From positions 62,001-126,000 of the IMG/VR virus record IMGVR_UViG_3300037010_001702: a DNA stretch of 64,000 bases. One strand, 5' to 3'. Numbering within the stretch: the first letter of the stretch is position 1; each line of letters opens with the position of its first letter. Below the pieces are notes generated by a model. The model ran no database searches. It was given only the letters and a program-made list of their open reading frames with translations, and was not told the DNA's origin. The translations under genes and the position numbers were made by a program. This document shows positions 1-64,000 of the stretch, one piece after another. Source of the stretch: a virus.

Positions 1-1
1 T

Positions 2-448
2 ACTGCTGACGGCTCAGCATACGAGTATAATAATCTAATGCATGTTAGCGGCGATCCTATACCACCAAAATCAGAATTAGATCCATATCTTATAAAGGTT
101 CTTCAGAATAACAAGTGGAAAGAAATTCAAACGTACAGAGATCAACGTAAAGTATTAGGTACTTTCGTTGTAGACAAATGGTTTAACTCAGATGACTTCT
201 CCCGTATTCAACAACTGGGATTAGTTATGATGGGGACGAATATGCCGCCAGGCATTATGTGGAAGACTATGGATGGTTCATTCATTCCTATGACCCCACA
301 GTTGGCGCAGCAATTGTTCTTTGCTGTTGCAACACAGGATATGGTAATCTTCGGAGTTGCGGAGCATCATAGAGTAGCTATGATGGCTTCATCTCACCCA
401 GATACATATGATTTTTCACAAGGTTGGCCTAAAGTGTATGGAGAATAA
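2..448 (+). CDS. DUF4376-like phage protein, 3' part (runs off window start)
   Basis: The frame is open from base 2 to the stop at 446-448, so the gene begins before the window and the first internal ATG at 38 need not be its start. The visible C-terminal part has the conserved pattern of DUF4376-type phage proteins: a charged segment (KEIQTYRDQRK), then GKWF-like VDKWFNSDDFSRIQQL, then WKTMDGSFIPMTPQLAQQL. In known phages this domain usually sits at the C-terminus of tail-fibre or fibre-associated proteins. The next gene starts 2 nt after the stop, so the two are probably co-transcribed. The family call rests on recalled pattern only. Confidence 0.6.
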   Translation, partial: TADGSAYEYNNLMHVSGDPIPPKSELDPYLIKVLQNNKWKEIQTYRDQRKVLGTFVVDKWFNSDDFSRIQQLGLVMMGTNMPPGIMWKTMDGSFIPMTPQLAQQLFFAVATQDMVIFGVAEHHRVAMMASSHPDTYDFSQGWPKVYGE

Positions 449-450
449 CT

Positions 451-1086
451 ATGCAAGATTTTCTTAGAAAGTATTTTGGATGGTTGGTGAATTGGATTTC
501 ATCTACTATCGGTAAAATTAATTGGAAACAAACTCATCCAATTACAGATGCGGATAAAGCACTGATCATGTCTATGCTCGAAAAAGATTATTACATTATT
601 GCTACACGACATAGTAATCATTTGTCAACTTATGCAATTAGCTTGGCTGGATTCTGCTGTACAGGAAGATGGAGCACTTATGGCCATGTATGCATGAATC
701 TTGAAGGTGATGCCCCAGGAAAAGAAGATTTCCGTTTGGTTGAGGCTGTTGGAGTTGGGTCAAAGTATTCCACGTTTGATGAAGTATTTGGCGACTGTGA
801 TGGGGTTGCTCTTCTGAAGCCACGTAATATGTCAATTGACCAATGGACATTAGTTCTAGACAAAGCAAAATCAGAAGTCGGTAAACCATATGATACGCTA
901 TTTGATCTTTCAAATGATAAAGCAGTAAGTTGTGTTGAATTAGTTAGAGATGCTCTTCAAGGTGAACAAAACTATGCAACCGACTTTGCCAACTTTGATC
1001 GCATGATAAATAAGATCAACAATCTTACTCCTCAAATGTTCAGAGACTGCCCAGACTTTGAGGTTGTTCTTGAAATAAAGAGATAA
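451..1086 (+). CDS. Permuted papain-like (YiiX/NlpC-P60 type) hydrolase
   Basis: A 211-aa protein with the order of motifs expected for circularly permuted NlpC/P60 (YiiX/YebB-like) enzymes. A histidine in GHVCMNLEG (His79) precedes the presumed nucleophile Cys161 in AVSCVELVRDAL, which follows a GKPYDTLFDL segment. Such enzymes cleave amide or ester bonds in peptidoglycan peptides or lipids. The N-terminus (FLRKYFGWLVNWISSTIG) is amphipathic or hydrophobic, so membrane association is possible. It starts 2 nt after the DUF4376-like gene and ends immediately before the next start codon, consistent with an operon. Substrate and role are unknown. Confidence 0.55.
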   Translation: MQDFLRKYFGWLVNWISSTIGKINWKQTHPITDADKALIMSMLEKDYYIIATRHSNHLSTYAISLAGFCCTGRWSTYGHVCMNLEGDAPGKEDFRLVEAVGVGSKYSTFDEVFGDCDGVALLKPRNMSIDQWTLVLDKAKSEVGKPYDTLFDLSNDKAVSCVELVRDALQGEQNYATDFANFDRMINKINNLTPQMFRDCPDFEVVLEIKR

Positions 1087-1467
1087 ATGTCAATTAACGC
1101 CTGCTCGATTAACGAGTTCACAATTAACACCCTGTGTGGAAGACGTCGGCAGGCTATCATTGATAGTCTGCGTCCACCAGTTCCTGTTATAGGTGAGCGT
1201 GGACATCCACAGCACGTTAATCCTGTAACGCAGGTTCCTATGAGCATCTTCAGAAGAGATGCTGATAGAGACGATGATGTTGAGATCACTAACCTTGAAC
1301 AGTCGCACGTGTCGGTCACTATCCAGTTTGCTGGGCAGACCTTCAGTCAGATACTTGAACGCCCAAGCTTTGATCCTGTGGTAACTGTTTACGGTATATC
1401 AGTTTCTGATCAAATAGACGAACAAGTAAGTATTACTGATTTTAGAATGCACGTTCTAAATGCATAA
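1087..1467 (+). CDS. Hypothetical phage protein (126 aa)
   Basis: I do not recognise this family. The start ATG directly abuts the stop of the preceding gene, indicating translational coupling. The N-terminal third is rich in Arg/Pro (RRRQAIIDSLRPPVPVIGER). The C-terminal half looks like a small beta-rich domain (VEITNLEQSHVSVTIQFAGQ, then PVVTVYGISVSDQ). Its last codons overlap the first codons of the decayed GIY-YIG gene at 1460. There is no signal peptide or membrane segment. Confidence 0.6.
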   Translation: MSINACSINEFTINTLCGRRRQAIIDSLRPPVPVIGERGHPQHVNPVTQVPMSIFRRDADRDDDVEITNLEQSHVSVTIQFAGQTFSQILERPSFDPVVTVYGISVSDQIDEQVSITDFRMHVLNA

Positions 1468-1745
1468 TTTCTACTGCTACATTTGGTTTAATCCTAAGAA
1501 CGATTCACTAATATATGTTGGCAAGGGCCATTGGGCCAAATCTCATCTTCAATCAAAGCAAACACGACTAAGTAAATTATTGAACAAGAGAAATTAAGAT
1601 TATTTTTCCATCTGGTGAGGAACAGGTTATTTCTAATCTGAATAGCTTCTGTAAAGCACGCTCGCTTAATCAGGGAAATATGACTATCATTGCTAAGAAC
1701 GGCAGGCCGAAGCAACATAAAGGTTTCAAATGCCAGTATGTATAA
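1460..1745 (+). pseudogene. Decayed GIY-YIG homing endonuclease (N- and C-terminal pieces)
   Basis: Two short pieces remain in different frames. From ATG 1460 a 45-codon frame reads MHNFYCYIWFNPKNDSLIY followed by VGKG, the start of a GIY-YIG nuclease domain, and stops at 1595-1597. From 1596 another frame reads through SGEEQVISNLNSFCKARSLN and ends in KQHKGFKCQYV at 1743-1745. This is the helix-turn-helix (NUMOD/IENR1-like) DNA-binding tail seen at the end of phage homing endonucleases. The catalytic middle is missing, so a deletion plus frameshift has inactivated the gene. Its last codons merge into the late promoter at 1741. Confidence 0.7.
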
Positions 1746-1748
1746 ATA
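1741..1748 (+). promoter_or_regulatory. T4-type late promoter TATAAATA
   Basis: An exact TATAAATA box 28 nt upstream of the ATG at 1776. It places transcription start near 1754 and so argues against the TTG at 1749 as a start codon. Confidence 0.8.
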
Positions 1749-1775
1749 TTGCTATCAAATTCAGGATTCTTTAAA

Positions 1776-2516
1776 ATGGAATTGTCATTCCCTTCCAACA
1801 AACAAATAGAACTGACCTTCAAGGTTGGTGTAGCTGGTACTTCAAGTGCTCCTCAGTCTGTGTCTGTCGTTCTTGAAAAGAATTCCAAGTCGCAAAGCTT
1901 CTCAGCTAAGCAGGATGGAGATGATTGGATTGCACTTATCGATAACCCAGGTCACCTTTTTGGTGAAGGTGAGGTGAGTATTGCCATCAATGTTCTTCTC
2001 AACAATCGTTTATTCACCCCATTTAAGGGAGTTGCTTCCATTACCGGTGAAGTTGGTGATGAGATTGAAATTCATCCAGAGGTAAAGCCAGCTGAAGTAC
2101 CAACCCCAGAGCCAGCTGAAGTACCAACCCCAGAGCCAGTCGTTCCTCCAATGCCAGGAGTTTCGCCACCAGCTCCAGAGCCTGCAGTTACAGTTGAAGC
2201 TCCAGCTCAGCCTAAGGTCGTTAACTCGCTGCTTAAGTCGGTTGAAAAAGCAGTTCCGCCTGCACGTAAGAAGGTTACCGTCGCTGATGTGAAATCCATT
2301 TTCAAATCTACTACTGTAAAGAAACCAGTTTCTAAATCCACGTCTCAAGATAAGGAAGTTGTAGCAAATGCTACACCTCCAGTTAAGATGGGTTTACTTA
2401 AGTCAATAGAACCAGGAAACAGTGAAAAAAAAGTCAAGAAAGTAGCTGAAACAGTGAATAATGTTTCAACCGGACCTATTTTTAAGATAAAACGTTCTAA
2501 AATCATCCTTAAGTAA
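1776..2516 (+). CDS. Late structural-type protein with beta domain and Pro/Glu linker
   Basis: I do not recognise this 246-aa protein with certainty. Residues 1-95 look like a beta-sandwich domain (MELSFPSNKQIELTFKVGVA onward). Residues about 100-145 are a Pro/Glu/Val linker with a duplicated PAEVPTPE unit, and the C-terminus is basic with GLLKSIE and SLLKSVE motifs. The late promoter at 1741 implies a virion or assembly role. The N-terminal domain plus flexible charged tail is reminiscent of prohead core proteins of T4-like cyanophages, but that is only a resemblance. The start at 1776 is chosen because the alternative at 1749 lies inside the promoter's initiation region. Confidence 0.6.
   Translation: MELSFPSNKQIELTFKVGVAGTSSAPQSVSVVLEKNSKSQSFSAKQDGDDWIALIDNPGHLFGEGEVSIAINVLLNNRLFTPFKGVASITGEVGDEIEIHPEVKPAEVPTPEPAEVPTPEPVVPPMPGVSPPAPEPAVTVEAPAQPKVVNSLLKSVEKAVPPARKKVTVADVKSIFKSTTVKKPVSKSTSQDKEVVANATPPVKMGLLKSIEPGNSEKKVKKVAETVNNVSTGPIFKIKRSKIILK
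2087..2134 (+). repeat. 24-bp exact tandem duplication
   Basis: Two identical 24-bp units, 2087-2110 and 2111-2134, beginning gccagctgaagtacc. They encode the duplicated Pro/Glu linker unit in the gene at 1776. The length keeps the reading frame, so copy number can change linker length without breaking the protein. Confidence 0.9.
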
Positions 2517-2524
2517 CAAAACAG

Positions 2525-2553
2525 TGTACTTTCTGCAGGTTATGGGGTATAAT
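2525..2553 (+). promoter_or_regulatory. Probable sigma70-like promoter
   Basis: A perfect TATAAT at 2548-2553 with a weak -35 (TGTACT, 2525-2530) at 17-bp spacing. It lies upstream of the ATG at 2587 and inside what would be the 5' end of a longer frame beginning at 2524, supporting the shorter start. Confidence 0.5.
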
Positions 2554-2586
2554 TGCCTTAACAAACAAACAAACAGAAAGGGCATT

Positions 2587-3027
2587 ATGCTTATCCTCGT
2601 TTTTTCAGTAATAGCCATTCTTGCAGGTTGCGGAATGACTCGCACCCTTATAGTTCTGTTTTTCCTTGCCCAGGCCGCGATAGGTATGTCCTGCGCTGTT
2701 ATTATGTCACTCAGTCTTGAATACCTGTTTAGTACTAATGCCGAATGGGCTATCTTCCAAAATCACATTGAATTGGTTTTTGCTAACCAGAATTTAGACT
2801 GGTTCATGATGCCAACTCCTAATGAAACTCTTGGGCACGTTCTTTTTACACTCCCATTTCATGCTTTCTGGGCTCTCTCAAAAATTGTGTTTGTAGTGTA
2901 CCGTGATATTCCAAAGCACTTTTACTTCTGGATACCCCAAGCGATTGTATTTTACTGGGCCATAGTAATGGGAGAGGGAGTAATAAGGTCTGTTCTGTTC
3001 TTGACCCCTCCGCGCAACAATCAGTAA
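2587..3027 (+). CDS. Polytopic membrane protein
   Basis: A 146-aa hydrophobic protein with an N-terminal segment (MLILVFSVIAILAGCGM) that includes a lipobox-like LAGC. At least three more hydrophobic stretches follow (TLIVLFFLAQAAIGMSCAVI; the TLPFHAFWALSKIVFVV region; FWIPQAIVFYWAIVMG). The start at 2587 follows an AGAAAGGG ribosome-binding site and lies downstream of the -10 at 2548. A strong terminator follows at once. It could be a holin-like or superinfection-exclusion protein; the sequence does not decide. Confidence 0.6.
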   Translation: MLILVFSVIAILAGCGMTRTLIVLFFLAQAAIGMSCAVIMSLSLEYLFSTNAEWAIFQNHIELVFANQNLDWFMMPTPNETLGHVLFTLPFHAFWALSKIVFVVYRDIPKHFYFWIPQAIVFYWAIVMGEGVIRSVLFLTPPRNNQ

Positions 3028-3042
3028 AGGTCAATAAACCCC

Positions 3043-3072
3043 GTGAAAAGGGCTCCTGGGAGCCCTTTTCAC
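3043..3072. terminator. Strong hairpin terminator
   Basis: A perfect 13-bp stem (GTGAAAAGGGCTC / GAGCCCTTTTCAC) with a CTGG loop, 16 nt after the stop of the membrane protein. The stem carries AAAA/TTTT on its flanks, so it can work on both strands. Confidence 0.75.
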
Positions 3073-3125
3073 ATTGTGAAATTGCTGATGCACGGCTTCT
3101 ACCCTTTAGGATAAATAAATACATC

Positions 3126-3629
3126 ATGAAACTCTCAGACGTTTTCTACACTATTCGTAGCTACTTTAGACCATACAACGTGGTGAAAATCCAGCACCTC
3201 CCAAGAACTTGGTGCGATCGAGATCACGTCATGTTTCACGCAATGTTTCAGATTTTGGTTGACTTTGTAGAACTTGAACACCCTTTCACCAATGACTATG
3301 AAATGAAAAAGCGCTTTACTAATCGTGAAGCGATGAGAACAGCCATTTTGAAAAAGCGCAGCCCCGCCTACATTGAAGAAAATTACTTTTCAGGCAACTG
3401 CTCAGCTGGTGAGAAGATTGCTCGTATGAGTAACGCTATTTCCAGAGTGATGATAGATGAAGAAGTGTTTGCTCTGTACGAATGGTACAAAGATAAGAAA
3501 TATGAACTGCCTAAAGAAGTTTGGATGTCATGTGATGACACCTCACTCGAAGCTGACGATGCTAACGATAAGAAGATTGACGAAATGCTGCATCGTCTTT
3601 TAGCAATACGAAAGCACCTATGGACTTAG
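3126..3629 (+). CDS. Hypothetical phage protein (167 aa)
   Basis: An unrecognised soluble protein. The middle carries a His/Met-rich helix (CDRDHVMFHAMFQILVDFVE) followed by FTNDYEMKKRFTNREAMR. The C-terminus is acidic, then helical (DEMLHRLLAIRKHL). A GATAAATA late-promoter-like box lies about 10 nt upstream of the ATG, which is too close for a normal leader. The ClpP-like gene starts 1 nt after its stop, implying one transcript. Confidence 0.6.
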   Translation: MKLSDVFYTIRSYFRPYNVVKIQHLPRTWCDRDHVMFHAMFQILVDFVELEHPFTNDYEMKKRFTNREAMRTAILKKRSPAYIEENYFSGNCSAGEKIARMSNAISRVMIDEEVFALYEWYKDKKYELPKEVWMSCDDTSLEADDANDKKIDEMLHRLLAIRKHLWT

Positions 3630-3630
3630 A

Positions 3631-4275
3631 ATGAAAAATTATCTTGAGAATTCCGATGGGAGCAGAATTGATTTTAACGATATATCGTTAGAGTCTTTCG
3701 GCTCCCATATGTTTTTTGGGGAGGTGGATAATGATACCACGTCCAGTGCGGTTGAATTTATCCTAAAGGCAAATCAAATTTTCCCAGACAGACGGGACCT
3801 AACACTCTACATTAATAGCGTAGGTGGTGATGTTGCTGGAGGTTTTGGTCTTATAGACATTATGCAAGTGTCTAAGCTTCCAATAAGAACTGTGGGTCTT
3901 GGAAACATTATGTCAATGGGGGTCCTTATGCTCTGCGCAGGAGCTAAGGGTAAGCGCTACATGACTAAGAACACTCAAGTAATGGCACACCAATTCTCAG
4001 ATCATACTGATGGAAAATTCCATGAAATTATTTCTGTCTATAAGGCTGAGCTCTACATGGAGCAACAGTTCCTTCATCACTTCAAGACATTCACAAACTT
4101 AAAGGACAAGCAAATCAAGGACATCTTGTTCGGTCCTTCTGACCGCTGGTTGTCTCCGAGCGAATGCAAGAAGTTCGGAATTGTAGATCATGTGGTAGAT
4201 GAACTGCCGCACTTTAATCTTGAACTTCCTGCTCCTGTGACTTCGCGGAAATCAATGCCTCGATCTCAGAAATAA
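3631..4275 (+). CDS. ClpP-like serine protease
   Basis: A 214-aa protein with the ClpP/crotonase fold signature: LTLYINSVGGDVAGGFGLID, then the nucleophile Ser95 in GNIMSMGVLMLCAGAKGKRY, His120 in QVMAHQF, and an aspartate candidate Asp171 in GPSDRWLSP. Spacing and order match the Ser-His-Asp triad of bacterial ClpP. No Clp ATPase gene is visible in the window, so it may act alone in capsid or other virion protein maturation, or recruit a host unfoldase. Its 3' end overlaps an antisense gene (4214-4429) by 62 nt. Confidence 0.85.
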   Translation: MKNYLENSDGSRIDFNDISLESFGSHMFFGEVDNDTTSSAVEFILKANQIFPDRRDLTLYINSVGGDVAGGFGLIDIMQVSKLPIRTVGLGNIMSMGVLMLCAGAKGKRYMTKNTQVMAHQFSDHTDGKFHEIISVYKAELYMEQQFLHHFKTFTNLKDKQIKDILFGPSDRWLSPSECKKFGIVDHVVDELPHFNLELPAPVTSRKSMPRSQK

Positions 4276-4429
4276 ATCGTAGGTATTGGTTAGTGAATGA
4301 AGCATTGATGCCTTTCATGTTGTAGTAACGGTCGGTCATCTGCATCCGCACGTCTATCAACTGCTGGACTGACATCCCAGGCCAATCTGATTTAGGTGGG
4401 ATTACAATGGCTTCTTTATCTTCTGACAT
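4214..4429 (-). CDS. Small hypothetical protein antisense to ClpP-like gene end
   Basis: A 71-aa frame on the minus strand with a good ribosome-binding site (AGGAGATAAACT before the ATG). The protein MSEDKEAIVIPPKSDWPGMS... has a compact helical look (QQLIDVRMQMTDRYYNMKG, then FISEIEALISAKSQEQE) and normal composition, so I accept it as a real gene. It is the only - strand gene of ordinary type in the first 36 kb apart from mobile endonucleases. Function is unknown; tail-to-tail overlap with the protease gene could allow antisense interference. Confidence 0.6.
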   Translation of the reverse strand: MSEDKEAIVIPPKSDWPGMSVQQLIDVRMQMTDRYYNMKGINASFTNQYLRFISEIEALISAKSQEQEVQD

Positions 4430-4493
4430 AGTTTATCTCCTATGATATGTAGATATTTAATGAATCCAGTATATCAGTTTGCGGTGGGAAGGG

Positions 4494-4501
4494 TATAAAT
4501 A
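4494..4501 (+). promoter_or_regulatory. T4-type late promoter TATAAATA
   Basis: An exact TATAAATA box 41 nt upstream of the ATG at 4543. Confidence 0.8.
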
Positions 4502-4542
4502 AACAAGAAAATGCAGATGTGCAGCTCTTTATAGGGAATAGA

Positions 4543-4935
4543 ATGAGACTCAATGAAATTAAACAAGTGAATGTCGGTGAATACAATCTTGCAGAAGGCG
4601 TAATTCCAGTGCACATATCTATAACATTGGAGCAGGTTATTTCTGCTGGTAAGGTCACAAACAACGTCCAAAACTTCATTATGGCTGGCCTCATCAGCAT
4701 GTTTAAGGATGGTGGGCCAACTCGTTGGCCTCGAGACCTTAATTCATACGCGATGGCAACAAGTGCTGAGCTGGTAGAAGCTGTCAAGAATCTTTCCCCC
4801 ACTGACTCTGTTCAAATGGCACACTGGCTCCTTCAACAGCTTGCTAATCCGGCGAGCTTTGAATCCAATCCGTACTGTAACTCTGGGATGCAGATGAATG
4901 AATGGGTTCGCTGGGTATTGCGCAGACAAGACTAA
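4543..4935 (+). CDS. Hypothetical late protein (130 aa)
   Basis: The start at 4543 is preferred because an ATAGGGAATAG ribosome-binding site precedes it and a late promoter lies just upstream. A GTG at 4519 would add nine residues without a site. The protein MRLNEIKQVNVGEYNLAEGV... is predicted soluble and mostly helical, ending NEWVRWVLRRQD. I do not recognise a family. Late expression suggests a virion or assembly function. Confidence 0.6.
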   Translation: MRLNEIKQVNVGEYNLAEGVIPVHISITLEQVISAGKVTNNVQNFIMAGLISMFKDGGPTRWPRDLNSYAMATSAELVEAVKNLSPTDSVQMAHWLLQQLANPASFESNPYCNSGMQMNEWVRWVLRRQD

Positions 4936-5035
4936 TTTCCCGTAACATTTTAACTAAGAAAGGAGTAGGACTCTCAATAGCTGAACATTGCCCGGTGATT
5001 GACTTTATCAACCAAACCAATTAAGGAGTACCTTA

Positions 5036-5845
5036 ATGACAGCTAAGCGTAAACAGCGCTATCCACAACCTGTCCCTGAAACATCAGCAGGCACAAAAGT
5101 CAAAGTTAGACAACAACTCAAAGCGAAAAACTTTACGCAAGAGATGTACATCGAATCGCTCCAAGAACAGCCCCTTACGATCTGTAGTGGTCCAGCTGGT
5201 TCAGGAAAAACCTACCTCGTCACCCACATCGCCGTTAAAAAGCTCATTGACAATCACGTCAATAAGATTATTCTTACACGTCCTGTAGTAGAGGCTGGCG
5301 AACACTTGGGATTCTTGCCTGGTACTTTGGAAGAGAAGTTAGATCCATATCTACTTCCACTTATGGACGCTATTGAGGACCATGTAGGTCCGACAATGGC
5401 TAAAAAGTTAGTTGAGTCTGGAAAGATTGAAGTTGCACCACTAGCATTCATGCGCGGGAGAACCTTCAACAATGCTTTCGTTATTCTCGATGAAGCTCAA
5501 AATGCAACTGTTGAGCAGATAAGAATGTTCGTCACAAGACAGGGTTATGATAGCATCTTCGCTATCAATGGTGATCTAAGTCAAACCGACTTGGTGAAGC
5601 CAAGGGACGCTGGAGCCGATTGGGAAAATGGGCTTCAGTATATTATTCGCAAACTTAAGGGGAGGGACGCAAATATCAACTATATAGAATTCCTAAACAG
5701 AGACGTTGTTCGTTCGTCAATGGTTCAGAGAATACTTACTTTGCTAGACGCACCTGAACCAAAGAAACAAGCTGAAAACCCCGCACGGGTAATTGGCGCT
5801 AGACACTCATTCATAGACGAGCCTCAGGGTATCGCACTACAGTAA
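5036..5845 (+). CDS. phoH: PhoH-like P-loop ATPase
   Basis: A 269-aa protein with Walker A SGPAGSGKTYL (Lys58), Walker B AFVILDEAQNATVEQ, and the PhoH-specific TRPVVEAGEHLGFLPG segment, all in the usual order. PhoH-like ATPases are common in marine and other environmental T4-like phages. Their role is unsettled; RNA-related or phosphate-stress functions have been proposed. It has a strong ribosome-binding site (AAGGAGTACCTTAATG) and is followed by a hairpin at 5870. It appears monocistronic. Confidence 0.92.
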   Translation: MTAKRKQRYPQPVPETSAGTKVKVRQQLKAKNFTQEMYIESLQEQPLTICSGPAGSGKTYLVTHIAVKKLIDNHVNKIILTRPVVEAGEHLGFLPGTLEEKLDPYLLPLMDAIEDHVGPTMAKKLVESGKIEVAPLAFMRGRTFNNAFVILDEAQNATVEQIRMFVTRQGYDSIFAINGDLSQTDLVKPRDAGADWENGLQYIIRKLKGRDANINYIEFLNRDVVRSSMVQRILTLLDAPEPKKQAENPARVIGARHSFIDEPQGIALQ

Positions 5846-5869
5846 GTAGCTAGCACTTCATCAATAGAC

Positions 5870-5901
5870 CTGGGCTGATTTCAAAGGAGGGATCAGCCCA
5901 G
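5870..5901. terminator. Hairpin after phoH
   Basis: A perfect 10-bp stem CTGGGCTGAT / ATCAGCCCAG with a 12-nt loop that contains a strong Shine-Dalgarno-like AAAGGAGGG but no start codon. There is no T-tract, so it may be a processing or stability element rather than an intrinsic terminator. Confidence 0.5.
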
Positions 5902-5908
5902 CGTTTCG

Positions 5909-5916
5909 TATAAATA
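5909..5916 (+). promoter_or_regulatory. T4-type late promoter TATAAATA
   Basis: An exact TATAAATA box upstream of the fibre genes at 5993 and 6767, leaving a leader of about 70 nt. Confidence 0.8.
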
Positions 5917-5992
5917 CTCTGATTATGCTGCTTAATTATCACCGCCTTTTGAGCAGTACCTTAATTTAGTGAAGCGGCACTAAGGAGTACTA

Positions 5993-6754
5993 ATGACGAC
6001 TTATACAGTTACCTGGTCAAGCAACAACGCTGAGGGTATTGCTGGGAAAACAGCAATTTCTATCCCGCAGCAAACGCTCGACACAACATCTACTACACTT
6101 ACCCTCACGGGAAAAGGCACCCAATACGGGCAAATTCAGCAGCAGAACTTCATCCGCTTGCTTGAGAACTTTGCTTCCGTCATTCCTCCTGTTAATCCTA
6201 CAGTGGGACAGCTTTGGTTCAATCCAACTGATGCTGCTCTTTACTGCTGCGCCGAGCTCGCTCAAACGCCAGGACAGACACTTTTCTATCAGTCAAATGG
6301 TAAGGGGTGGATCAATATAGGTAACATTGGTGCTACGTCTGGTCCAATTACGGTGCTCGCGTCCAGTATTATCAATGCACTTGGTTACACACCATACCCA
6401 ACTGAAACAAATCCTAATGGATACATTGCTTCAGTAAGCTCTACAAATATCACTAATGCTCTTGGCTACATCCCATATAATGCAGCCAATCCTAATAGCT
6501 ACATTAGTGCCGCTCAAGCTCCTGTGCAGTCAGTTGCTGGTAAGACGGGGGCAGTTGCCCTCGCTCAAGCTGACATTACTGGTCTTAAGACCACAGACAT
6601 GCCCACCTTCGCTGGAGTAAGCCTTAGAGGAGGTACTGCTGCCGCCATTAATCCTACAGATCCAGTTGATGGAGACATAAAGGTCGCTGGTTCAATCATT
6701 TCAATCTATGCTGCGGGTGGGTGGAACCAAGTATTCCCAGCGGTCTACTCTTAA
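5993..6754 (+). CDS. Tail-fibre-like protein (short paralogue)
   Basis: A 253-aa virion protein. The N-terminal about 110 residues carry the pattern QIQQQNFIRLLENFAS followed by VNPTVGQLWFNPTD, shared with the next gene and typical of phage tail-fibre attachment domains. Then come repeats of the form I.NALGYTPYP.. NP.GYI (two copies), the collagen-like/phage_fiber_2 type repeat. A VQSVAGKTGAVAL motif follows. A late promoter lies upstream. It is probably a fibre subunit, truncated relative to its 452-aa neighbour. Confidence 0.8.
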   Translation: MTTYTVTWSSNNAEGIAGKTAISIPQQTLDTTSTTLTLTGKGTQYGQIQQQNFIRLLENFASVIPPVNPTVGQLWFNPTDAALYCCAELAQTPGQTLFYQSNGKGWINIGNIGATSGPITVLASSIINALGYTPYPTETNPNGYIASVSSTNITNALGYIPYNAANPNSYISAAQAPVQSVAGKTGAVALAQADITGLKTTDMPTFAGVSLRGGTAAAINPTDPVDGDIKVAGSIISIYAAGGWNQVFPAVYS

Positions 6755-6766
6755 TTTGGAGACAAT

Positions 6767-8125
6767 ATGGCAGACACGATTTCATGGTCAAGCGGTGGTA
6801 CCGAGGGTATTCTTGGTAAGTCAACTATCACCATCCAAACAAAAAACGTAAACAACGAAGCATCCTCTCTTGCCCTTGTTGGGACTGGGGTTAAAAACTA
6901 TGGACCGATTGAACAGCAAAATATCATTCGTCTACTTGAGAATTTCGCATCCGCTAATCAACCAGCAAACCCAACCATTGGGCAGCTTTGGTTTAACCCA
7001 GTAGATGGTGTTCTTTATTTGTGCGTTGATCCACTACACGTTTCAAATCTAACCATTCACTACCCTGGAAATGGCATTGGCTGGGTTGACATCAGTAGCG
7101 CTCCAAGTTCATCATCGGTTATTTCAGCTCTTGGTTATACGCCATATAACGCAACGAATCCAAGTGGATATATCTCTGGTATTACTTCTGCCAATGTAAT
7201 TTCAGCTCTTGGCTACACACCATATCCAAGCACGAACCCGTACAACTACATCTCTAGCATTACCTACCAGAACGTTGTTACTGCTCTTGGTTTTACGCCA
7301 TACTCGGCTTCAAATCCAAACTCCTACATTTCAAGTAGCTCACCATCTAACATAATATCAGCACTGGGTTACACCCCTGTAAACAAAGCCGGTGATACGA
7401 TGACTGGCAATCTTGTTCTAAGTGCAAATCCAACAGCAGCCATGCATGCTGCCACTAAGCAGTACGTTGATGCTCATGGTGTAACAAGCGTTACTGTTGC
7501 TGGAGCTGCTGGAAGAATAACTGGTGGTGGCACAATTACATCAACTGGAACAGCTACTCTTGATCTCGCTGCCTCTGGGGTAGCTGCTGGCTACTACGGA
7601 ATGGCCAACATCAACGTTGATGCCTATGGTAGAATTACAAGTGCTGGAGCCGGAACTCTTACTGTTCAAGGTGTTGGTGCTCTTGCTGGTGGGGGTGTAA
7701 TTGGACAGGGTGGTACTGCCCAACTAAACATGGCCGCAATTCATGGTGGCGGAACATTTACCAATGCCACCGTTGTTCTTGACAGTTATGGTCGTGTAAC
7801 ATCTGCTGCATCAGGTGCCTCAGGAAGTGGTATTGGTGCTGGACAATCTTGGCATAACGTAAATGGTGCTCGCTCTTTCGGTACTGCATACTATAATCCT
7901 GCAAATGATGGCCGTCCTTGGATGGTTATCTACACCCCCGGTTCATCTGGTGGTCCATCTGGACAGTGCACTGCTGTTGTAAATGGACTTCAAGTCGCGG
8001 CAACCCACTCAGACACTACTAATGGTGGAACTTTCTATCCAATGTCATTTGTTGTTCCTGCGAATGGTTGGTACTATGTAACAAATGACCATAACAATAC
8101 GGCAAGCTGGGTTGAACTTTATTAA
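6767..8125 (+). CDS. Tail-fibre protein with ALGYTPY repeats
   Basis: A 452-aa paralogue of the preceding gene with the same N-terminal module (IEQQNIIRLLENFASANQPA, then GQLWFNPVDG). Four repeats of SALGYTPYNATNPSGYIS type span roughly residues 120-205, followed by MTGNLVLS..PTAAMHAATKQYVDA, a common fibre shaft-to-tip connector. The C-terminus has Gly/Ser-rich and aromatic receptor-binding character (HNVNGARSFGTAYYNPAND). It is 12 nt downstream of the short paralogue and followed closely by an assembly-like gene. Confidence 0.85.
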   Translation: MADTISWSSGGTEGILGKSTITIQTKNVNNEASSLALVGTGVKNYGPIEQQNIIRLLENFASANQPANPTIGQLWFNPVDGVLYLCVDPLHVSNLTIHYPGNGIGWVDISSAPSSSSVISALGYTPYNATNPSGYISGITSANVISALGYTPYPSTNPYNYISSITYQNVVTALGFTPYSASNPNSYISSSSPSNIISALGYTPVNKAGDTMTGNLVLSANPTAAMHAATKQYVDAHGVTSVTVAGAAGRITGGGTITSTGTATLDLAASGVAAGYYGMANINVDAYGRITSAGAGTLTVQGVGALAGGGVIGQGGTAQLNMAAIHGGGTFTNATVVLDSYGRVTSAASGASGSGIGAGQSWHNVNGARSFGTAYYNPANDGRPWMVIYTPGSSGGPSGQCTAVVNGLQVAATHSDTTNGGTFYPMSFVVPANGWYYVTNDHNNTASWVELY

Positions 8126-8134
8126 GGACTAAAA

Positions 8135-8428
8135 ATGCCACACTACAAAGATAGCAACAACCAGGTGTACTGGCTTGATTCCATAGAGATGGAACATCTT
8201 CTTCCAGTAGATGCCGTTAACATTTCCGACAATGAAGTTGAAGTCATAAAGGCTCTTAAATTTCCCCCAAAAACTGGAAATGCTGCACTGCTTGAACAGA
8301 TAGGAATCATAGAAGCTTCAGTTACACCACGCCGATTAAGAGAAGCTGCTTTAACCGAAGCCGGAAAAGCTTGGCTTGCAGACGTGGATTCTCAAATTGC
8401 TGTGCTGAGAAACCAGCTGGTGAAATAA
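8135..8428 (+). CDS. Small fibre-associated protein (possible tail-fibre assembly type)
   Basis: A 97-aa protein that begins MPHYKDSNNQVYWLDS, like the short proteins that follow tail-fibre genes in many phages. It continues VTPRRLREAALTEAGKAWL, a motif often found at the C-terminus of Caudo_TAP-like or DUF4376-like assembly proteins. It is 9 nt after the fibre gene with an AAGGACTAAAA site. It probably aids fibre folding or trimerisation, but the family assignment is from recalled pattern only. Confidence 0.6.
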   Translation: MPHYKDSNNQVYWLDSIEMEHLLPVDAVNISDNEVEVIKALKFPPKTGNAALLEQIGIIEASVTPRRLREAALTEAGKAWLADVDSQIAVLRNQLVK

Positions 8429-8477
8429 GGTTACCTAAAACTAATCGAAATTCTGTAACAAAGTAACCAACAAACTG

Positions 8478-8506
8478 TTTACATTCCTAAGAAATCAGGT
8501 TATAAT
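8478..8506 (+). promoter_or_regulatory. Sigma70-type early promoter
   Basis: TTTACA (8478-8483), exactly 17 bp, TATAAT (8501-8506). It lies 22 nt upstream of the ligase N-half start at 8529. Confidence 0.75.
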
Positions 8507-8528
8507 AACCTATCTAAAGGAAAATAGT

Positions 8529-9116
8529 ATGTTAAAGATTACCGAAGTTGAAGAATTCCGTGAACTTGTAAAGTGCAAGGAAGAAATCCGTGAAGCCCAC
8601 ATCGGTCATGGCTGCACTTCCTTTTGCTACATGGTCTCTGGTCCAGATACCTTTGACTCGGCTGCTGCGCGTGAGTGTCGTGGTATCGTTTTTGACGGTC
8701 CAGATGTTGTTGGTCGTCCTCTTCATAAGTTCTTCAACGTGAATGAGCGTGAAGAAACCCTTCTAAAGAACTTGGATTGGTCAAAGGTTGTGCGAGTTAT
8801 GGATAAGCGAGATGGATGCTGTGACGAAGATACAGTGCTATTCACTATAGATGGCCCAAAGACCATTAAGGATGTGTGTGACTCCAATTACACAGGGTTG
8901 GTCATGGGCTGGAATCATGTCTTGAATGAAGTTCAGTGGACTCCTATTCTGGGTCATGAAGTTAAACCAAATAACAATGATTGGTATGAACTTGAAATGG
9001 AGGATGGAAGCAAGATCAAATTAACTGGAAACCACCTAGTATGGTGTATCAATCAAGAGAGATATGTTCGAGTTGATCAGCTCACAACACAGGATGAAGT
9101 TCAAAAACTGTACTGA
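8529..9116 (+). CDS. rnlA: RNA ligase (T4 Rnl1 type), N-extein fused to split intein N-half
   Basis: A 195-aa protein in two parts. Residues 1-96 match the start of T4 RNA ligase 1, including AARECRGIVFDG and HKFFNVNE, and end in MDKRDG, where Lys93 is the AMP-accepting lysine of motif I (KxDG). Residues 97-195 are the N-terminal half of an intein. Cys97 opens block A (CCDEDTVLFTIDG, aligning with the starts of gp41-1 and NrdJ-1 split inteins). A WTPI segment follows, then block B KLTGNHLVWC with Thr166 and His169, then YVRVDQLTTQDEV. The frame stops just where split-intein N-halves end. Alone it lacks motifs III-V and cannot be a complete ligase. It has its own early promoter and an AAAGGAAAATAGT ribosome-binding site. 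Confidence 0.92.
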   Translation: MLKITEVEEFRELVKCKEEIREAHIGHGCTSFCYMVSGPDTFDSAAARECRGIVFDGPDVVGRPLHKFFNVNEREETLLKNLDWSKVVRVMDKRDGCCDEDTVLFTIDGPKTIKDVCDSNYTGLVMGWNHVLNEVQWTPILGHEVKPNNNDWYELEMEDGSKIKLTGNHLVWCINQERYVRVDQLTTQDEVQKLY

Positions 9117-10056
9117 GTAATGTGAGAATGAATTGTTCAAGTTCATTATCTGTTTTGGAGTTTATATCATTCTCCCAGATCGAGAGATATCGATATCCAG
9201 ATTCGATCGCAATATTCCGTTTCTTCAGATCTTTGTTCCAAATATCCTTGGCGGCGATTTTAGTTGTTTTGCCTGGAAAGTTTAACAGACTGTTTTCCGT
9301 GTAAAATTTAGGGTTAGCATGCCAGAAGTCTCCTTGAACTTCAAGAACAACATTATTGTTTATCAAAAAATCATATTGAAATCTTTTGATAAAAAATGAA
9401 TATTGAAATGGAACACCAAGGAAAGTTAAACAGTTAGCGACACGGGTTTCAAGTTTATTGATTTTAAAGTATCGTGGTAACGTTCCATTAGTGATCATTG
9501 TATTTTGTTTCTTTTGATGTATTATATACAGTTGTTCATCGGTGAGATTTTCGTATGGATTAACTCTTTTCTTACCATAATGTTCAAGATGAGTTTTAGT
9601 TATTTTGTCTTTGACCTCTGTAAGTTGAAACACATTAACAATGCCGTAACGTTCCTTAAGAGTTCTTTGTCTTGTAATATATCCAACTGAACCTTTAGAC
9701 AGAGCATTTGTAGTGCCATATTTTGTCAAACATGTTTCTCGATATTTCTTTTTAATTGAGTTAGTATTGTTCGCTGTCTCAAGATTTCGTTTGGGAATTC
9801 TATGCATATCTAAGACAAAGTTCAATACCTTAAAATTGACATTAAACATTTTGTAAAAATCAACTGATGAAAGTTCATCTTCAACATACAGCTTATATAT
9901 CAATTCTTTATCAGATAGATTGATCTTTGAATGATTATACGTCAACACATGTAGTTTAAACTCATTTTTGGGATAATCCTTACCACAAGTTTTATAGTGT
10001 GGCAATTTTGATGCAGTTCCACAGATTGGGCATGTTAGTGGTTTATATGGTTTCAT
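9082..10056 (-). CDS. Vsr-like homing endonuclease inside the fractured ligase
   Basis: A 324-aa protein starting at the ATG whose first residues are MKPYKPLTCPICGTASK. An upstream ATG at 10119 is less likely because a late promoter lies between. The N-terminus has a zinc-ribbon (CPICG). The middle has repeated KYGTTNAL / RYGIVNVFQ units, probably DNA-binding. The C-terminus has the nuclease core QYDFLINNNVVLEVQGDFWH, then DLKKRNIAIESGYRYLSIWE. That matches the EDxHD/Vsr-like homing endonuclease family found between halves of split-intein genes in marine metagenomes and in I-Bth0305I. It overlaps the end of the ligase N-half by 35 nt tail to tail. Its likely job is to spread the intein arrangement. 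Confidence 0.85.
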   Translation of the reverse strand: MKPYKPLTCPICGTASKLPHYKTCGKDYPKNEFKLHVLTYNHSKINLSDKELIYKLYVEDELSSVDFYKMFNVNFKVLNFVLDMHRIPKRNLETANNTNSIKKKYRETCLTKYGTTNALSKGSVGYITRQRTLKERYGIVNVFQLTEVKDKITKTHLEHYGKKRVNPYENLTDEQLYIIHQKKQNTMITNGTLPRYFKINKLETRVANCLTFLGVPFQYSFFIKRFQYDFLINNNVVLEVQGDFWHANPKFYTENSLLNFPGKTTKIAAKDIWNKDLKKRNIAIESGYRYLSIWENDINSKTDNELEQFILTLLSTVFELHPVL

Positions 10057-10091
10057 ACTATGTATTTCCACGATAGATTTATGATATAATC

Positions 10092-10099
10092 TATTTATA
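10092..10099 (-). promoter_or_regulatory. T4-type late promoter for the homing endonuclease
   Basis: TATAAATA on the minus strand, 35 nt upstream of the endonuclease ATG (10056). It overlaps the outer arm of a 7-bp hairpin (ATAGATT/AATCTAT, 10073-10079 with 10088-10094), so only read-through transcripts would form the hairpin. Confidence 0.7.
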
Positions 10100-10146
10100 G
10101 ACAAACGCAATATAATCACGTTTTTCCATCAGCATGGTACTACTAT

Positions 10147-11142
10147 ATGAAAATTCTAAATATCTCCAAAGTTAAAAGTCAATCTGACCGATATGACATT
10201 CAGACTGGTACTAAAAACTTTTTTGCGAACGGTATTCTCGTCCATAACTCATTGATTCATACTGTGAATACAGATCTGGGTGTTAAGCTAAAATCTAAGA
10301 AGACATTTAGCTCAGCCGTTGCACTAGCTGCTGAAAAGTGGATGTATGAGCAGCCTGGACATCATGTCCTGTCTTTTGTGAACTTTGTCACCGCTCAAAA
10401 TTTAACGGCGATCTTTGAATGGACTGCTCCTTCTGCTCGCATCGTTCTCTTCTACCCAGAAGCTGAACTACAATTGCTTCACATTCGCGATAACGTAACT
10501 GGTGTGTACATGGAATCTGAAGACCTTCATAAGTGGGCTGAAGAGTTCAACGTGAAGGTCGTTGAAGAAGTTGAGTTTGCTAATGTCTTCCCTTCTGAAG
10601 ATGCCAACTGGTATCCAGAAGACTACGAAGACGGTAAGTTCAAGCTTGCTGCATTTAACATGGAGCGTGCTAAGTGGCTACATGAAAATGTTGAAGGTGT
10701 AGAAGGTTGGGTATTTCAGTTTGAAGATGGAAACATGGTCAAGCTGAAGACCGACTGGTATATCAAGCGCCACCACGCTATGACATTCATTCGCGAACGC
10801 GATATTGCTCAGCTGGTTCTAGACGAGGGTCTGGATGACATGAAGGCAATGCTGGTTTCTGAAAACGTGAACATTGACCGTATCCTAGAGATCGAACAAA
10901 ATGTGGTTACTGAGCTGAATGTCCTGCGAAAGCTGGTTGATTCAACTGTAAAGGCATGTGAAGGCATGGATCGAAAGACCTTTGCTATCGCACATAACAG
11001 CCACAAGTACTTCTCTCTGCTGATGCGAGCATTTAGTGGGCAAGAACCTAACTACAAGGATTATTTTGAAAAGAATATCCTTAAGGAAAAGTACGGCCAG
11101 GCTCAAGTAGTCATGATGCCATCTATTGCTGAAGGAGATTGA
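10147..11142 (+). CDS. rnlA: Split intein C-half fused to RNA ligase (T4 Rnl1 type) C-extein
   Basis: A 331-aa protein. Residues 1-34 are a split-intein C-half: MKILNISKVK, then block F (DIQTGTKNFFANG) and the terminal ILVHN, with His33-Asn34 and Ser35 as the +1 extein residue. Residues 35-331 are the rest of a T4 Rnl1-type ligase: SLIHTV completes motif I, AIFEWTAPSARIVLFYP holds motif III, EGWVFQF motif IV, and VKLKTDWYIK motif V. Spliced to the N-half it gives 96 + 297 = 393 residues, near the 374 of T4 Rnl1. No convincing ribosome-binding site precedes the ATG, and no strong promoter is visible, so its expression may be weak or depend on read-through. Confidence 0.92.
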   Translation: MKILNISKVKSQSDRYDIQTGTKNFFANGILVHNSLIHTVNTDLGVKLKSKKTFSSAVALAAEKWMYEQPGHHVLSFVNFVTAQNLTAIFEWTAPSARIVLFYPEAELQLLHIRDNVTGVYMESEDLHKWAEEFNVKVVEEVEFANVFPSEDANWYPEDYEDGKFKLAAFNMERAKWLHENVEGVEGWVFQFEDGNMVKLKTDWYIKRHHAMTFIRERDIAQLVLDEGLDDMKAMLVSENVNIDRILEIEQNVVTELNVLRKLVDSTVKACEGMDRKTFAIAHNSHKYFSLLMRAFSGQEPNYKDYFEKNILKEKYGQAQVVMMPSIAEGD

Positions 11143-11216
11143 GATGCGAAAGTTAATGATGGATCGGATCGTGGAGCTGAAGCCGCTATAGCAATAGGAT
11201 AAGTAAAGGACTTGAT

Positions 11217-11597
11217 ATGAAGTTAACAGAAATAAAATACGAAGAAACATGCATTTTGTCTGAATCTGAAATAATGGAGATGGCAAGAATAAAGGAAGCA
11301 GATTCCGGTATTCCTGTTGTTATCTATGTATCAACAAAGCAGTCTGTTAAAGAACACCACGGCCCACGAATTAAAGTTTCAAATATAAAAACTTTTTCTG
11401 ATTCTGATAATTTTGCAATAGATATTTCTAAAAATCCAAGTCCTATTGCTGGAAAAGTTAAACTGAAAAATTCTGAAGTAGATGATATTTGTGATTGGAT
11501 AAAATTAAATTATGAGCCACTTATGAAGTATTGGAATGATGAATACACTAGCGATGCTATTTTCTTTACAGAAATTAAATCACTAAAGGCTTTATAA
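11217..11597 (+). CDS. Hypothetical protein (126 aa)
   Basis: An unrecognised protein lying between the two ligase genes. The segment MARIKEADSGIPVVIYVSTK, then EHHGPRIKVSN, looks like a small alpha/beta domain. The C-terminus has EVDDICDWIKLNYEPLMKYW. AT content is higher than in the flanking ligase genes. A TAAAGGACTTGAT site precedes the ATG, and its stop overlaps the next start by 1 nt (TAATG). A role in RNA repair is suggested only by position. Confidence 0.55.
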   Translation: MKLTEIKYEETCILSESEIMEMARIKEADSGIPVVIYVSTKQSVKEHHGPRIKVSNIKTFSDSDNFAIDISKNPSPIAGKVKLKNSEVDDICDWIKLNYEPLMKYWNDEYTSDAIFFTEIKSLKAL

Positions 11598-11857
11598 TGG
11601 TTAAAGTTTATATTGAGATAGACGAGGGTTGGCGCTGGTGGCCAGTTACTGAACAAGATCCAGTGCATCAATATGGGCCTAAGTCAATGTCGATGGAAGT
11701 ACCGCAAGAGCTCTTAACTGAATATAACATTGCGAACACCTTATACCAGAACGTGCAGGAAAAGCTAGAAGCTCTTTATAGAGTGCAAGAAGGAATGAAC
11801 CCACATCCTAATCAAGTGGTTCCAGAATATACACTGTTGAAGGAGAAAACACCTTAA
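11597..11857 (+). CDS. Hypothetical protein (86 aa)
   Basis: A small acidic, aromatic-rich protein (VYIEIDEGWRWWPVTEQDP) with a helical middle (ELLTEYNIANTLYQNVQEKL). The start overlaps the stop of the preceding gene, so the two are translationally coupled. I recognise no family. It is followed by the second RNA ligase gene. Confidence 0.55.
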   Translation: MVKVYIEIDEGWRWWPVTEQDPVHQYGPKSMSMEVPQELLTEYNIANTLYQNVQEKLEALYRVQEGMNPHPNQVVPEYTLLKEKTP

Positions 11858-11908
11858 GTATATCTCTAGAAGATGGTATTCAAGCATCTATTTCAAAAGG
11901 ATAAACAT

Positions 11909-12967
11909 ATGAGAAAACTTGCAACAATTAGAAAAATTTCAAAACTATTACCAATTCCCGGCGCAGATGCAATTGAAGTTGCTGTTGTGGATGGGTGGGA
12001 AATAGTCGTGAAAAAAGGAGATTTTGAAGAAGATACTTTAATAGTGATGTGTGAAATCGATTGCTGGGTGCCACATGAGCTTGCTCCATTCCTGTCAAAG
12101 GGAAAGGAACCCCGGGTCTATGAAGGCATTAAGGGTGAGAAGCTTCGCACGGTAAAGTTGCGTGGTGCTCTGTCGCAGGGTCTTCTGCTTCCACTTTCTG
12201 TGCTTGGTAAGCCTGAAGAAGTCTTTTCTATTGGTGATGAATGCATTGGTACTGACGTGTCAGAACAACTTGGTATCATTAAGTGGGAACCAGTTCTTCC
12301 TGCTAATATGGCTGGACAAGTGAAGGGTCTGTTCCCTAGCTTCATTCGCAAGACTGATCAGGAGCGCTGCCAGAACATTGTCGATGAGATTTTCATTGAC
12401 AACAAGGATGCTCGCTACGAAGTTACTATCAAGCTTGATGGTTCTTCTATTACTACTTACAAGTTCCAGCAAGACACTGGTGTCTGCTCTCGTAACCTTG
12501 AACTGGAGATTAACGAAGAGAACAAGGACAACTCGTTTGTTAAGATGTTCCAGGGTTCTATGCTTCAGGCTGTTCTTGATAAGATGGGTAAGAACATTGC
12601 AGTTCAAGGTGAGCTGATGGGTCCTTGTATCCAAGGCAACCGTGAAAACTTCAAGGATACAAAGTTCTTTATCTTCGAAGCGCAGTTCATTGATGATCAG
12701 CGTAAGCTGACACCTGATGAAAGAAAGGCTCTGTTTGCTGAACTTATGGAATGCGGCGCAGATGCACATATTGTGAATCACGTGCCTATCCTACACTACA
12801 ATGTTACTCTTGCTGAGCTTGGCATCTTCAATGTTGAAGACCTTCTAAAGTTTGCTGATGGCCCGTCGATTAACAACCCTATTAGGGAAGGATTGGTGTT
12901 CAAGCGAATGGACGGTGGATTCTCGTTCAAGGCAATTTCGAATAAATTTTTGGAAAAGGAAAAATGA
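11909..12967 (+). CDS. RNA ligase of the Deinococcus Rnl (DraRnl/Rnl5) type
   Basis: A 352-aa enzyme starting at the ATG after AAAGGATAAACAT; a frame beginning at 11873 would add 12 residues without a site. Residues 1-120 form the OB-like N-terminal domain typical of DraRnl-type ligases (RKISKLLPIPGADAIEVAVV, GALSQGLLLPLS). The nucleotidyltransferase domain follows: motif I VTIKLDGSS (Lys175), RNLELEI, motif III FFIFEAQFI, motif IV REGLVFKR and motif V FSFKAISNKF. DraRnl seals 3'-OH/5'-phosphate nicks in duplex RNA or RNA/DNA hybrids. Together with the fractured Rnl1 this gives the phage two unrelated RNA-sealing activities. Confidence 0.9.
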   Translation: MRKLATIRKISKLLPIPGADAIEVAVVDGWEIVVKKGDFEEDTLIVMCEIDCWVPHELAPFLSKGKEPRVYEGIKGEKLRTVKLRGALSQGLLLPLSVLGKPEEVFSIGDECIGTDVSEQLGIIKWEPVLPANMAGQVKGLFPSFIRKTDQERCQNIVDEIFIDNKDARYEVTIKLDGSSITTYKFQQDTGVCSRNLELEINEENKDNSFVKMFQGSMLQAVLDKMGKNIAVQGELMGPCIQGNRENFKDTKFFIFEAQFIDDQRKLTPDERKALFAELMECGADAHIVNHVPILHYNVTLAELGIFNVEDLLKFADGPSINNPIREGLVFKRMDGGFSFKAISNKFLEKEK

Positions 12968-13129
12968 AATATCCAGTAGGAACAAAGGTTGAATGTAATG
13001 GCTGCATTGGGTAGTCACTGAAAGTTCCAAATTGTCATGGGATATCTGCATTGAATGGGATGTGGGCTTGAAGTCTTCTCATATGATGAAGAGTGGCTTG
13101 ATGAGAATGTCGAGGCCATTACAGACTGA
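12964..13129 (+). pseudogene. Small decayed gene with two frameshifts
   Basis: The ATG overlaps the ligase stop (ATGA). The frame reads MKYPVGTKVECNGCIG and hits TAG at 13012. From 13011 another frame continues VVTESSKLSWDICIEWDVG, and from 13073 a third reads VFSYDEEWLDENVEAITD and stops at 13127-13129. Joined, the pieces make a plausible protein of about 55 residues of the short SH3-like barrel type common in phages. Two indels have broken it, unless both are sequencing errors. Confidence 0.6.
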
Positions 13130-13172
13130 GGACATTGGTTTGATAAATAAGTCTATCGCATAAGGTAGTACT

Positions 13173-13481
13173 ATGACCATAGAATTTAAATACCAAACCC
13201 TTTTCACCTGCTCCGTACCTGACGGATACACAGCAATCAAAGACTTCAATGAGCTTATCGCTAGTGACGGCCCACACAGTGCAACAACACTGCTTGACAT
13301 CATCAAGATGTCATTTGACAATGTTGGTGTGTCTATTAAAGAGATGCAGATGTCGCCTGATTTAAATCACTGCGATATTCTTATTGACGGAGAAACGATT
13401 CCAATTCGTGTTATCATCCGTTCAAGACCATCTTTAGTCATTGATGGTGTAATTTACAAACTAGAAGAGTTCGATATCTAA
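13173..13481 (+). CDS. Hypothetical protein (102 aa)
   Basis: An unrecognised soluble alpha/beta protein (MTIEFKYQTLFTCSVPDGY, TTLLDIIKMSFDN, CDILIDGETIPIRVIIRSRP). AAGGTAGTACT before the ATG is an acceptable ribosome-binding site. A GATAAATA box about 30 nt upstream (13142-13149) resembles a late promoter with a mismatched first base. It is followed by the antisense HNH remnant. Confidence 0.55.
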   Translation: MTIEFKYQTLFTCSVPDGYTAIKDFNELIASDGPHSATTLLDIIKMSFDNVGVSIKEMQMSPDLNHCDILIDGETIPIRVIIRSRPSLVIDGVIYKLEEFDI

Positions 13482-13487
13482 TTCAAG

Positions 13488-13880
13488 TTATGCTTTGCAT
13501 TTAGAAAGTGCTATCCAGCCTTTTGCTATTCCTTTCAGCACTGGCACTTTAGTTGTTAGACTATTTGAAATTGATTTCCAAGGTAAATTATTAGCATTTG
13601 CAAAGTCTTTTATCCCAATCTCATTGTGATTAATGTCGTGTGGGTCTATTTAGACCCACAAAGATTTGCTTTTTTATTTTTGCTCGATGTGCCATCTTAC
13701 CAACAGTCTGTGATAGATAAAATGTTCCCCAATAGTAAGTTTAACTATGTTATCAGTATCATCAGAACCACCTAATAATATAGGGCAAGTGTGATGCTTT
13801 CTAACTAACTTGTCCTACAGTTTTCTTCTAGTCGGGCACGTGTTATAATAGCAATTATAACAAGTTGAATATTTATTTTC
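13488..13880 (-). pseudogene. Decayed HNH homing endonuclease
   Basis: Reading the minus strand from 13877, one frame gives NKYS, then a degenerate CYNCYYN segment, RRKL, an in-frame stop, then KLVRKHHTCPILLGGSDD and NIVKLTIGEHFIYHRLL. These are the HNH core of phage endonucleases (compare HHIIP..LGGS.D..NLV.LT..EHF). After a stop near HIEQK, sequence 13488-13625 encodes NEIGIKDFANANNLPWKSIS and KGIAKGWIAL, the C-terminal DNA-binding module, ending at TAA (13488-13490). The middle is lost. This fills the 408-bp gap between genes at 13481 and 13890. Confidence 0.75.
13821..13849 (+). promoter_or_regulatory. Possible sigma70-like promoter within the HNH remnant
   Basis: TATAAT at 13844-13849 with a poor -35 (TTTTCT, 13821-13826) at 17 bp. 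The -10 is the antisense of the HNH remnant's CYYN codons. It lies 40 nt upstream of the gene at 13890. Confidence 0.45.
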
Positions 13881-13889
13881 AAGGAACCT

Positions 13890-14363
13890 ATGGAACTCCG
13901 ATTATATAGTTTTGTTCAGATGTATTTATCTGATATCCAAAAGGGTATCCAAACAGGTCACATGGCAGTTGATCTCGTTCGCAAATATGGTGACCAGGAA
14001 TATAGTCTTACTGCTCTTCGCGATATGGTTGCAGACTGGGCAGACAACCATAAGACATTCATTGTTTTGAATGGTGGTAATAATGCTATGCTTGACAATA
14101 CAGCAGTCATCTGTTCTCAAAGTGGATTACCATGCACTGCATTCTATGAAGATGAGGATTCACTTGGTGGTATTCGTACCTGCGTAGGTATTGTAGTCCC
14201 AGAGAACTATTTCACTGCTAATTATTATTCTTCGGTAGATATTGAGTCTGTCAAATTCGAGGGTCGCAATATCTTTGACCAGAAGATTGACAACCCTCTT
14301 CAAAATTCTGATCAAGCGATCTTCAATCTTATCAAACTTCTGAAGACATCGAGACTCGCATGA
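13890..14363 (+). CDS. Peptidyl-tRNA hydrolase 2-like protein
   Basis: A 157-aa protein whose layout resembles the PTH2 fold. An N-terminal strand runs into a helix with a conserved Lys/Gln/His pattern (FVQMYLSDIQKGIQTGHMAV). WADNHKTFIVLNGG follows, then GLPCTAFYEDEDSLGGIRTC and a VGIVVPENY strand. PTH2 enzymes release peptides from peptidyl-tRNA. With two RNA ligases nearby, a tRNA-related role would fit, but the assignment is pattern-based. Its stop overlaps the next start (ATGA). Confidence 0.5.
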   Translation: MELRLYSFVQMYLSDIQKGIQTGHMAVDLVRKYGDQEYSLTALRDMVADWADNHKTFIVLNGGNNAMLDNTAVICSQSGLPCTAFYEDEDSLGGIRTCVGIVVPENYFTANYYSSVDIESVKFEGRNIFDQKIDNPLQNSDQAIFNLIKLLKTSRLA

Positions 14364-14812
14364 AGAAAATTATTAAGGGGTTAATCGATGACCCCGGCGT
14401 TCTAATCAGCGGCGGCATTGGGATTGCTGTGTTTGTTATTACTACATTTGTTTCGCTAAATTCTTCCAGTACGAAGAAAGAAGAGCCTAAGCAAGCAGTT
14501 CAAGTCCAGCAAATCACTGAAGATGCAATGCTCGACTCAATGGTGCAAGCATGGACCGATCCCATCGGGCACCGGTTTAAGAAAGTGTGCTATGATGGTC
14601 CTCGGCCCAACGCTAAGTACGGATTCTTTATTCTATATGGGCCGAAGAATCCAGGTGATATTGAAAATGCTTTAGCTGAGGGGTGGTGGTATGTGGAGCA
14701 AGAGTTCTTTCGTACCAGTGCTGGCAAATACTACACCAATGATGTTCCACGTTTAGATAACAACGCACACGTTTATCCAGACGTAACTGGATTAATCTGT
14801 AAGGATAGATAA
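14360..14812 (+). CDS. Single-pass membrane protein (150 aa)
   Basis: A short basic N-terminus is followed by one transmembrane segment at residues about 13-32 (VLISGGIGIAVFVITTFVSL). A Lys/Glu/Gln linker follows, then a C-terminal domain of about 90 residues with WTDPIGHRFKKVCYDG and GFFILYGPKNPGDIENALAEG. The topology predicts an anchored soluble domain, probably periplasmic or cytoplasmic-facing. It is coupled to both neighbours by 4-nt and 1-nt overlaps. Function is unknown. Confidence 0.6.
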   Translation: MKKIIKGLIDDPGVLISGGIGIAVFVITTFVSLNSSSTKKEEPKQAVQVQQITEDAMLDSMVQAWTDPIGHRFKKVCYDGPRPNAKYGFFILYGPKNPGDIENALAEGWWYVEQEFFRTSAGKYYTNDVPRLDNNAHVYPDVTGLICKDR

Positions 14813-15408
14813 TGTCAAAAGCAAGAATCGTTGGTCTCTGTGGAACACACGGAACTGGTAAGAGTACTATCATCAAAGGTATTAAAGACCTGGGGTATCC
14901 AGTTAATCAAGCGCAACTATCCAGATCGGCACAGAAAACACTGGGCTGGGATACTCTAGCTAGAGCGCAAGAATCCAAAGCGAACATGTGGGCTCTTCAA
15001 TATGCTATCCTCGATGCTATGTTTGATCGAGATCAAGAAGCACTTGAAACCAGTGAGATAGTATTAGTTGAACGAACTCCTGCAGATGTTTGGTCATACA
15101 CTGAGATGTGGTGCCGAAGACTGTTAATTGACCATATGACTGATCGTCAAGCAGTCGTGTATAAGAAGGCATGTAGAGATATGGCAACTAACTATTGCAA
15201 TTTTCTATTTGTTCCTATATCTGATGCTGTTTCATTTGTGGCAGATCCAAATCGTGCTGACTTAGAAAGCAGAGCCTTCGTGAATATTGCTATTCGGGAA
15301 TTCATCGAGTCAGGCAATCTGCCCCTAACAGAAATCAAATCTACAAGTATTGCAACTCGCATTGCAGAAGCTCAAACAACAATTTCTATTGCACGGATGA
15401 AACTGTGA
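14812..15408 (+). CDS. P-loop NTPase/kinase (AAA_28/NadR-like)
   Basis: A 198-aa protein with Walker A GTHGTGKST (residues 11-19), a later VLVERTPADVWSYTE segment matching the kinase Walker B/acceptor region, and FLFVPISDAVSFVADPNRA followed by a lid-like Arg-rich helix. The family includes small nucleotide or nicotinamide riboside kinases and unassigned phage ATPases. Its start overlaps the stop of the membrane protein (TAATG). The substrate cannot be told from sequence. Confidence 0.7.
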   Translation: MSKARIVGLCGTHGTGKSTIIKGIKDLGYPVNQAQLSRSAQKTLGWDTLARAQESKANMWALQYAILDAMFDRDQEALETSEIVLVERTPADVWSYTEMWCRRLLIDHMTDRQAVVYKKACRDMATNYCNFLFVPISDAVSFVADPNRADLESRAFVNIAIREFIESGNLPLTEIKSTSIATRIAEAQTTISIARMKL

Positions 15409-15482
15409 AACTACTACCCATCATTATTGCTCTTGCTCTCTGTCTAAATCACCCTTATTTCCAATATAAAATGGTAAGTTAG
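15405..15482 (+). CDS. Possible 25-aa lipoprotein-like peptide
   Basis: A GTG at 15405 overlaps the kinase stop (GTGA) and opens a 25-codon frame: MKLLPIIIALALC then LNHPYFQYKMVS. The first part is a signal peptide with lipobox LALC. Coupling and the lipobox favour a real product; the small size, GTG start and lack of a clear ribosome-binding site argue against it. Confidence 0.3.
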   Translation: MKLLPIIIALALCLNHPYFQYKMVS

Positions 15483-15513
15483 ATATTGGATCAATAAGCT
15501 GATAAACGCATTT

Positions 15514-15521
15514 CATAAATA
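15514..15521 (+). promoter_or_regulatory. Late-promoter variant CATAAATA
   Basis: CATAAATA 26 nt before the exonuclease ATG, differing from the late consensus at one base; followed by AAGGAGTAG, the ribosome-binding site. Confidence 0.45.
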
Positions 15522-15539
15522 TCCTTAAGGAGTAGTTTA

Positions 15540-16172
15540 ATGTCTATTTTAAAAAAGCCGGTTACACCTGATTTCGGCTTAGTTATCGACTGGGAAACAT
15601 CTGGTGCTACATGGGGAGGCGACTCTTCTAAAGACTACCAAGGTCTATCCTTCGGTGCTATCGTCTTCAATGCACTAACGTTTGAACCAGTTGAATCACT
15701 CTATGTAGAGATTAAGTTAAATCCTAAATGGAAGTGGTCTGCAGAAGCAGAAGCAATTCACGGGTTGTCCCAAGAATACCTTGAGAAGAATGGTATCTCT
15801 CAAGAAGATGCTGCTATTAAGTTAGCTGAACTCATCATGAAGTATTGGGGTCCAGACGGCAAAGTGATGTTCATGGGTCACAACGCAGAATTTGACCGCC
15901 GATTCACAAATCAGCTGTTAAATCAAATCGAGATTGAATTCTCTGTTGAAAAGCAAACGCAATTCACTTCATGGATTCAACTTCATCATGTCATCCTTGA
16001 TACATCACCTATCGGATTTGTTACGATGGGACTTTTTAAGTCAGACCTGCTCTTCGAAAAGATGGGATTTGAACAGCGCGGAAAGCATAATGCTCTCCAG
16101 GATGCGGAACAGACTTTAGCAACTGCTAGAGGAATTCGAGGCCTTGTAAATATTGCATTAGAACAGCTATGA
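15540..16172 (+). CDS. DnaQ-like 3'-5' exonuclease (DEDDh)
   Basis: A 210-aa protein with the DEDDh residues in order: Asp17 and Glu19 in VIDWETSG, Asp119 in GHNAEFDRRF, and His183/Asp188 in KHNALQDAEQT. SAEAEAIHGLSQEYLEKNG is the usual segment after the first motif. These enzymes trim 3' ends of DNA or RNA. The phage polymerase has its own exonuclease domain, so this protein probably acts in RNA or DNA end processing. It overlaps the next gene by 4 nt. Confidence 0.85.
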   Translation: MSILKKPVTPDFGLVIDWETSGATWGGDSSKDYQGLSFGAIVFNALTFEPVESLYVEIKLNPKWKWSAEAEAIHGLSQEYLEKNGISQEDAAIKLAELIMKYWGPDGKVMFMGHNAEFDRRFTNQLLNQIEIEFSVEKQTQFTSWIQLHHVILDTSPIGFVTMGLFKSDLLFEKMGFEQRGKHNALQDAEQTLATARGIRGLVNIALEQL

Positions 16173-16366
16173 CAACCTACGTTTTTGAAGGCGTGGAGGT
16201 CAAAAAGACTGGGAGAGAAGCTACGCGCAGTGTAAAGCAGCTTCCAGGCAAGCCTCCATCTATTATGATTCTTGCAGAGATTACCCCTGTACGAGACTTT
16301 GACTGGGTTAAGTGGGTATCGCCTGATCAGCTTTATGAAGTAAAGGCACCAAGTGAAAACAGTTAA
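16169..16366 (+). CDS. Hypothetical protein (65 aa)
   Basis: A small basic protein (TTYVFEGVEVKKTGREATRS, then PPSIMILAEITPVRDFDWVKW) coupled to the exonuclease gene by ATGA. It looks like a single small beta domain. I recognise no family. It overlaps the following gene by 14 nt in another frame. Confidence 0.55.
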   Translation: MTTYVFEGVEVKKTGREATRSVKQLPGKPPSIMILAEITPVRDFDWVKWVSPDQLYEVKAPSENS

Positions 16367-16598
16367 GTACTATCAAGTTTCCACTGCGCAGCTTATTATT
16401 ATGGCGATTCTAACTGGCATAATTGCTGCAGGGGTCGATGTAATAAATACCTCCGTAAAGGAATACCTTCAATTACCGCTTGTTGTTATCACTGATGGTG
16501 ACAAGTGCGTTACTGTGTCTAACTTTAAGAACGGTGATGCCTACACTTGCAATGATGTGAGTAATATCCTTAGAAATTACAGAGTCAAGAAGAGCTGA
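16353..16598 (+). CDS. Small membrane protein (81 aa)
   Basis: GTG start at 16353 inside the end of the preceding gene. One transmembrane segment at residues about 10-31 (STAQLIIMAILTGIIAAGVD) is followed by a soluble tail, LPLVVITDGDKCVTVSNFKN, then DAYTCNDVSNILRNYRV, with two cysteines that could pair in the periplasm. Its stop overlaps the next start by 1 nt. Role unknown. Confidence 0.6.
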   Translation: MKTVKYYQVSTAQLIIMAILTGIIAAGVDVINTSVKEYLQLPLVVITDGDKCVTVSNFKNGDAYTCNDVSNILRNYRVKKS

Positions 16599-17710
16599 TG
16601 ATAAATTACGTAAAATACCAATGCACAGTCTGCCGCCGAATTAAGGACATCCTCCAAGACAACACTCGGGTGTCTCCAAACCTTTGCATCATTACTAAGG
16701 GATGCAGTGGGAGGATGACGATCATCGGTGAAACATCTACTGCCGAGGTCACCCCTCCCGTAGCAGGCCTAACTGATTGGTATCCACGTGGTGTTTCAAA
16801 CGTCGTGGTTCCAGCTGATATCGCAACTCAACCGTTCTCCCTATCGACATCATCAACCGGAATAGTTACAGTTGCAATCATGGCGGCACAGTCGTGGGTC
16901 GCTGCAAACCAACAAGTTGTTCTTCGATTAATTCAGCGTCGCACGGATGACGTTACGTACCAACAGTACCAATATACTCTAACTGCCGCGAGCAATACAG
17001 TATCTGGCAAGGATACAAATGGAAAGATTCTTAAGTTCTCCCAAGCAGCTATTGATGAGGGCAGGGTCTTCGTTAGGGTTAATGGTGTGGATAGCATTCC
17101 AGCTGATTTTGCTTCGTGGGTTCCAAACATTGTAACGTTCTCGAACATCCTTCCAATTGGAACTGCCGTCGAGGTTACCGTTTACTCTCAAAAGGCAACT
17201 ATTGCTCGTGACCTTCTGTTCACGGCAAATCAAGATGCTACTATTACAGCGAATTCTGGTTCATGGGGAAATGTAAATTGGGCAGAGGATAATTTTGGAG
17301 CAAAGTGGTTCGTTTATAGTTGTTCTACTGTTAGCTCGCTTCCCAACTCAGCCAAGTTTAAGGTTGACGGAATTTACGATGCGCTCGGAACAACGCTTGT
17401 TTCAAGCCCTGCTGTTTTCTTGTTAGCCTCATCACCTTTCGAAAACGTTGACCGCTACATGAATTATAATGTAGACATAAGCTTGCTAAAGGCAGACTTT
17501 AATCTATCAACATCAGAAAATACGTTCATGGAACTAAACGCTGATGCGAATTTTGTAAGAGAAATATTCCCGCCACTCAAATTGATTCAGAATGCAGTGT
17601 TAAGTAACTCATCATTTATAACAGCTGACACGTACGCGACATCATCGGCAATTGTTTCAGACACTAGCGCAACAAGATTATCAGGTGTAAAAATTATAGG
17701 ACCAGTATGA
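16598..17710 (+). CDS. Structural-type protein with N-terminal zinc-ribbon
   Basis: A 370-aa protein. The first 40 residues hold a CTVCRR...C...GCSGRM arrangement that could bind zinc and resembles the short zinc ribbons at the start of some phage virion proteins. The rest is Thr/Ser/Val-rich and beta-predicted (FSLSTSSTGIVTVAIMAAQS; LPIGTAVEVTVYSQ), like fibre or baseplate-associated proteins. It is coupled to the preceding and following genes by short overlaps. I do not recognise the family. Confidence 0.55.
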   Translation: MINYVKYQCTVCRRIKDILQDNTRVSPNLCIITKGCSGRMTIIGETSTAEVTPPVAGLTDWYPRGVSNVVVPADIATQPFSLSTSSTGIVTVAIMAAQSWVAANQQVVLRLIQRRTDDVTYQQYQYTLTAASNTVSGKDTNGKILKFSQAAIDEGRVFVRVNGVDSIPADFASWVPNIVTFSNILPIGTAVEVTVYSQKATIARDLLFTANQDATITANSGSWGNVNWAEDNFGAKWFVYSCSTVSSLPNSAKFKVDGIYDALGTTLVSSPAVFLLASSPFENVDRYMNYNVDISLLKADFNLSTSENTFMELNADANFVREIFPPLKLIQNAVLSNSSFITADTYATSSAIVSDTSATRLSGVKIIGPV

Positions 17711-18231
17711 TCGCTGATAAAGTATCGAAGAGCTTCTACATTGTAGAGCTAACTGGCTCCATCATCGACACGCTTATACCGAGAGAAGAATACGGCATAG
17801 AAAAGATTATGATGGGGGCAAATGACATAGGAGATGATTTGCGGGCGCTTAATGCAATGCAGCACACCTTCGAAACTCTTATTAACTTGAGCGAAAAAGA
17901 TGCGTCAAAGATAGTTAAGGAAGTTGAATTCAACCCTGAATTCTTCCCAATGGTAAAAAACGAATACGCTGAGAAGATAAAGATAGCAAAAGCACAACAG
18001 ACTCTTGACATAGAAGATGAGCTGGAACAGGGTCAAATAGCAATTCCTATGACGAAAGAATTTGATCCTCTTGGTGATTTTGTTTCTTCAAGATGGACTC
18101 TAAGCTCCGACGACTTCAAGATGGTGGGTAAGGTTGGTTTTAACCCGGAAGAATATTCTAAGCTAAAAATTCTTGAAGCGCAGGAAAATGCAAACCCGCT
18201 GATAGCTAAATCTGCTCCTCACCTTCACTAG
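17707..18231 (+). CDS. Hypothetical protein (174 aa)
   Basis: A soluble, mostly helical, acidic protein (FETLINLSEKDASKIVKEVE; AKAQQTLDIEDELEQGQIAI). It overlaps the preceding gene by 4 nt and is followed 1 nt later by another small gene, so the set 16598-18631 reads as one unit, perhaps a virion sub-assembly. No family is recognised. Confidence 0.55.
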   Translation: MIADKVSKSFYIVELTGSIIDTLIPREEYGIEKIMMGANDIGDDLRALNAMQHTFETLINLSEKDASKIVKEVEFNPEFFPMVKNEYAEKIKIAKAQQTLDIEDELEQGQIAIPMTKEFDPLGDFVSSRWTLSSDDFKMVGKVGFNPEEYSKLKILEAQENANPLIAKSAPHLH

Positions 18232-18232
18232 C

Positions 18233-18631
18233 ATGCTACAATACAGCTACGATATCAAAATAAATTCTGGCGCTGGTCTCCTAAACTTACCTACCTTTGC
18301 GGAAGCATGCCCATACGTGAATGAAATGCTCATCACTTCTAAGCAATACGAAAACCTTGTTGATTGCGAGAAGGATATGAATTCAGTTCTTGCGGTGCTT
18401 AATGCCGCAGAACGGCTGCACAAGAACAAGCCGCGTGTAATTCTCGTGAAGATTAATCCTCTCCACTCGCAGGAGCCAGCAATCTACGATCCGAAGGAAC
18501 AGTGGGATGACTTTACCGTCATGAAGTGCTTTATAGCCGACGCTGAGAGACTGAAGAAATCAGAGCTACAGTACGAGGTCTTCTCCCAGATAAAGACCTT
18601 CAATTACGCTAGCATTGATACATATCAGTAG
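18233..18631 (+). CDS. Hypothetical protein (132 aa)
   Basis: A soluble alpha/beta protein (MLQYSYDIKINSGAGLLNLP; EKDMNSVLAVLNAAERLHKN; RVILVKINPLHSQEPAIYDP). It is the last gene of the 14360-18631 run; a new promoter follows. Codon use and spacing look normal for this genome. I recognise no family. Confidence 0.55.
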   Translation: MLQYSYDIKINSGAGLLNLPTFAEACPYVNEMLITSKQYENLVDCEKDMNSVLAVLNAAERLHKNKPRVILVKINPLHSQEPAIYDPKEQWDDFTVMKCFIADAERLKKSELQYEVFSQIKTFNYASIDTYQ

Positions 18632-18644
18632 CATCTGATTCAGA

Positions 18645-18673
18645 TATACATATCACCCTTCGTGTGTTATAAT
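18645..18673 (+). promoter_or_regulatory. Sigma70-type promoter ahead of the replication genes
   Basis: TATACA (18645-18650), 17 bp, TATAAT (18668-18673), 41 nt before the dsbA start at 18714. Confidence 0.65.
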
Positions 18674-18713
18674 ATGACATACGGCATACTTATCATTAAT
18701 AGGAGAAACTCAG

Positions 18714-19037
18714 ATGAAGAAAAATCAATTGGTGCCAGGTGGCAAGAAGCAATACGTTGAGATGGCAACAGTTTTGCAGAGCCCTGAATTGAAATCAAAG
18801 CTCCAAGGCTTTGTAGATGAAGTCCTCAAGGAAAAGGCTGCTATCCTTGATAAGCAGGAATCAATTAAGGTCCTACGTGATCGTGCCGTCGAAACTTTGA
18901 ACATTGAAGCTAAGATGTTCAACAACATCGTCTCTCTGTATTTCAATAACAACTTCGAACAGAAGCACGATGAGCTTGAAAAGCTTACTCAGGTAATCGA
19001 GCTCCTGACAGATGCAAACTCAGTTGGTAACAAATAA
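18714..19037 (+). CDS. dsbA: Double-stranded DNA-binding protein DsbA
   Basis: A 107-aa protein whose core VLRDRAVETLNIEAKMFNNI followed by VSLYFNNNFEQKHDELE aligns with T4 DsbA (RIRAKDELGVDGKMFNRLLALYHKDNRDVFEAE). T4 DsbA is 89 aa and binds DNA near late promoters, enhancing late transcription. The extra N-terminal residues here are basic and Gln-rich. It starts the replication operon and overlaps the next gene by 1 nt. Its presence fits the many late promoters in the window. Confidence 0.8.
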   Translation: MKKNQLVPGGKKQYVEMATVLQSPELKSKLQGFVDEVLKEKAAILDKQESIKVLRDRAVETLNIEAKMFNNIVSLYFNNNFEQKHDELEKLTQVIELLTDANSVGNK

Positions 19038-19237
19038 TGAAAAAGAATCTCATTATAATGCTTGAACTTACCATTGAGGACCCTAAAGGTCCTCTTGATG
19101 AAGGGCATCTTGCGCAAATTAAAGAACAAGTAGAAGTAGCTACTCAAGGTTCTTTTGCACGAGCAGTATGGAACTTTGGCTGCTTTACTGATGCCGAAGT
19201 AAAAGAAATGCATGTCGTAGAGAGCTATGGCTTCTGA
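19037..19237 (+). CDS. Hypothetical protein (66 aa)
   Basis: A small protein between dsbA and the polymerase gene, coupled to both (1-nt overlap upstream, 11-nt overlap downstream). The sequence (LIIMLELTIEDPKGPLDEGH, then KEQVEVATQGSFARAVWNFG) suggests one alpha/beta domain. I recognise no family. Confidence 0.55.
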   Translation: MKKNLIIMLELTIEDPKGPLDEGHLAQIKEQVEVATQGSFARAVWNFGCFTDAEVKEMHVVESYGF

Positions 19238-21956
19238 TCGCAATTATGTAGCAGCATGGGCCGACTATAAGGCTGACAAGATCATCGTGCTGGAGCGCGA
19301 CAAAGCTGGCACATTGTTCCGTGTTAAATATAATCCCCCATATTACTTCTACGTCCCTGATGAAGATGGTGACTACGAAAGTATTTGGGGCGATAAGCTT
19401 CTTCGCGCAGAGTTCTCTTCTCGTGATGAGTTTGAAGCTGCTAAGAAACATTTCCCTAGAAAGTTTGAATCTGACTTCACCCCGCTGAAACGGGTGCTGA
19501 TGGATTATTACTATAACAGACCAGCTCCGCCAATCAACTTTGCATTCCTTGATATCGAAGTTAATTATTCTAAGAAGTTAGGATTCGCAAGTCCAACAAA
19601 TCCTTATGCAGAAATAAATGCAGTAACGATTTATCAATCATGGACTAAAAAGTTCATCACACTGGTTCTTCCACCTATGGTGGATGGTGTTCTGTGGACT
19701 AATATACCTGGCAACTCTCTTCACACACTTAATGATGCAATCACTACACTCATTAGTGAAAAGAAACTGCGTGATGGATGTATTCCAGATATTGAAATTG
19801 TTATGACGGAGTATGAGCTCTTGTCTAAGATGTGTCAGGCAATTGAAGAAGCTGACATTATCTCTGGATGGAACTCTGAATTCTTTGATATCCCATACAT
19901 CGCAGAAAGATTGCTTCTTGCTGGGGGTGAAAGCTTTCTAGCTAAGCTTGAACACTACGGTGCCCGTCCTCCTAAGAAGGAGATGGTAAACCGTTTTGGT
20001 TCAGAAGAACCAGTCTATAAGTTCTCTGGCCGTAGCCACCTTGACTACATGAAGCTTTTCCAGAAGTTTACCTTTGAAGGTCGCACATCATATGCGCTTG
20101 GTAATATCCTTCAAGAAGAAGTTGGTGTAGGTAAGCTAGAATATGAAGGGTCACTTGAAGATCTTTATCACTATGACTTTCCTCTGTTTGTAGCATACAA
20201 CTTCCGAGACGTTGATGGGCTGGTCCAGCTCAACGATAAATTCAAATTCATCGCACTCGCCAATCAAATGGCTCACGAGAATACGGTTCTATTTGATGCT
20301 GTTCTCGGCACGGTGTCTTATGTTGAGACTGGGATTACTAATCATGCACATAATGTTCTGAATAAAATTGTTCATGACAAGGTAATGGGCAGTCATAACA
20401 AGGTTGAGGGGGCAATTGTTATGACACCCAGGATTGGTTTGCATGAATGGATTGGTTCTGTTGACATTAACTCCCTATATCCGAACGTTATCCGCTCGCT
20501 TAACATCTCTCCTGAAAAGATTGTTGGTCAATTCACTGCCAAGGAAGATGCGTGGCGTGATATTAGGGATGCTAACTCCAAGCGTCACTGCTTTATCTTT
20601 GAAGATGGAACGCAGGAAATTAAGACTGCTGAAGAATGGGGTGAGTTTCTTACTGAGAACAAGCTTGCGGTATCAGCATATGGTACAGTGTTTGACCAAG
20701 GAAATGGTCGCGGTGTTGTAGCAGACATTCTGCAATATTGGTATTCTGAAAGGAAAAGATTACAGGCTGAAAAGAAGAAGTATGCTAAGCTTGCTAAGGA
20801 TGAAACGGACCCAGTTAAGAAGGCCGAGTATCAAAAGCTAGAAGAAGATTTTGACTTGCTCCAGCTAACTAAGAAGATTTCTATGAACTCGCTTTATGGT
20901 TCACTTTTGAATATTGCATTCCGTTTTGGTGATGAGCGCATGGGAGCTTCTGTTACCGGTTCTGGCCGCGCCATTACAACCCACATGATCGAAACCATTG
21001 GTGAGATCATCACTGGCAGGCTTGACAAGTTGGTCAAGACAACTACTACTGACAAGGATGGTAAGCTTGTTCATGAATACTTCTCACCAAATGGCTCGAT
21101 CATCTACGGTGATACCGACTCCTGTTACTACAAGACATATGCAACTAACAAGGAAGATGCAATCGAAGCTGCTGACGCAGCTGCTGACGGTGTGAATGCT
21201 TCATTCCCACCATTCATGCGAAAAGCTTTCAAGTGCCAACCAGAATTTGATCAACTCATCAAGGCTGGTCGTGAAATTGTTGGTGTTCGCGGATTGTTTC
21301 AGGCTAAGAAGAAGTACATGGTCAAGGTAGTTGACATGGAAGGATTCGCAGTCAGCAAGATGAAGTCCATGGGGTCAGAAATTAAAAAAGCTGATACCCC
21401 AAAAGTGATTCAAGCATTCCTGAAAGAAACGGTCGATATGATTTTGGAAGGTCGCTCTTATCCTGAGGTGGTGGAGTATGTAAATGAGCAGCGGATTGAA
21501 ATCCTGAAAAAGAATAAGCTCAGCATCTTCTCCCTAGGGGTTGCAAAGCAAGTAAATAGTCTAGACAAATACATGGCTGAATATCTAAACCCAGGAACGC
21601 AGAAGTCCTTGGATAAGAATGGTAAAATGCGCAGTCTAACTATTCCAGGTCATGTGAAGGCAGCTTTGAACTACAACAAAGCTCTTCAGCACTTTGATAA
21701 GGGTTCAAAAGAAATCCATTCAGGTGATAAAGTGGTTCAGTTCTACCTTAAGAAGAATGAATTTGGCTTTGAGACAATTGCATTCCCATCTGAGTTGTCA
21801 AAGTTCCCGCCTTGGTTCCTTGATAACTTCCAAGTCAATGTAAAAATGACAGAGGATAAGATGTTTGACAACAAGCTGGCTGGGATATTCTCAGCCCTTG
21901 GTAAGGATGTTCCCTCTCCACAATCCGTTTTAACACACAAAATACTGACTTTCTAA
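19227..21956 (+). CDS. 43: DNA polymerase, family B (gp43)
   Basis: A 909-aa replicative polymerase (T4 gp43 is 898). The 3'-5' exonuclease domain has FLDIEV with Asp109/Glu111 and SGWNSEFFDIPYIAERL. The polymerase domain has motif A SVDINSLYPNVIRSLNISPE, motif B KKISMNSLYGSL, and motif C IYGDTDSC with Asp629 and Asp631 (T4: 621, 623). The ORF is complete, with no intein or intron. The C-terminus ends in a hydrophobic KILTF, a likely clamp-contact tail. The sliding clamp gene follows after 3 nt. Confidence 0.98.
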   Translation: MASDRNYVAAWADYKADKIIVLERDKAGTLFRVKYNPPYYFYVPDEDGDYESIWGDKLLRAEFSSRDEFEAAKKHFPRKFESDFTPLKRVLMDYYYNRPAPPINFAFLDIEVNYSKKLGFASPTNPYAEINAVTIYQSWTKKFITLVLPPMVDGVLWTNIPGNSLHTLNDAITTLISEKKLRDGCIPDIEIVMTEYELLSKMCQAIEEADIISGWNSEFFDIPYIAERLLLAGGESFLAKLEHYGARPPKKEMVNRFGSEEPVYKFSGRSHLDYMKLFQKFTFEGRTSYALGNILQEEVGVGKLEYEGSLEDLYHYDFPLFVAYNFRDVDGLVQLNDKFKFIALANQMAHENTVLFDAVLGTVSYVETGITNHAHNVLNKIVHDKVMGSHNKVEGAIVMTPRIGLHEWIGSVDINSLYPNVIRSLNISPEKIVGQFTAKEDAWRDIRDANSKRHCFIFEDGTQEIKTAEEWGEFLTENKLAVSAYGTVFDQGNGRGVVADILQYWYSERKRLQAEKKKYAKLAKDETDPVKKAEYQKLEEDFDLLQLTKKISMNSLYGSLLNIAFRFGDERMGASVTGSGRAITTHMIETIGEIITGRLDKLVKTTTTDKDGKLVHEYFSPNGSIIYGDTDSCYYKTYATNKEDAIEAADAAADGVNASFPPFMRKAFKCQPEFDQLIKAGREIVGVRGLFQAKKKYMVKVVDMEGFAVSKMKSMGSEIKKADTPKVIQAFLKETVDMILEGRSYPEVVEYVNEQRIEILKKNKLSIFSLGVAKQVNSLDKYMAEYLNPGTQKSLDKNGKMRSLTIPGHVKAALNYNKALQHFDKGSKEIHSGDKVVQFYLKKNEFGFETIAFPSELSKFPPWFLDNFQVNVKMTEDKMFDNKLAGIFSALGKDVPSPQSVLTHKILTF

Positions 21957-21959
21957 AAT

Positions 21960-22679
21960 ATGAAACTTTCATCGCAAGACACATTAAATCTGGAAAACAT
22001 CATGTCGGTGTTGGCCGTTGGCGGTATCGAGAACGTTGTTTTCGAAGATGGTTACGTTCGGGGTGTGAACCCTGAAAAAACATTTGCCATTATTTCAAAC
22101 ACAAACGTACCGAAATTTCCACAGAAGATTGGTATCTCTAGGGTTAGTACCCTTGCCTCACGACTAGCTGTCTTTAAGGGTAAGGACCCAATCATTGAAG
22201 CTCGTGAAACAGAACGTGGTGAAATAGCGATGCTTGACATTACTGCTGGTAGAAGCAAGGTTCAATTCCGCTGCACGTCGACCATGCTGATTAAGTTTCC
22301 CAAGGGAGAGTTCAACGATGCGCGAGCAAATGTCATTACTCTTACAAAGGAAGAAATCAAAACCATCCTTGACGCTATTCGAGTGATGAGTTGCAAAAAA
22401 GTCACAATGAGCATCAGAAAAAGCGGTGAGGTAAAGTTTGACATCCCTGATGAATCAAATGACACGTTTACAGTAACTCTTTGTACTGGAGTTAAATCGG
22501 ATAGTGATAGCGTTGTTCACTACTATCAATCAACAGTCTTTGTTGCTCTACTAAAATCTAAGTTGGACAATGATACGACTACACTTGACATCGGTGAGAT
22601 GGGAACAATCTTAACCACAATCAACGATCACAGCGTTGCTGTTTTACCGCAAATCGGCGATTCAGATAAAGAGGAATAA
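21960..22679 (+). CDS. 45: Sliding clamp (gp45)
   Basis: A 239-aa protein (T4 gp45 is 228) beginning MKLSSQDTLNLENIMSVLAV, with the characteristic VRGVNPEKTFAIISNTNVP segment and FPQKIGISRVSTLAS. It forms the trimeric ring that tethers gp43 and, in T4, also activates late transcription through gp33 and gp55, which fits the TATAAATA promoters here. Clamp-loader genes (44/62) are not in the window. Confidence 0.93.
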   Translation: MKLSSQDTLNLENIMSVLAVGGIENVVFEDGYVRGVNPEKTFAIISNTNVPKFPQKIGISRVSTLASRLAVFKGKDPIIEARETERGEIAMLDITAGRSKVQFRCTSTMLIKFPKGEFNDARANVITLTKEEIKTILDAIRVMSCKKVTMSIRKSGEVKFDIPDESNDTFTVTLCTGVKSDSDSVVHYYQSTVFVALLKSKLDNDTTTLDIGEMGTILTTINDHSVAVLPQIGDSDKEE

Positions 22680-22682
22680 ATC

Positions 22683-23048
22683 ATGGAACTAGGTCTCAAC
22701 TATACAGGTCAAGAAACGGGAATGGTGCAAACCATTAAGAACCTTCAGCGACAGCTAGCGGAAGCTAATGCCATTGTTTCTAAATGGGGTCTTAACTTCG
22801 AGGTAAAAGTAGCTCCAAATCCGTCTGGTGCTTTTGACATCAGCGTAAACGCAACCCGTGGAGAGAAGGCATCCACGCAGGTAATTCCAATGTCGCGCGT
22901 GCTTTTCTACGCTGAAGATGCAGCAGGACTTATTGCCGAGCTTGAGGAATCAATCTACGACATGCTTCTAAAACATCTCATCCGTGAAGAGCTTAGTCCA
23001 CTTGTGACCAGAGCAGTAACAAACGTAACAAAGCTGAGCAGAAAATGA
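22683..23048 (+). CDS. Hypothetical protein (121 aa)
   Basis: A small protein 3 nt after gp45 with an N-terminal coiled-coil-like helix (TIKNLQRQLAEANAIVSKWG) and a C-terminal helix (LIAELEESIYDMLLKHLIRE). It overlaps the next start by 4 nt. By position it belongs to the replication operon, but I see no functional motif. Confidence 0.6.
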   Translation: MELGLNYTGQETGMVQTIKNLQRQLAEANAIVSKWGLNFEVKVAPNPSGAFDISVNATRGEKASTQVIPMSRVLFYAEDAAGLIAELEESIYDMLLKHLIREELSPLVTRAVTNVTKLSRK

Positions 23049-23350
23049 AACCTAAACTTCTAATCAAACTGCAAGAGCTTCTTGTATCTCGTTCAAAGCA
23101 ACCATGGAGCTGTTTTGAAACAAGTGGAATGGATGCTGATGGCCGCATTGGATTCTCAATGCGCTGGAACAAAGCGTTCATTAAGCACCTTCATGGGCGT
23201 GGCTTCCATGGTCTCACTGACGAGGAAACTGTTCAAATGTTCTTCATGATGAGTCAGATGATTCCCGAAGAGCTGGCTAATCAATCAGACACCATCAACC
23301 CATCAGGCACTCCTCACCTTACAAGTGAAGCAAACACCCTACGGAGATAA
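23045..23350 (+). CDS. Hypothetical protein (101 aa)
   Basis: Coupled to its upstream neighbour (ATGA). The sequence (LLIKLQELLVSRSKQPWSCF; KAFIKHLHGRGFHGLTDEET) is predicted helical. No family is recognised. It is separated from the next gene by 2 nt. Confidence 0.55.
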   Translation: MKPKLLIKLQELLVSRSKQPWSCFETSGMDADGRIGFSMRWNKAFIKHLHGRGFHGLTDEETVQMFFMMSQMIPEELANQSDTINPSGTPHLTSEANTLRR

Positions 23351-23352
23351 TC

Positions 23353-23643
23353 GTGATAGATGATCTTAACAAACTATCAGCGAACGTGAATGAAATTTTT
23401 GAACTTCGCTTCAAGTGTATGGAATCAGATAACTTTGCTCCACTTGAGCAAAAGCTTCAAACTATCATGCAGACCATCACACGCTACTCATCTGCTCAGG
23501 TTGCAGTTCAGCTTCGAGCTACTGCAAACATCAATGACAGGCTGCCGACATGGACTCCTCTACTCAATCGCAGCGTTGAGCTGGGCCATCTGAATGGTGA
23601 TGACGTAGAAGACATCTTCTATGGTTTACTTGCATATAGGTAA
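23353..23643 (+). CDS. Hypothetical protein (96 aa)
   Basis: GTG start after GGAGATAATC. The 96-aa product is helical (LEQKLQTIMQTITRYSSAQV; LNRSVELGHLNGDDVEDIFY). It is the last gene of the gp43-gp45 operon; its end overlaps the promoter at 23625. Function unknown. Confidence 0.55.
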   Translation: MIDDLNKLSANVNEIFELRFKCMESDNFAPLEQKLQTIMQTITRYSSAQVAVQLRATANINDRLPTWTPLLNRSVELGHLNGDDVEDIFYGLLAYR

Positions 23644-23653
23644 GAGTTATAAT
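23625..23653 (+). promoter_or_regulatory. Sigma70-type promoter
   Basis: TTTACT (23625-23630), 17 bp, TATAAT (23648-23653). It would give a leader of about 195 nt before the rnh gene. Confidence 0.65.
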
Positions 23654-23771
23654 AAAAGTAGAACTTAACGAAGTGAAGAAAGCCCCCGAGGTTTTTAACA
23701 AGACTAATTCTATCCTGCTAGGATCAATTAAGTGGTTTAATGACGGAACCCCGTTATCCTATCTATCATAA
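23640..23771 (+). other. Possible remnant of a homing-endonuclease tail in the rnh leader
   Basis: The 213-bp gap before rnh has one open stretch, without a start codon, reading VELNEVKKAPEVFNKTNSIL then LGSIKWFNDGTPLSYLS and a stop at 23769-23771. In the same frame the codons after the stop read SSIGHTSWVKQ. KWFNDGT resembles the aromatic/Asn/Gly motif in C-terminal domains of phage HNH endonucleases. Small hairpins (ATCCT-gct-AGGAT) are also present. It may instead be an untranslated leader RNA. Confidence 0.3.
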
Positions 23772-23855
23772 CAGAGTATATCATCGATTGGACATACCTC
23801 TTGGGTTAAACAATATGAGCTTTGCTTGAGAATATCTCCTACCTAAGGAATTTAA

Positions 23856-24851
23856 ATGAAACGTTTGATTTTTGATACCGCAAATATTCTATTTCGGGCA
23901 CACGCTGCGAACAGCATGCATAACAAGGGCGGCAGTCCTGAGGAACAAGCTGGACTTGCGATGCATGTTGCACTGCGTTCACTTAACAAGTACTACAAGC
24001 AATTCAAACCAGATCAGGTAGCTGTAACATTTGAAGGTACAAACAACTGGCGCAAGGAATACACGAAGTCTGAAAAATGTATCTCAAAAAAGGTGTACAA
24101 GGCAAATCGTGTGAAGGATTCCTCGATGGAACCATTCTTTGAGCTAATTAAATCATTTGAAGAGCTAGCTCGCAACCACACCTCCCTGGTGTGTCTGTCA
24201 AACCCACTCCTTGAAGGTGACGATCTTTTTGGCGGCTATGTCCGTCGATTCACAGCCCAAGGTGACGAGGTAATCGGTGTTTCCGGAGATAAGGACTTCG
24301 TCCAGCTTTGGAAGCACAAGGGATTCACTCTCATTAATCCAGACAATGGAAAGCCCCGTACCCTTATTGACACTTGTGGTGTTGATGATGCAGATTACTT
24401 TATGTTTGAAAAAGCATTCCGTGGAGATAAGGGAGATAACGTTTTCTCAGCGTATCCACGAGTTCAAGCAAAGCGTCTTCAAAAGGCTTTCAGTGACGAC
24501 TATGAACTAACCAAGCTGATGAATGAAACATGGACATTTACAGATCCAGATACTAATGAGGTTACAACCTATCTCGTATCCGATCTGTTCGAGGAAAACA
24601 ATCGCCTCATGAACCTTGAATGCCAACCAGACAACATCAAGAAGGTTATTGAAGAGACTCTCGATCACGAGTTAGTCAATCACGGAAAATTCTCCTTCTT
24701 TGCATTTACTAAATTCTGCGGAAAATTCGGTTTAAAACAAATTGCAGAAGACTCTACAGCGTTTGTTAATATGTTCAGTGTAACAGGCCAGAGGTCTCCG
24801 TTGAAAGAAGAGACCTCTGCAGTTCGTAAGAAAGCATTACTGGAGTTTTAA
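23856..24851 (+). CDS. rnh: 5'-3' exonuclease / RNase H (T4 Rnh, FEN-1 family)
   Basis: A 331-aa protein beginning MKRLIFDTANILFRAHAANS, the first acidic motif of the FEN family (Asp7). It has PDQVAVTFEG, LLEGDDLFGGYVRRFTA with paired Asp residues, and VIGVSGDKDFVQLW. The helix-hairpin-helix region is around AFRGDKGDNVFSAYPRVQAK. T4 Rnh (305 aa) removes RNA primers from lagging-strand fragments. It has an AAGGAATTTAA ribosome-binding site and overlaps the next gene by 1 nt. Confidence 0.9.
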   Translation: MKRLIFDTANILFRAHAANSMHNKGGSPEEQAGLAMHVALRSLNKYYKQFKPDQVAVTFEGTNNWRKEYTKSEKCISKKVYKANRVKDSSMEPFFELIKSFEELARNHTSLVCLSNPLLEGDDLFGGYVRRFTAQGDEVIGVSGDKDFVQLWKHKGFTLINPDNGKPRTLIDTCGVDDADYFMFEKAFRGDKGDNVFSAYPRVQAKRLQKAFSDDYELTKLMNETWTFTDPDTNEVTTYLVSDLFEENNRLMNLECQPDNIKKVIEETLDHELVNHGKFSFFAFTKFCGKFGLKQIAEDSTAFVNMFSVTGQRSPLKEETSAVRKKALLEF

Positions 24852-25300
24852 TGAAAGCATTCAATTTATCTAAGAAGTCTTTGCATTGGCATCTTGCTGT
24901 CACTTATGGTAATCACTGCGAGTGGGATACTGACCCTGATCTCTGTAGTTATTTACAACGCGTTGTACAGGGTGTAATTGTAGCCTCGCTAGCAGCATTT
25001 GTTGGTGGGTTAGGCATTGGTGTTCCATTTGGCGAGCTACTTGCTTGGATAGCATATGTTGCAGCAAATGAACTTGTGCCTATGACTGTACCAGCTGCAG
25101 CAGCCATGCTCATAATCTTTGCAGTAGTTGTATTCGTGTGTGGATTTCTTCTGTTTAATACTGATAGGGGAGAAGAAATTGTTGGCGTCATCAAAAAGAA
25201 TATCAGAGTGTCAATACCTAAACCTAAGCAGGAATCGTTTATCGTGCTAGCATATCATAGCTTTAAAGATAAGACGTGTGTAAGACTGTCAATTCAATAA
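24851..25300 (+). CDS. Two-pass membrane protein (149 aa)
   Basis: The N-terminal soluble part KKSLHWHLAVTYGNHCEWDT is followed by two hydrophobic stretches (VIVASLAAFVGGLGIGVPFG with LLAWIAYVA; AAAAMLIIFAVVVFVCGFLL) and a basic C-terminal tail ending AYHSFKDKTCVRLSIQ. Its start overlaps the rnh stop. I recognise no family; the hairpin-like two-helix topology is compatible with a membrane-modifying early protein. Confidence 0.6.
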   Translation: MKAFNLSKKSLHWHLAVTYGNHCEWDTDPDLCSYLQRVVQGVIVASLAAFVGGLGIGVPFGELLAWIAYVAANELVPMTVPAAAAMLIIFAVVVFVCGFLLFNTDRGEEIVGVIKKNIRVSIPKPKQESFIVLAYHSFKDKTCVRLSIQ

Positions 25301-25324
25301 CCTGTTATCAGTCAGCCCGACCCC

Positions 25325-25332
25325 TATAAATA
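25325..25332 (+). promoter_or_regulatory. T4-type late promoter TATAAATA
   Basis: An exact TATAAATA box 70 nt upstream of the gene at 25402. Confidence 0.8.
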
Positions 25333-25401
25333 TTAGGTGAATATTCAACCTTGGGTTTTTAAAACGTATGCACGTTATCCCAATATACTAAAGGAGTCTC
25401 T

Positions 25402-25842
25402 ATGGCAACACAAGCACGCGAAACAATCGAACTAACCCCAACATCCCTTCCACACATTTTCTTGTGCGACGTTGATGATTCTGGACTTCTTAAGGAAGTT
25501 ATGGTTGTCAAGAAGTTTAAGGACGGTTCAATCTACTACATCGAAATTGACGCTCTTCACAACATTGACAAGGGTCGTATTAAGAAGATCGTTTCTTCTC
25601 AGCATGCTGACAAGTACGAAGCATGGGAATTGCTTTCACAGGCACGCCTTTCAAATGGTATGAATGCTCTTGATTTCTTCCACTCAAACAACGTTAAGTC
25701 CAAGCGTCCTAAGGGTGCTCGTGCTTCAACAGGTAGTCTTGAATCCGTTCAAGCTTATGGTACAGACAAGATGATTGGTTCTGACTTCGTCAATCCAGCA
25801 GAAGCTCAGCTTGACAAGACCACCGGCAACTTCATCAGCTAA
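25402..25842 (+). CDS. Late protein of unknown function (146 aa)
   Basis: A strong ribosome-binding site (AAAGGAGTCTCT) and an exact late promoter suggest high late expression. The protein has a compact N-terminal domain (LPHIFLCDVDDSGLLKEVMV; YYIEIDALHNIDKGRIKKIV; MNALDFFHSNNVK), then a low-complexity basic/Ser tail. The monocistronic arrangement, with the elaborate hairpin region after it, fits an abundant virion or DNA-associated protein. I recognise no family. Confidence 0.65.
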   Translation: MATQARETIELTPTSLPHIFLCDVDDSGLLKEVMVVKKFKDGSIYYIEIDALHNIDKGRIKKIVSSQHADKYEAWELLSQARLSNGMNALDFFHSNNVKSKRPKGARASTGSLESVQAYGTDKMIGSDFVNPAEAQLDKTTGNFIS

Positions 25843-25890
25843 TCGTGTTAGATGAAGTGATTGCACCACCGAAAAACAGAATTGTATGAT

Positions 25891-26011
25891 GAATCTGTGA
25901 AGACATTCACAGATTCAAGGACTTTGATGGCGATGGCAAAGGGAGGCGGACATTCTTCTGCAGAAGAATGTCTAGCTGAAAACTTTTGTTAGGGCAAATT
26001 TTTGCCCTAAC
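25891..26011 (+). ncRNA. Structured RNA region: three consecutive strong hairpins
   Basis: The 350-bp gap after 25842 holds three perfect inverted repeats in a row. They are GAATCTGTGA/TCACAGATTC (25891-25916), the 24-bp palindrome GACATTCTTCTG/CAGAAGAATGTC (25949-25972), and GTTAGGGCAA/TTGCCCTAAC with loop ATTT (25988-26011). The terminator at 26025 follows directly. A Shine-Dalgarno-like AAAGGGAGG lies between the first two. No open frame of useful length exists. It may be the stabilised 3' UTR of the 25402 transcript or a separate small RNA; the choice is inference. Confidence 0.5.
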
Positions 26012-26024
26012 AACAATGACGCTG

Positions 26025-26063
26025 CTGGGACCTGGAGAAATTCAGGTCCCAGTTTTGTTTTAT
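26025..26063 (+). terminator. Intrinsic terminator
   Basis: A perfect 10-bp stem CTGGGACCTG / CAGGTCCCAG with an 8-nt loop, followed by TTTTGTTTTAT: a textbook Rho-independent terminator. Confidence 0.9.
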
Positions 26064-26098
26064 ATTACCATTTGATATAATGAATGATACTCCTAGAG

Positions 26099-26106
26099 TA
26101 TAAATA
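26099..26106 (+). promoter_or_regulatory. T4-type late promoter TATAAATA
   Basis: An exact TATAAATA box 88 nt upstream of the transglycosylase gene. A TATAAT at 26076-26081 may add a sigma70-type start. Confidence 0.75.
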
Positions 26107-26193
26107 AAATTTCATCATCTATATTGATATGAAAGCTCTGCTCTCTAACGTAAGAAAGTATGACCAACCCCTAAACAAGGAAGGAAAAACCCA

Positions 26194-26835
26194 ATGAAGT
26201 TAAGCAACTTTATTCTATCAATTGTTGCAAGCACAGTAATAGGGCTGGCAGTAAGTAGCTCCTATTTTGTTATCTCTAAACAATCATCAGCAGAAATCAC
26301 GGTTGTGGCCAGTGATTCCAACAGAGTCTCAATGGACATACCGAAAAATCTATCTCACCACCAAGCTGAGCTTCTTAGCCAGGCGTACGAGATTGCCCAA
26401 AAAGACGGGCACAAGCAACCACAAATCCTTCAGGGTATCATCCTTCAAGAGACAAAGGCTGGTGATCTGAAATCCTACAAGGTTGCAGGTCAAGAGTTTG
26501 GGTTGAAGACAAATGCTCGCTATTACGGTGTTGCTCAAATCAAGCTAGACGCTGCTAAGGACGTGCTGAAAACATTCCCTGATTTAAAGATAGAGTTTGG
26601 ATTCCACACTAACACTGACGAGGAAGTAATTGCCAAGCTAATTGAGAATGACAGGTTCAATATGTCAATAGCCAGCAAGTATCTCTTGTTACTCCGAAAT
26701 GCCGGATATGATACAATAAAGCAATTAGCAGTAGCGTATAACCAAGGTGCTGGTGGTGCTAGGAATATTGATCCAAACAAGAACCATTATTCAAATGGCG
26801 TGATGGCCTACATTCAACAAATTAAGATTAACTAG
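26194..26835 (+). CDS. Secreted/anchored lytic transglycosylase (endolysin candidate)
   Basis: A 213-aa protein with an N-terminal hydrophobic segment at residues 6-28 (FILSIVASTVIGLAVSSSYF), either a signal peptide or a SAR-type anchor. A goose-lysozyme/SLT-like catalytic domain follows. The catalytic Glu86 lies in GIILQETKAG, ARYYGVAQIK is the substrate-binding Gly-rich strand, and LAVAYNQGAGGARNID is the C-terminal motif. It would cleave peptidoglycan glycan strands. The late promoter and export signal fit host lysis; the alternative is DNA-entry peptidoglycan remodelling. Confidence 0.8.
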   Translation: MKLSNFILSIVASTVIGLAVSSSYFVISKQSSAEITVVASDSNRVSMDIPKNLSHHQAELLSQAYEIAQKDGHKQPQILQGIILQETKAGDLKSYKVAGQEFGLKTNARYYGVAQIKLDAAKDVLKTFPDLKIEFGFHTNTDEEVIAKLIENDRFNMSIASKYLLLLRNAGYDTIKQLAVAYNQGAGGARNIDPNKNHYSNGVMAYIQQIKIN

Positions 26836-26850
26836 CCTTTGAGATTGATT

Positions 26851-27030
26851 TTATATCAGCAGCACGTGTGCTATAAAATGTTCTCGACCAGTAAGTCTAA
26901 CTAAATTATCCTTATCATTTGTCTGCGAAATACAAAGTGGAATTATGTGATGAAGTTCAGCATATTCTAAAGGCTGATCCCTGTTTAAAGCTTTTTCCAT
27001 CAAGTTATAATAGCATTTTGAATACTTGTT
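26851..27030 (-). pseudogene. Truncated HNH homing endonuclease remnant
   Basis: The minus strand from about 27030 reads NKYSKCYYNLMEKALNRDQP, then AELHHIIPLCISQTNDKDNL and VRLTGREHFIAHVLLI before a stop at 26851. This is the N-terminal HNH nuclease core of phage endonucleases, cut off about 60 residues in, with no DNA-binding tail. No start codon sits at the conserved beginning; a frame to 27090 would overlap the primase gene in antisense. It is homologous to the remnant at 13488-13880. Confidence 0.75.
26983..27011 (+). promoter_or_regulatory. Possible sigma70-like promoter within the HNH remnant
   Basis: TATAAT (27006-27011) with GTTTAA (26983-26988) at 17 bp. The -10 is the antisense of the remnant's CYYN codons and lies about 20 nt before the primase ATG, which has no clear Shine-Dalgarno. 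Confidence 0.45.
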
Positions 27031-28008
27031 ATGTTTAAACAGCTTCGTCTTGGTGATCTGATTAAGGAAAAGGTTCATTTTACACTCCACAAAGATTGGT
27101 ATGTTGAGAAGTGTCCATGCTGTAACGATTACAAAAACAGAGCTGGATTTAAATTTGAAGGTGATGCAATTATTTACAACTGTTGGAACTGTTCCACAAC
27201 TTCTGTGTATGAAGAATTCTCCGGTAAGATTTCTAGAAAGATGCGAAGCATTCTAAATGCACATGGCATCGATGATACAGAAATTAGTGCAGTGGTTAAT
27301 AGTTCCTTCTTCACTGAAAAGAAAGAAGAGAAAATAACCCTCGCAACTCTTTCCAAGATTAACACTTCAACCCCAACAGTAAAGCTTCCAGAGAAATCGT
27401 TCCAAATTGGAAACTGCCCAGAGTTTATTGATTATCAAATCAAGTTAGTAGAGTATCTTGAAAGCAGAAAAGTGGATGTGAATAAGTTCCCATTCTACTT
27501 CAGCCTAGAAGATCGATTCAAGGATCGCGTCATCATTCCTTACTACCGTAATGGTAAGTTAATCTATTGGCAAGCACGGACAATTCACGACCATGAAAAG
27601 AAGCGATATGACAATGCACCAGTTGGTAGAGAAGCTGTTCTCTTTAACTACGATGCATTGAACTCTTACTCAGCAGAACCGCTCCTTGTTTCCGAAGGTG
27701 TCTTTGATGCTATGATGTTCAATGGTGTCGCTACTCTTGGAAGTAAGCTCACTCCAGCGCAGTTAGAACTCCTACATAAATCAAATCGTAAGTTAGTCTT
27801 CGTAATTGACAAGGATGAAAATGGAAGACACCTTGCGGAGAAGGTGCTCAAGGAAGGATGGCAAATTGCATTTGTTCCTAATGGGTCAAGAGACCTGAAT
27901 GAATGTGTAGTAAAGCATGGCAGAACCTGGACTGCTTGGCAGCTCATGAAGAACCTGCCGAAGGACGCTGACTCTGCGCAGCTTGCTATCAATATAAATT
28001 GTACATAA
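27031..28008 (+). CDS. DNA primase (zinc-ribbon + Toprim)
   Basis: A 325-aa protein with a CHC2-like zinc ribbon formed by Cys28-Cys31 (KCPCC) and Cys51/Cys54 (NCWNC). The Toprim core has Glu222 in LLVSEGVFDAMMF and the DxD-like VFVIDKDENGRHL (Asp260, Asp262). FKDRVIIPYYRNGKLIYWQA is the strand pair typical of the T4 gp61/bacterial DnaG core. It makes RNA primers for lagging-strand synthesis and should work with the helicase encoded 13 nt downstream. Confidence 0.9.
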   Translation: MFKQLRLGDLIKEKVHFTLHKDWYVEKCPCCNDYKNRAGFKFEGDAIIYNCWNCSTTSVYEEFSGKISRKMRSILNAHGIDDTEISAVVNSSFFTEKKEEKITLATLSKINTSTPTVKLPEKSFQIGNCPEFIDYQIKLVEYLESRKVDVNKFPFYFSLEDRFKDRVIIPYYRNGKLIYWQARTIHDHEKKRYDNAPVGREAVLFNYDALNSYSAEPLLVSEGVFDAMMFNGVATLGSKLTPAQLELLHKSNRKLVFVIDKDENGRHLAEKVLKEGWQIAFVPNGSRDLNECVVKHGRTWTAWQLMKNLPKDADSAQLAININCT

Positions 28009-28021
28009 CGCTGGAGATATT

Positions 28022-29338
28022 ATGGATTCAGAAAAGCAAAAAGTTATGTTGAGTTGCATGTTAGGTAATCGAGACCTAATGGCAATGTGTTCAGGTATAA
28101 TTAAGCCATCCTACTTTGACCCTTCGCTCAAGAAGACAGTGAAGTTCATGCAAGAGTATTTTACGAAATATAAGGATGTGCCCAAGTTAGGTGCCGTGAA
28201 GGCTGAGACTGGTATTACACTTGAAGATCTTGGTAAGATTGAAAAGTCTGACATGAACTATGTCTCTACTGAAGTAGAAGAGTTCTGCCGCAATCGAGCA
28301 ATCACCGAAGCAATCCTACAGGGCCCAGACCTTCTTGAAAAGGGAGACTTCGGCGAAATTTTGAGGACACTTCGAGATGCCATCTCAGTGGGTCTTCAAC
28401 GCGATCTTGGTATGGATTACTTTGCTAATCCTGAAGAACGCATGAAGCGCACCCATGATACATCAGCTAGAATCTCCACTGGCATCCAAGAGCTTGACGA
28501 TCTTATCGGTGGCGGAATGTCTCGGCAGGAACTTCTCATGTTTGCCGCTAACTCTGGTGGTGGTAAGTCGATGAACATGTTGAACATCGCTAAAAATTTC
28601 CTGGCTCAAGGGTTGCATGGCGTTTATATTTCCCTTGAAATGTCTGAGGATGTTGTGTCAAAGAGACTTGACTCCATGATCACTAAGATTGCCCAGGAGA
28701 ACCTACTTAGGGAACTCACAAAGGCCGCTAACCTGGTTGAAAAGGCAAGTGAGACATATGGTAAGTTCCGGGTCAAGAGAATGCCCGAGAATCGAACCAA
28801 TATAAATACAATTCGATCATGGTTACAGCAGTTAGAGCAGACAGAAGGTTTTGTACCTGACTTTATCTGCGTAGATTATCTTGACATCATGGGTACCACT
28901 ATGAACATCTCGCTGGATAATCTGTTCATCAAGGATAAGTACGTTACTGAAGAAGTTAGAAGCTTAGGTTTTGACTATAATGCCATTATGATCTCCGCAT
29001 CTCAACTTGGACGTACAGCGATTGAGGCAGACAAGTTAAATCAGGCTCACATTCAAGGCGGCATCTCCAAGATAAATACAGCTGACTATGTAATCGGTAT
29101 TAAGCAGGATGACTTAATGAAAGCTGCTGGCGAAATTTACTACGAGTGCCTAAAGTCTCGTAATTCAAGTGGAGTTGGCAACCGAGCATTGTTAGGATGG
29201 GATGCAATCTCACTAACTGTTTCTTCTCTCAAGAAGAAAGGAGCTCTCGTCTTTAAGCCAAAGGTTAATATCGTGTTAGACGAGCGACAACCATCAACCA
29301 AGAAAGCAGACGGCTTATCAAGCCTGATGAATATTTAA
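28022..29338 (+). CDS. 41: Replicative DNA helicase (DnaB-like, gp41)
   Basis: A 438-aa DnaB-family helicase (T4 gp41 is 475). The N-terminal helical domain is followed by the RecA-like core: Walker A AANSGGGKSMNMLNIA (Lys182), VYISLEMSEDVVSKRLDSM, Walker B DFICVDYLDIMG, and IMISASQLGRTAIE with the sensor glutamine. ISKINTADYVIGIKQDD is the conserved C-terminal segment. It unwinds DNA 5'-3' ahead of gp43. The gene is uninterrupted, unlike the gp41 loci of some marine phages that carry split inteins. Confidence 0.93.
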   Translation: MDSEKQKVMLSCMLGNRDLMAMCSGIIKPSYFDPSLKKTVKFMQEYFTKYKDVPKLGAVKAETGITLEDLGKIEKSDMNYVSTEVEEFCRNRAITEAILQGPDLLEKGDFGEILRTLRDAISVGLQRDLGMDYFANPEERMKRTHDTSARISTGIQELDDLIGGGMSRQELLMFAANSGGGKSMNMLNIAKNFLAQGLHGVYISLEMSEDVVSKRLDSMITKIAQENLLRELTKAANLVEKASETYGKFRVKRMPENRTNINTIRSWLQQLEQTEGFVPDFICVDYLDIMGTTMNISLDNLFIKDKYVTEEVRSLGFDYNAIMISASQLGRTAIEADKLNQAHIQGGISKINTADYVIGIKQDDLMKAAGEIYYECLKSRNSSGVGNRALLGWDAISLTVSSLKKKGALVFKPKVNIVLDERQPSTKKADGLSSLMNI

Positions 29339-29355
29339 ACCCAAAGGAGCATATT

Positions 29356-29643
29356 ATGCAAGAAGCAACAGTACCAACAACAATCACAATCGACGGAACA
29401 GAGTATCCTGTTGCCGACTTCAGCGTAAACGTTCAACGTCTTGTTGAAATCCACGCTGAATGGCGCAATGAACTTGCGACAGAACGTCTTGCAGTAGCAA
29501 AGACAGAAGCTGCAATTCGCAGTCTTGACGCTGAGCTTACGCAGGCCGTTGCAGCTGAACTTAAGGCTAAGACAGCAGCTACAGCAGCTACAGCAGCTAC
29601 AGCAGCAGAAGAAGTTCCAGCTGCAGATGCTCCAGCCGCGTAA
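29356..29643 (+). CDS. Small coiled-coil/Ala-rich protein (95 aa)
   Basis: An N-terminal segment TTITIDGTEYPVADFSVNVQ is followed by a long helix (LVEIHAEWRNELATERLAVA...) and an Ala/Thr/Glu tail encoded by repeated acagcagct 9-mers (29572-29607). AAAGGAGCATATT gives a strong ribosome-binding site, and a terminator follows. The pattern of a short beta start plus coiled coil is frequent in small phage virion proteins. No family is recognised. Confidence 0.6.
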   Translation: MQEATVPTTITIDGTEYPVADFSVNVQRLVEIHAEWRNELATERLAVAKTEAAIRSLDAELTQAVAAELKAKTAATAATAATAAEEVPAADAPAA

Positions 29644-29663
29644 TCTTACCTGATTCAAGGTTT

Positions 29664-29695
29664 AGGGAACAGATCGAAAGGTTTGTTCCCTTTTT
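29664..29695 (+). terminator. Intrinsic terminator
   Basis: AGGGAACA / TGTTCCCT stem (29664-29671 with 29684-29691) with a T-run at the 3' side. Confidence 0.75.
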
Positions 29696-29717
29696 AGTTT
29701 CTCCGCGGGAACCATTC

Positions 29718-29725
29718 TATAAATA
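29718..29725 (+). promoter_or_regulatory. T4-type late promoter TATAAATA
   Basis: An exact TATAAATA box 31 nt upstream of the ligase-like giant gene. Confidence 0.8.
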
Positions 29726-29755
29726 CTAAACTATCAATTCGTATGCTCGACACTC

Positions 29756-32700
29756 ATGACATCAATCCTTTCAACCGTTGTTTTACTAGAAGGAATCACC
29801 CATCTGGAGGATTTGCCTCCTGGCGAGTTCATTCGCACCGTAAAAACCCTAAAGGATAAGATAATCACTGAGAAGCTAGATGGAGCTAACCTTTGGTTTG
29901 GTCTAGATGAGAATGGTTTATTCACATCACGTGAAGGCAAGTCACCGAAGAAAGGTCGCTTCTATGACGTGAGTGACTATCCAATGGTAGCTAACTATAA
30001 CGGTTTCAGAGCTGCTCACCTTGCTCTTGAAAAAGCAAAGCCAGTCATTGAGCGTTACCTTGAAGAAGGTGACATGGTTGAAGTTGAAATTCTGTTTGGA
30101 CGTCAGCCAAATACGGTTACGTACGGGGTTTCAGACAAGAACTTCATTGTCATTCTTCGTGGGGTGAATGGCACTCCAGATGACAGAATTAAAGCCCTTG
30201 CAAAGGCTGTTGACAAGAAGACTGTAACAGTTGAGTCAACAATCGTTTCATCTCCAGATGGTGAAATACTTCAGCAAGACGATGAGAAGGTTAAGTGGGA
30301 ATTCACCCAAGTAGCACCTATCAGCACAAAGAAGGTTGACACATCCGGTGCTGATGACCTTCTTAAGCAGCTTGAGAAATTCCTGGGCATGAAGAATGAC
30401 GTGCTAAATGATAAGACGAACGGGGAAGTTGCAGAGCTTTCACTTAATAAGGTTCCAAAGGAACAACGAGAAGAAGCTAAGGCAGAGCGTGACAAGGTTC
30501 TTGCACACATTCTAAACAACTTCAAGATTCCAATCAAGGAAATGCTCCTTGGTAAATTCGTGCGCAAGATCAAACCATTCCTTCAAGATTCAAACCTTCA
30601 TCCATCTGAGGACATCGGCGTTGAGGGTGTTGTCGTTAGAGACCCTGTAACTGGTAGTCAAATAAAGATCGTTGACAAGGACGTGTTCACAGCTATCAAT
30701 GCTTTTAACTCTGCTGTAAGAAACAGCATCGCTGGATTGGTTAGAACTACTGATCAAGATGCGGCGATTGAGATGAGAGGTGGAGCATTCGGCCAAGCTA
30801 AAATTCGAATTGCTGAAATTATGGGTGCTAAGGAATTAGCGATGTCCTCTGGTGTAAAGCGCTTCATCACAAAGTTCAAGGCTGAAACTCCTCAAGCTAC
30901 AGCTCAAGCCCTTGCAGACAGCCTTCACATTGAAAGCTTTGGTTCAATCAAGACGAAGGTATCTTCTATCTTGAAGAACGCAATTAGCGAGGTAAATTCT
31001 ATTCTTGACGAATTCAAGAAGGACTCTGGTGAATTCAAGCTTAAGCTAAAAACTGGTAAGGAAATAGGGATCACTCCAGAGATTATGAAGCGTACTCTTA
31101 CAGCGTTTGCAGAAACCAAGAAGGACATCTTGGACGTAAATGCCCGCGTTCTTCGTAGCTCAACGCCTACAGAGCTTGTCCTCGCGCTGTACGGAAAAAC
31201 AATTGAATCCCTATTTGATGGAGCCGAAGACGTGAAAGAATCATATACACTTTTGAAAACAATCAATGAGGATGATGCTGCATCAGGAGCATCGCAAGGT
31301 GCAACCCCTGCCACCAATGGTGCAGTACCAGAGGTAATTTCAGGAACAACATCTTCAGCAGTGATTGCACCACTTCCTAAGATGCTTATGAAGGGTGCTA
31401 AGATGATAACCCGCCGCATCAGAAAGTTTAAGGCTGGCAGCAGGTTCCCAATTCCTAAAGCTATTAAAGCTGAAGGGAAAATTCCCCTTCACAAGTCAAT
31501 GACTGAAGATTGGGCTCACACAAGAGACCTGAAGTTTGCTACAGACGTTGACGATACTGCAGGTGCGAAGAATGACATCGAGTTTAATAGACTGCGGAAC
31601 AATGTTAATATAGGAAATAAGGTAACTCAGATGGACGTTAACCGTTATCTTGATAAAGCCCACGAGCTTAACGATGAAGTTGACACAGTTACCTTTGGTA
31701 TGGAAACAGATGATGGCAAGATCGCAAAGGTCTACGTTAACGCGGCACAGGCTGACGAATTTGAAAAGGCTTTATCAGTCCTTTTAGGGCAGCAGGATGA
31801 TCTTGAAGTTGTCATCAATGACCTTGCAGCTAAGTATGACATCGTTGACATTGAATGGCCAGAAGGTTACGTCTCAAATACCTCTGGCGACGCGCTGGCT
31901 GCGACAGCCGAACAAACTCCTGAAGAGCCAGTTGTCACTAAAGTAAATGATGATGGAGAACCAGAAATTCACCTTGGACTTGAAGGTGGAGAAAGTGATG
32001 AGCTTGATTCATCTGACCAGCAGGACGTAGCAAGTGCTGAATCTGATATTGAAAGCGCTGCAGACACTGATCTCAATCTTGATGCTGACGATGAGGAAGA
32101 TAGGGGTGACGATGAGGAAGATAGGGGCGGTGATGAGGGCGGTGATGATAATGAGCTTGACGTTAGTGGCAGTGATGACACGGACAAGCCAAAGAAAAAG
32201 AAGAAAAAGAAGGATAAGGATAAGGATATTGACTTGGATATTGACTTGAACGCATCTGACATTGAAGAAGCAGCGTGTAGAAGCGGTAGAGTTATTAGCG
32301 AAGATTCCACTGCTGCACAATCATCTATTAGCGCATTCTTGCAGTCAATGGGCGTGGATACATCTTCCAACACGTCAGTTGCAGCTCAGCTAGCTTCACC
32401 AAAGGTGAAGGCAAACCTTAGCAAGGTAGGTGCTAATAGTTCACTTTTGAAGACCATCAATAATGCTTCAGCTAAACTGGCACCTGCTAAGCCTAACGTA
32501 GCACCTTCAAATGCCGCACCGCAGTTTAATGGATTCGTAGCTAAGGGTGACATCATCGCTGAGGATGCGGTTGATCAAGGCAAGTGGATTATCGCTAAGC
32601 TTGGCTCCGCTGGCCTGATGCTAAGAGTTACTGGTCTATCATTCAAGATAGATGACCAGGAGACTGTAAAGCTCCAGCACATTCTTGAAAAGCACAAGAC

Positions 32701-32863
32701 TGGTTCTGTAATCTCAACCGAGGATGTCAGAATCTTGTTCAAGCCAGCCGAAGATGGTGCTTTTGCAGTTAAGAACGTTGATGACGAATCCGAATTTCCA
32801 GATGGCATCTACCTATCGCGCAAGCAAGTAGATGAAATTTTAGAGATGATCGAAACATATTGA
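29756..32863 (+). CDS. Late 1035-aa protein with N-terminal ligase-like nucleotidyltransferase domain
   Basis: Residues 1-315 show the polynucleotide-ligase motif series: motif I IITEKLDGANLWF (Lys40), FTSREGKSPKKGRFYD, motif III GDMVEVEILFGRQPN (105-119), motif IV GVEGVVVRDP (290-295) and motif V SQIKIVDKD. Residues about 315-500 are helical. About 740-860 are extremely acidic, with a tandem DDEEDRG duplication and a KPKKKKKKKDKDKD run. The C-terminus is a separate alpha/beta domain. The exact late promoter suggests a virion-associated or late-assembly protein. No other ligase I recall has such a size. RNA or DNA specificity cannot be told. Confidence 0.8.
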   Translation: MTSILSTVVLLEGITHLEDLPPGEFIRTVKTLKDKIITEKLDGANLWFGLDENGLFTSREGKSPKKGRFYDVSDYPMVANYNGFRAAHLALEKAKPVIERYLEEGDMVEVEILFGRQPNTVTYGVSDKNFIVILRGVNGTPDDRIKALAKAVDKKTVTVESTIVSSPDGEILQQDDEKVKWEFTQVAPISTKKVDTSGADDLLKQLEKFLGMKNDVLNDKTNGEVAELSLNKVPKEQREEAKAERDKVLAHILNNFKIPIKEMLLGKFVRKIKPFLQDSNLHPSEDIGVEGVVVRDPVTGSQIKIVDKDVFTAINAFNSAVRNSIAGLVRTTDQDAAIEMRGGAFGQAKIRIAEIMGAKELAMSSGVKRFITKFKAETPQATAQALADSLHIESFGSIKTKVSSILKNAISEVNSILDEFKKDSGEFKLKLKTGKEIGITPEIMKRTLTAFAETKKDILDVNARVLRSSTPTELVLALYGKTIESLFDGAEDVKESYTLLKTINEDDAASGASQGATPATNGAVPEVISGTTSSAVIAPLPKMLMKGAKMITRRIRKFKAGSRFPIPKAIKAEGKIPLHKSMTEDWAHTRDLKFATDVDDTAGAKNDIEFNRLRNNVNIGNKVTQMDVNRYLDKAHELNDEVDTVTFGMETDDGKIAKVYVNAAQADEFEKALSVLLGQQDDLEVVINDLAAKYDIVDIEWPEGYVSNTSGDALAATAEQTPEEPVVTKVNDDGEPEIHLGLEGGESDELDSSDQQDVASAESDIESAADTDLNLDADDEEDRGDDEEDRGGDEGGDDNELDVSGSDDTDKPKKKKKKKDKDKDIDLDIDLNASDIEEAACRSGRVISEDSTAAQSSISAFLQSMGVDTSSNTSVAAQLASPKVKANLSKVGANSSLLKTINNASAKLAPAKPNVAPSNAAPQFNGFVAKGDIIAEDAVDQGKWIIAKLGSAGLMLRVTGLSFKIDDQETVKLQHILEKHKTGSVISTEDVRILFKPAEDGAFAVKNVDDESEFPDGIYLSRKQVDEILEMIETY
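32086..32127 (+). repeat. 21-bp exact tandem duplication
   Basis: Two identical 21-bp units starting tgacgatgaggaagat (32086-32106, 32107-32127), encoding the duplicated acidic heptapeptide in the giant ligase-like protein. Confidence 0.9.
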
Positions 32864-32879
32864 TTTTCGAATAAGACAT

Positions 32880-33551
32880 ATGAAATTTAATTATGAAGAG
32901 ATGGAAGCTCTCTCCTTCAAGGGAAAGCGCTTTTATCAAACCCCAAGTGGCAAGTTCTATCCATCAATCACTACGGTGTTGGGTGGTACTACCCCTCCTG
33001 AAAAAGCTGATGCTTTGAAAAATTGGCAGGCATCTTTAGGAATGGACGTAGCGCAAAAGAAGACGCAAGAAGCTGCCGATAGGGGTACATCAGTGCACTT
33101 GATGATTGAGCGCTACTTGAAGAAGGAACCCGTTATCCAGGGTGAGAAGTTCGACAGCAGCATTATTACGTCCTTCAATGGGCTGAAGCTAAAGCTGAAC
33201 GCTATTGAAGAAGTTTGGGGACAGGAAGTTGCTCTCTATTCTGACCTTCTTGAAATTGCCGGTCGGTGCGACTGCATTGGTGTTTATAAGGGTAAGGAAT
33301 GCATCATTGACTTCAAGACGGCTGGCCGCTTGAAGGGCGATAAGGATATCGATGATTACAAACTGCAGCTGACAGCATATGCGATTATGCACAATGAGAT
33401 ATTTGGAACAGATATCTCAGATGGTGTTATTCTTATGACATCTGCTGGGGGATTCCCACAGGAGTTTAGAGTTAATCTTTTAGACTATGTTGATAAGTTG
33501 GCAGATAGAGTGGATAAATTTTACGTACAGTTAGAAGCTGAAATAGCTTAA
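32880..33551 (+). CDS. PD-(D/E)XK exonuclease (RecB/Cas4-like)
   Basis: A 223-aa nuclease. RGTSVHLMIERYLK (His73) is the N-terminal motif of RecB-family nucleases. GQEVALYSDLLEIAGRCDCI carries the metal-binding Asp131, GKECIIDFKTAGRLK gives Asp144 and Lys146, and YKLQLTAYAIMHNEIFG is the QxxxY-type motif IV. Similar exonucleases occur in T4-like cyanophages. It probably degrades host DNA or processes recombination ends. It starts 16 nt after the giant gene and precedes a run of unknown genes. Confidence 0.85.
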   Translation: MKFNYEEMEALSFKGKRFYQTPSGKFYPSITTVLGGTTPPEKADALKNWQASLGMDVAQKKTQEAADRGTSVHLMIERYLKKEPVIQGEKFDSSIITSFNGLKLKLNAIEEVWGQEVALYSDLLEIAGRCDCIGVYKGKECIIDFKTAGRLKGDKDIDDYKLQLTAYAIMHNEIFGTDISDGVILMTSAGGFPQEFRVNLLDYVDKLADRVDKFYVQLEAEIA

Positions 33552-33560
33552 GGAAACAGA

Positions 33561-34193
33561 ATGTGTAATATTCTCATTAGTCTTGGAAAACCAGCTACAT
33601 CTGATCTGCTGGATGCAATTATGGTGGCTTTAGCCTCTGGATGGGGTACTCCAACAGTCACTACAGCTGGTACCACAACGGTAATTAGCTTTGATAGTGA
33701 AAGCGTTGAAGCAAATCCGATTCCAAGCCCAGACACAGAAATGCCAAGCCCAGAAGACTTCGTTGCGGTTGCTACTTTGGAGCTGCCACCAGCTCCAGTA
33801 GAAGATCCATCCACCACGGTTGCCTTGGGACAAGAGCCGGCCTTAATTCAACAGACAACCATTGAACTGCCGAATGTCATTATTAAGTCGCTCTCACTCA
33901 CAACACAGATTAAAGCATTATTCGATTCATCTATCTCAACGTCAGTGCTGAAGGTTGCTAAAGACAAAACGAGACCAGCAGAACAGGGATTCGAAATGTT
34001 TATGTTTGGTGGTATGAGCTACAGGTACCCATTAAGTGATGGATTGATCAACGTGGTTGTTGCATTTACTGATTCTGATTCTCAACAGTTTAGTACATCA
34101 CTTACTGTGTGCAGCAACGAGGATACAGGAATTGAAGAGATTGTGTTTGGCAGTGCTGATGCTGAGAAGCTTGCACCATACTTGAGCGTGTAA
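33561..34193 (+). CDS. Hypothetical protein with Pro/Glu-rich linker (210 aa)
   Basis: Residues 1-45 form a small domain. Residues 48-95 are rich in Pro/Ser/Glu (NPIPSPDTEMPSPEDF; ELPPAPVEDPSTT) and flexible. The C-terminal half (IIKSLSLTTQIKALFDSSIS; FMFGGMSYRYPLSDGLINVV) looks globular. AAGGAAACAGA precedes the ATG. I recognise no family. Confidence 0.55.
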   Translation: MCNILISLGKPATSDLLDAIMVALASGWGTPTVTTAGTTTVISFDSESVEANPIPSPDTEMPSPEDFVAVATLELPPAPVEDPSTTVALGQEPALIQQTTIELPNVIIKSLSLTTQIKALFDSSISTSVLKVAKDKTRPAEQGFEMFMFGGMSYRYPLSDGLINVVVAFTDSDSQQFSTSLTVCSNEDTGIEEIVFGSADAEKLAPYLSV

Positions 34194-34194
34194 C

Positions 34195-34935
34195 ATGGGC
34201 ATGTACCTGCGCAATAACATCGTTTTCAGAATATCCTCTGCAGAAGCTATTGCCAACTTTAAGAGAGCGCAAGCGGCTTCATTCCTTCAACTAACCCGTA
34301 AAGAGTTGGTGTTTGATGAAGCTGCTAAGGAATCAATTCTTCTTGAGTTTGACCGCTTCTCACAGTGGGTATTCAAGATCGAAAAGCTTTGTCTCACATC
34401 AAACTCTCACACTTTGCCTCCAACTTTGATGGCATCTGTCAAAGAATACTTTGTAGATGAACTAAATACTATCGAGGCAGTTATGGATAGTTATCCAGAT
34501 GTTTTCTCGGCAAACGTTAGAGTGTTCGCAAAGATGATTCACACATACTCTAGTGGTATTGTTCTGGAGATATTGGACACAATACAGTCAGACAGAATGG
34601 ACTATGGATTCTTACAGATCATTAAGTGTATCTCAAACTATCTGCAGCACCTATTGCTTTCATTTCACGAATTCAATAATAATATCATCACACATAACAC
34701 GAAACCATTTGTGTGTGCACCTAATTTTTGCACGTCAAAGAATTCAACAAAATTTATACCTGAGACCCATAGAATAAAATTCTATACCGAAAACAAAGTT
34801 GGTAGTGTTTACGTCCTAAAAGACTATTCTGATAAATTTTTATTTACTCCTGCGGTTGAACACTTCAACACGCTAGGAGTAACGATTATTCCAGAAGATG
34901 AAGAGCACACTGAATTTGTATGTTTGGATAAATAA
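34195..34935 (+). CDS. Hypothetical protein (246 aa)
   Basis: A largely helical protein (AEAIANFKRAQAASFLQLTR; FVDELNTIEAVMDSYPDVFS; IIKCISNYLQHLLLSFHEFN) with a beta-type C-terminal domain. It starts 1 nt after the preceding stop, so the two are co-translated. No recognised motif. The last third (34660-34935) is more AT-rich than the first. Confidence 0.55.
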   Translation: MGMYLRNNIVFRISSAEAIANFKRAQAASFLQLTRKELVFDEAAKESILLEFDRFSQWVFKIEKLCLTSNSHTLPPTLMASVKEYFVDELNTIEAVMDSYPDVFSANVRVFAKMIHTYSSGIVLEILDTIQSDRMDYGFLQIIKCISNYLQHLLLSFHEFNNNIITHNTKPFVCAPNFCTSKNSTKFIPETHRIKFYTENKVGSVYVLKDYSDKFLFTPAVEHFNTLGVTIIPEDEEHTEFVCLDK

Positions 34936-34954
34936 TTTTAGCACTTAGGATTTT

Positions 34955-35650
34955 ATGGAATCATTACTAAACACGCTGGTTCAACTAGCATCATCTTTAT
35001 CGCCAACAGCCTTCTTAGGGGTATTAACACTTGTTGTAGGAACGATTATTTCAACGATAAAGGTAATGATGCACTTGTCCAGTAAGAAGAAAAAACCAGG
35101 TATATTTAGCTTTCTGACTGGACAGGCAGAAGCGGCTGTATCCGATGACGTCACAATTCAAGACATCCACCATAAGATTAACGCGCTTGTTACAACGATT
35201 GATAGATTATCAACCACAAGTCTTACTGAGAGCAGTACTAAGCGCATTATGACAGGACTTGCAGAAATCAAAAGAGAAGTACAGGAACTAGATGAGGACT
35301 TCCAGCGCATCGACACTAACCTTCACGCCATGAAGGAAGAGATTAGCAACTGCTTCAAGGCAATCATTGCAGAATTTGCAGACATTAAGCACTACATGAA
35401 GATGCATGATGTTAGCGTCCATACAGATTCAGAGGCAGCTAAGGAACTTCAACAGCGCATTCACGGTATTCTTGTTCGTGCCATATCCCAGATTGAAAAA
35501 GCTGACGAGTTCACCCGTACAACAGTACCTGAATTTAGAAGCTACCACAAGGAAATTAGCAAGGACATTAGTGACCTGAGCCGTGACATAGCACTCGTGG
35601 AAAGAAGTTTGCAAAACCAAATAAATACATCAGCAGTCAAGCTACGTTAA
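34955..35650 (+). CDS. Membrane-anchored coiled-coil protein (231 aa)
   Basis: One transmembrane segment at residues 18-40 (TAFLGVLTLVVGTIISTIKV) is followed by a Lys-rich stop-transfer run (SSKKKKPG) and a long predicted coiled coil (IHHKINALVTTIDRLSTTSL; IKREVQELDEDFQRIDTNLH; ISDLSRDIALVERSLQNQIN). The arrangement resembles inner-membrane spacer or antiholin-type proteins but lacks specific motifs. Function unknown. Confidence 0.6.
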   Translation: MESLLNTLVQLASSLSPTAFLGVLTLVVGTIISTIKVMMHLSSKKKKPGIFSFLTGQAEAAVSDDVTIQDIHHKINALVTTIDRLSTTSLTESSTKRIMTGLAEIKREVQELDEDFQRIDTNLHAMKEEISNCFKAIIAEFADIKHYMKMHDVSVHTDSEAAKELQQRIHGILVRAISQIEKADEFTRTTVPEFRSYHKEISKDISDLSRDIALVERSLQNQINTSAVKLR

Positions 35651-35672
35651 AACCCCATAACATAGAGGCATT

Positions 35673-36308
35673 ATGAAAAGCCCATTCATCATAATTCAAG
35701 AATTTCTATCTCCCCTAGTTTGCGAACAAATCGTCAATGACATCAAGATACTTGATCCAGACAGGGACGAGGCGGGAGACCCTAAGAAGCTTGAGCGCTA
35801 TAACCTTATGTGGGAAGAGGAAATTGCTTCACGCTTTAGAGAGCACATTCCTGAAGTTGAAGAGCACTACTCAGCTACATATCGTGGTTTAGAGAAGCCA
35901 GTATTTCAGTACTTTCCGGAGAACTCTAAAGCTCCAGCCCAAAATCCAGGTTGTGAAAATTCAACTTACCTTCGCAAGAAGTGGGTTATGAACAAGGACG
36001 TTGACCTTGTCGGATACATCTGGTTAAAGGACTTTAATGATCAGGTTCCTCTTGATCCAAACCATGAAGTCTTTGGTGGCAAACTTGAATTCCCAGTCTA
36101 CAACTTTAGCATTGTACCACAGCGAGGTACGCTGGTTCTATTCCCAGCAGGTCCTCACTTCATCACAGTCATATCACCTATCCTTCTTGGCGACCTTTAT
36201 CAGATTAAGCTGAACGTGTGTATCAAGGAAACTGGCGGTGGCAGATGGTTTTATCAGCCCAAAAACTTCCCCGGTAAGTGGGAACAGTGGTTTGAAGGCC
36301 ACTTCTAA
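35673..36308 (+). CDS. 2-oxoglutarate/Fe(II) oxygenase-like protein
   Basis: A 211-aa protein with the double-stranded beta-helix signature of phage prolyl-hydroxylase-like enzymes. VGYIWLKDFND leads to EVFGGKLEFPVYNFSIVPQR, then GTLVLFPAGPHFITVISPIL, GDLYQIKLNV. The distal metal His in GPHFITV and the GGKLEF strand are clear. The usual HxD before GGxL is not: the local sequence is DFNDQVPLDPNHEVFGG, where His occurs without the spaced Asp. It may be inactive or use a variant metal site. Such proteins are frequent in T4-like environmental phages. Confidence 0.65.
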   Translation: MKSPFIIIQEFLSPLVCEQIVNDIKILDPDRDEAGDPKKLERYNLMWEEEIASRFREHIPEVEEHYSATYRGLEKPVFQYFPENSKAPAQNPGCENSTYLRKKWVMNKDVDLVGYIWLKDFNDQVPLDPNHEVFGGKLEFPVYNFSIVPQRGTLVLFPAGPHFITVISPILLGDLYQIKLNVCIKETGGGRWFYQPKNFPGKWEQWFEGHF

Positions 36309-36382
36309 GTCGAAATCATTAGTTTGGTGCATAGAAATCAAGCATCCGGCTCGACTAATAAGAACACTTTAGCCAGTGCCAG

Positions 36383-36411
36383 TTTACGCTGGGCTTTGAA
36401 TGGGTTACAAT
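36383..36411 (+). promoter_or_regulatory. Sigma70-type promoter
   Basis: TTTACG (36383-36388), 17 bp, TACAAT (36406-36411), 26 nt before the ATG at 36438. Confidence 0.6.
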
Positions 36412-36437
36412 AATTCATTACATTCGAAAGCACTTAT

Positions 36438-36605
36438 ATGTTCACTATCTGTATCATCGTTTCTCTTTTCTGCAATGTTGCTCTTTCCTTTGTTATCGCC
36501 AACATCGTGGGTAAGCAGCAAAAGGACAAAGATGACATCAAGAACCTCCAGGACAAAGTTCTTGTGCTTGAAAGCAAGACAAAGAATATCGTAGCTGAAG
36601 ACTAA
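36438..36605 (+). CDS. Small membrane protein with charged helix (55 aa)
   Basis: A short gene: MFTICIIVSLFCNVALSFVI, then a Gly-Lys turn and a charged helix (KDKDDIKNLQDKVLVLESKT). It is a one-pass membrane protein with a cytoplasmic or periplasmic coiled coil of i-spanin-like shape but half the size. A sigma70-type promoter precedes it. Its stop overlaps the ATG of the broken gene at 36605 (TAATG). Confidence 0.55.
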   Translation: MFTICIIVSLFCNVALSFVIANIVGKQQKDKDDIKNLQDKVLVLESKTKNIVAED

Positions 36606-36725
36606 TGTCAGCTTTTTGATAAGTTCTCACTCGAGAAGAAGCGAGCTATCCTAGATAAGCGTAAGCTTATCTACCTGCAGTTCAAGCAGAAACAAATAAG
36701 TGGTGGCATTCTTCTCGTTGGTGAT

Positions 36726-36788
36726 TGCCCATGCCCTGCCCATGCCCATGCCCTGCCCTGCCCTGCCCTGCCCTGCCCTGCCCTGCCC
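36726..36788 (+). repeat. TGCCC pentanucleotide microsatellite
   Basis: Twelve TGCCC units, the last eight perfect and contiguous (36749-36788); the first four are interrupted by single A residues at 36731, 36742 and 36748. It lies inside the broken gene at 36605. A 5-bp unit changes the frame with every gain or loss. Confidence 0.95.
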
Positions 36789-36867
36789 AAGGCTCCAACG
36801 GCATCAGGCTATCATACTTCCTTCTACGCACTCAATCACTGCTCTGGCTGGTTAAATGAACAGCCAG

Positions 36868-36902
36868 TGAAAATGGCACTTATTGAAGAAGTGCCATTTT
36901 CA
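36868..36902. terminator. Bidirectional terminator between convergent blocks
   Basis: A perfect 14-bp stem TGAAAATGGCACTT / AAGTGCCATTTTCA with a 7-nt loop, preceded by a 7-bp hairpin (CTGGCTG/CAGCCAG, 36844-36867). A/T-rich stem ends serve both strands. It separates the + genes from the - strand virion block. A 15-bp direct repeat AGTACGCTAAACCAC follows at 36907 and 36937. Confidence 0.8.
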
Positions 36903-36970
36903 AATGAGTACGCTAAACCACCTGACTAAACTACTAAGTACGCTAAACCACGCGTCGCTAATCGAGCTGC

Positions 36971-38560
36971 TTAAGCGCTCTTAACCTTAGAGCGCCAGTA
37001 TGATACTCCACCCTTATCAGTACCCGAGACGGCGTTTCCAACTCCATCGTGGTGAATAAGCCCGTACATGAACTCGCCCATGGTGAAATTTGGGTATTGG
37101 ACTGACCATGATGTCTGAGCGATCGTCTTGTTGGCGATCTTAGTCTTACCAGACGAAACGTAGTTCTGGTAGTACGGCTTAAATTCCAATTGAAAGAACT
37201 TGATCATTGCCCGAGTTGACTTTGCAGGGTCAATTCTATTTTCACACGTTGGTGAAAGGTTGAGCAGGCCAAAATACTTCACCGCGATAGCGTCAAGCAT
37301 CTGATAAAGTCCAGTAGCTGAAGATGTAGGATTCTTAGCAGCTGGGTCGAGACCACTTTCGATGGTAGCAACTGTCAAGATGAAGTTTGCTTCCTCAGGA
37401 GTTAATCCCTCGGCGGAACACTCGGCGAGAATTACGTCCTTTACTGTCTGCACGGGTGGGGGGTCACCAATAGCACATGCTGCTCTGTACTTGTTTTTGT
37501 TGTTAGCTGGAAGATCCGGTGTCTGTTCGTCTGATGGTGTCTTCGGTGGAAGATTAGTATCGGCTGGAAGAGTTTGAGGGCAGTCAGCGTTAGAGTTAAT
37601 AGCTTCATTCGAAGTCATTCCAACGTTTGTGCGCGTTACTGGAGTAGAAGGTCCTGAACCTCCACCGCTTCCGCCAGATGTTGCTAGCTCTGTTGAACCA
37701 TTCAGGTAAGGGGCTGGATCAACTGGATTGCCAAACTTTCCCTTGTGCATTTCAAAGTGAAGATGGGCTCCTGTACCTATGCCGACATTTCCTTCCTTCG
37801 CAATCTTCTGACCTGCAGCAACGTGTTGTCCTACGGCAACATAAGCTTCTGACCAGTGTCCATAAACGGTAGTGGCAACTAAACGGCCTTGCGCGTCGTT
37901 GTGTTCAATGAAGATTACATTACCCCAACCCGTACCAGGCCCACAGCGCACTACAGTACCGTCTCCAGCTGCTAGAATATTTCCAAGCGAGTGATCCTTT
38001 CTGGCAAAGTCCATTCCCTTGTGATTGGAAGTCGCGCCTGCTGCAGGCGGTCTGCGAGGACCAAAGTTGCACGTAACATGAGTGTCACCATCAAGAGGTA
38101 TTACGAACTTAACTATACCATCCTTGTCAGCAGACTTAGGATAGAAGTTGAACTCACGAGCATCAATAATCCCAGCTCCATCTGAAGCTGTGACCATCAC
38201 CCTGTAATTCTTATTCGCGTCAGCTTCAGCTATGGTGCAGTTGATTACGCCAGTAGCTGGATCAATCGAGAATCCTGGAATGCTGATTCCACTAATTGAC
38301 CATGTTGGCGTACGAGTTGACCCATCCGTTAGCTTGAACGTTTCATTGACGTGAAGCGCGAGGTCAGAAGTAAGAGAGGTATTCTCAATTCTATCGGGTG
38401 CTTTAACCGGATCAGCATCATCCATTAAGCCGGTAGGGTTTCCAGCTCTCCTCATATAGCAATCTATATTCTCGTGGAGTTGGATGTCGGTAGGCTGTCT
38501 AAACTCTGGAATGGGAGTCCATAAAGCGGCCTTTGCCGGTTGTACGCAGCCACAGCTCAT
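36971..38560 (-). CDS. Dual peptidoglycan hydrolase: M23 peptidase + lytic transglycosylase
   Basis: A 529-aa protein. Residues about 55-140 form an Ig/cadherin-like domain (LALHVNETFKLTDGSTRTPT). Residues about 155-290 are an M23 zinc peptidase with His180/Asp184 in NHKGMDFA and GAHLHFEMH (His266, His268). A Gly/Ser/Pro linker leads to an SLT-like transglycosylase at about 375-525 with Glu401 in ATIESGLDP and SATGLYQML. It could be a lysis enzyme, since it is coupled (ATGA) to the spanin genes, or a tail-tip enzyme. No signal peptide is present, so export would need a holin. Confidence 0.85.
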   Translation of the reverse strand: MSCGCVQPAKAALWTPIPEFRQPTDIQLHENIDCYMRRAGNPTGLMDDADPVKAPDRIENTSLTSDLALHVNETFKLTDGSTRTPTWSISGISIPGFSIDPATGVINCTIAEADANKNYRVMVTASDGAGIIDAREFNFYPKSADKDGIVKFVIPLDGDTHVTCNFGPRRPPAAGATSNHKGMDFARKDHSLGNILAAGDGTVVRCGPGTGWGNVIFIEHNDAQGRLVATTVYGHWSEAYVAVGQHVAAGQKIAKEGNVGIGTGAHLHFEMHKGKFGNPVDPAPYLNGSTELATSGGSGGGSGPSTPVTRTNVGMTSNEAINSNADCPQTLPADTNLPPKTPSDEQTPDLPANNKNKYRAACAIGDPPPVQTVKDVILAECSAEGLTPEEANFILTVATIESGLDPAAKNPTSSATGLYQMLDAIAVKYFGLLNLSPTCENRIDPAKSTRAMIKFFQLEFKPYYQNYVSSGKTKIANKTIAQTSWSVQYPNFTMGEFMYGLIHHDGVGNAVSGTDKGGVSYWRSKVKSA

Positions 38561-38949
38561 TTAACTTCTTTGCTGATGGCAGCCTTAGCCTCACCAGCTT
38601 GAGCGTCAATCGCGTCATTAGCCGCCTTGGTGTTTTCAGATTTAGCTTGTTCATCTAACTTGGATTGCTCATCATTGAAAAATGAAGCGATGCCAATGAT
38701 TTGATTTTCAAGAGCCTTTGTACGAATCTCAGTTGATATGATCCAGCGAGCAATGTCTGACTGCTTCGCGGTATCAACGTCAAGCTTCTTCTGCACTTCT
38801 GGAAGAGTCATTAGTTCCTTTGGAGGAATCTTTACAACATACTTCACGCTTTCAGCCACTTGCTGTTCTGGCTTTACGATGTCTGGGTTATTCCAGCTGC
38901 AGGCTGGAATAAGAACAGCTAGAGCGATAATGGTTAGGATGCGTTTCAT
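38557..38949 (-). CDS. Outer-membrane spanin-like lipoprotein (Rz1-like)
   Basis: The start at 38949 follows GGAGACAATA and overlaps the upstream stop (TAATG). The 130-aa product has a lipoprotein signal peptide MKRILTIIALAVLIPACSW with lipobox IPAC, then a mature domain with helical stretches (QQVAESVKYVVKIPPKELM; AISKEVK end). Position directly after a membrane-anchored coiled-coil protein and before a peptidoglycan hydrolase fits an o-spanin that joins inner and outer membranes at lysis. It is longer than classical Rz1 proteins. Confidence 0.7.
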   Translation of the reverse strand: MKRILTIIALAVLIPACSWNNPDIVKPEQQVAESVKYVVKIPPKELMTLPEVQKKLDVDTAKQSDIARWIISTEIRTKALENQIIGIASFFNDEQSKLDEQAKSENTKAANDAIDAQAGEAKAAISKEVK

Positions 38950-39407
38950 TATTGTCTCCATTCATTCTGCACACCGCGGATAGTTTCACGAAGAACTGGG
39001 GCTACTGCGCCGTCATTCTTTGGATCCTTCAACATGTCATCAATCTTTCCATTAAGACTGGCGATTACCTTCTTGTCATTCTGGGAAGCTAGTGCAAGGT
39101 CGTTGATGACCTTTTGAGCTGCAGCTCTTTCTGAAAGAAGGGATTTTACCGTCCCAAGGTTTGTTTGATTTGCTTCTGAGAACTTCATAGCATTATCCTT
39201 CAAGACTATATTATTCTCCTGAAGGATTTTGTTGTTTGCTTCTAGAGTATTCTTCTGCTCCTCTAGCGTTGCTACTTGTGTTCTCAAGTGGTGAATGTAG
39301 TACAACGTACCACTTATCGCCACGGCAGCCAAGGCTATGACAACAGCTCCAATTATAAGTTTGGCTTGACCTAAAGGTCCTTCAGCAAGGCTGCTAATGA
39401 TTGACAT
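38949..39407 (-). CDS. Inner-membrane spanin-like protein (Rz-like)
   Basis: A 152-aa type II membrane protein: one transmembrane segment at residues about 16-38 (LIIGAVVIALAAVAISGTLY), then a long periplasmic coiled coil (LRTQVATLEEQKNTLEANNK...). This is the topology of Rz i-spanins. It has a good GGAGAAAAAT ribosome-binding site and is coupled to the lipoprotein gene. The two probably form the spanin complex that completes Gram-negative host lysis, which implies a Gram-negative host. Confidence 0.75.
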   Translation of the reverse strand: MSIISSLAEGPLGQAKLIIGAVVIALAAVAISGTLYYIHHLRTQVATLEEQKNTLEANNKILQENNIVLKDNAMKFSEANQTNLGTVKSLLSERAAAQKVINDLALASQNDKKVIASLNGKIDDMLKDPKNDGAVAPVLRETIRGVQNEWRQ

Positions 39408-39441
39408 ATTTTTCTCCGTTATGTTTTATTGCTGTCCGAAA

Positions 39442-39678
39442 TTAGACAACTGTGGATGCAAGACTTACGTATCCCTTTCTATTGGATGACCACGTGACTT
39501 GAACATTGTTTTCATCGATGTGCGTTACTGACAATGGGAATGCTTTTTGAAGATCTCCATTGTCATCATACACCTTAGCGTCGACAGCTGGGTAGTGCCC
39601 GAAGCCGTGGAAGATATTCCATACCTTGGCTTCAGAAACTTGGGTGTATGTAAAGAATTTGATACCACCTGTTGACAT
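39442..39678 (-). CDS. Small fibre-module protein (78 aa)
   Basis: A stand-alone copy of a beta module found repeatedly in this region: VWNIFHGFGHYPAVDAKVYD, then DENNVQVTWSSNRKGYVSLA. The pattern is W.I.H..G..P.V.V.D.NG....P.SVT..D.N.V...F....G, about 70 residues. GGAGAAAAAAT precedes the ATG. It may decorate or cap fibres. It forms a tight pair with the next small gene. Confidence 0.65.
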   Translation of the reverse strand: MSTGGIKFFTYTQVSEAKVWNIFHGFGHYPAVDAKVYDDNGDLQKAFPLSVTHIDENNVQVTWSSNRKGYVSLASTVV

Positions 39679-39689
39679 ATTTTTTCTCC

Positions 39690-39929
39690 TTAGGCAATAA
39701 CGATTGCTTCGCCACTTCTTGCCATCGAGAACTGCAAGATGACAGTATTTTTGTCAGCAATTGTAACGGAACCAGGAATGATCTTTGAAAGAACCCCATT
39801 GTCCATAATGAACGCATCCACGATTGGAATAGCTTGACTAGAAGCTCCGCCAAGGTTATGAGTAATAGTCCACGTAGCTGCTGCTACGGACTGAGTGTGT
39901 CGGTACACTGAAGGAATAACTTGTGCCAT
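39690..39929 (-). CDS. Small fibre-module protein (79 aa)
   Basis: A second stand-alone copy of the beta module: QSVAAATWTITHNLGGASSQ, IIPGSVTIADKNTVILQFSM, ARSGEAIVIA. It starts after AAGGAGCCAGT, 11 nt upstream of its paralogue. Upstream lies the broken GIY-YIG gene. Its role is presumably the same as the C-terminal modules in the larger fibre proteins at 40615, 41329 and 44245. Confidence 0.65.
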   Translation of the reverse strand: MAQVIPSVYRHTQSVAAATWTITHNLGGASSQAIPIVDAFIMDNGVLSKIIPGSVTIADKNTVILQFSMARSGEAIVIA

Positions 39930-39938
39930 ACTGGCTCC

Positions 39939-40557
39939 TTAGATTGTTTCAGCTGATCTTGCTCTTGCAAGTTTCATGCTGTTTGATATTTTTAATTTAG
40001 TTTCTTGAGTCATGGGTATCCTTTTCTTCGCTGTTTTAGCAGCGGCTTTTAAATTAGCAATATACTCTGGTGTTCTAGGTGGAAGTTTAATTCCAGTTAA
40101 TCGTGTCTTCATTGCTTCTATCTGCTCTTGTGTCCTTTTCAACCCCTTATTAGCTGCACTTATCTTTCGCTTTGACTCTTCTGTTAATTTCATACCAGTC
40201 CGAGCCTTGCACATCTTTGCTCTGGTTTCATCCTTAGTTACAGATCTATCTGTTGCTCCTAACCCCTGGTCCACAATTTAAGCAATTATTGTCAAGCATC
40301 ATTTCCTTTGTTATAAGGATCTTTTCAGCATCGGATGCTTCTTTTCTAGAAGCGTATTCATATAATATTTCTCTAACATGATTAGCATCACCATGCTTAT
40401 TTACTGATCTTCTCAGTCGTTTTCCACTGCCTAAATATCTATCACTTAAGTCATCGGTGCTATGAAGTCCAATATAGTATCTTCCAGTAACAATACAAGT
40501 AGTTTTATAAACTATGTGATGCTTTCTATTTGACGCTCTGACATATTTCTTTTCCAT
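39939..40557 (-). pseudogene. Seg-like GIY-YIG homing endonuclease with one frameshift
   Basis: From ATG 40557 the frame gives the GIY-YIG domain (VYKTTCIVTGRYYIGLHSTD then LSDRYLGSGKRL) and stops at 40246. The DNA-binding tail continues in another frame from about 40260 to 39939: SVTKDETRAKMCKARTGMKL and three more NUMOD3-type units (TEESKRKISAANKGLKRT; TQEQIEAMKTRLTGIKL; TQETKLKISNSMK). One indel near 40255-40262 would restore a protein of about 205 residues like T4 Seg enzymes. It sits between fibre-module genes. Its leader keeps the hairpin/late promoter switch at 40561. Confidence 0.75.
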
Positions 40558-40560
40558 GTT

Positions 40561-40593
40561 AATGCTCTCATTGTTTGGATGAGAGCATTTATA
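40561..40593 (-). promoter_or_regulatory. Late promoter overlapping an RBS-sequestering hairpin
   Basis: On the minus strand TATAAATG (40593-40586) runs into a 10-bp stem AATGCTCTCA / TGAGAGCATT with a 9-nt loop. The 3' arm contains the GAGAG ribosome-binding site 7 nt before the endonuclease ATG. Read-through transcripts hide the site; transcripts from the late promoter start at the end of the 5' arm and leave it free. This is the layout known for T4 I-TevI. Confidence 0.65.
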
Positions 40594-40614
40594 GAAATTA
40601 GCAAAAATAGGACA

Positions 40615-41217
40615 TTATATAAGCTTCGCTTGACCAACTTGCGCATCAGCGAACGTAAGGGTAAGAACGTCAAGAGAGTCGAATGTAACTGTCTGAGGTT
40701 GAACTTCTTGATTACCAACGAAGACACGAACGATTGGATAGCGTCCAAGACCATGTGGAATAGTCCAAGTGGTAGAAGGATTTGTCTGGAAGAACTCGAA
40801 AGCGTAGGTTGGCTTTGTCTGTCCATCAAACGTACCTGTAAGAACAACAACCTTACCTTGAGCTGGTGTTCCAAAGTTAACAACAACCTGCGATGGATCT
40901 GTAACTGTAACTTCACCGGGGATGATAACTCTGTTAGAGGTATCGTACACAGTAACGCTTACTTGAGAAGTGTTAAGTGGGTGGTCAACAGTCCAGACAG
41001 AAGCGTCAGTTGCTTGAATGTACGTGTAGGCCGTAATTTCATTTGTGAGTGGAACCCAGTATGGGAGTCCGCCTGTAATTTCAACGCAGATGTAAAGAAT
41101 ACGATCTTTGAATACGATTTGCCCTACAACTGGGACTACAGGGAATGTTGTGTCCAAAGGAATAACAGCTTCCTTTAGAAAGTTCTGTTGAAGGTGAGCA
41201 TCACCAAAGAATTTCAT
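40615..41217 (-). CDS. Tail-fibre-associated protein with two beta modules (200 aa)
   Basis: The N-terminal 60 residues contain a QNFLKEAVIPLDTTFP / GQIVFKDRILYICVEITGGL segment typical of phage fibre attachment domains. Two copies of the local beta module follow: DASVWTVDHPLNTSQVSVTV with IIPGEVTVTDPSQVVVNFG, and STTWTIPHGLGRYPIVRVFV with TVTFDSLDVLTLTFADAQVG. AGAGGTAAATT precedes the ATG. A weak AATAAATA box at about 41260 may be its late promoter. Confidence 0.7.
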   Translation of the reverse strand: MKFFGDAHLQQNFLKEAVIPLDTTFPVVPVVGQIVFKDRILYICVEITGGLPYWVPLTNEITAYTYIQATDASVWTVDHPLNTSQVSVTVYDTSNRVIIPGEVTVTDPSQVVVNFGTPAQGKVVVLTGTFDGQTKPTYAFEFFQTNPSTTWTIPHGLGRYPIVRVFVGNQEVQPQTVTFDSLDVLTLTFADAQVGQAKLI

Positions 41218-41280
41218 AATTTACCTCTTGTCAAAATAGGTTAGAGTTTACCTGTGTTATTTATTGCAGTAGCGCAAACA

Positions 41281-41306
41281 AGAAAGGAGTCCGAAGACTC
41301 CTTTCT
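41281..41306. terminator. Hairpin terminator after the 857-aa fibre gene
   Basis: A perfect 11-bp stem AGAAAGGAGTC / GACTCCTTTCT with tetraloop CGAA on the + strand (UUCG on the transcribed minus strand), followed on the minus strand by TTGTTTG. The UUCG loop is especially stable. Confidence 0.8.
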
Positions 41307-41328
41307 ATCATTTTAACCGAGGTTAAAC

Positions 41329-43902
41329 TTAAGCAGCATTTACACCCATTACGATTACGAAGCAGTCGATAGCAGAAGTAAATGTAACAGTCAGCTGTGT
41401 ATCACTGTTGAAGGTGATAGACTGTGGAATAACAACTTCATCAGTTGAGTCTACAACTGTTACGTTGCAGTACTTCTGACCCAAGCTGTGGGTAACAACG
41501 TGGGAAGTTGCTGGACCACCTGATGTGTACAAGTAGTATGTAGGACGGTTAATGAACTTGCTAGAAGCTGCGCTGTAAACAAGAGTTTGACCAGCAGCAT
41601 CACCAGAGGTTGCAACGTCTGTAAGGCTATTAAGACCCTTAGCTACAAGAGATACAGCACCAGAGGTAACGTTGAAATCAGTAGCAGAGAAGCTTGCAAG
41701 ACCCTTAGAAGATGCGGTGGCATCAGCAACGTTGATCGTTACGGAACCAGCAGCAGATACGGTAGTAACTGGAGCTGAACCACCTACGAAGGAGATTGAT
41801 GTGCCAAGAGCAGCAACTTGAACACCACCGGTAGTACCTGAGTAACCGATTGTGCTGTTAGCAAGCTGACCATTGTCAACACCATTAGCCTTAATAGAAA
41901 CTACACCGGCAGTAACTGTGAAGTCACCAGAGTCGAAGCTAGAAACACCCTTAGAAGCAGTTGTAGCATCAGCAATTGTCAAGCTAACGGTTGAACCAGA
42001 GATTGATGATGAAAGACCCTTAACGGAATCACCAAGAATTGAAAGAGTACCACCAAGTGCAATAGAACCAGTATTACCACCATCAACGTCAAGAGTGATC
42101 GTTGAGTTAGCAAGCATTACATTAGCAACACCACCAGCAGGGATGTAAAGACCAGCAGCATCTTGAGTAAGACCACCAGCAGACTTCAAAAGAAGTGCAA
42201 GCTGAGAGTCAGTGTCAGTAGAACGAACACCTGGAGCACCTGCCAATTGCAAGATAAGAGCTGAGGTAGCTACGTTTGCAAGGTCGAGACCTACGTCACC
42301 AGTTGGAAGTTGAGCAATAGCTGCACCAAGGTTAACATTAAGAGTGTTAGCAACTTGCGAAAGACCTACACCAGCTGTAAGAACAGAAGAACCAGTGAAT
42401 TGGTTGAAGTGAACAGGGTCAGTACCAACGGTAGTTACTGCAAGGGTTTGAACCCAACCAGTATCAGCCTGTGTATTACCTTCTTGCACGAATACTGCAG
42501 AACCTTCGAACTCAGTTGCTGCATCCATGTCAGCTGCACGTGCCCAGCCAGTAGCTGAAACAATGTAGATACCGTTTTGGGACGTAGTAGTTTGGTTCTT
42601 AACAAGGATACGGTCACCAGCTACAAGAGCGATGCCGTCAACTGTTTGTTCACCACTAAGAGTCAAGTTACCAACAGAAGATGCCTTAACAGCAGTCTTC
42701 CATGTAAGACCAGATACAAGACCATCAACGTAGTTCTTGTTAGCTGCATCAGTACCAGCAGTTGGTGTTGGAAGGCCAGTTACTGTAGCACCGCTTGTCA
42801 TGGTAAGGTTACCAGTCATTGAATCACCAGCTACGTTAACGTAGGTGGAGTCTACAAGAGCTGTGATGTCACCAGTTACAACAGGAGAAGTACCAGTGAT
42901 ACGTCCATATGCATCTGAAGAGAACTTCAAGAATGAACCACCACCTGCATTAGCAACTGTAGCAAGGTCAACAGTTGGGGAAGCTGCAACGCCGTCACCG
43001 TTTGTAACAACGATGCGAGAAGCAGAACCAGAGATAAGAGAGATACCTGATGTGAATGTACCAGCACCAGTCTTAACTATGAAACCAGTTGAACCATCAG
43101 CAAGAGCTTCAAGTGCAGCAAGGTTGTGAGTAAGGTTGATTGTTGGAGCACCAGCAACGCCATTGCCGTTTGTAACTGTAACACCTGAAGAAGGACCAAC
43201 GATGGTACGATCTACGAATGTGTTTGGAGCAGTTTGAACGATGATACCGGTACCAGAACCATTTGCGGATGCTGCAAAGTTGGTCAAACCAGTGTTAAGA
43301 GGCTGCTTGTTGTCAAGCTGTCCTTGGATACCAGAAGTTACGCCAGAAGAGTAGTTCAATTCTGCTGTTGTAGCTGTGATGCCGTGAAGAGTGTTCAACT
43401 CAGCAGCAGTTGCTGTAACGTCAGTAATGTCAGAAGCTACGAAAGTTTCATTGTACCACTTACCAGTAGTTGTGTTCAACTTCAAGTATTGACCTTGAGA
43501 ATATGTACCCATTGAAACGTCGCCAAGTTCAGCAAGGGTGTCCTTACCGATAGCGTATGTTGCAAGAGCGTTGATTGCGTCAGTAATAGAAGCAGAACCA
43601 GCTATGATGGAGTTTGTGAACGCAGCGGAACCATTGAAGGTACCGTTGGCATTAACAGCTGTTCCAAGAGATGCTTCGACAGCGTCAACTTCAGCTTGAA
43701 GTGCTGAAGCATTACCGCCAGTAGCAAATGCAGTCCATGCTGTACCATCGTTGAAGTAGAACGTTGCAGTGGTTGTGTTGAAGACAACTCGGCCCTTTTG
43801 AGCAGAGTTAAATGTTGGAACTGCTGAAAGACGTTCGATATAAACGTTCTGCAACTCGCCTGTAGCATCTGTATTGAGAACAAGATTGCCATTTAATTTC
43901 AT
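41329..43902 (-). CDS. Large tail-fibre protein (857 aa)
   Basis: The N-terminus MKLNGNLVLNTDATGELQNV, then LSAVPTFNSAQKGRVVFNTT and FYFNDGTAWTAFATG, is a classical fibre attachment domain. The shaft has many Gly/Thr/Ala-rich repeats (LGDVSMGTYSQGQYLKLNTT; GDSMTGNLTMTSGATVTGLP) and one KASSVGNLTLSG...GDRILVKNQTTTSQNGIYIV module found in many phage fibres. The C-terminus is a local beta module (SHVVTHSLGQKYCNVTVVDS...). An exact late promoter lies at 43947. It is probably the main receptor-binding fibre on this strand. Confidence 0.85.
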   Translation of the reverse strand: MKLNGNLVLNTDATGELQNVYIERLSAVPTFNSAQKGRVVFNTTTATFYFNDGTAWTAFATGGNASALQAEVDAVEASLGTAVNANGTFNGSAAFTNSIIAGSASITDAINALATYAIGKDTLAELGDVSMGTYSQGQYLKLNTTTGKWYNETFVASDITDVTATAAELNTLHGITATTAELNYSSGVTSGIQGQLDNKQPLNTGLTNFAASANGSGTGIIVQTAPNTFVDRTIVGPSSGVTVTNGNGVAGAPTINLTHNLAALEALADGSTGFIVKTGAGTFTSGISLISGSASRIVVTNGDGVAASPTVDLATVANAGGGSFLKFSSDAYGRITGTSPVVTGDITALVDSTYVNVAGDSMTGNLTMTSGATVTGLPTPTAGTDAANKNYVDGLVSGLTWKTAVKASSVGNLTLSGEQTVDGIALVAGDRILVKNQTTTSQNGIYIVSATGWARAADMDAATEFEGSAVFVQEGNTQADTGWVQTLAVTTVGTDPVHFNQFTGSSVLTAGVGLSQVANTLNVNLGAAIAQLPTGDVGLDLANVATSALILQLAGAPGVRSTDTDSQLALLLKSAGGLTQDAAGLYIPAGGVANVMLANSTITLDVDGGNTGSIALGGTLSILGDSVKGLSSSISGSTVSLTIADATTASKGVSSFDSGDFTVTAGVVSIKANGVDNGQLANSTIGYSGTTGGVQVAALGTSISFVGGSAPVTTVSAAGSVTINVADATASSKGLASFSATDFNVTSGAVSLVAKGLNSLTDVATSGDAAGQTLVYSAASSKFINRPTYYLYTSGGPATSHVVTHSLGQKYCNVTVVDSTDEVVIPQSITFNSDTQLTVTFTSAIDCFVIVMGVNAA

Positions 43903-43946
43903 GTTAAATCTCCTTGAGAATTAGAATATATCTACCAGTCAGCTAT

Positions 43947-43954
43947 TATTTATA
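43947..43954 (-). promoter_or_regulatory. T4-type late promoter TATAAATA
   Basis: Exact TATAAATA on the minus strand, 44 nt before the 857-aa fibre start and overlapping the last codons of the DUF5659-like gene. Confidence 0.8.
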
Positions 43955-44180
43955 CAATGCGACGACTTGCGGTTGTTAAAGCCTTAATTGCCGAATTGAA
44001 AGAAACCGGTTCAACTTTGAGATTACCCAGATCATAATCATTGACAATAGCTTCATCCACTTCATTGAAGAAGAAGATTCCCTTATTTCCAATCTTTTCG
44101 ATTGTGTCAAGACGATATCCAAGCACCTTCAGGGTAGCTGCAAGCACAATGTCTTGCGTTTCAATTGTTTTGTTTGCCAT
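43950..44180 (-). CDS. DUF5659-like small protein (76 aa)
   Basis: A short protein, MANKTIETQDIVLAATLKVL then IEKIGNKGIFFFNEVDEAIV and DLGNLKVEPVSFNSAIKALT, matching the pattern of DUF5659 proteins found in many tailed phages (a domain with an aromatic KxxFxF strand). Function is unknown. A CATAAATA box at 44225-44232 is its likely late promoter. Confidence 0.6.
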   Translation of the reverse strand: MANKTIETQDIVLAATLKVLGYRLDTIEKIGNKGIFFFNEVDEAIVNDYDLGNLKVEPVSFNSAIKALTTASRRIV

Positions 44181-44224
44181 TTTGTTTTATCCTATGGGTC
44201 TAAGTTTTTGATAGACGTACAGAT

Positions 44225-44232
44225 TATTTATG
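44225..44232 (-). promoter_or_regulatory. Late-promoter variant CATAAATA
   Basis: One mismatch from consensus, 44 nt before the ATG at 44180 on the minus strand. Confidence 0.5.
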
Positions 44233-44244
44233 GCAACAACTGAT

Positions 44245-45198
44245 TTAGAAGGCAAGAATCATCGCTTTACCGGATATGGGCATCAGGAACGATATGAGGA
44301 TAGTATTGCTATCTATGATCTTGATTTTTTCTGGAATGATGACTTCTTGATTAGTATCGTAGATGGTAGTGTTAATATTCACAGAATTAAGGTGATGAAC
44401 GACCGTCCAGATCGTATCGACAACAAGTTGAGTGTAAGCGTAACCTCTAACGGTTCCACCTGCGCCACCCATGTCTGCCTTAACATTGATTGCCTCAAGG
44501 GCTTGTTGGACGTTTACAGCCCCAGGAAGGGTTGTAATTGGGGTAATGTCGATATCACTAGCTGGATGTCTGAATGCCGTACCATTTTCGTGGGCGGTCA
44601 TCTCAGATCTTAGCTCGGCAATGTCAACTCCGTTGATGAGACCCCCAACGGTTAAATTTTGAGTAGCGAAAAGATTACCACTTGAATCTATTCTGAAGAC
44701 TGGTGCAGTGCCATATGTTCTACGAACTGAAACAAGATCAACAACCGGGATGACACCGAAGTCTGGCTCAATTTTTAGCGCAGTAGTTGTACCAAGCTTT
44801 GGCGAAATTTGCCAGTGATCACTGTCTTGAATAACAGTATCAATGGTGGATGACGTGCCTTGAACTTCCAGATCACCAGTGATAGTTACCTTCCCAGTTA
44901 GAGCATCAATTCTTAGAAAGTGCCCATCGTTTGCAATGTCTGAGATAACGAAGTCCTTACCTAAAGTAAGAAAGATCCCAGCTGTACCATTGCTTGGAGG
45001 TGTGTTGTTGTAAATTGCCTGGAGCGTAAGCGTAGAACCGCCGCCCGCAGATGACGACCCGTCATCAAAAAGCAACCCTCTACCACCTACAGTGAATGTG
45101 AGATTGCTCGTACCACCAGTATTGATGATCGCGCCATCTGGAAGCTGACTATAGATACCGTCGGTATCCAGGATTAGGGGCTTATTAGTGTCGCTCAT
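44245..45198 (-). CDS. Tail-fibre/baseplate-associated protein (317 aa)
   Basis: A beta-rich virion protein: LILDTDGIYSQLPDGAIINT, GDLEVQGTSSTIDTVIQDSD and HWQISPKLGTTTALKIEPDF, patterns common in T4-like fibre or adaptor proteins. ALEAINVKADMGGAGG follows, then a C-terminal local beta module (TIWTVVHHLNSVNINTTIYD; IIPEKIKIIDSNTILISF). It overlaps the upstream gene by 4 nt. Confidence 0.7.
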   Translation of the reverse strand: MSDTNKPLILDTDGIYSQLPDGAIINTGGTSNLTFTVGGRGLLFDDGSSSAGGGSTLTLQAIYNNTPPSNGTAGIFLTLGKDFVISDIANDGHFLRIDALTGKVTITGDLEVQGTSSTIDTVIQDSDHWQISPKLGTTTALKIEPDFGVIPVVDLVSVRRTYGTAPVFRIDSSGNLFATQNLTVGGLINGVDIAELRSEMTAHENGTAFRHPASDIDITPITTLPGAVNVQQALEAINVKADMGGAGGTVRGYAYTQLVVDTIWTVVHHLNSVNINTTIYDTNQEVIIPEKIKIIDSNTILISFLMPISGKAMILAF

Positions 45199-46193
45199 CT
45201 TAGTCTAATAGGAGATTGGAAGTTCAGGTAAATCGACGTAGCATCAGCGATGTGTCCCACGATATGAGCTACACCGACAGTTGGACATGTAAGTGAAATT
45301 TCGCCAGTCATGCCGCAGAAAATCGGCTTGTTAATTGAACTATCTTGCCAGCTCCACTGTTCATTGCGAACGTAACCGCTTGAGATGACTTGAGCCATTT
45401 CTTCTTGGTGATGATCGGCAATAACCATACCCCGAGCAAAATTCTGAGTGTCAAGGCTCGATGCAAGAGCGATTCTGTTCTGTGGGAGGAATTTCACCAG
45501 GTAGTATTTAGGAAGTTCTTCAGCTGCCATCGCGAACATCAGTGCCATGTCAAAGCGAACGTTCTGCCCACTCGTCTGGTAGATGATCAAGTCAGTTTCA
45601 GTTGTAACAAAGGTGCCATCTGACTGCTTGAGCGGCTTGTTGTTTGTACCAAGGATAATGTTACCAGTTGTGTAAACACCGGTATTGATGCCAACTTGAG
45701 AACCAAGAGCGTATGGAAGAATTGACCCAGAAGAATCATACGCCGCAGCGAATAGTCTTACCTTGTCGATCCAATATCCAGTAACACCATTAAACTTGTA
45801 AACACGCATTACATTTTGACTCAAATCAAACCAATGCATATCATCAACTGGGTTTAGCGGCTCATTGAAGGAGTTGATTGGAGGAACCAATGTCCATCCT
45901 CTCGTAAGAGACCCAGTACCAAGGTCAACATCCCAGAAAAGGTATTGCGTCTGTCCAGCTGCTGCAAGAGGTCCATTCATTGAACCAACACCACCTCCAC
46001 CCCAAGCGCCAACGATCGTTCTATCTTCATCAAAAGAATAGTTCGCCCCGTAGTGGGCGAACGAGATGATCGTTGATTCAGTTCCAATGTTCAAGTCGAT
46101 TGAAGTACCGGACAAACTGGTCTTTTGCAACCAGTCTGGACCAGTAAGAACTGTTGGGCGTCTGACGATGCCTTGTCTAAATGGAATCTGCAC
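45195..46193 (-). CDS. Virion protein (332 aa), probable tail/baseplate
   Basis: GTG start after AGGGGCAGTTC. The beta-rich sequence (VLTGPDWLQKTSLSGTSIDL; AHYGANYSFDEDRTIVGAWG; QYLFWDVDLGTGSLTRGWTL) ends with NFQSPIRLR. The position between a 199-aa tail protein and fibre genes, with 4-nt coupling downstream, indicates a tail/baseplate part. I do not recognise a named T4 homologue. Confidence 0.65.
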   Translation of the reverse strand: MQIPFRQGIVRRPTVLTGPDWLQKTSLSGTSIDLNIGTESTIISFAHYGANYSFDEDRTIVGAWGGGGVGSMNGPLAAAGQTQYLFWDVDLGTGSLTRGWTLVPPINSFNEPLNPVDDMHWFDLSQNVMRVYKFNGVTGYWIDKVRLFAAAYDSSGSILPYALGSQVGINTGVYTTGNIILGTNNKPLKQSDGTFVTTETDLIIYQTSGQNVRFDMALMFAMAAEELPKYYLVKFLPQNRIALASSLDTQNFARGMVIADHHQEEMAQVISSGYVRNEQWSWQDSSINKPIFCGMTGEISLTCPTVGVAHIVGHIADATSIYLNFQSPIRLR

Positions 46194-46205
46194 GAACTGC
46201 CCCTA

Positions 46206-46805
46206 TTAGGAAACGGTGATTGTCAAGGTGTAAGTAATAACCAACTCTCTGTTAGCCGTCTTAAGGATAGGAGAGAAGATGATGTGCGAAAGAAGCTTAT
46301 CATCAAAGGTAAACAAACCAAGCTCATCAAAAGCATAGGTTGAATTTGGATTTGGATCACCTGGAGAGTCAGTCAAGTCCTGCCCGGAAGGTTCACCTGC
46401 TGCGATGGTGCACGTGCAGATTACAATCGTGGAAGTATCTGAAGGGCTTTCTTGGAAGTTGACGTAGTTTTCTGAAGGTGTGCCAGAAACTTGTTCGTCG
46501 ATAACTTCGAAGTAGGTAGTATTGTAAAGATCAGCCGTTGGGAGAGTAACGTTTGGCGGCTGATATGTAATCTGATTTTGGCTGTCGATGTTTGAACCAC
46601 CATTGCCAAACTTCATCTTATAAATTTGATTGAAGCCGATTCCAGTTGCTGAATCTCGAGACATGTTTGAAAGACCACGAGCAATCGCGATGGCCATATT
46701 CTTGTTGTGGATAGCGTTGTCCTTGTCAAGGAGAACCTCGCCGGTAGTCTTATCCTCAATGTGAACGTGTCCCTTGATCTTTGTTTTTAAAGTCGCTGAA
46801 GTCAT
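46206..46805 (-). CDS. Tail/baseplate-associated protein (199 aa)
   Basis: The N-terminus LKTKIKGHVHIEDKTTGEVL LDKDN, then AIARGLSNMSRDSATGIG, has a pattern found in many T4-like and jumbo phages next to baseplate genes. YKMKFGNGGSNIDSQNQITY and FDELGLFTFDDKLLSHIIFS follow. It is preceded by a CATAAATA late-promoter variant at 46852 and GGAGATAAA, a good ribosome-binding site. Function is unknown. Confidence 0.65.
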   Translation of the reverse strand: MTSATLKTKIKGHVHIEDKTTGEVLLDKDNAIHNKNMAIAIARGLSNMSRDSATGIGFNQIYKMKFGNGGSNIDSQNQITYQPPNVTLPTADLYNTTYFEVIDEQVSGTPSENYVNFQESPSDTSTIVICTCTIAAGEPSGQDLTDSPGDPNPNSTYAFDELGLFTFDDKLLSHIIFSPILKTANRELVITYTLTITVS

Positions 46806-46851
46806 TTTATCTCCGTTATCCTCTGTGTTCTGAAGGTTTCAACCAATAGAA

Positions 46852-46859
46852 TATTTATG
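46852..46859 (-). promoter_or_regulatory. Late-promoter variant CATAAATA
   Basis: One mismatch from consensus, 46 nt upstream of the ATG at 46805 on the minus strand. Confidence 0.5.
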
Positions 46860-46870
46860 GTTTGTATGAA

Positions 46871-49800
46871 TTAACTTAATGTGAGCCTGAACGGTACAGA
46901 AAGTGTCGTTTTGAATGTGAACGAATTTGCATCTGTAAGTTGCGGCATAGCTGGGAATACAATTGAGCTAGGAATTGGTGCATCGTAAACACCAGTTCCA
47001 GTGTAAACAACCTCACCAGAAGGTAGGGTGTTAGCGATGAGCTGCTCCAGGGAGATCGTTGGCGAACCGCTGTAGCTTCTGTTCTGAACTACAACCATGT
47101 ACTCGTCTGCTGCTTGAGTAACAACCATTCCTGTTGTCTGAACATTCATGTCAAAGAATAGAACAAACTTAGCTGCTACGAAGTCCAGGTCAGTGTCGTA
47201 TGGATATGAGTCATACGCGTATGCATCATAACCGGTTGTTGGATCTGGATCGATTGGACATTCACGTTCCATGATAGTGAGACCTTCAATGATTGCCGTG
47301 CTAGCTTGAACAGCCGTATCACCATCAACGTTGGGAACATCTCCAGTGCTTTGAGTAATAGAGATAGAAGGTCCAGGAGTTGGGTTGATGATTACCCAAT
47401 CGCTATCATTTCCAGTATACTCATAGTTTCCACTTCCCGCAGGAGACTCAACAATGCCAGTAACTATTCCAGTTGTAGAGTCATCGTAGGCAGTTGCACC
47501 ATAAGGAAGGACGTCATAGCCTCCCGTGCTAATAGAGGCTGCACCACCTTCGATAATATGTGCATTAACGATATCAACAAGTGAAATATCTTCAATAATG
47601 TCCAGATACTGAATAGGTTCATCCGCTATGTTAATGCTTGAGATGTCTTGGAAGTTTAGTCTAACACGAGCATAAGTTCTGAAATTTTCAGTAATCTTTA
47701 CTCGAATCTTCTGACCGTACGATTGGTCTGGAAGGAACATCAGTGAAAAGTTAGTACCAAATTTCAGGTACTGGGATACAAAAGCAGAATCAAGAACGAT
47801 TGTTGCTGATGCATTTCTGTTTGATGTTTCATAGCGAGGCTGGAGGATGTGGAATACCTTCACATCTGGATTGCTACCCAAGTAACCTTCAATGTAGGTA
47901 GCAAGATCAGAGAACTCAGCTGCAGACACCGGGACGTTGTTAGCTATGCGATCGTAGTACTTAAGTGTAATTGGGATCCAGTCATTTGAGTCTGGAGCAA
48001 GCTCGGGGAATAGTAGGTTAGCACCTTCAATTCTGAACTTAAAGGTGTCATTAGCTGCTTTGTCAATTATGAACTTATCTCTATCAGTTACGTTCTTGAA
48101 GATAACAGAACCATGACTGTGGTAGAGTGGAAATATTTCCTGGTTGAAGATGAGTGGAACAGTACATTCACCAACCTCAGCATCATAGCCATGAACCCAG
48201 TACTCGCTCTCATCATAGCCAACATCAGTTGTGTAGCTGTACATTGGAGCAAGGTAGATGTGAATGACATCACCAACTTGGTATGGAATTCCATTCGCCA
48301 TTGATGGAATCTTAAATGCTGCACGTCCATCGGTCCAAGGTGTGTCAATCTTTAATCCAGCCAGCTGACCATAAACGTTGCTGACAACGGTTGCTGTAGT
48401 ACTTGACACGAATGTAATCGTGTAAAAAGATGGCTCTGCTGAAGAGTGAGGAACAGGATCGATCTCTGGACCATTTATTCCTGCTGGAATAACAGCTGGC
48501 GGAGTGTAGGCAGCTGTAAGTGGAAGCGGAACAAAGTTGGTGAGGTCATATGGTGTACCGCCTCCACCAACGAACGTTCCATTACCGTATGCGATGCTGT
48601 TCAATCGACGACCACGGTAACGTGTCCAAGAGTAACCATCAATTGAAGATGAGACCCATCCATCAACATTATCAACACCAACAAATTTCCCAGCAGCGAA
48701 AATGATGTCGGAGAACGTACCATCATTGAAGACTGAAAGGTTAGCCCATGTTGACCCGTCAAGTGAACGAAGAATTGTCCCCCGATCACCGACAGCGATG
48801 AACATTCCAAGTGTTGCAGAATAGGTAACAGCTGAAAGATGATTGACTGTATTAGATGGAACTTGGACCCAGTCAATACGATTTACTGATGTTAGAATTG
48901 TTCCATGTTCACCCACAGCAACAAGAATGCTATTGCCAAAGGTGATGTCATTTAGATTTGTTGTTACTCCAGAGCTTTGAGTAGCCCAACCAGAACCATT
49001 TACGGTTGAGATTATTGTACCACTATTACCTACCACAACTGTCACGCTTAGCAGTGTGGATGGGTTTGACGGATCAGTAAGAGCGTTAGCTACTTGAACA
49101 AAGCCATTCAGATCTTCGTTAACGTGGGTGACTGCCTTTTCCCAGATGATTGCTGGACGAAGGGGAAGGTAAGGATATCCCGTGCTAGGATCAACAGCGA
49201 CGTGAATGTAATCAGCTGGATTCGCTGGATAACCAGTTGTGGAGTCTATCGCGTAAACAGCTGGATCTTGCACACCAACTCCGGCTGTTCCATTTGGACC
49301 AATGGTAACTAGGTAGTTTAGCTGAGTTGGGAATATTGTCGTGAGATCAGATGTCCACGTTACACCATCGGTAGACGTACCGACTATAGAGTCAGCCCCA
49401 GTGATGTAGAAAATTCCATTGTTGAATTCTACGGACTTTACTATCTGACCATTGGCGACTGAAATTTTCCAGTCGCCGTTGCTAGCATCTACTGATGTAA
49501 GGATGGTTGAATTGTAAGCGTGCGCAAAGTACTCAAGCTTTGGAATCTTAAGGCCAATCTTTCCATTCCAATACCACTCACCAATGACAGCATTTGGCTG
49601 CCAACCAGATATGCTACCGTAAACAAGATAGTGCTCAACCTTATCACCAACAGTAAAGTTAAATGAATCACCAGCGAAGTAACCATCGAGTGATGGGATA
49701 AGGGTGAATTGGATGTAATCATCTTTATAGCCACAGCCATCTGCTAGGTTGATAGTTAAGCCATTTGTTCCGTAAAGCTTCCCAGATGCATTGATAGCCT

Positions 49801-51022
49801 GAAGCGTGTATGTACCATCACCATTAAAGTTAATAGCCCAGTGAGTGGAAACGTTTGTGTAGCCAAGGGAGTCAGTATGTACCTCAATCGCTGGATATGT
49901 TGTGTTAGCTGGTCTAGCTGAACCGGGAGCAAAGGTAGGGACACCCACCATAGCAATAGGATTTGTCTTGATGAGTGACCACGATTCTTCTGGAGCTGTA
50001 GGAGCTACAACAATGCGAGAATGCGGTGTTAGCGTGATCGTATTGCCAACAAGCATCTCAGTAATACCGTCAAGAGCTGGTCCCATCTTAAATGAGATGA
50101 TTGGATTTACAAAGCTGCCATTCAAAACTGTGACGCCAATATCACCCGAGATTGATCCCTTTACATTTACGTAGTTGAGGTCATCAGGATTTGAAGCGAG
50201 AGTAACTGGGTCAACTATAATAGTTGAATTACCAAAATTGTCAACGCGCGTAAGAGTCCACTCTTCATAGTTGCCACCAGTAATTCCAGTTACTGTAGCA
50301 AATGGTTTAGTTACATCAGCATAGAGGAGAGTACCTTCATTCTCAGGGAATGCTGTAGCGTCCTTTACATTTCTATCCTTCCAGCGCTGAAGTGGTGCGC
50401 CGCTGCCCTGAATAACGTCAAATGAATAAACGCCACGAGACAAGAAGTAGTCAACCGTATCTTGGCAATGAAGTGTAGCATCATATGGGTTAGAATCTGC
50501 TGGTAGGTTAGGAGTGTAAAGTGGGTCCCGCTCGATGCGGTACTTGTACTGTCGTACGTCAGTGATGCCCGGCCCATCCCATCTAATGTTGCTGAATACC
50601 CTGTTTGTTGAGATGTTACCAATCCCAGGAATTTGCGTGTCATCATCAACTCTTCCAGGACGGCGAATGTTATCAATGCCAGCGTAAAACTCCGATCTGG
50701 ATGAGTGGCTAGCGAACTTATTAACCGATGTAAGTGGTACCTGCCACGTCGTTCTGCTACCATCGGACATGATGTCATGGTACCAAGATTGTGAACGACG
50801 AGCTCTAATCTTAGGTGTGCCTATCTTTGGAGATATATCTGCCCCAAGGATGGCAAGAAGCTGGTCATCCTCATCAATCTTTACGTTAACGTCATCATGA
50901 AAGATGTACTGTTCAACAATGGCGGAAAGCTTTACGTGATAAGGCTTTACGTCAAGTACGTAATTGATAAGACTATCAATGTGCCCACTGCTGACGGTTA
51001 AGTAATTGTTAGTAGAGCTCAT
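46871..51022 (-). CDS. Giant tail/baseplate protein with embedded beta-propeller (1383 aa)
   Basis: The start at 51022 follows GGAGCAAGCAG; a start at 51052 has no site. The N-terminus SGHIDSLINYVLDVKPYHVK looks like the conserved start of a baseplate/tail family in environmental T4-like phages. Residues about 515-820 contain repeated blades of the type VAVGEHGTILTSVNRIDW and FIAVGDRGTILRSLDGSTWA, a YCF48/BNR-like beta-propeller. The C-terminal part has VDPSTGYPxxP and PTTGYDAYAYDSYPYD tyrosine/proline repeats. It overlaps the end of the 2871-aa gene by 14 nt. It is probably peripheral to the baseplate and possibly receptor-binding. Confidence 0.75.
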   Translation of the reverse strand: MSSTNNYLTVSSGHIDSLINYVLDVKPYHVKLSAIVEQYIFHDDVNVKIDEDDQLLAILGADISPKIGTPKIRARRSQSWYHDIMSDGSRTTWQVPLTSVNKFASHSSRSEFYAGIDNIRRPGRVDDDTQIPGIGNISTNRVFSNIRWDGPGITDVRQYKYRIERDPLYTPNLPADSNPYDATLHCQDTVDYFLSRGVYSFDVIQGSGAPLQRWKDRNVKDATAFPENEGTLLYADVTKPFATVTGITGGNYEEWTLTRVDNFGNSTIIVDPVTLASNPDDLNYVNVKGSISGDIGVTVLNGSFVNPIISFKMGPALDGITEMLVGNTITLTPHSRIVVAPTAPEESWSLIKTNPIAMVGVPTFAPGSARPANTTYPAIEVHTDSLGYTNVSTHWAINFNGDGTYTLQAINASGKLYGTNGLTINLADGCGYKDDYIQFTLIPSLDGYFAGDSFNFTVGDKVEHYLVYGSISGWQPNAVIGEWYWNGKIGLKIPKLEYFAHAYNSTILTSVDASNGDWKISVANGQIVKSVEFNNGIFYITGADSIVGTSTDGVTWTSDLTTIFPTQLNYLVTIGPNGTAGVGVQDPAVYAIDSTTGYPANPADYIHVAVDPSTGYPYLPLRPAIIWEKAVTHVNEDLNGFVQVANALTDPSNPSTLLSVTVVVGNSGTIISTVNGSGWATQSSGVTTNLNDITFGNSILVAVGEHGTILTSVNRIDWVQVPSNTVNHLSAVTYSATLGMFIAVGDRGTILRSLDGSTWANLSVFNDGTFSDIIFAAGKFVGVDNVDGWVSSSIDGYSWTRYRGRRLNSIAYGNGTFVGGGGTPYDLTNFVPLPLTAAYTPPAVIPAGINGPEIDPVPHSSAEPSFYTITFVSSTTATVVSNVYGQLAGLKIDTPWTDGRAAFKIPSMANGIPYQVGDVIHIYLAPMYSYTTDVGYDESEYWVHGYDAEVGECTVPLIFNQEIFPLYHSHGSVIFKNVTDRDKFIIDKAANDTFKFRIEGANLLFPELAPDSNDWIPITLKYYDRIANNVPVSAAEFSDLATYIEGYLGSNPDVKVFHILQPRYETSNRNASATIVLDSAFVSQYLKFGTNFSLMFLPDQSYGQKIRVKITENFRTYARVRLNFQDISSINIADEPIQYLDIIEDISLVDIVNAHIIEGGAASISTGGYDVLPYGATAYDDSTTGIVTGIVESPAGSGNYEYTGNDSDWVIINPTPGPSISITQSTGDVPNVDGDTAVQASTAIIEGLTIMERECPIDPDPTTGYDAYAYDSYPYDTDLDFVAAKFVLFFDMNVQTTGMVVTQAADEYMVVVQNRSYSGSPTISLEQLIANTLPSGEVVYTGTGVYDAPIPSSIVFPAMPQLTDANSFTFKTTLSVPFRLTLS

Positions 51023-54000
51023 CTGCTTGCTCCACTTGGACAGTGCCGTCAACTACTGAGGTTGAGTTAACCGTTATAAACGAGGTCTTGAACATGTCGC
51101 TAAATTCATAGTTGTTAGAAAGGGCATCATCTAACGTGTCGAAAAATATTTCATTGATCTGAGCCGGACGAGCTGTATTCCAGATCAATGACATCGTAGC
51201 TCTTGCAGTTGCAGCATCCTTAAACCAGTTTTCACTGTCATCAAAGTTAAGAGCTGAGATGTAGTCAGGAATCTTCTTACCAGCAAGATTCAAAACAAGG
51301 TTTGTGTTCAGAATTGTGTTTGTGACTGAAGCTCTGACCAAAGATGTTTCTGCAAAAATCTGTCCAGGATTAAATCCATAACGTGTACGAGTATTATTTC
51401 GAGCATCATAATCAATTCTTGCTTTTGAAGGAAGTTGATTGCCAGCAGTATCAGTGCCAGCAACAGCATTAGTAAGAATTTCCCAAAGAGCTGCAGGAAT
51501 CTTGGATGATTGACCTTTACGGATAAGAGCCCATTCAGTGTGAATGTTCTTAAGGTTCAATTCTTCAGGATCATCGCGAAGTGTAAAATCTCTAAGCATG
51601 CGAAGCTTATAGGAATCATTCTTAGTGATCAAGGTATTCAATCCGGAGATCGCAAAAGAGTCATATGCTGCAGATGGAAGAACCGCACCTGGCTGAAGTC
51701 TAGAGAACACCGCATAGCGTGGTGCTCCAGATTTAAGAAGGGCTGCTGCTTGTGAAAGTGACATTGACTTGTTTGCTTGCGGAATGGTTTTGTCTTGAAC
51801 CCAGAAATAGTACTTCGTCCCAGTAATATTCCCCTGCTCATCTCTTACCTCAAGCTGGGTGTACTGGTAGTCTGACTTATACTGAACCTGAATAGTTACA
51901 TCATCGGCAACTGATGGATCAAAAGCTAATTCTTTAGCTGTCGGTTGATACGCTCTATAAAGAAGAGTAACTATGGTTCCTTCAGGTAACGGAGTATTTA
52001 CAAGTTCCACAACTTTTCCTGTAATCACGTATCCATCAGGATTTACCTGAATGCCATTTGAATAGATTGATAGGCGGTTAGGGTCAATGGTGTCGCTTAA
52101 CATGAACGAAACATTCGTTGTACCATTTGAAATAGCATCAAGCTTCTCATTTGACAAGTCAACCCAGTTATTCCAGGTTGATGAGTAGCGGCTTATGGTG
52201 ATACCAGACTTAAGGGTAAGTGTGGATGTCGAATCCTTCATCGCGGCAATTACCACTGGTGATGGAGCTACGACAACTGGGTCACCCATGACCGGCAGCC
52301 ACGCATTGTACGGTGAAAGAAGATCAGATGTAAGCTGAGCTTGAGTAGGAATTACCCACGTTCTCCAACCATAGTCAGAAGGAACGCTCAAGTAATCTCC
52401 AGAGTTGCTGAATAGCGTACCTGGATCACTTGGAAAATCAACAACTGTTGTGAAGTCAATAGCCTCACGGATAACAACGTCCTTAGCTGGAAGTGCCCCA
52501 AAGATTCCAATGATATCTGTTATGCTTGAATTAGTTGGGAAGGAAATTGTAAGAGCAAGACCGAATAAATCAAACTTGTAGGTGGCCTGGGTGTCAACAC
52601 CCAGAGGTGTGGTTACCTCTACGTCCTGGAAGAATCCAGTCGAATCAGTCATTCTAATGAAGCTGTCGTGTGATGTAAGTGCCACGGCACCAATGCGGGT
52701 ACCAAATACTCCACCGGTGATGATGCTTAGTGAGAGGTCAGCATTAAGAACTGGAGCAAGCGGGTCAGTAGAAGATCCAATGACATAAGACGTTACTGTA
52801 CCAATTGAAAGCTCACCAACAGGTTTAGAGTTGACGATATCCCAACCACTAAATCCACGTCCTGCAATCAAGTCAGCATCCGCGACGCGGCCTGTATCAG
52901 CGATAAGGATGTTACCGCTTCTCCAGATGTTTGTGTTCGTGTTGGTGATAAATGATGGGTGGCCATTAACAGCCCCAGTAGGAACATATGACCATGCAAT
53001 TGGCACTGCTGTTATCTTGCGATCGCGTGAGTAAAACTTAGAAAGAGCTACCTTACCTGAAAGCTTTACTGAGTCGTCAATTGATGAATCACCTTCTTGC
53101 GCTACTGCTTGTGCATTGTAGGCAGATGGGTGAACAGGGCTTTCTGTCCACTCGTAAAGATCGATGGATGCCCATTCAGCAAGTGAACCCCAGCGAGCAT
53201 GGCGCACATCACGACTTGGGAAAATTGTCGCGTCATAGTATGGAATGTAAGCAAGGTTACTCGTATCCCAGAACACTTGGCCTACTTCTCTAGCTCCCCA
53301 CGGCTTAAGGTGCTTGTACTGAACGTTGTCAGTTGTTTTCGTGGTGTAGTTGTAGTTAGCTGGATCTTCTCCAGATATCATGTTAACAACCTCAAGCGGT
53401 GCGTAGGCGTGAATACCAATAGCTGGGTGCCACAAACCAATTTCATCTACTAGGGTGTTCTCAATGTAATCGAACAGCTTAATAGGAGAGTGCTTGGTTG
53501 GATTGTTCCACGTGTAACCACTAACGGTGAATTGCCCAGGACCACTTACCCAGATCATGGAAGCATTAACAACTCTAAAGGTAGCTGCGGCTGTTGTCGT
53601 AATTGATGGGCTCATAGCATCACCGTTATGGTAGATGTTAGTAAGCTTGTAGTAGCCTGCGGCAGGTGCAGTAATGACTTCAGAAATAGGAGTTGCCTCA
53701 AACTTCATTCCAGTACCAAGGTCATCAATTGAGAACCAGTACGTGTCATCAGAGTTTTCAATCTGTGTGTAAAGTGGAAGTGGATCATGAATATCATCCA
53801 CCGAGTAGAACTGGAATCTAGAGAACTTTTGAGTAGCATCCTTTGGGTTGATCTTGATTTCTGGGAATGTGCGCTCACGAGCATCACCGAATGTTGCAAG
53901 CTTGTAAGCCCAGAACTCATCGGTAGAAGCATCAATGAATTTCTTGTAATTAACGAACGCGTTGATAGCCATGTTCGTTCCCTTAGCTTGAATCAAACCT

Positions 54001-57000
54001 CTCCAGAAGTTAAACTGAGTAATGTCATTCGCGTTTACACCGGCAAAGTAATCCTTCTTAACGAAACCAAGAAGGGATAGTGCGTGCTTAGCTGTAAGTG
54101 GGTCATAGAAGGTTTGATCAGCATCGTAGTAGTTTCCAATCGTGTCGATTGAAGACGAGATGTTTCTCTTAACGTCACTACCACTAAGGTAGAAGCCGCT
54201 AAAGGTTGGTTTTCTAGATGTTTCAGCTTGTCTGATATAGGACAAGAATGCGGTACTGAGCCTAAGTCCCAGGAACGTATCAAAGATTACCGTTGAATTT
54301 GTTTCATCTGAGAAGTGTTGGTTCATCAGGATGACGTGCTCATACTCATCGGTAAAGACGTGAGCTGAGAATATCGGTGTTTGACTGTAGGTAATGGAGC
54401 GCTCATCAGTACGAACAACAAAGATGTTGTCAATTGGAATTGCAGTACCGGTCACGTCATACGCTGCTTGAGTAGAGTACTCATCGATAAAGTTCGCGTC
54501 AGAGTACTTAGCCATCAATCCTACTGGAGTGTCAAGTTCAAGACGGGACATGAATGGGTTAAGAATGTAACCCTCACCGGCGGCCATGCCCTCATAAACG
54601 TGATCAATGAACTTTTCAATCTCAAGCTGCCAGTTAAGGTTACGACCAGTCTTAGCGTCTGTTACTGGAGAGTCAGAGCTTATCTTCCATCCAAGGTCAG
54701 CAAGACGATCGGTATAACCGTAGATGAAATCAACGACGTTCTGAAGGCCAGTGATTGAAAGTGGAACCGTGGATGATACAATGCTAGAGTGGTTAAGGCA
54801 GTGCTTCCACGCAAGGTCAGTATGTTCCTTTTGAAGAGCATAGAAAGTTTCAAACTCGCTAGCAGTGTCCAAGATGTAGCGCTCAAGAACTGGGTGCTGT
54901 TGATTGTATGCTTCAACTCTGAAGATCCAATCAGAAGCGTCAGCTGTTGGAATGTAGACACCATCAATGTTTAGCTTCTTCGTACCAAGTTGAACAAGCT
55001 GGATTCGAAGACCAGAAATCCAAAGGCTAGAAGTGTTGGAGGATTTCTTCAAAACAACATCATAGGCGGTAGAAGGAAGAGCCCCAAGTGAGGTGTCAAT
55101 CGAAAGAGTTTCTGGACGGATAAGAACACCGAGCTGGTGAGCTAGCTTGATTGACCATCCACGGTAAGCAACTGCAGCTGGTGACAGTGATGTGTCAACT
55201 GAATTGAATCTTAGAAGATTTGTGAACCACTGTCCAAGACCCTTGAATATCTTCATGTTGCTGGAAGTGAATGCGTAGGTAAATGGAACTTGAACCATTG
55301 GAACAGTTGCATTCTGAGATGCTATGATGGCACCATTAGCAATGCAGTCCTCACACCCAAGTGGAAGAACTTCGACTGCTGGAGGAATGTAAGCAGGGTC
55401 GGGAATGTTATCAAAGAACTTAAGGGTGATCGTGTCACCCATGTCAAATGGGATTCCAAGATCATCAATCTTAACATCAGTTAGAACTATTCCACCAGAA
55501 CTAATTGAGAATGTTTGGCCTTCAGCAACGTAGTCGATGAACGTTCCATTAGCGTAAGCGCTGAACCAAGTAACATTGTCAGCAGTATGTGTAACAACAA
55601 ATGAGATAGTTCCTGCACCAGTCCATGTAATAGGAGTTGAACCTACGATGACGTGCTTTGCTATTTCAGCTGCAGTATAAGTGTTAATGATGTTTAGCTT
55701 TTCACCATGCAGCAAGAAGAATGCTGGAGGTAGTGGTGACATCAAGTTACGCTCAACGCGAACGTTATTGTTTGTCTTAAAGTAGGTTTCACCCCATGTC
55801 TTGTCTAAGAATTGAAGTGGTGAAGATCTAAAGTAGCTACGAGCAAGGCCATATCCATACTCAAGCGACTTCATCCAAATGGTTTCAATAGGGCCGTGTT
55901 GTCCAAACGTGTAGCTTAATGAGATACCAGTTGGCATGACAGTTGTAAGAGCTTCAGCTGATTCAAATGCAGCAGCAGAAACATACGGCGGGAGCAGGGC
56001 GTCAGTGTTAATGTTGACACTTAGCTTAAGTGCAGGGTTTGCTGCCTTGATTGCTTGCCACATTGACTTCAGCCAGGTCCTAATTTGACCAAAGCTAACA
56101 GGAGTAACTGACGGCTGAATTGTTCCGGTTGTTAGGACAGTCCAATTGGTAGTAGCAAAGCTTCCACTAAGAACATTGATGGTGAGACCAGCTGAAAGAG
56201 GATTAGCAGCACGTGACCATCCCCCAGATGATACTAGCCAAATACCATTTTGACGCGCGTCGAACTGTCCAGTTAGTAGAAGAGAGTCTCCTTCTGAAAG
56301 AGTAATACCGTCCACAGTTGGCAAACCAATGAATGGAGGAATGATGTTGACATCTGCAGCGTAAGCTACAGCTAGCGTGGCTACGTTTCCGGTTATGGTT
56401 GAAAGGTACTGAGCGTCCCAGTTGGCTGGCTTAGTTGTAAAGCCCATAAGCTTCCATGGTTCAAGATTAGGACGGCATGTTCCAGGAAGACCATTGCTTG
56501 TAAAGTAGTCAGTAAGTACGTCAAACCAGCGAGCCGCTGTTGTGAATGGAAGAACTGCTTGTGAATAGTTCCATGTGAAAGCATCTGATGCTACATAGTC
56601 TGGAGCATAGGTGTCATAACCATATTTTGCAGCGTAACGAGCAAGCTCAACCTCAGAATAGCTTGAAAGAGCTACGTCTGACAGAGTGACGTGAACGTCT
56701 TGCTTAGCATGAACGCTGTCGTAGAGCTTATTTTCTACGGCTAGAACCAAGCTATTTCTAATAGCTGATGAATTAAATGGCTTCCACAGAGAAGGAATAA
56801 GTCCAAGTGATGCTGGCTGCCAGCTAAGGTTTACCGGGTTCCACTCGTAAAGTTCATTAGCTGACTTCTTATACCAGAAAGCGCCCGCATAGCCAGTTGG
56901 GACAGTATCCGTATCACTAACAACATCAAAGATCGAGATTGCGAATGTAGATGGCTTAACCCAAAGTTGACCAGCATATGGTGTAAGTGGTACTGCTTCT

Positions 57001-59624
57001 GAAAAGATGCCGGCTGAAGATGTCCCATCTGAACGAGGAACAACGGTTTGAACCAGAAGCCTATCTAGCTCTACGTTGCTGCTTGTAACGGGTGACACAT
57101 GCCCATCATGGTGAACCATGACGTCAATTCCAAGTTCAAAGTCAAATGAAATTGATGGTGTTACCTTTGGAAGCAGACCGAGAATAGGAAGGGTTGCTGG
57201 CCAATAAGTTACCTTTGCCGTGGTATCACCAAAAACCGTTTTGAGGGTTACATCCTCAGCTCTAATGCTTTCAAAGTGAGCGAGCAGGCGTTGAATATCA
57301 GGTGCGTCTGGATTTACCATGGAAGTAAGGATACTTCCACTGCCTGCGATGTAGGATGGAAGAGCTTCAGAGATAAATCGGTCAATGCTGGCAAGAGCAA
57401 CCATGTACTGCTGTTGGACAAATTCAAGGATAGAGATGGTTGACATCTCAGGTTGAATAAGGCTTGAAGCTAGAAGAGGAAAGTTGCTGCTGAATTCTCT
57501 GATTGTACCACCAAGGGTTTCATCAAAGTTCAAGTTACGAACGTTATTGATACCGAAAGATGATCCGGTGAATCCATCTTGGTGCTTGACAACGTTGCGA
57601 GCGTGATTAAGAAAGTCGCCAAACGTAATCTCAAGAACTGTCTGTCTATCCAAGTTCTCGAACATACGTGCAGGTGTCATCCAGGCACCGTCAATAACAC
57701 CGTCAAGAGCATCAGCAGTATAGCCACCGGGGTAGTTCACAAGTGAACCATCGCTAAGCTTCTTTACGTAACGTGGCGAAAGAGGAGCGATGATGTTGAA
57801 AGAGAACTGCTCTGCATTTTCAAAAGGATTTATTCCAGCTGTAATAAGGCCAGAGAAGTCTTCAACAGTGAAAGGAGTACCAACAGTTGCTGTGTAAACA
57901 ACCCCACTTCTAATTCCCTTGATGGAGAATTGAGTTGGAGATATAGCGATTGCTTCCCATTTTTGGTTGTCAGCATATTGAGCTACGCTTGTTATCGTCA
58001 TTGTTCCCTTGTTAGGGTTTCCAGCAAACACTGGAGTTGTTGCTATGGCAGTAGTAACGCTACCCTGCCATACTGACTTAAGAATTCCAGAGCTCTTGTA
58101 GTAAAGAAGACGACCATCAATGTCGGCTAGACCACAACCAAAGATAAAATCAGCATCAGCCGTTGTCTTCACGCGGCGCTTTAGGACTGCATCAGTTGTG
58201 TAATCTGGATCTTCAACATAGAAGAATATACCACTCGTTGCACCTTGGTGAGTACCATCATAGCGGTACAGGTTGAATTGTGGAATCTGATTAAGCTTGT
58301 ACTTGAACTGACGAGCATTGATGACTGTGCTGGAGTGCCCTGGAGTTCCGCTGCTGTCAACGTAGGAGTTTAGCTCAACGCTGTTGTTGTATTCAATGAT
58401 TGGGCGAGTAGCCGAAACCATCGTGTAGGCAGCGTAGTTTGGAATGGACGTGATGTCATCGCGGTGAACCCAGTAGTTTCCTGTCTGCCAGTCGTTTAGC
58501 GTACTTAAGCCGATTGGTTGTGCAGTTTGCGCAAAGTCAAATGAGCTAGTAGCAAACGTACCAGCTGATTCATATGTCTTGCCACCATTCGCTGTACCAG
58601 TATTGACATAGACGACTGAACCAACCCCGAATTTAGCTGCTGTGTCAGTATCAGTTGTTCTCTTCCACTCACTATCAAGGGTAACAATGTAGATACCATT
58701 CTTTGACTTGTCAGTTTGATCCTTTACGAGAATTCTGTCACCAACAGCAATCACGCTTCCGTCAATAGTCATTAGTGGGGATAATGTTTGGACAGAACTA
58801 ATCGCTCCCTTTCCAACGGTTGAGATAGAGCTGAAGTTAATCAGAATGTTGCTGGTGAAGTAGGTGATCTTCACTGTGAATGAATCCCCGCTACCAAATG
58901 GTAACGTACCAACAGTAATTACAAATGACATTAGCTGGCCACCAAGGTTGTCATAGACGATTACCTGAGTAGTGTCACCTGAAGAATTGGAGGTAAGAGC
59001 TGTAACGTTGGCTGTAACGTTGCCAAAATCGCTCGTGATAGTAAAGTGCGAGTTGGACGTAAACGTTACAGTGAATGTTTCAGTTGGGCGACCATTTGCC
59101 CAAAGTTGAATGCTGGAAGTTGTGGCAAGACGAACAGGATTCTTTATGATGTCGGTTGGACTAGGTCTAGCGATGACGTAGAACTCTGGATCATTTGTCA
59201 TGTTCCACTCTGGGCCAGTAGTGAGTGGCTTCACCCAAAGGTAGTTAACGTAATTGATGAACTTATCAATGTTGATTGGAAGAGAGTAGTTAAAGTACTC
59301 TTCAGCCATCCACTCACGCATATGAGCTATGTCAACATCAAGGGATACCATCTTATTGATGAAGTCCTCAAATGTATTGATGCTTACCTCTGTACCTGAC
59401 TTAGAGTAAAGTGCAGGAACAAGTGCATTAACCTGTCTGTCGAAAGATGGAGGAACAATATCCGTGTCGCCCACCACGGAAGTTCCTATTCGTCCGTTTA
59501 CAAGAACGCTATTTTCCTCAGAAACGAAACGATTGAACGTATTCGAAATAAGTCCGTCAAGAAGCTCATTTCGAATTGCTGGAGGAATTAGTTTTTTAAG
59601 GTCTAGAGATTGACTGGTTGCCAT
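51009..59624 (-). CDS. Giant tail/baseplate protein (2871 aa)
   Basis: A single 8.6-kb frame. The N-terminus LKKLIPPAIRNELLDGLISN, then FEDFINKMVSLDVDIAHMRE and NINKFINYVNYLWVKP-like text, is helical and probably docks on the wedge. The body holds at least two fibre-type modules (GDRILVKDQTDKSKNGIYIV near residue 300; GDSLLLTGQFDARQNGIWLV further on) and very long beta stretches. By gene order after gp6 it occupies the place of T4 gp7/gp8, but it is almost three times the length of gp7. Homology to gp7 is not visible by eye. GATAAATA at 59663 is its likely late promoter. Confidence 0.75.
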   Translation of the reverse strand: MATSQSLDLKKLIPPAIRNELLDGLISNTFNRFVSEENSVLVNGRIGTSVVGDTDIVPPSFDRQVNALVPALYSKSGTEVSINTFEDFINKMVSLDVDIAHMREWMAEEYFNYSLPINIDKFINYVNYLWVKPLTTGPEWNMTNDPEFYVIARPSPTDIIKNPVRLATTSSIQLWANGRPTETFTVTFTSNSHFTITSDFGNVTANVTALTSNSSGDTTQVIVYDNLGGQLMSFVITVGTLPFGSGDSFTVKITYFTSNILINFSSISTVGKGAISSVQTLSPLMTIDGSVIAVGDRILVKDQTDKSKNGIYIVTLDSEWKRTTDTDTAAKFGVGSVVYVNTGTANGGKTYESAGTFATSSFDFAQTAQPIGLSTLNDWQTGNYWVHRDDITSIPNYAAYTMVSATRPIIEYNNSVELNSYVDSSGTPGHSSTVINARQFKYKLNQIPQFNLYRYDGTHQGATSGIFFYVEDPDYTTDAVLKRRVKTTADADFIFGCGLADIDGRLLYYKSSGILKSVWQGSVTTAIATTPVFAGNPNKGTMTITSVAQYADNQKWEAIAISPTQFSIKGIRSGVVYTATVGTPFTVEDFSGLITAGINPFENAEQFSFNIIAPLSPRYVKKLSDGSLVNYPGGYTADALDGVIDGAWMTPARMFENLDRQTVLEITFGDFLNHARNVVKHQDGFTGSSFGINNVRNLNFDETLGGTIREFSSNFPLLASSLIQPEMSTISILEFVQQQYMVALASIDRFISEALPSYIAGSGSILTSMVNPDAPDIQRLLAHFESIRAEDVTLKTVFGDTTAKVTYWPATLPILGLLPKVTPSISFDFELGIDVMVHHDGHVSPVTSSNVELDRLLVQTVVPRSDGTSSAGIFSEAVPLTPYAGQLWVKPSTFAISIFDVVSDTDTVPTGYAGAFWYKKSANELYEWNPVNLSWQPASLGLIPSLWKPFNSSAIRNSLVLAVENKLYDSVHAKQDVHVTLSDVALSSYSEVELARYAAKYGYDTYAPDYVASDAFTWNYSQAVLPFTTAARWFDVLTDYFTSNGLPGTCRPNLEPWKLMGFTTKPANWDAQYLSTITGNVATLAVAYAADVNIIPPFIGLPTVDGITLSEGDSLLLTGQFDARQNGIWLVSSGGWSRAANPLSAGLTINVLSGSFATTNWTVLTTGTIQPSVTPVSFGQIRTWLKSMWQAIKAANPALKLSVNINTDALLPPYVSAAAFESAEALTTVMPTGISLSYTFGQHGPIETIWMKSLEYGYGLARSYFRSSPLQFLDKTWGETYFKTNNNVRVERNLMSPLPPAFFLLHGEKLNIINTYTAAEIAKHVIVGSTPITWTGAGTISFVVTHTADNVTWFSAYANGTFIDYVAEGQTFSISSGGIVLTDVKIDDLGIPFDMGDTITLKFFDNIPDPAYIPPAVEVLPLGCEDCIANGAIIASQNATVPMVQVPFTYAFTSSNMKIFKGLGQWFTNLLRFNSVDTSLSPAAVAYRGWSIKLAHQLGVLIRPETLSIDTSLGALPSTAYDVVLKKSSNTSSLWISGLRIQLVQLGTKKLNIDGVYIPTADASDWIFRVEAYNQQHPVLERYILDTASEFETFYALQKEHTDLAWKHCLNHSSIVSSTVPLSITGLQNVVDFIYGYTDRLADLGWKISSDSPVTDAKTGRNLNWQLEIEKFIDHVYEGMAAGEGYILNPFMSRLELDTPVGLMAKYSDANFIDEYSTQAAYDVTGTAIPIDNIFVVRTDERSITYSQTPIFSAHVFTDEYEHVILMNQHFSDETNSTVIFDTFLGLRLSTAFLSYIRQAETSRKPTFSGFYLSGSDVKRNISSSIDTIGNYYDADQTFYDPLTAKHALSLLGFVKKDYFAGVNANDITQFNFWRGLIQAKGTNMAINAFVNYKKFIDASTDEFWAYKLATFGDARERTFPEIKINPKDATQKFSRFQFYSVDDIHDPLPLYTQIENSDDTYWFSIDDLGTGMKFEATPISEVITAPAAGYYKLTNIYHNGDAMSPSITTTAAATFRVVNASMIWVSGPGQFTVSGYTWNNPTKHSPIKLFDYIENTLVDEIGLWHPAIGIHAYAPLEVVNMISGEDPANYNYTTKTTDNVQYKHLKPWGAREVGQVFWDTSNLAYIPYYDATIFPSRDVRHARWGSLAEWASIDLYEWTESPVHPSAYNAQAVAQEGDSSIDDSVKLSGKVALSKFYSRDRKITAVPIAWSYVPTGAVNGHPSFITNTNTNIWRSGNILIADTGRVADADLIAGRGFSGWDIVNSKPVGELSIGTVTSYVIGSSTDPLAPVLNADLSLSIITGGVFGTRIGAVALTSHDSFIRMTDSTGFFQDVEVTTPLGVDTQATYKFDLFGLALTISFPTNSSITDIIGIFGALPAKDVVIREAIDFTTVVDFPSDPGTLFSNSGDYLSVPSDYGWRTWVIPTQAQLTSDLLSPYNAWLPVMGDPVVVAPSPVVIAAMKDSTSTLTLKSGITISRYSSTWNNWVDLSNEKLDAISNGTTNVSFMLSDTIDPNRLSIYSNGIQVNPDGYVITGKVVELVNTPLPEGTIVTLLYRAYQPTAKELAFDPSVADDVTIQVQYKSDYQYTQLEVRDEQGNITGTKYYFWVQDKTIPQANKSMSLSQAAALLKSGAPRYAVFSRLQPGAVLPSAAYDSFAISGLNTLITKNDSYKLRMLRDFTLRDDPEELNLKNIHTEWALIRKGQSSKIPAALWEILTNAVAGTDTAGNQLPSKARIDYDARNNTRTRYGFNPGQIFAETSLVRASVTNTILNTNLVLNLAGKKIPDYISALNFDDSENWFKDAATARATMSLIWNTARPAQINEIFFDTLDDALSNNYEFSDMFKTSFITVNSTSVVDGTVQVEQADELY

Positions 59625-59662
59625 ATGTGGGCGTACTCAAATAGTCTAAGAAGTTGATATGA

Positions 59663-59670
59663 TATTTATC
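59663..59670 (-). promoter_or_regulatory. Late-promoter variant GATAAATA
   Basis: One mismatch from consensus, 38 nt upstream of the 2871-aa gene on the minus strand. Confidence 0.5.
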
Positions 59671-59697
59671 CAACTTCTCAAAGCCCCAAAAATGTGA

Positions 59698-62600
59698 TTA
59701 CCTGTTTTGTCTAAGAACAGTAGGAGTTAATGCAGTAACGATCTCAATATCATTTACCGTAGCTGCGGACTGAAGAATCTCATCAAAACCGGAGTTAATT
59801 GTAAACAACGAGCCAAATGAATTCACTGAGTACAGTGGAACCAAAACAACAGAAGCTATTTGAGTTGACAGCTTCTGGTGAATAAGAGAGATAAGCTCTG
59901 TAGCGTAGAAGGAATCACCAAAATCCCAGTTTTGGATGTCAAACAGTGTATCAATAACAGTTACAATCTCAGCCTTGATGCGTTCATCTGAGAAGGTGGC
60001 AGTTGCTGACTTAACAACCTTGAACTTAGCGCGAAGAGTTTGATCAGCTAAAGCACCGAACAGCAGCTTAATCTTGCCCGAGTGAAGAACAACTGTGTCT
60101 GAAAGCATCTTATTAGCAAGAAGGTAACCATATGAGGTGCGAAGTTCTAGTGGTGTTGGTGGTTGTGGAACCACGCTTGAAAGACCATGTACGTAGTCCA
60201 TAACGTTGTTGTAGTATCCACGAGTCATCAAGAATGCATCATGGATATTAGTAACGGATGGATCAACCAAGTGAGTCACTGGGCTAAAGTGCTGCCACAT
60301 AAAATCAAGAGTTGATATAGTTCTCAATCTCATTATTTGATATAGCGGACCTGAGGTAGGCTGAGAATCAGAAAGCATGGCGCCAGCTGTAAAGGTAAAT
60401 GTGTATCCAAGCGATGGCACGACTATTGTACCAGCATCATAGCTGTAGTTGTTAGCATAATCAGTAATGTCGTACGCTGAAGTGTACGTATACTCCGAAG
60501 CAGTAAGTTGACTTCCAAGTGACTGCATGCCAGCCGTTGACACATTTACAAGGTAGAACGAAAATTGGTCAGTTGAGAATGCGCTAAATTGAAGAATGTT
60601 GTCAGGTGTCTTATCACCAGCTTGTGCAAATGTAATTGTATCAGTAGGAAGAACTTCGATTTGATTGTAATTCACCACGCCATTCTCATCATAAACGAAA
60701 CCAACAGTATCATAGATGTCAGCCTTTTTAAGTGGCTTACCAAACTCATCAAGATTAGAACGCAGAACTCTGATCTTGTCATAAAGTGGCTTCTTGGTAG
60801 ATGAGTCAATGATCTGCACATCTTGGTTATACCAAAATTTTGTCGCTGTGCTCGCCGCGATAATCTTCATGTTACGATTGTAGATTGACCAGCTATCAAC
60901 TTCACCCGTTGTTGAGTTTATGTTTCTAGAGACCATGAACACCCAAGCATTTACGCTGTCATTAGGGTCAAAGTTAGCTTGTTGTACAGTTGAAAGTTCA
61001 GTAGCTGATGTAATTCCACCTGCAAGAAGCTCACTGTGGGAAATAAGTTCCCACCAGCCATTAAGGTTTGCCTTGTAAACAGCAGTTCCTGCCGGATTAA
61101 AGTTTCTTACTAGGGCTTGCCACGCGGTACCAGTGTAGCTAATGTCAATCACAAATGCATCACCAGCCGAGAATTGATTTGCTAGATCATTTGTGATGAT
61201 GAAGTCAAATGGATAGCTCGTTAAACCAGCCTGTACAGACCAGCGCGTATTAACTGCTGACAAGCTGTAGTCATGAAGTTTACCACGAATGCTACTAATT
61301 ACGGTGAATGTAGTAGCATCAGAAGTCATTTCGATGGTGATAACTTCTACCTTGTGCTTGTAGTAATCAACGCCAACAGCTGAGGATGGCGTTGCATTGC
61401 TAACGGCAGTAACACCAGCTTGGTCAACAAGCGCAATCGTTCCACCACCAAAGGCAGCAAGGAACCGGTTGAAGCGAAGTCCAAACGATTCCTGCGCGTT
61501 CAAAGCTTGAAGGTTCGAACCAGTATCTCCTGGTGGGTAGGTGTTAAGACCGTCAATAGTTCTTGGCAGGCTTGGTAGGTAAAGCTTACCATCATCCATT
61601 GGGTTAAGAATAGGGTCAGCGATGATGCCGTGCTGGATACCATTGATCGTAGCATATCCAAGAGGGTCACCATACCAGTGACCATCAATGGCTGCCTGGA
61701 TAGCTGTCTTTTCATTCAAACTACCATTACCAGTTGAAAGAGAACCATACGGGTTAACAAACGTTCCATCAATGTTCTTGTATATTTGGCGGTTGTCTTC
61801 AATGAATTTTCGACGTGGGTAGCTGATGATACCGTAGGAACCGGCACTGGTTGCCATGATGTGAACAAGACAGTTGAGAAGCGCATTTGACTGAAGAAGC
61901 GGCTCAAGAAACGTGTCAATAAGAGTTTTAGCTGCTAGACGAGTTTCAACCATGTCGGCGGTAATGCTGTAGGACATGTTGAGGTCATCGCCGAACAACT
62001 TTACATTTTCATACGTAAGAGAAGAGTCATTCCACTCAATGTACTTTGGCTGACCGGCAAAGGTTCTGTTAATTGTCTTAAGCTTAAGGATCGTAGAGTC
62101 CTTAAGTGGGTAGGTGTTATAGTCTTGTCCATTTACCATTCTGTTCTGTGAATAGTAAGTCGAAGGAGCTGACTGACGAATGTGTTCGATGTTCTCAGAC
62201 GCGGCATTGTTTTGAATTGCCGCAGTTAGTGAGAATGTAAATCCGAATGTCTGTCCAACATTTACTTGGTTGACATAAGAGAAGCTGACTGGCTGGCCAA
62301 CGATTGTGTTCTTTGGAATATTAACGTCTTGGTTAAGTGAGACACGAGTCCAAAATTGAAACGTTCCAACGGGCATGTCGCTAAAGTTACCATCCCCAAA
62401 CAACAAAGCAATTGCATCATTTTCAAGAGTTGAAATTTCATACTTTTTGCGGGTTGATGTAACATCATTGAAGTAAAGGTTCTGCTCATTAAGAGCTTCA
62501 ACACGAAGCCAATTCTCGAGGATGGTTCCATTGTCATCAACACGATATACCCAGACGTCGGTGTCATTTACATTAATTGGGTCAAGCTCAATTCTACGGT

Positions 62601-63411
62601 TTGCAGTGGGAGATGCGATTAAGTAGTTAGTAAGGACCATTGACCCCTGCTTTACGAACCCCAAGAAGCCAGTAAAGTCAGAGCCATCACCCTTGCCATC
62701 AGAAGCGTAGATGATATTGAACTGAGCGTTAGCATCAGGAGCCCGCTCGAACGGACCATTTGAATCAATGTCAGCTGGAACAAGTTCCATTTGAACTTGA
62801 GAAGAATTACCTGCAACGCTGAAGGCGAGCACACCGTTTCTGAAAGCGTTAAGGTCATTGTTCAGCGTGTAGAGCTGCATCGACACGTCGCCAATCTGGA
62901 ACGCCTTTGATGGATTACCAAACTTAGATGTCAGGGCCTTGTTCATAACAAGGAAGAACTGTTCCTTCCAGTTACTGTTGTTTGGATCATTCCACGTGAT
63001 AGTGGTGTTAGCAAGGTTGTTACCAAGAGAGTCATAAACTGCTTCTGAAGTAACTACAGTGTTAATCTTTACCAAACCTCTACCAGGAATGTTACGCGCT
63101 GCTGTGTAGGAAATAAGTCTTGCGAGCTTAAGGACAGACTGCTTGCGCTGAGCTGTAGTGATGAAATTTTCATGTACCATCGTATCAACGCGGTATGCCA
63201 AAAGTTCAGCAACGTACGCGAACATTTCAAGAACAGCGATAAGTTCAGAGCTTTCAATGAAGTCATTGAAGTGTTCAGCGTGATAAATTTTCAGGTACTG
63301 AAGAAGAGATTCCTTAACAGTATCGTAATCATATGACGTGAAATTAATCTGAGAAAAAGCATCATAAACCTTATCCCATGCTTCAGCTGCGTATGTGGTT
63401 CTAATGGTCAT
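59698..63411 (-). CDS. 6: Baseplate wedge protein (gp6-like)
   Basis: A 1237-aa protein whose first 110 residues carry the T4 gp6 hallmark: NDFIESSELIAVLEMFAYVA, ELLAYRVDTMVHENFITTAQ, RKQSVLKLARLISYTAARNI. T4 gp6 has 660 aa, so this protein has about 580 extra residues, mostly beta-rich insertions in the middle. gp6 forms the wedge dimer ring of the baseplate. Its start overlaps the gp25 stop by 4 nt, as expected for co-assembled partners. Confidence 0.88.
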   Translation of the reverse strand: MTIRTTYAAEAWDKVYDAFSQINFTSYDYDTVKESLLQYLKIYHAEHFNDFIESSELIAVLEMFAYVAELLAYRVDTMVHENFITTAQRKQSVLKLARLISYTAARNIPGRGLVKINTVVTSEAVYDSLGNNLANTTITWNDPNNSNWKEQFFLVMNKALTSKFGNPSKAFQIGDVSMQLYTLNNDLNAFRNGVLAFSVAGNSSQVQMELVPADIDSNGPFERAPDANAQFNIIYASDGKGDGSDFTGFLGFVKQGSMVLTNYLIASPTANRRIELDPINVNDTDVWVYRVDDNGTILENWLRVEALNEQNLYFNDVTSTRKKYEISTLENDAIALLFGDGNFSDMPVGTFQFWTRVSLNQDVNIPKNTIVGQPVSFSYVNQVNVGQTFGFTFSLTAAIQNNAASENIEHIRQSAPSTYYSQNRMVNGQDYNTYPLKDSTILKLKTINRTFAGQPKYIEWNDSSLTYENVKLFGDDLNMSYSITADMVETRLAAKTLIDTFLEPLLQSNALLNCLVHIMATSAGSYGIISYPRRKFIEDNRQIYKNIDGTFVNPYGSLSTGNGSLNEKTAIQAAIDGHWYGDPLGYATINGIQHGIIADPILNPMDDGKLYLPSLPRTIDGLNTYPPGDTGSNLQALNAQESFGLRFNRFLAAFGGGTIALVDQAGVTAVSNATPSSAVGVDYYKHKVEVITIEMTSDATTFTVISSIRGKLHDYSLSAVNTRWSVQAGLTSYPFDFIITNDLANQFSAGDAFVIDISYTGTAWQALVRNFNPAGTAVYKANLNGWWELISHSELLAGGITSATELSTVQQANFDPNDSVNAWVFMVSRNINSTTGEVDSWSIYNRNMKIIAASTATKFWYNQDVQIIDSSTKKPLYDKIRVLRSNLDEFGKPLKKADIYDTVGFVYDENGVVNYNQIEVLPTDTITFAQAGDKTPDNILQFSAFSTDQFSFYLVNVSTAGMQSLGSQLTASEYTYTSAYDITDYANNYSYDAGTIVVPSLGYTFTFTAGAMLSDSQPTSGPLYQIMRLRTISTLDFMWQHFSPVTHLVDPSVTNIHDAFLMTRGYYNNVMDYVHGLSSVVPQPPTPLELRTSYGYLLANKMLSDTVVLHSGKIKLLFGALADQTLRAKFKVVKSATATFSDERIKAEIVTVIDTLFDIQNWDFGDSFYATELISLIHQKLSTQIASVVLVPLYSVNSFGSLFTINSGFDEILQSAATVNDIEIVTALTPTVLRQNR

Positions 63412-63779
63412 TTTGTAGGTACTTCAATATTGAGGACATCACGTACGTTGAACTCAACATACAAAAGATCGGCCATCGCTAGAATGGCATTGTTGTTTGG
63501 AAGGGAGAGCACTTGAAGTGAAATAACGCTAACACGTGGATCGTAGTTAAACACTTCTGTCAGATCTGTTTCAATAATCTGGCGCGTATTATCGTCATTT
63601 GGCTCAAACACCATCATTGGAATTCTTGTGCCATAGTTAGGCATCATGAGGCGCTGACCCTTAATCGTGTAGATATGGTTCAACAAGTCTTGCTTCACAA
63701 GCTCTATATCCTTCAAGCCGAACGTTCTGTTCGCCATCCAGTTTGCAGTAGAAAAGCCATTGTAGAGTGATGTTGCCAT
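63408..63779 (-). CDS. 25: Baseplate wedge protein (gp25-like)
   Basis: A 123-aa protein of the gp25/lysozyme-like family (T4 gp25 is 132). FGLKDIELVKQDLLNHIYTI, then KGQRLMMPNYGTRIPMMVFE, is the conserved EPR-type core region, and VISLQVLSLPNNNAILAMAD follows. gp25 nucleates sheath assembly on the wedge with gp6. It is coupled to gp6 by overlapping stop/start. Confidence 0.9.
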   Translation of the reverse strand: MATSLYNGFSTANWMANRTFGLKDIELVKQDLLNHIYTIKGQRLMMPNYGTRIPMMVFEPNDDNTRQIIETDLTEVFNYDPRVSVISLQVLSLPNNNAILAMADLLYVEFNVRDVLNIEVPTK

Positions 63780-63800
63780 GGTATGATCGGAGTAATGAAT

Positions 63801-63808
63801 TATTTATC
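63801..63808 (-). promoter_or_regulatory. Late-promoter variant GATAAATA
   Basis: One mismatch from consensus, 21 nt before the gp25 ATG on the minus strand. Confidence 0.5.
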
Positions 63809-63829
63809 AGAAAAATCGACTACCGTAAA

Positions 63830-64000
63830 TCACTCCTTCCAGTTAGCTCCGCGGGTACCAGAAGTTACTGGCCGCGTCCATGGCTCATGACCTGGGATTA
63901 CAGAAGGTGAGTCTGGAAGGTCTGGGCATGAAGCATCTGAAGCTACTGCAGCTGGAGGTCCGTTAAGCTGAATGCTTGCACCTGATTGCTTGATATCCCC
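63830..64000 (-). CDS. C-terminal end of a baseplate hub-type protein (partial)
   Basis: The minus-strand frame is open from the window end to the stop at 63830-63832. The last 56 residues include GASIQLNGPPA, then PDSPSVIPGHEPWTRPVTSG and RGANWKE. The IP.HEPW.RP ending is one I associate with baseplate hub/lysozyme (gp5-like) proteins of T4-like environmental phages, and a position next to gp25 fits, but too little is visible to be sure. Confidence 0.5.
   Translation of the reverse strand, partial: GDIKQSGASIQLNGPPAAVASDASCPDLPDSPSVIPGHEPWTRPVTSGTRGANWKE

What the first reader, a model, noticed from the sequence alone, without database searches (positions are those of the whole stretch)
8529..11142. 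Fractured RNA ligase: two half-genes joined by a split intein, with a Vsr-like homing endonuclease between them
Seen: a 195-aa protein made of the N-terminal 96 residues of a T4 Rnl1-type ligase plus an intein N-half (Cys97, TxxH block B), and 1 kb further a 331-aa protein made of an intein C-half (block F ending VHN, +1 Ser) plus the remaining ligase with motifs III-V. Between them, on the other strand, lies a 324-aa EDxHD/Vsr-like endonuclease. Known: the same gene-fracture arrangement was described for gp41, NrdJ, IMPDH and similar loci in marine metagenomes. I know of no case with an RNA ligase as host protein. Inference: active ligase is made only by protein trans-splicing, and the endonuclease propagates the arrangement.
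Basis: partly seen in the sequence, partly recalled or inferred. Interest (0 to 1): 0.95.

Follow-up and report, generated by a model that had tools for sequence, protein, structure and literature searches.

The report
RNA ligase gene split by an intein
In a large phage, an RNA-repair enzyme is encoded as two separate genes, each carrying half of a self-splicing protein element that should stitch the enzyme together, with a DNA-cutting gene lodged between them that probably spread the arrangement; the arrangement is known for other phage enzymes, but I found no earlier report of it in an RNA ligase.

Summary
Window 8529-9116 encodes residues 1-96 of a T4 Rnl1-type ligase plus a 99-aa intein N-half. 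Window 10147-11142 encodes a 34-aa intein C-half plus the rest of the ligase. A 324-aa Vsr/EDxHD-type endonuclease (10056-9082, minus strand) lies between. The intein sits inside nucleotidyltransferase motif I, between KxDG and Ser (T4 G102|S103), so neither half has a complete active site. A contiguous homologue from another phage folds as a HINT domain (pLDDT 93; best PDB match the NrdJ-1 split intein).

IMG/VR holds about 30 contigs (about 20 distinct loci) with an Rnl1-type ligase interrupted at the same codon boundary. They range from an intact endonuclease through remnants to none, plus one unsplit intein. A syntenic relative (L005) carries the empty, uninterrupted ligase. Between the window and L003 the insert is far less diverged at synonymous positions than the ligase, which implies horizontal movement.

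The interpretation (trans-splicing, endonuclease-driven spread) is best supported; neither activity was measured. The known kind is the fractured gene of Dassa et al. 2009. RNA ligase as host appears new, but that paper was not held, so this is not proven. Related split inteins occupy motif I of other phage RNA and DNA ligases.

The parts
8529..8816 (+). N-extein: residues 1-96 of the T4 Rnl1-type RNA ligase, ending in motif I K93-R-D-G96
   Evidence: PF09511, TIGR02308 and phrog_562 matches; uninterrupted homologue L005 92% identical
8817..9113 (+). Intein N-half, 99 aa: Cys1, block B TGNH at protein residues 166-169 (stop codon 9114-9116)
   Evidence: TIGR01445, Intein_splicing; NrdJ-1 match of the joined halves; residues conserved in 14 loci
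9082..10056 (-). Vsr/EDxHD-type homing endonuclease, 324 aa from ATG 10056 (ORF open to GTG 10119); its 3' end overlaps the N-half gene by 35 bp
   Evidence: phrog homing endonuclease matches; invariant D229, E239, H246 among 26 homologues; 3R3P fold match
10092..10099 (-). TATAAATA element 43 nt upstream of the endonuclease ATG; T4-late-promoter-like; use inferred
   Evidence: kept in L003, TATAAATA also upstream in L135, not in L009
10147..10248 (+). Intein C-half, 34 aa, ending ILVHN
   Evidence: TIGR01443 above cut-off; conserved in L003, L009, L085
10249..11139 (+). C-extein: +1 Ser and the remaining 297 residues of the ligase with motifs III, IV, V and the Rnl1 C-terminal domain (stop codon 11140-11142)
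   Evidence: PF09511, PF20819, TIGR02308; alignment to T4 Rnl1 2C5U
8817..10248 (.). The whole 1432-bp inserted block (intein N-half, endonuclease, intein C-half), 34% G+C against 44% for the ligase
   Evidence: absent, with exact junction, from syntenic L005; composition
8478..8506 (+). Sigma-70-like promoter match (TTTACA-17-TATAAT) upstream of the N-half; weak evidence, since the region as a whole has no excess of such matches

Best explanation
This is a fractured gene. A T4 Rnl1-type RNA ligase gene was invaded inside its catalytic motif I by a split intein that travels with a free-standing Vsr/EDxHD homing endonuclease. Shown: anatomy, homology, fold of a close homologue, empty allele, recurrence, lower synonymous divergence of the insert, purifying selection. 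Inferred: the two precursor proteins meet, the intein halves assemble into one HINT domain, and they splice in trans to a 393-residue ligase (96 + 297) with a restored KRDGS motif. Also inferred: the endonuclease cuts uninterrupted ligase genes of co-infecting phages near motif I, so that repair copies the whole block in.
For: Family matches of both halves; NrdJ-1 split intein match E 1.4e-15; HINT fold of the contiguous homologue L085, pLDDT 93.3, best PDB match NrdJ-1; catalytic residues conserved; I-Bth0305I fold of the nuclease domain; empty syntenic allele L005 joined exactly at KRDG|S; same site occupied in about 20 distinct Rnl1-type loci with intact, broken or lost nuclease; insert younger than host gene: codon identity 62% against 43% expected, host 40% against 39%; dN/dS about 0.10 for intein and nuclease.
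Against: No splicing or cleavage was measured. The window's own halves were not folded together; L085 is a proxy (51% and 64% identical). N-half intein models score below curated cut-offs. No clear promoter for the C-half. Host-range novelty rests on an incomplete library.
Confidence: 0.88

Rival explanations
1. The ligase halves work as a non-covalent two-subunit enzyme, as in genes split by a plain endonuclease insertion (Aeh1 NrdA); the intein pieces are relics that no longer splice.
For: Such non-covalent split enzymes exist in T4-like phages (PMC2988022).
Against: All splicing residues are intact and conserved; dN/dS of the intein halves is about 0.10; intein halves stay intact in loci where the nuclease has decayed or gone; the split falls inside motif I.
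Confidence: 0.06
2. The two ORFs are joined at RNA level: the middle is an intron that carries the endonuclease, and a contiguous intein-bearing ligase is translated.
For: EDxHD/Vsr-like endonucleases also occur in phage introns (PMC12350094).
Against: No Rfam intron match in 8200-11500. The C-half has its own ATG, shared with L003. The endonuclease is antisense. In L103 the halves of another RNA ligase are 5.25 kb apart with unrelated ORFs between.
Confidence: 0.02
3. The locus is a decayed gene in which neither ligase nor intein works.
For: The uninterrupted alternative exists in relatives (L005); the neighbouring gene at 11873 is a second, intact RNA ligase.
Against: All ORFs are intact here and in three divergent relatives; strong purifying selection; motifs I, III, IV, V kept.
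Confidence: 0.03

Closest known systems
Fractured genes (Dassa et al. 2009, NAR 37:2560): gp41, NrdA, NrdJ-1, IMPDH-1 and similar loci from marine metagenomes (paper not held; from memory and citing papers)
   Same: Enzyme gene broken in two by a split intein with a free-standing endonuclease gene between; the endonuclease is of the same Vsr-related kind; the intein's closest solved relative is NrdJ-1
   Different: Host is a T4 Rnl1-type RNA ligase, interrupted inside motif I; endonuclease antisense and overlapping the N-half tail to tail in this subgroup
Aeromonas phage Aes508 gene 43 (split DNA polymerase with N- and C-intein fragments and a VSR-domain ORF between)
   Same: Same three-part order in a cultured phage; the VSR domains are 27% identical over 91 residues
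   Different: Host is DNA polymerase; endonuclease in sense orientation; a group I intron is annotated too
T4 RNA ligase 1 (gp63, Rnl1)
   Same: Same enzyme family, all nucleotidyltransferase motifs and C-terminal domain
   Different: T4 Rnl1 is one uninterrupted polypeptide
I-Bth0305I homing endonuclease (3R3P)
   Same: Catalytic domain fold, TM 0.74 by target length
   Different: The N-terminal region has no reliable structural match; I-Bth0305I belongs to a group I intron (from memory)
Inteins of the RNA ligase RtcB (from memory)
   Same: An RNA ligase as intein host
   Different: RtcB is unrelated to Rnl1 and those inteins are contiguous; not examined here

Membership tests
Fractured gene with split intein | Host enzyme coding region broken into two ORFs, each carrying one intein half | tested here: met
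   uninterrupted host in L005
Fractured gene with split intein | Free-standing endonuclease gene between the halves | tested here: met
Class 1 intein, split | Cys/Ser at position 1, TxxH in block B, C-terminal HN, Cys/Ser/Thr at +1 | tested here: met
   C1, TGNH, HN, Ser+1 in sequence; conserved
Class 1 intein, split | HINT fold | tested here: met
   met for the contiguous homologue L085; the window's own joined halves were not folded
Class 1 intein, split | Trans-splicing activity | not testable with these tools
   needs co-expression
T4 Rnl1 family RNA ligase | Motif I KxDG plus motifs III, IV, V and Rnl1 C-terminal domain | tested here: met
   PF09511 and PF20819 above cut-off; alignment to 2C5U
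T4 Rnl1 family RNA ligase | Whole-protein score over the TIGR02308 equivalog cut-off | tested here: inconclusive
   each half alone scores below 242 bits (34 and 127), as expected of halves; spliced form not scored
EDxHD/Vsr-like homing endonuclease | Vsr-like catalytic domain with conserved acidic and His residues | tested here: met
   invariant D229, E239, H246; 3R3P fold match
Vsr mismatch endonuclease proper | TIGR00632 above cut-off | tested here: not met
   16.7 bits against 97.85; so Vsr-like only
EDxHD/Vsr-like homing endonuclease | Cuts the intein-less allele and promotes its conversion | not testable with these tools
   only indirect support: insert younger than host gene

The most novel reading that the evidence does not exclude
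A lineage of phage split inteins with Vsr-type endonucleases has specialised on motif I of covalent nucleotidyltransferases and has moved between protein families: it occupies the same KxDG or KxHG boundary in Rnl1-type and other RNA ligases, NAD-dependent DNA ligases and ATP-dependent DNA ligases, plus a second shared site (DEER|CQN) in DRB0094-type RNA ligases.
Probability: 0.5. Interest if true: 0.7.

Novelty: new member of a known kind. Interest (0 to 1): 0.55.

Why it matters
It adds RNA ligases, and apparently other nucleotide-transferring ligases, to the hosts of naturally split inteins. One gene shows a graded series from intact nuclease through remnants to none, and to an unsplit form, which makes the origin and fate of split inteins testable. 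It also offers new native split inteins, with a Ser+1 junction inside an enzyme active site, for protein-splicing work. In the phage, an RNA-repair enzyme would be active only after two gene products meet and splice.

Tried and rejected
Dassa 2009 is not held; paper searches for inteins with RNA ligase, DNA ligase or RtcB, and for fractured genes, gave no report of this host in what I read. Genome-contig scan: no relative in bacterial or archaeal genomes. GenBank phages hold no close copy of the intein: best 34% over the N-half in a Streptococcus phage, whose reading frames look like a terminase with inteins, then UvsW of Salmonella phage S16. RNA-level joining: no Rfam intron. Promoter scan gave no excess over shuffles. 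The lower synonymous divergence of the insert could have been a base-composition effect; the codon-shuffle control argues against that. Intein and endonuclease trees are short-search with many weak forks and are used only loosely. Some search patterns contained KxDGC, so the share of motif I hosts is biased upward; KxHG hosts came through patterns free of that bias. The printed HEN column does not distinguish antisense from absent; one search was used instead.

Full report
WHAT IS THERE. The window is part of a 239,441-bp IMG/VR virus record. Two plus-strand ORFs, 8529-9116 (195 aa) and 10147-11142 (331 aa), flank a minus-strand ORF at 9082-10119. The first carries the start of a T4 Rnl1-type RNA ligase up to K93-R-D-G96 and then 99 residues of intein. 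The second starts with 34 intein residues ending ILVHN, then Ser and the rest of the ligase. Against T4 Rnl1 (2C5U) the ligase part of the second ORF aligns from residue 104 of the PDB chain, S103 by the usual numbering (my knowledge), and motifs III, IV and V and the C-terminal domain are present. The intein therefore sits inside motif I, directly after the lysine-containing KxDG. The 1432-bp block 8817-10248 has 34% G+C, against 44% for the ligase.

THE INTEIN. The joined halves match the solved NrdJ-1 split intein at E=1.4e-15. Cys1, TGNH, HN and +1 Ser are present and conserved in related loci. The halves are oppositely charged (N-half -9, C-half +3). There an Rnl1-type ligase carries an unsplit intein at the same site, 51% (N part) and 64% (C part) identical to the window's. 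Its model has mean pLDDT 93.3; the best PDB match is the NrdJ-1 split intein (E 1.6e-11), followed by DnaB, DnaE and gp41-1 inteins among others.

THE ENDONUCLEASE. The 324-aa reading from ATG 10056 is the one shared with L003 and L009. Among 26 homologues D229, E239, G242, H246 and W294 are invariant. The model's C-terminal domain matches the I-Bth0305I catalytic domain (3R3P, TM 0.74 by target length). The Vsr family model itself scores below cut-off, so 'Vsr-like' is right and 'Vsr' is not. A TATAAATA element, the T4 late promoter core, lies upstream on the same strand. It is kept in L003 and also found in L135, but not in L009. Its use as a promoter is inferred.

EMPTY AND OCCUPIED ALLELES. 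L005 is a syntenic relative (DNA identity about 71-85% in matching blocks around the locus). Its ligase is uninterrupted and joined exactly at KRDG|S; its N-part is 92% identical to the window's. The same three-part layout with antisense endonuclease recurs in L003/L004 (72% identical over the N-half protein), L009 and L135/L136. L002 is an identical copy in a second contig.

THE INSERT MOVED. Between the window and L003, ligase codons at conserved amino acids are saturated (40% identical, 39% expected), while the insert is not (62% against 43% expected, maximum of 2000 shuffles 50%). A permutation of codons gave 0 of 10,000 for the difference in synonymous divergence. The insert therefore has a younger common ancestor than the host gene, as expected for homing. 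dN/dS is about 0.10 for intein and endonuclease, so both are under constraint.

A GRADED SERIES IN ONE GENE. Scans with intein profiles found about 30 IMG/VR contigs, about 20 distinct loci, with Rnl1-type ligases interrupted at the same codon boundary. The states are: endonuclease antisense (window, L003, L009, L135, probably L272); sense (L096, L098-L102, L121, L254); broken or remnant (L248, L250, L256-L261, L265/L266); lost with the intein still split (L097, L140); and unsplit with none (L085). That the intein halves stay in frame after the nuclease has decayed argues that splicing is needed for the ligase.

WIDER HOST RANGE. The same intein family occurs at motif I of other phage nucleotidyltransferases: PF09414-type RNA ligases (L103, L108, and more weakly L104), NAD-dependent DNA ligase (L119; L154 by inspection) and ATP-dependent DNA ligases (L112, L148). 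A second site, DEER|CQN, is used in ligases that look like the DRB0094 type (L159, L180, L218). The host calls for L154, L159, L180 and L218 rest on inspection of the translated exteins. In L103 the two halves are 5.25 kb apart, with a polynucleotide-kinase-like ORF and others between; if that gene is functional, assembly at protein level is the simplest way to unite it. Because some search patterns contained KxDGC, the frequency of motif I among hosts is not unbiased.

HOW IT WORKS. Most likely the two precursors are made separately, the intein halves associate, and standard class 1 splicing restores a 393-residue ligase with an intact KRDGS motif. The endonuclease would cut uninterrupted ligase genes of co-infecting phages near the conserved motif I codons, and repair would copy the block. 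The anatomy and the spread are shown; splicing and cleavage are inferred. Conserved sites are the usual targets of inteins (PMC2814812).

WHAT IS KNOWN. The arrangement is the fractured gene of Dassa et al. 2009, which I know from memory and from citing papers, not from its text. A cultured example is gene 43 of Aeromonas phage Aes508, with a VSR-domain ORF between the intein halves. The pattern scan of bacterial and archaeal genome contigs found no relative, and no GenBank phage record held a close one. No paper I found describes an RNA ligase of this type as host, but absence from this open-access library does not prove novelty. I file it as a new member of a known kind.

Noticed in passing
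11873-12967 (+): A second, intact RNA ligase of the DRB0094/phrog_968 type lies just downstream. It carries the sequence KTDQER|CQN, the site at which related ligases in L159, L180 and L218 are interrupted by split inteins with endonuclease; here the site is empty.
   Followed up: partly
L103:6300-11550: The two halves of a fractured PF09414-type RNA ligase lie 5.25 kb apart, with a polynucleotide-kinase/phosphatase-like ORF and other unrelated ORFs between and no endonuclease detected.
   Followed up: partly
L256-L261, L265, L266, L248, L250: Endonuclease remnants (short or frame-broken) remain between intact halves of fractured Rnl1-type ligases; contigs from several metagenomes share the L256-L261 form.
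   Followed up: partly
L239:2241-5211 (Streptococcus phage vB_SagM-GXN1, PQ819873.1): An unannotated stretch reads as a terminase-like protein with more than one intein-like segment, one followed by a nuclease-like sequence.
   Followed up: no
L091:5025-5948 (uncultured phage LR756501.1, 735 kb): A relative of the endonuclease (28.5% over 90%) stands free between other genes, without intein halves next to it.
   Followed up: partly
window 46871-51052, 51009-59624, 59698-63411 (-): Three very large adjacent minus-strand ORFs (1393, 2871 and 1237 aa), not identified.
   Followed up: no
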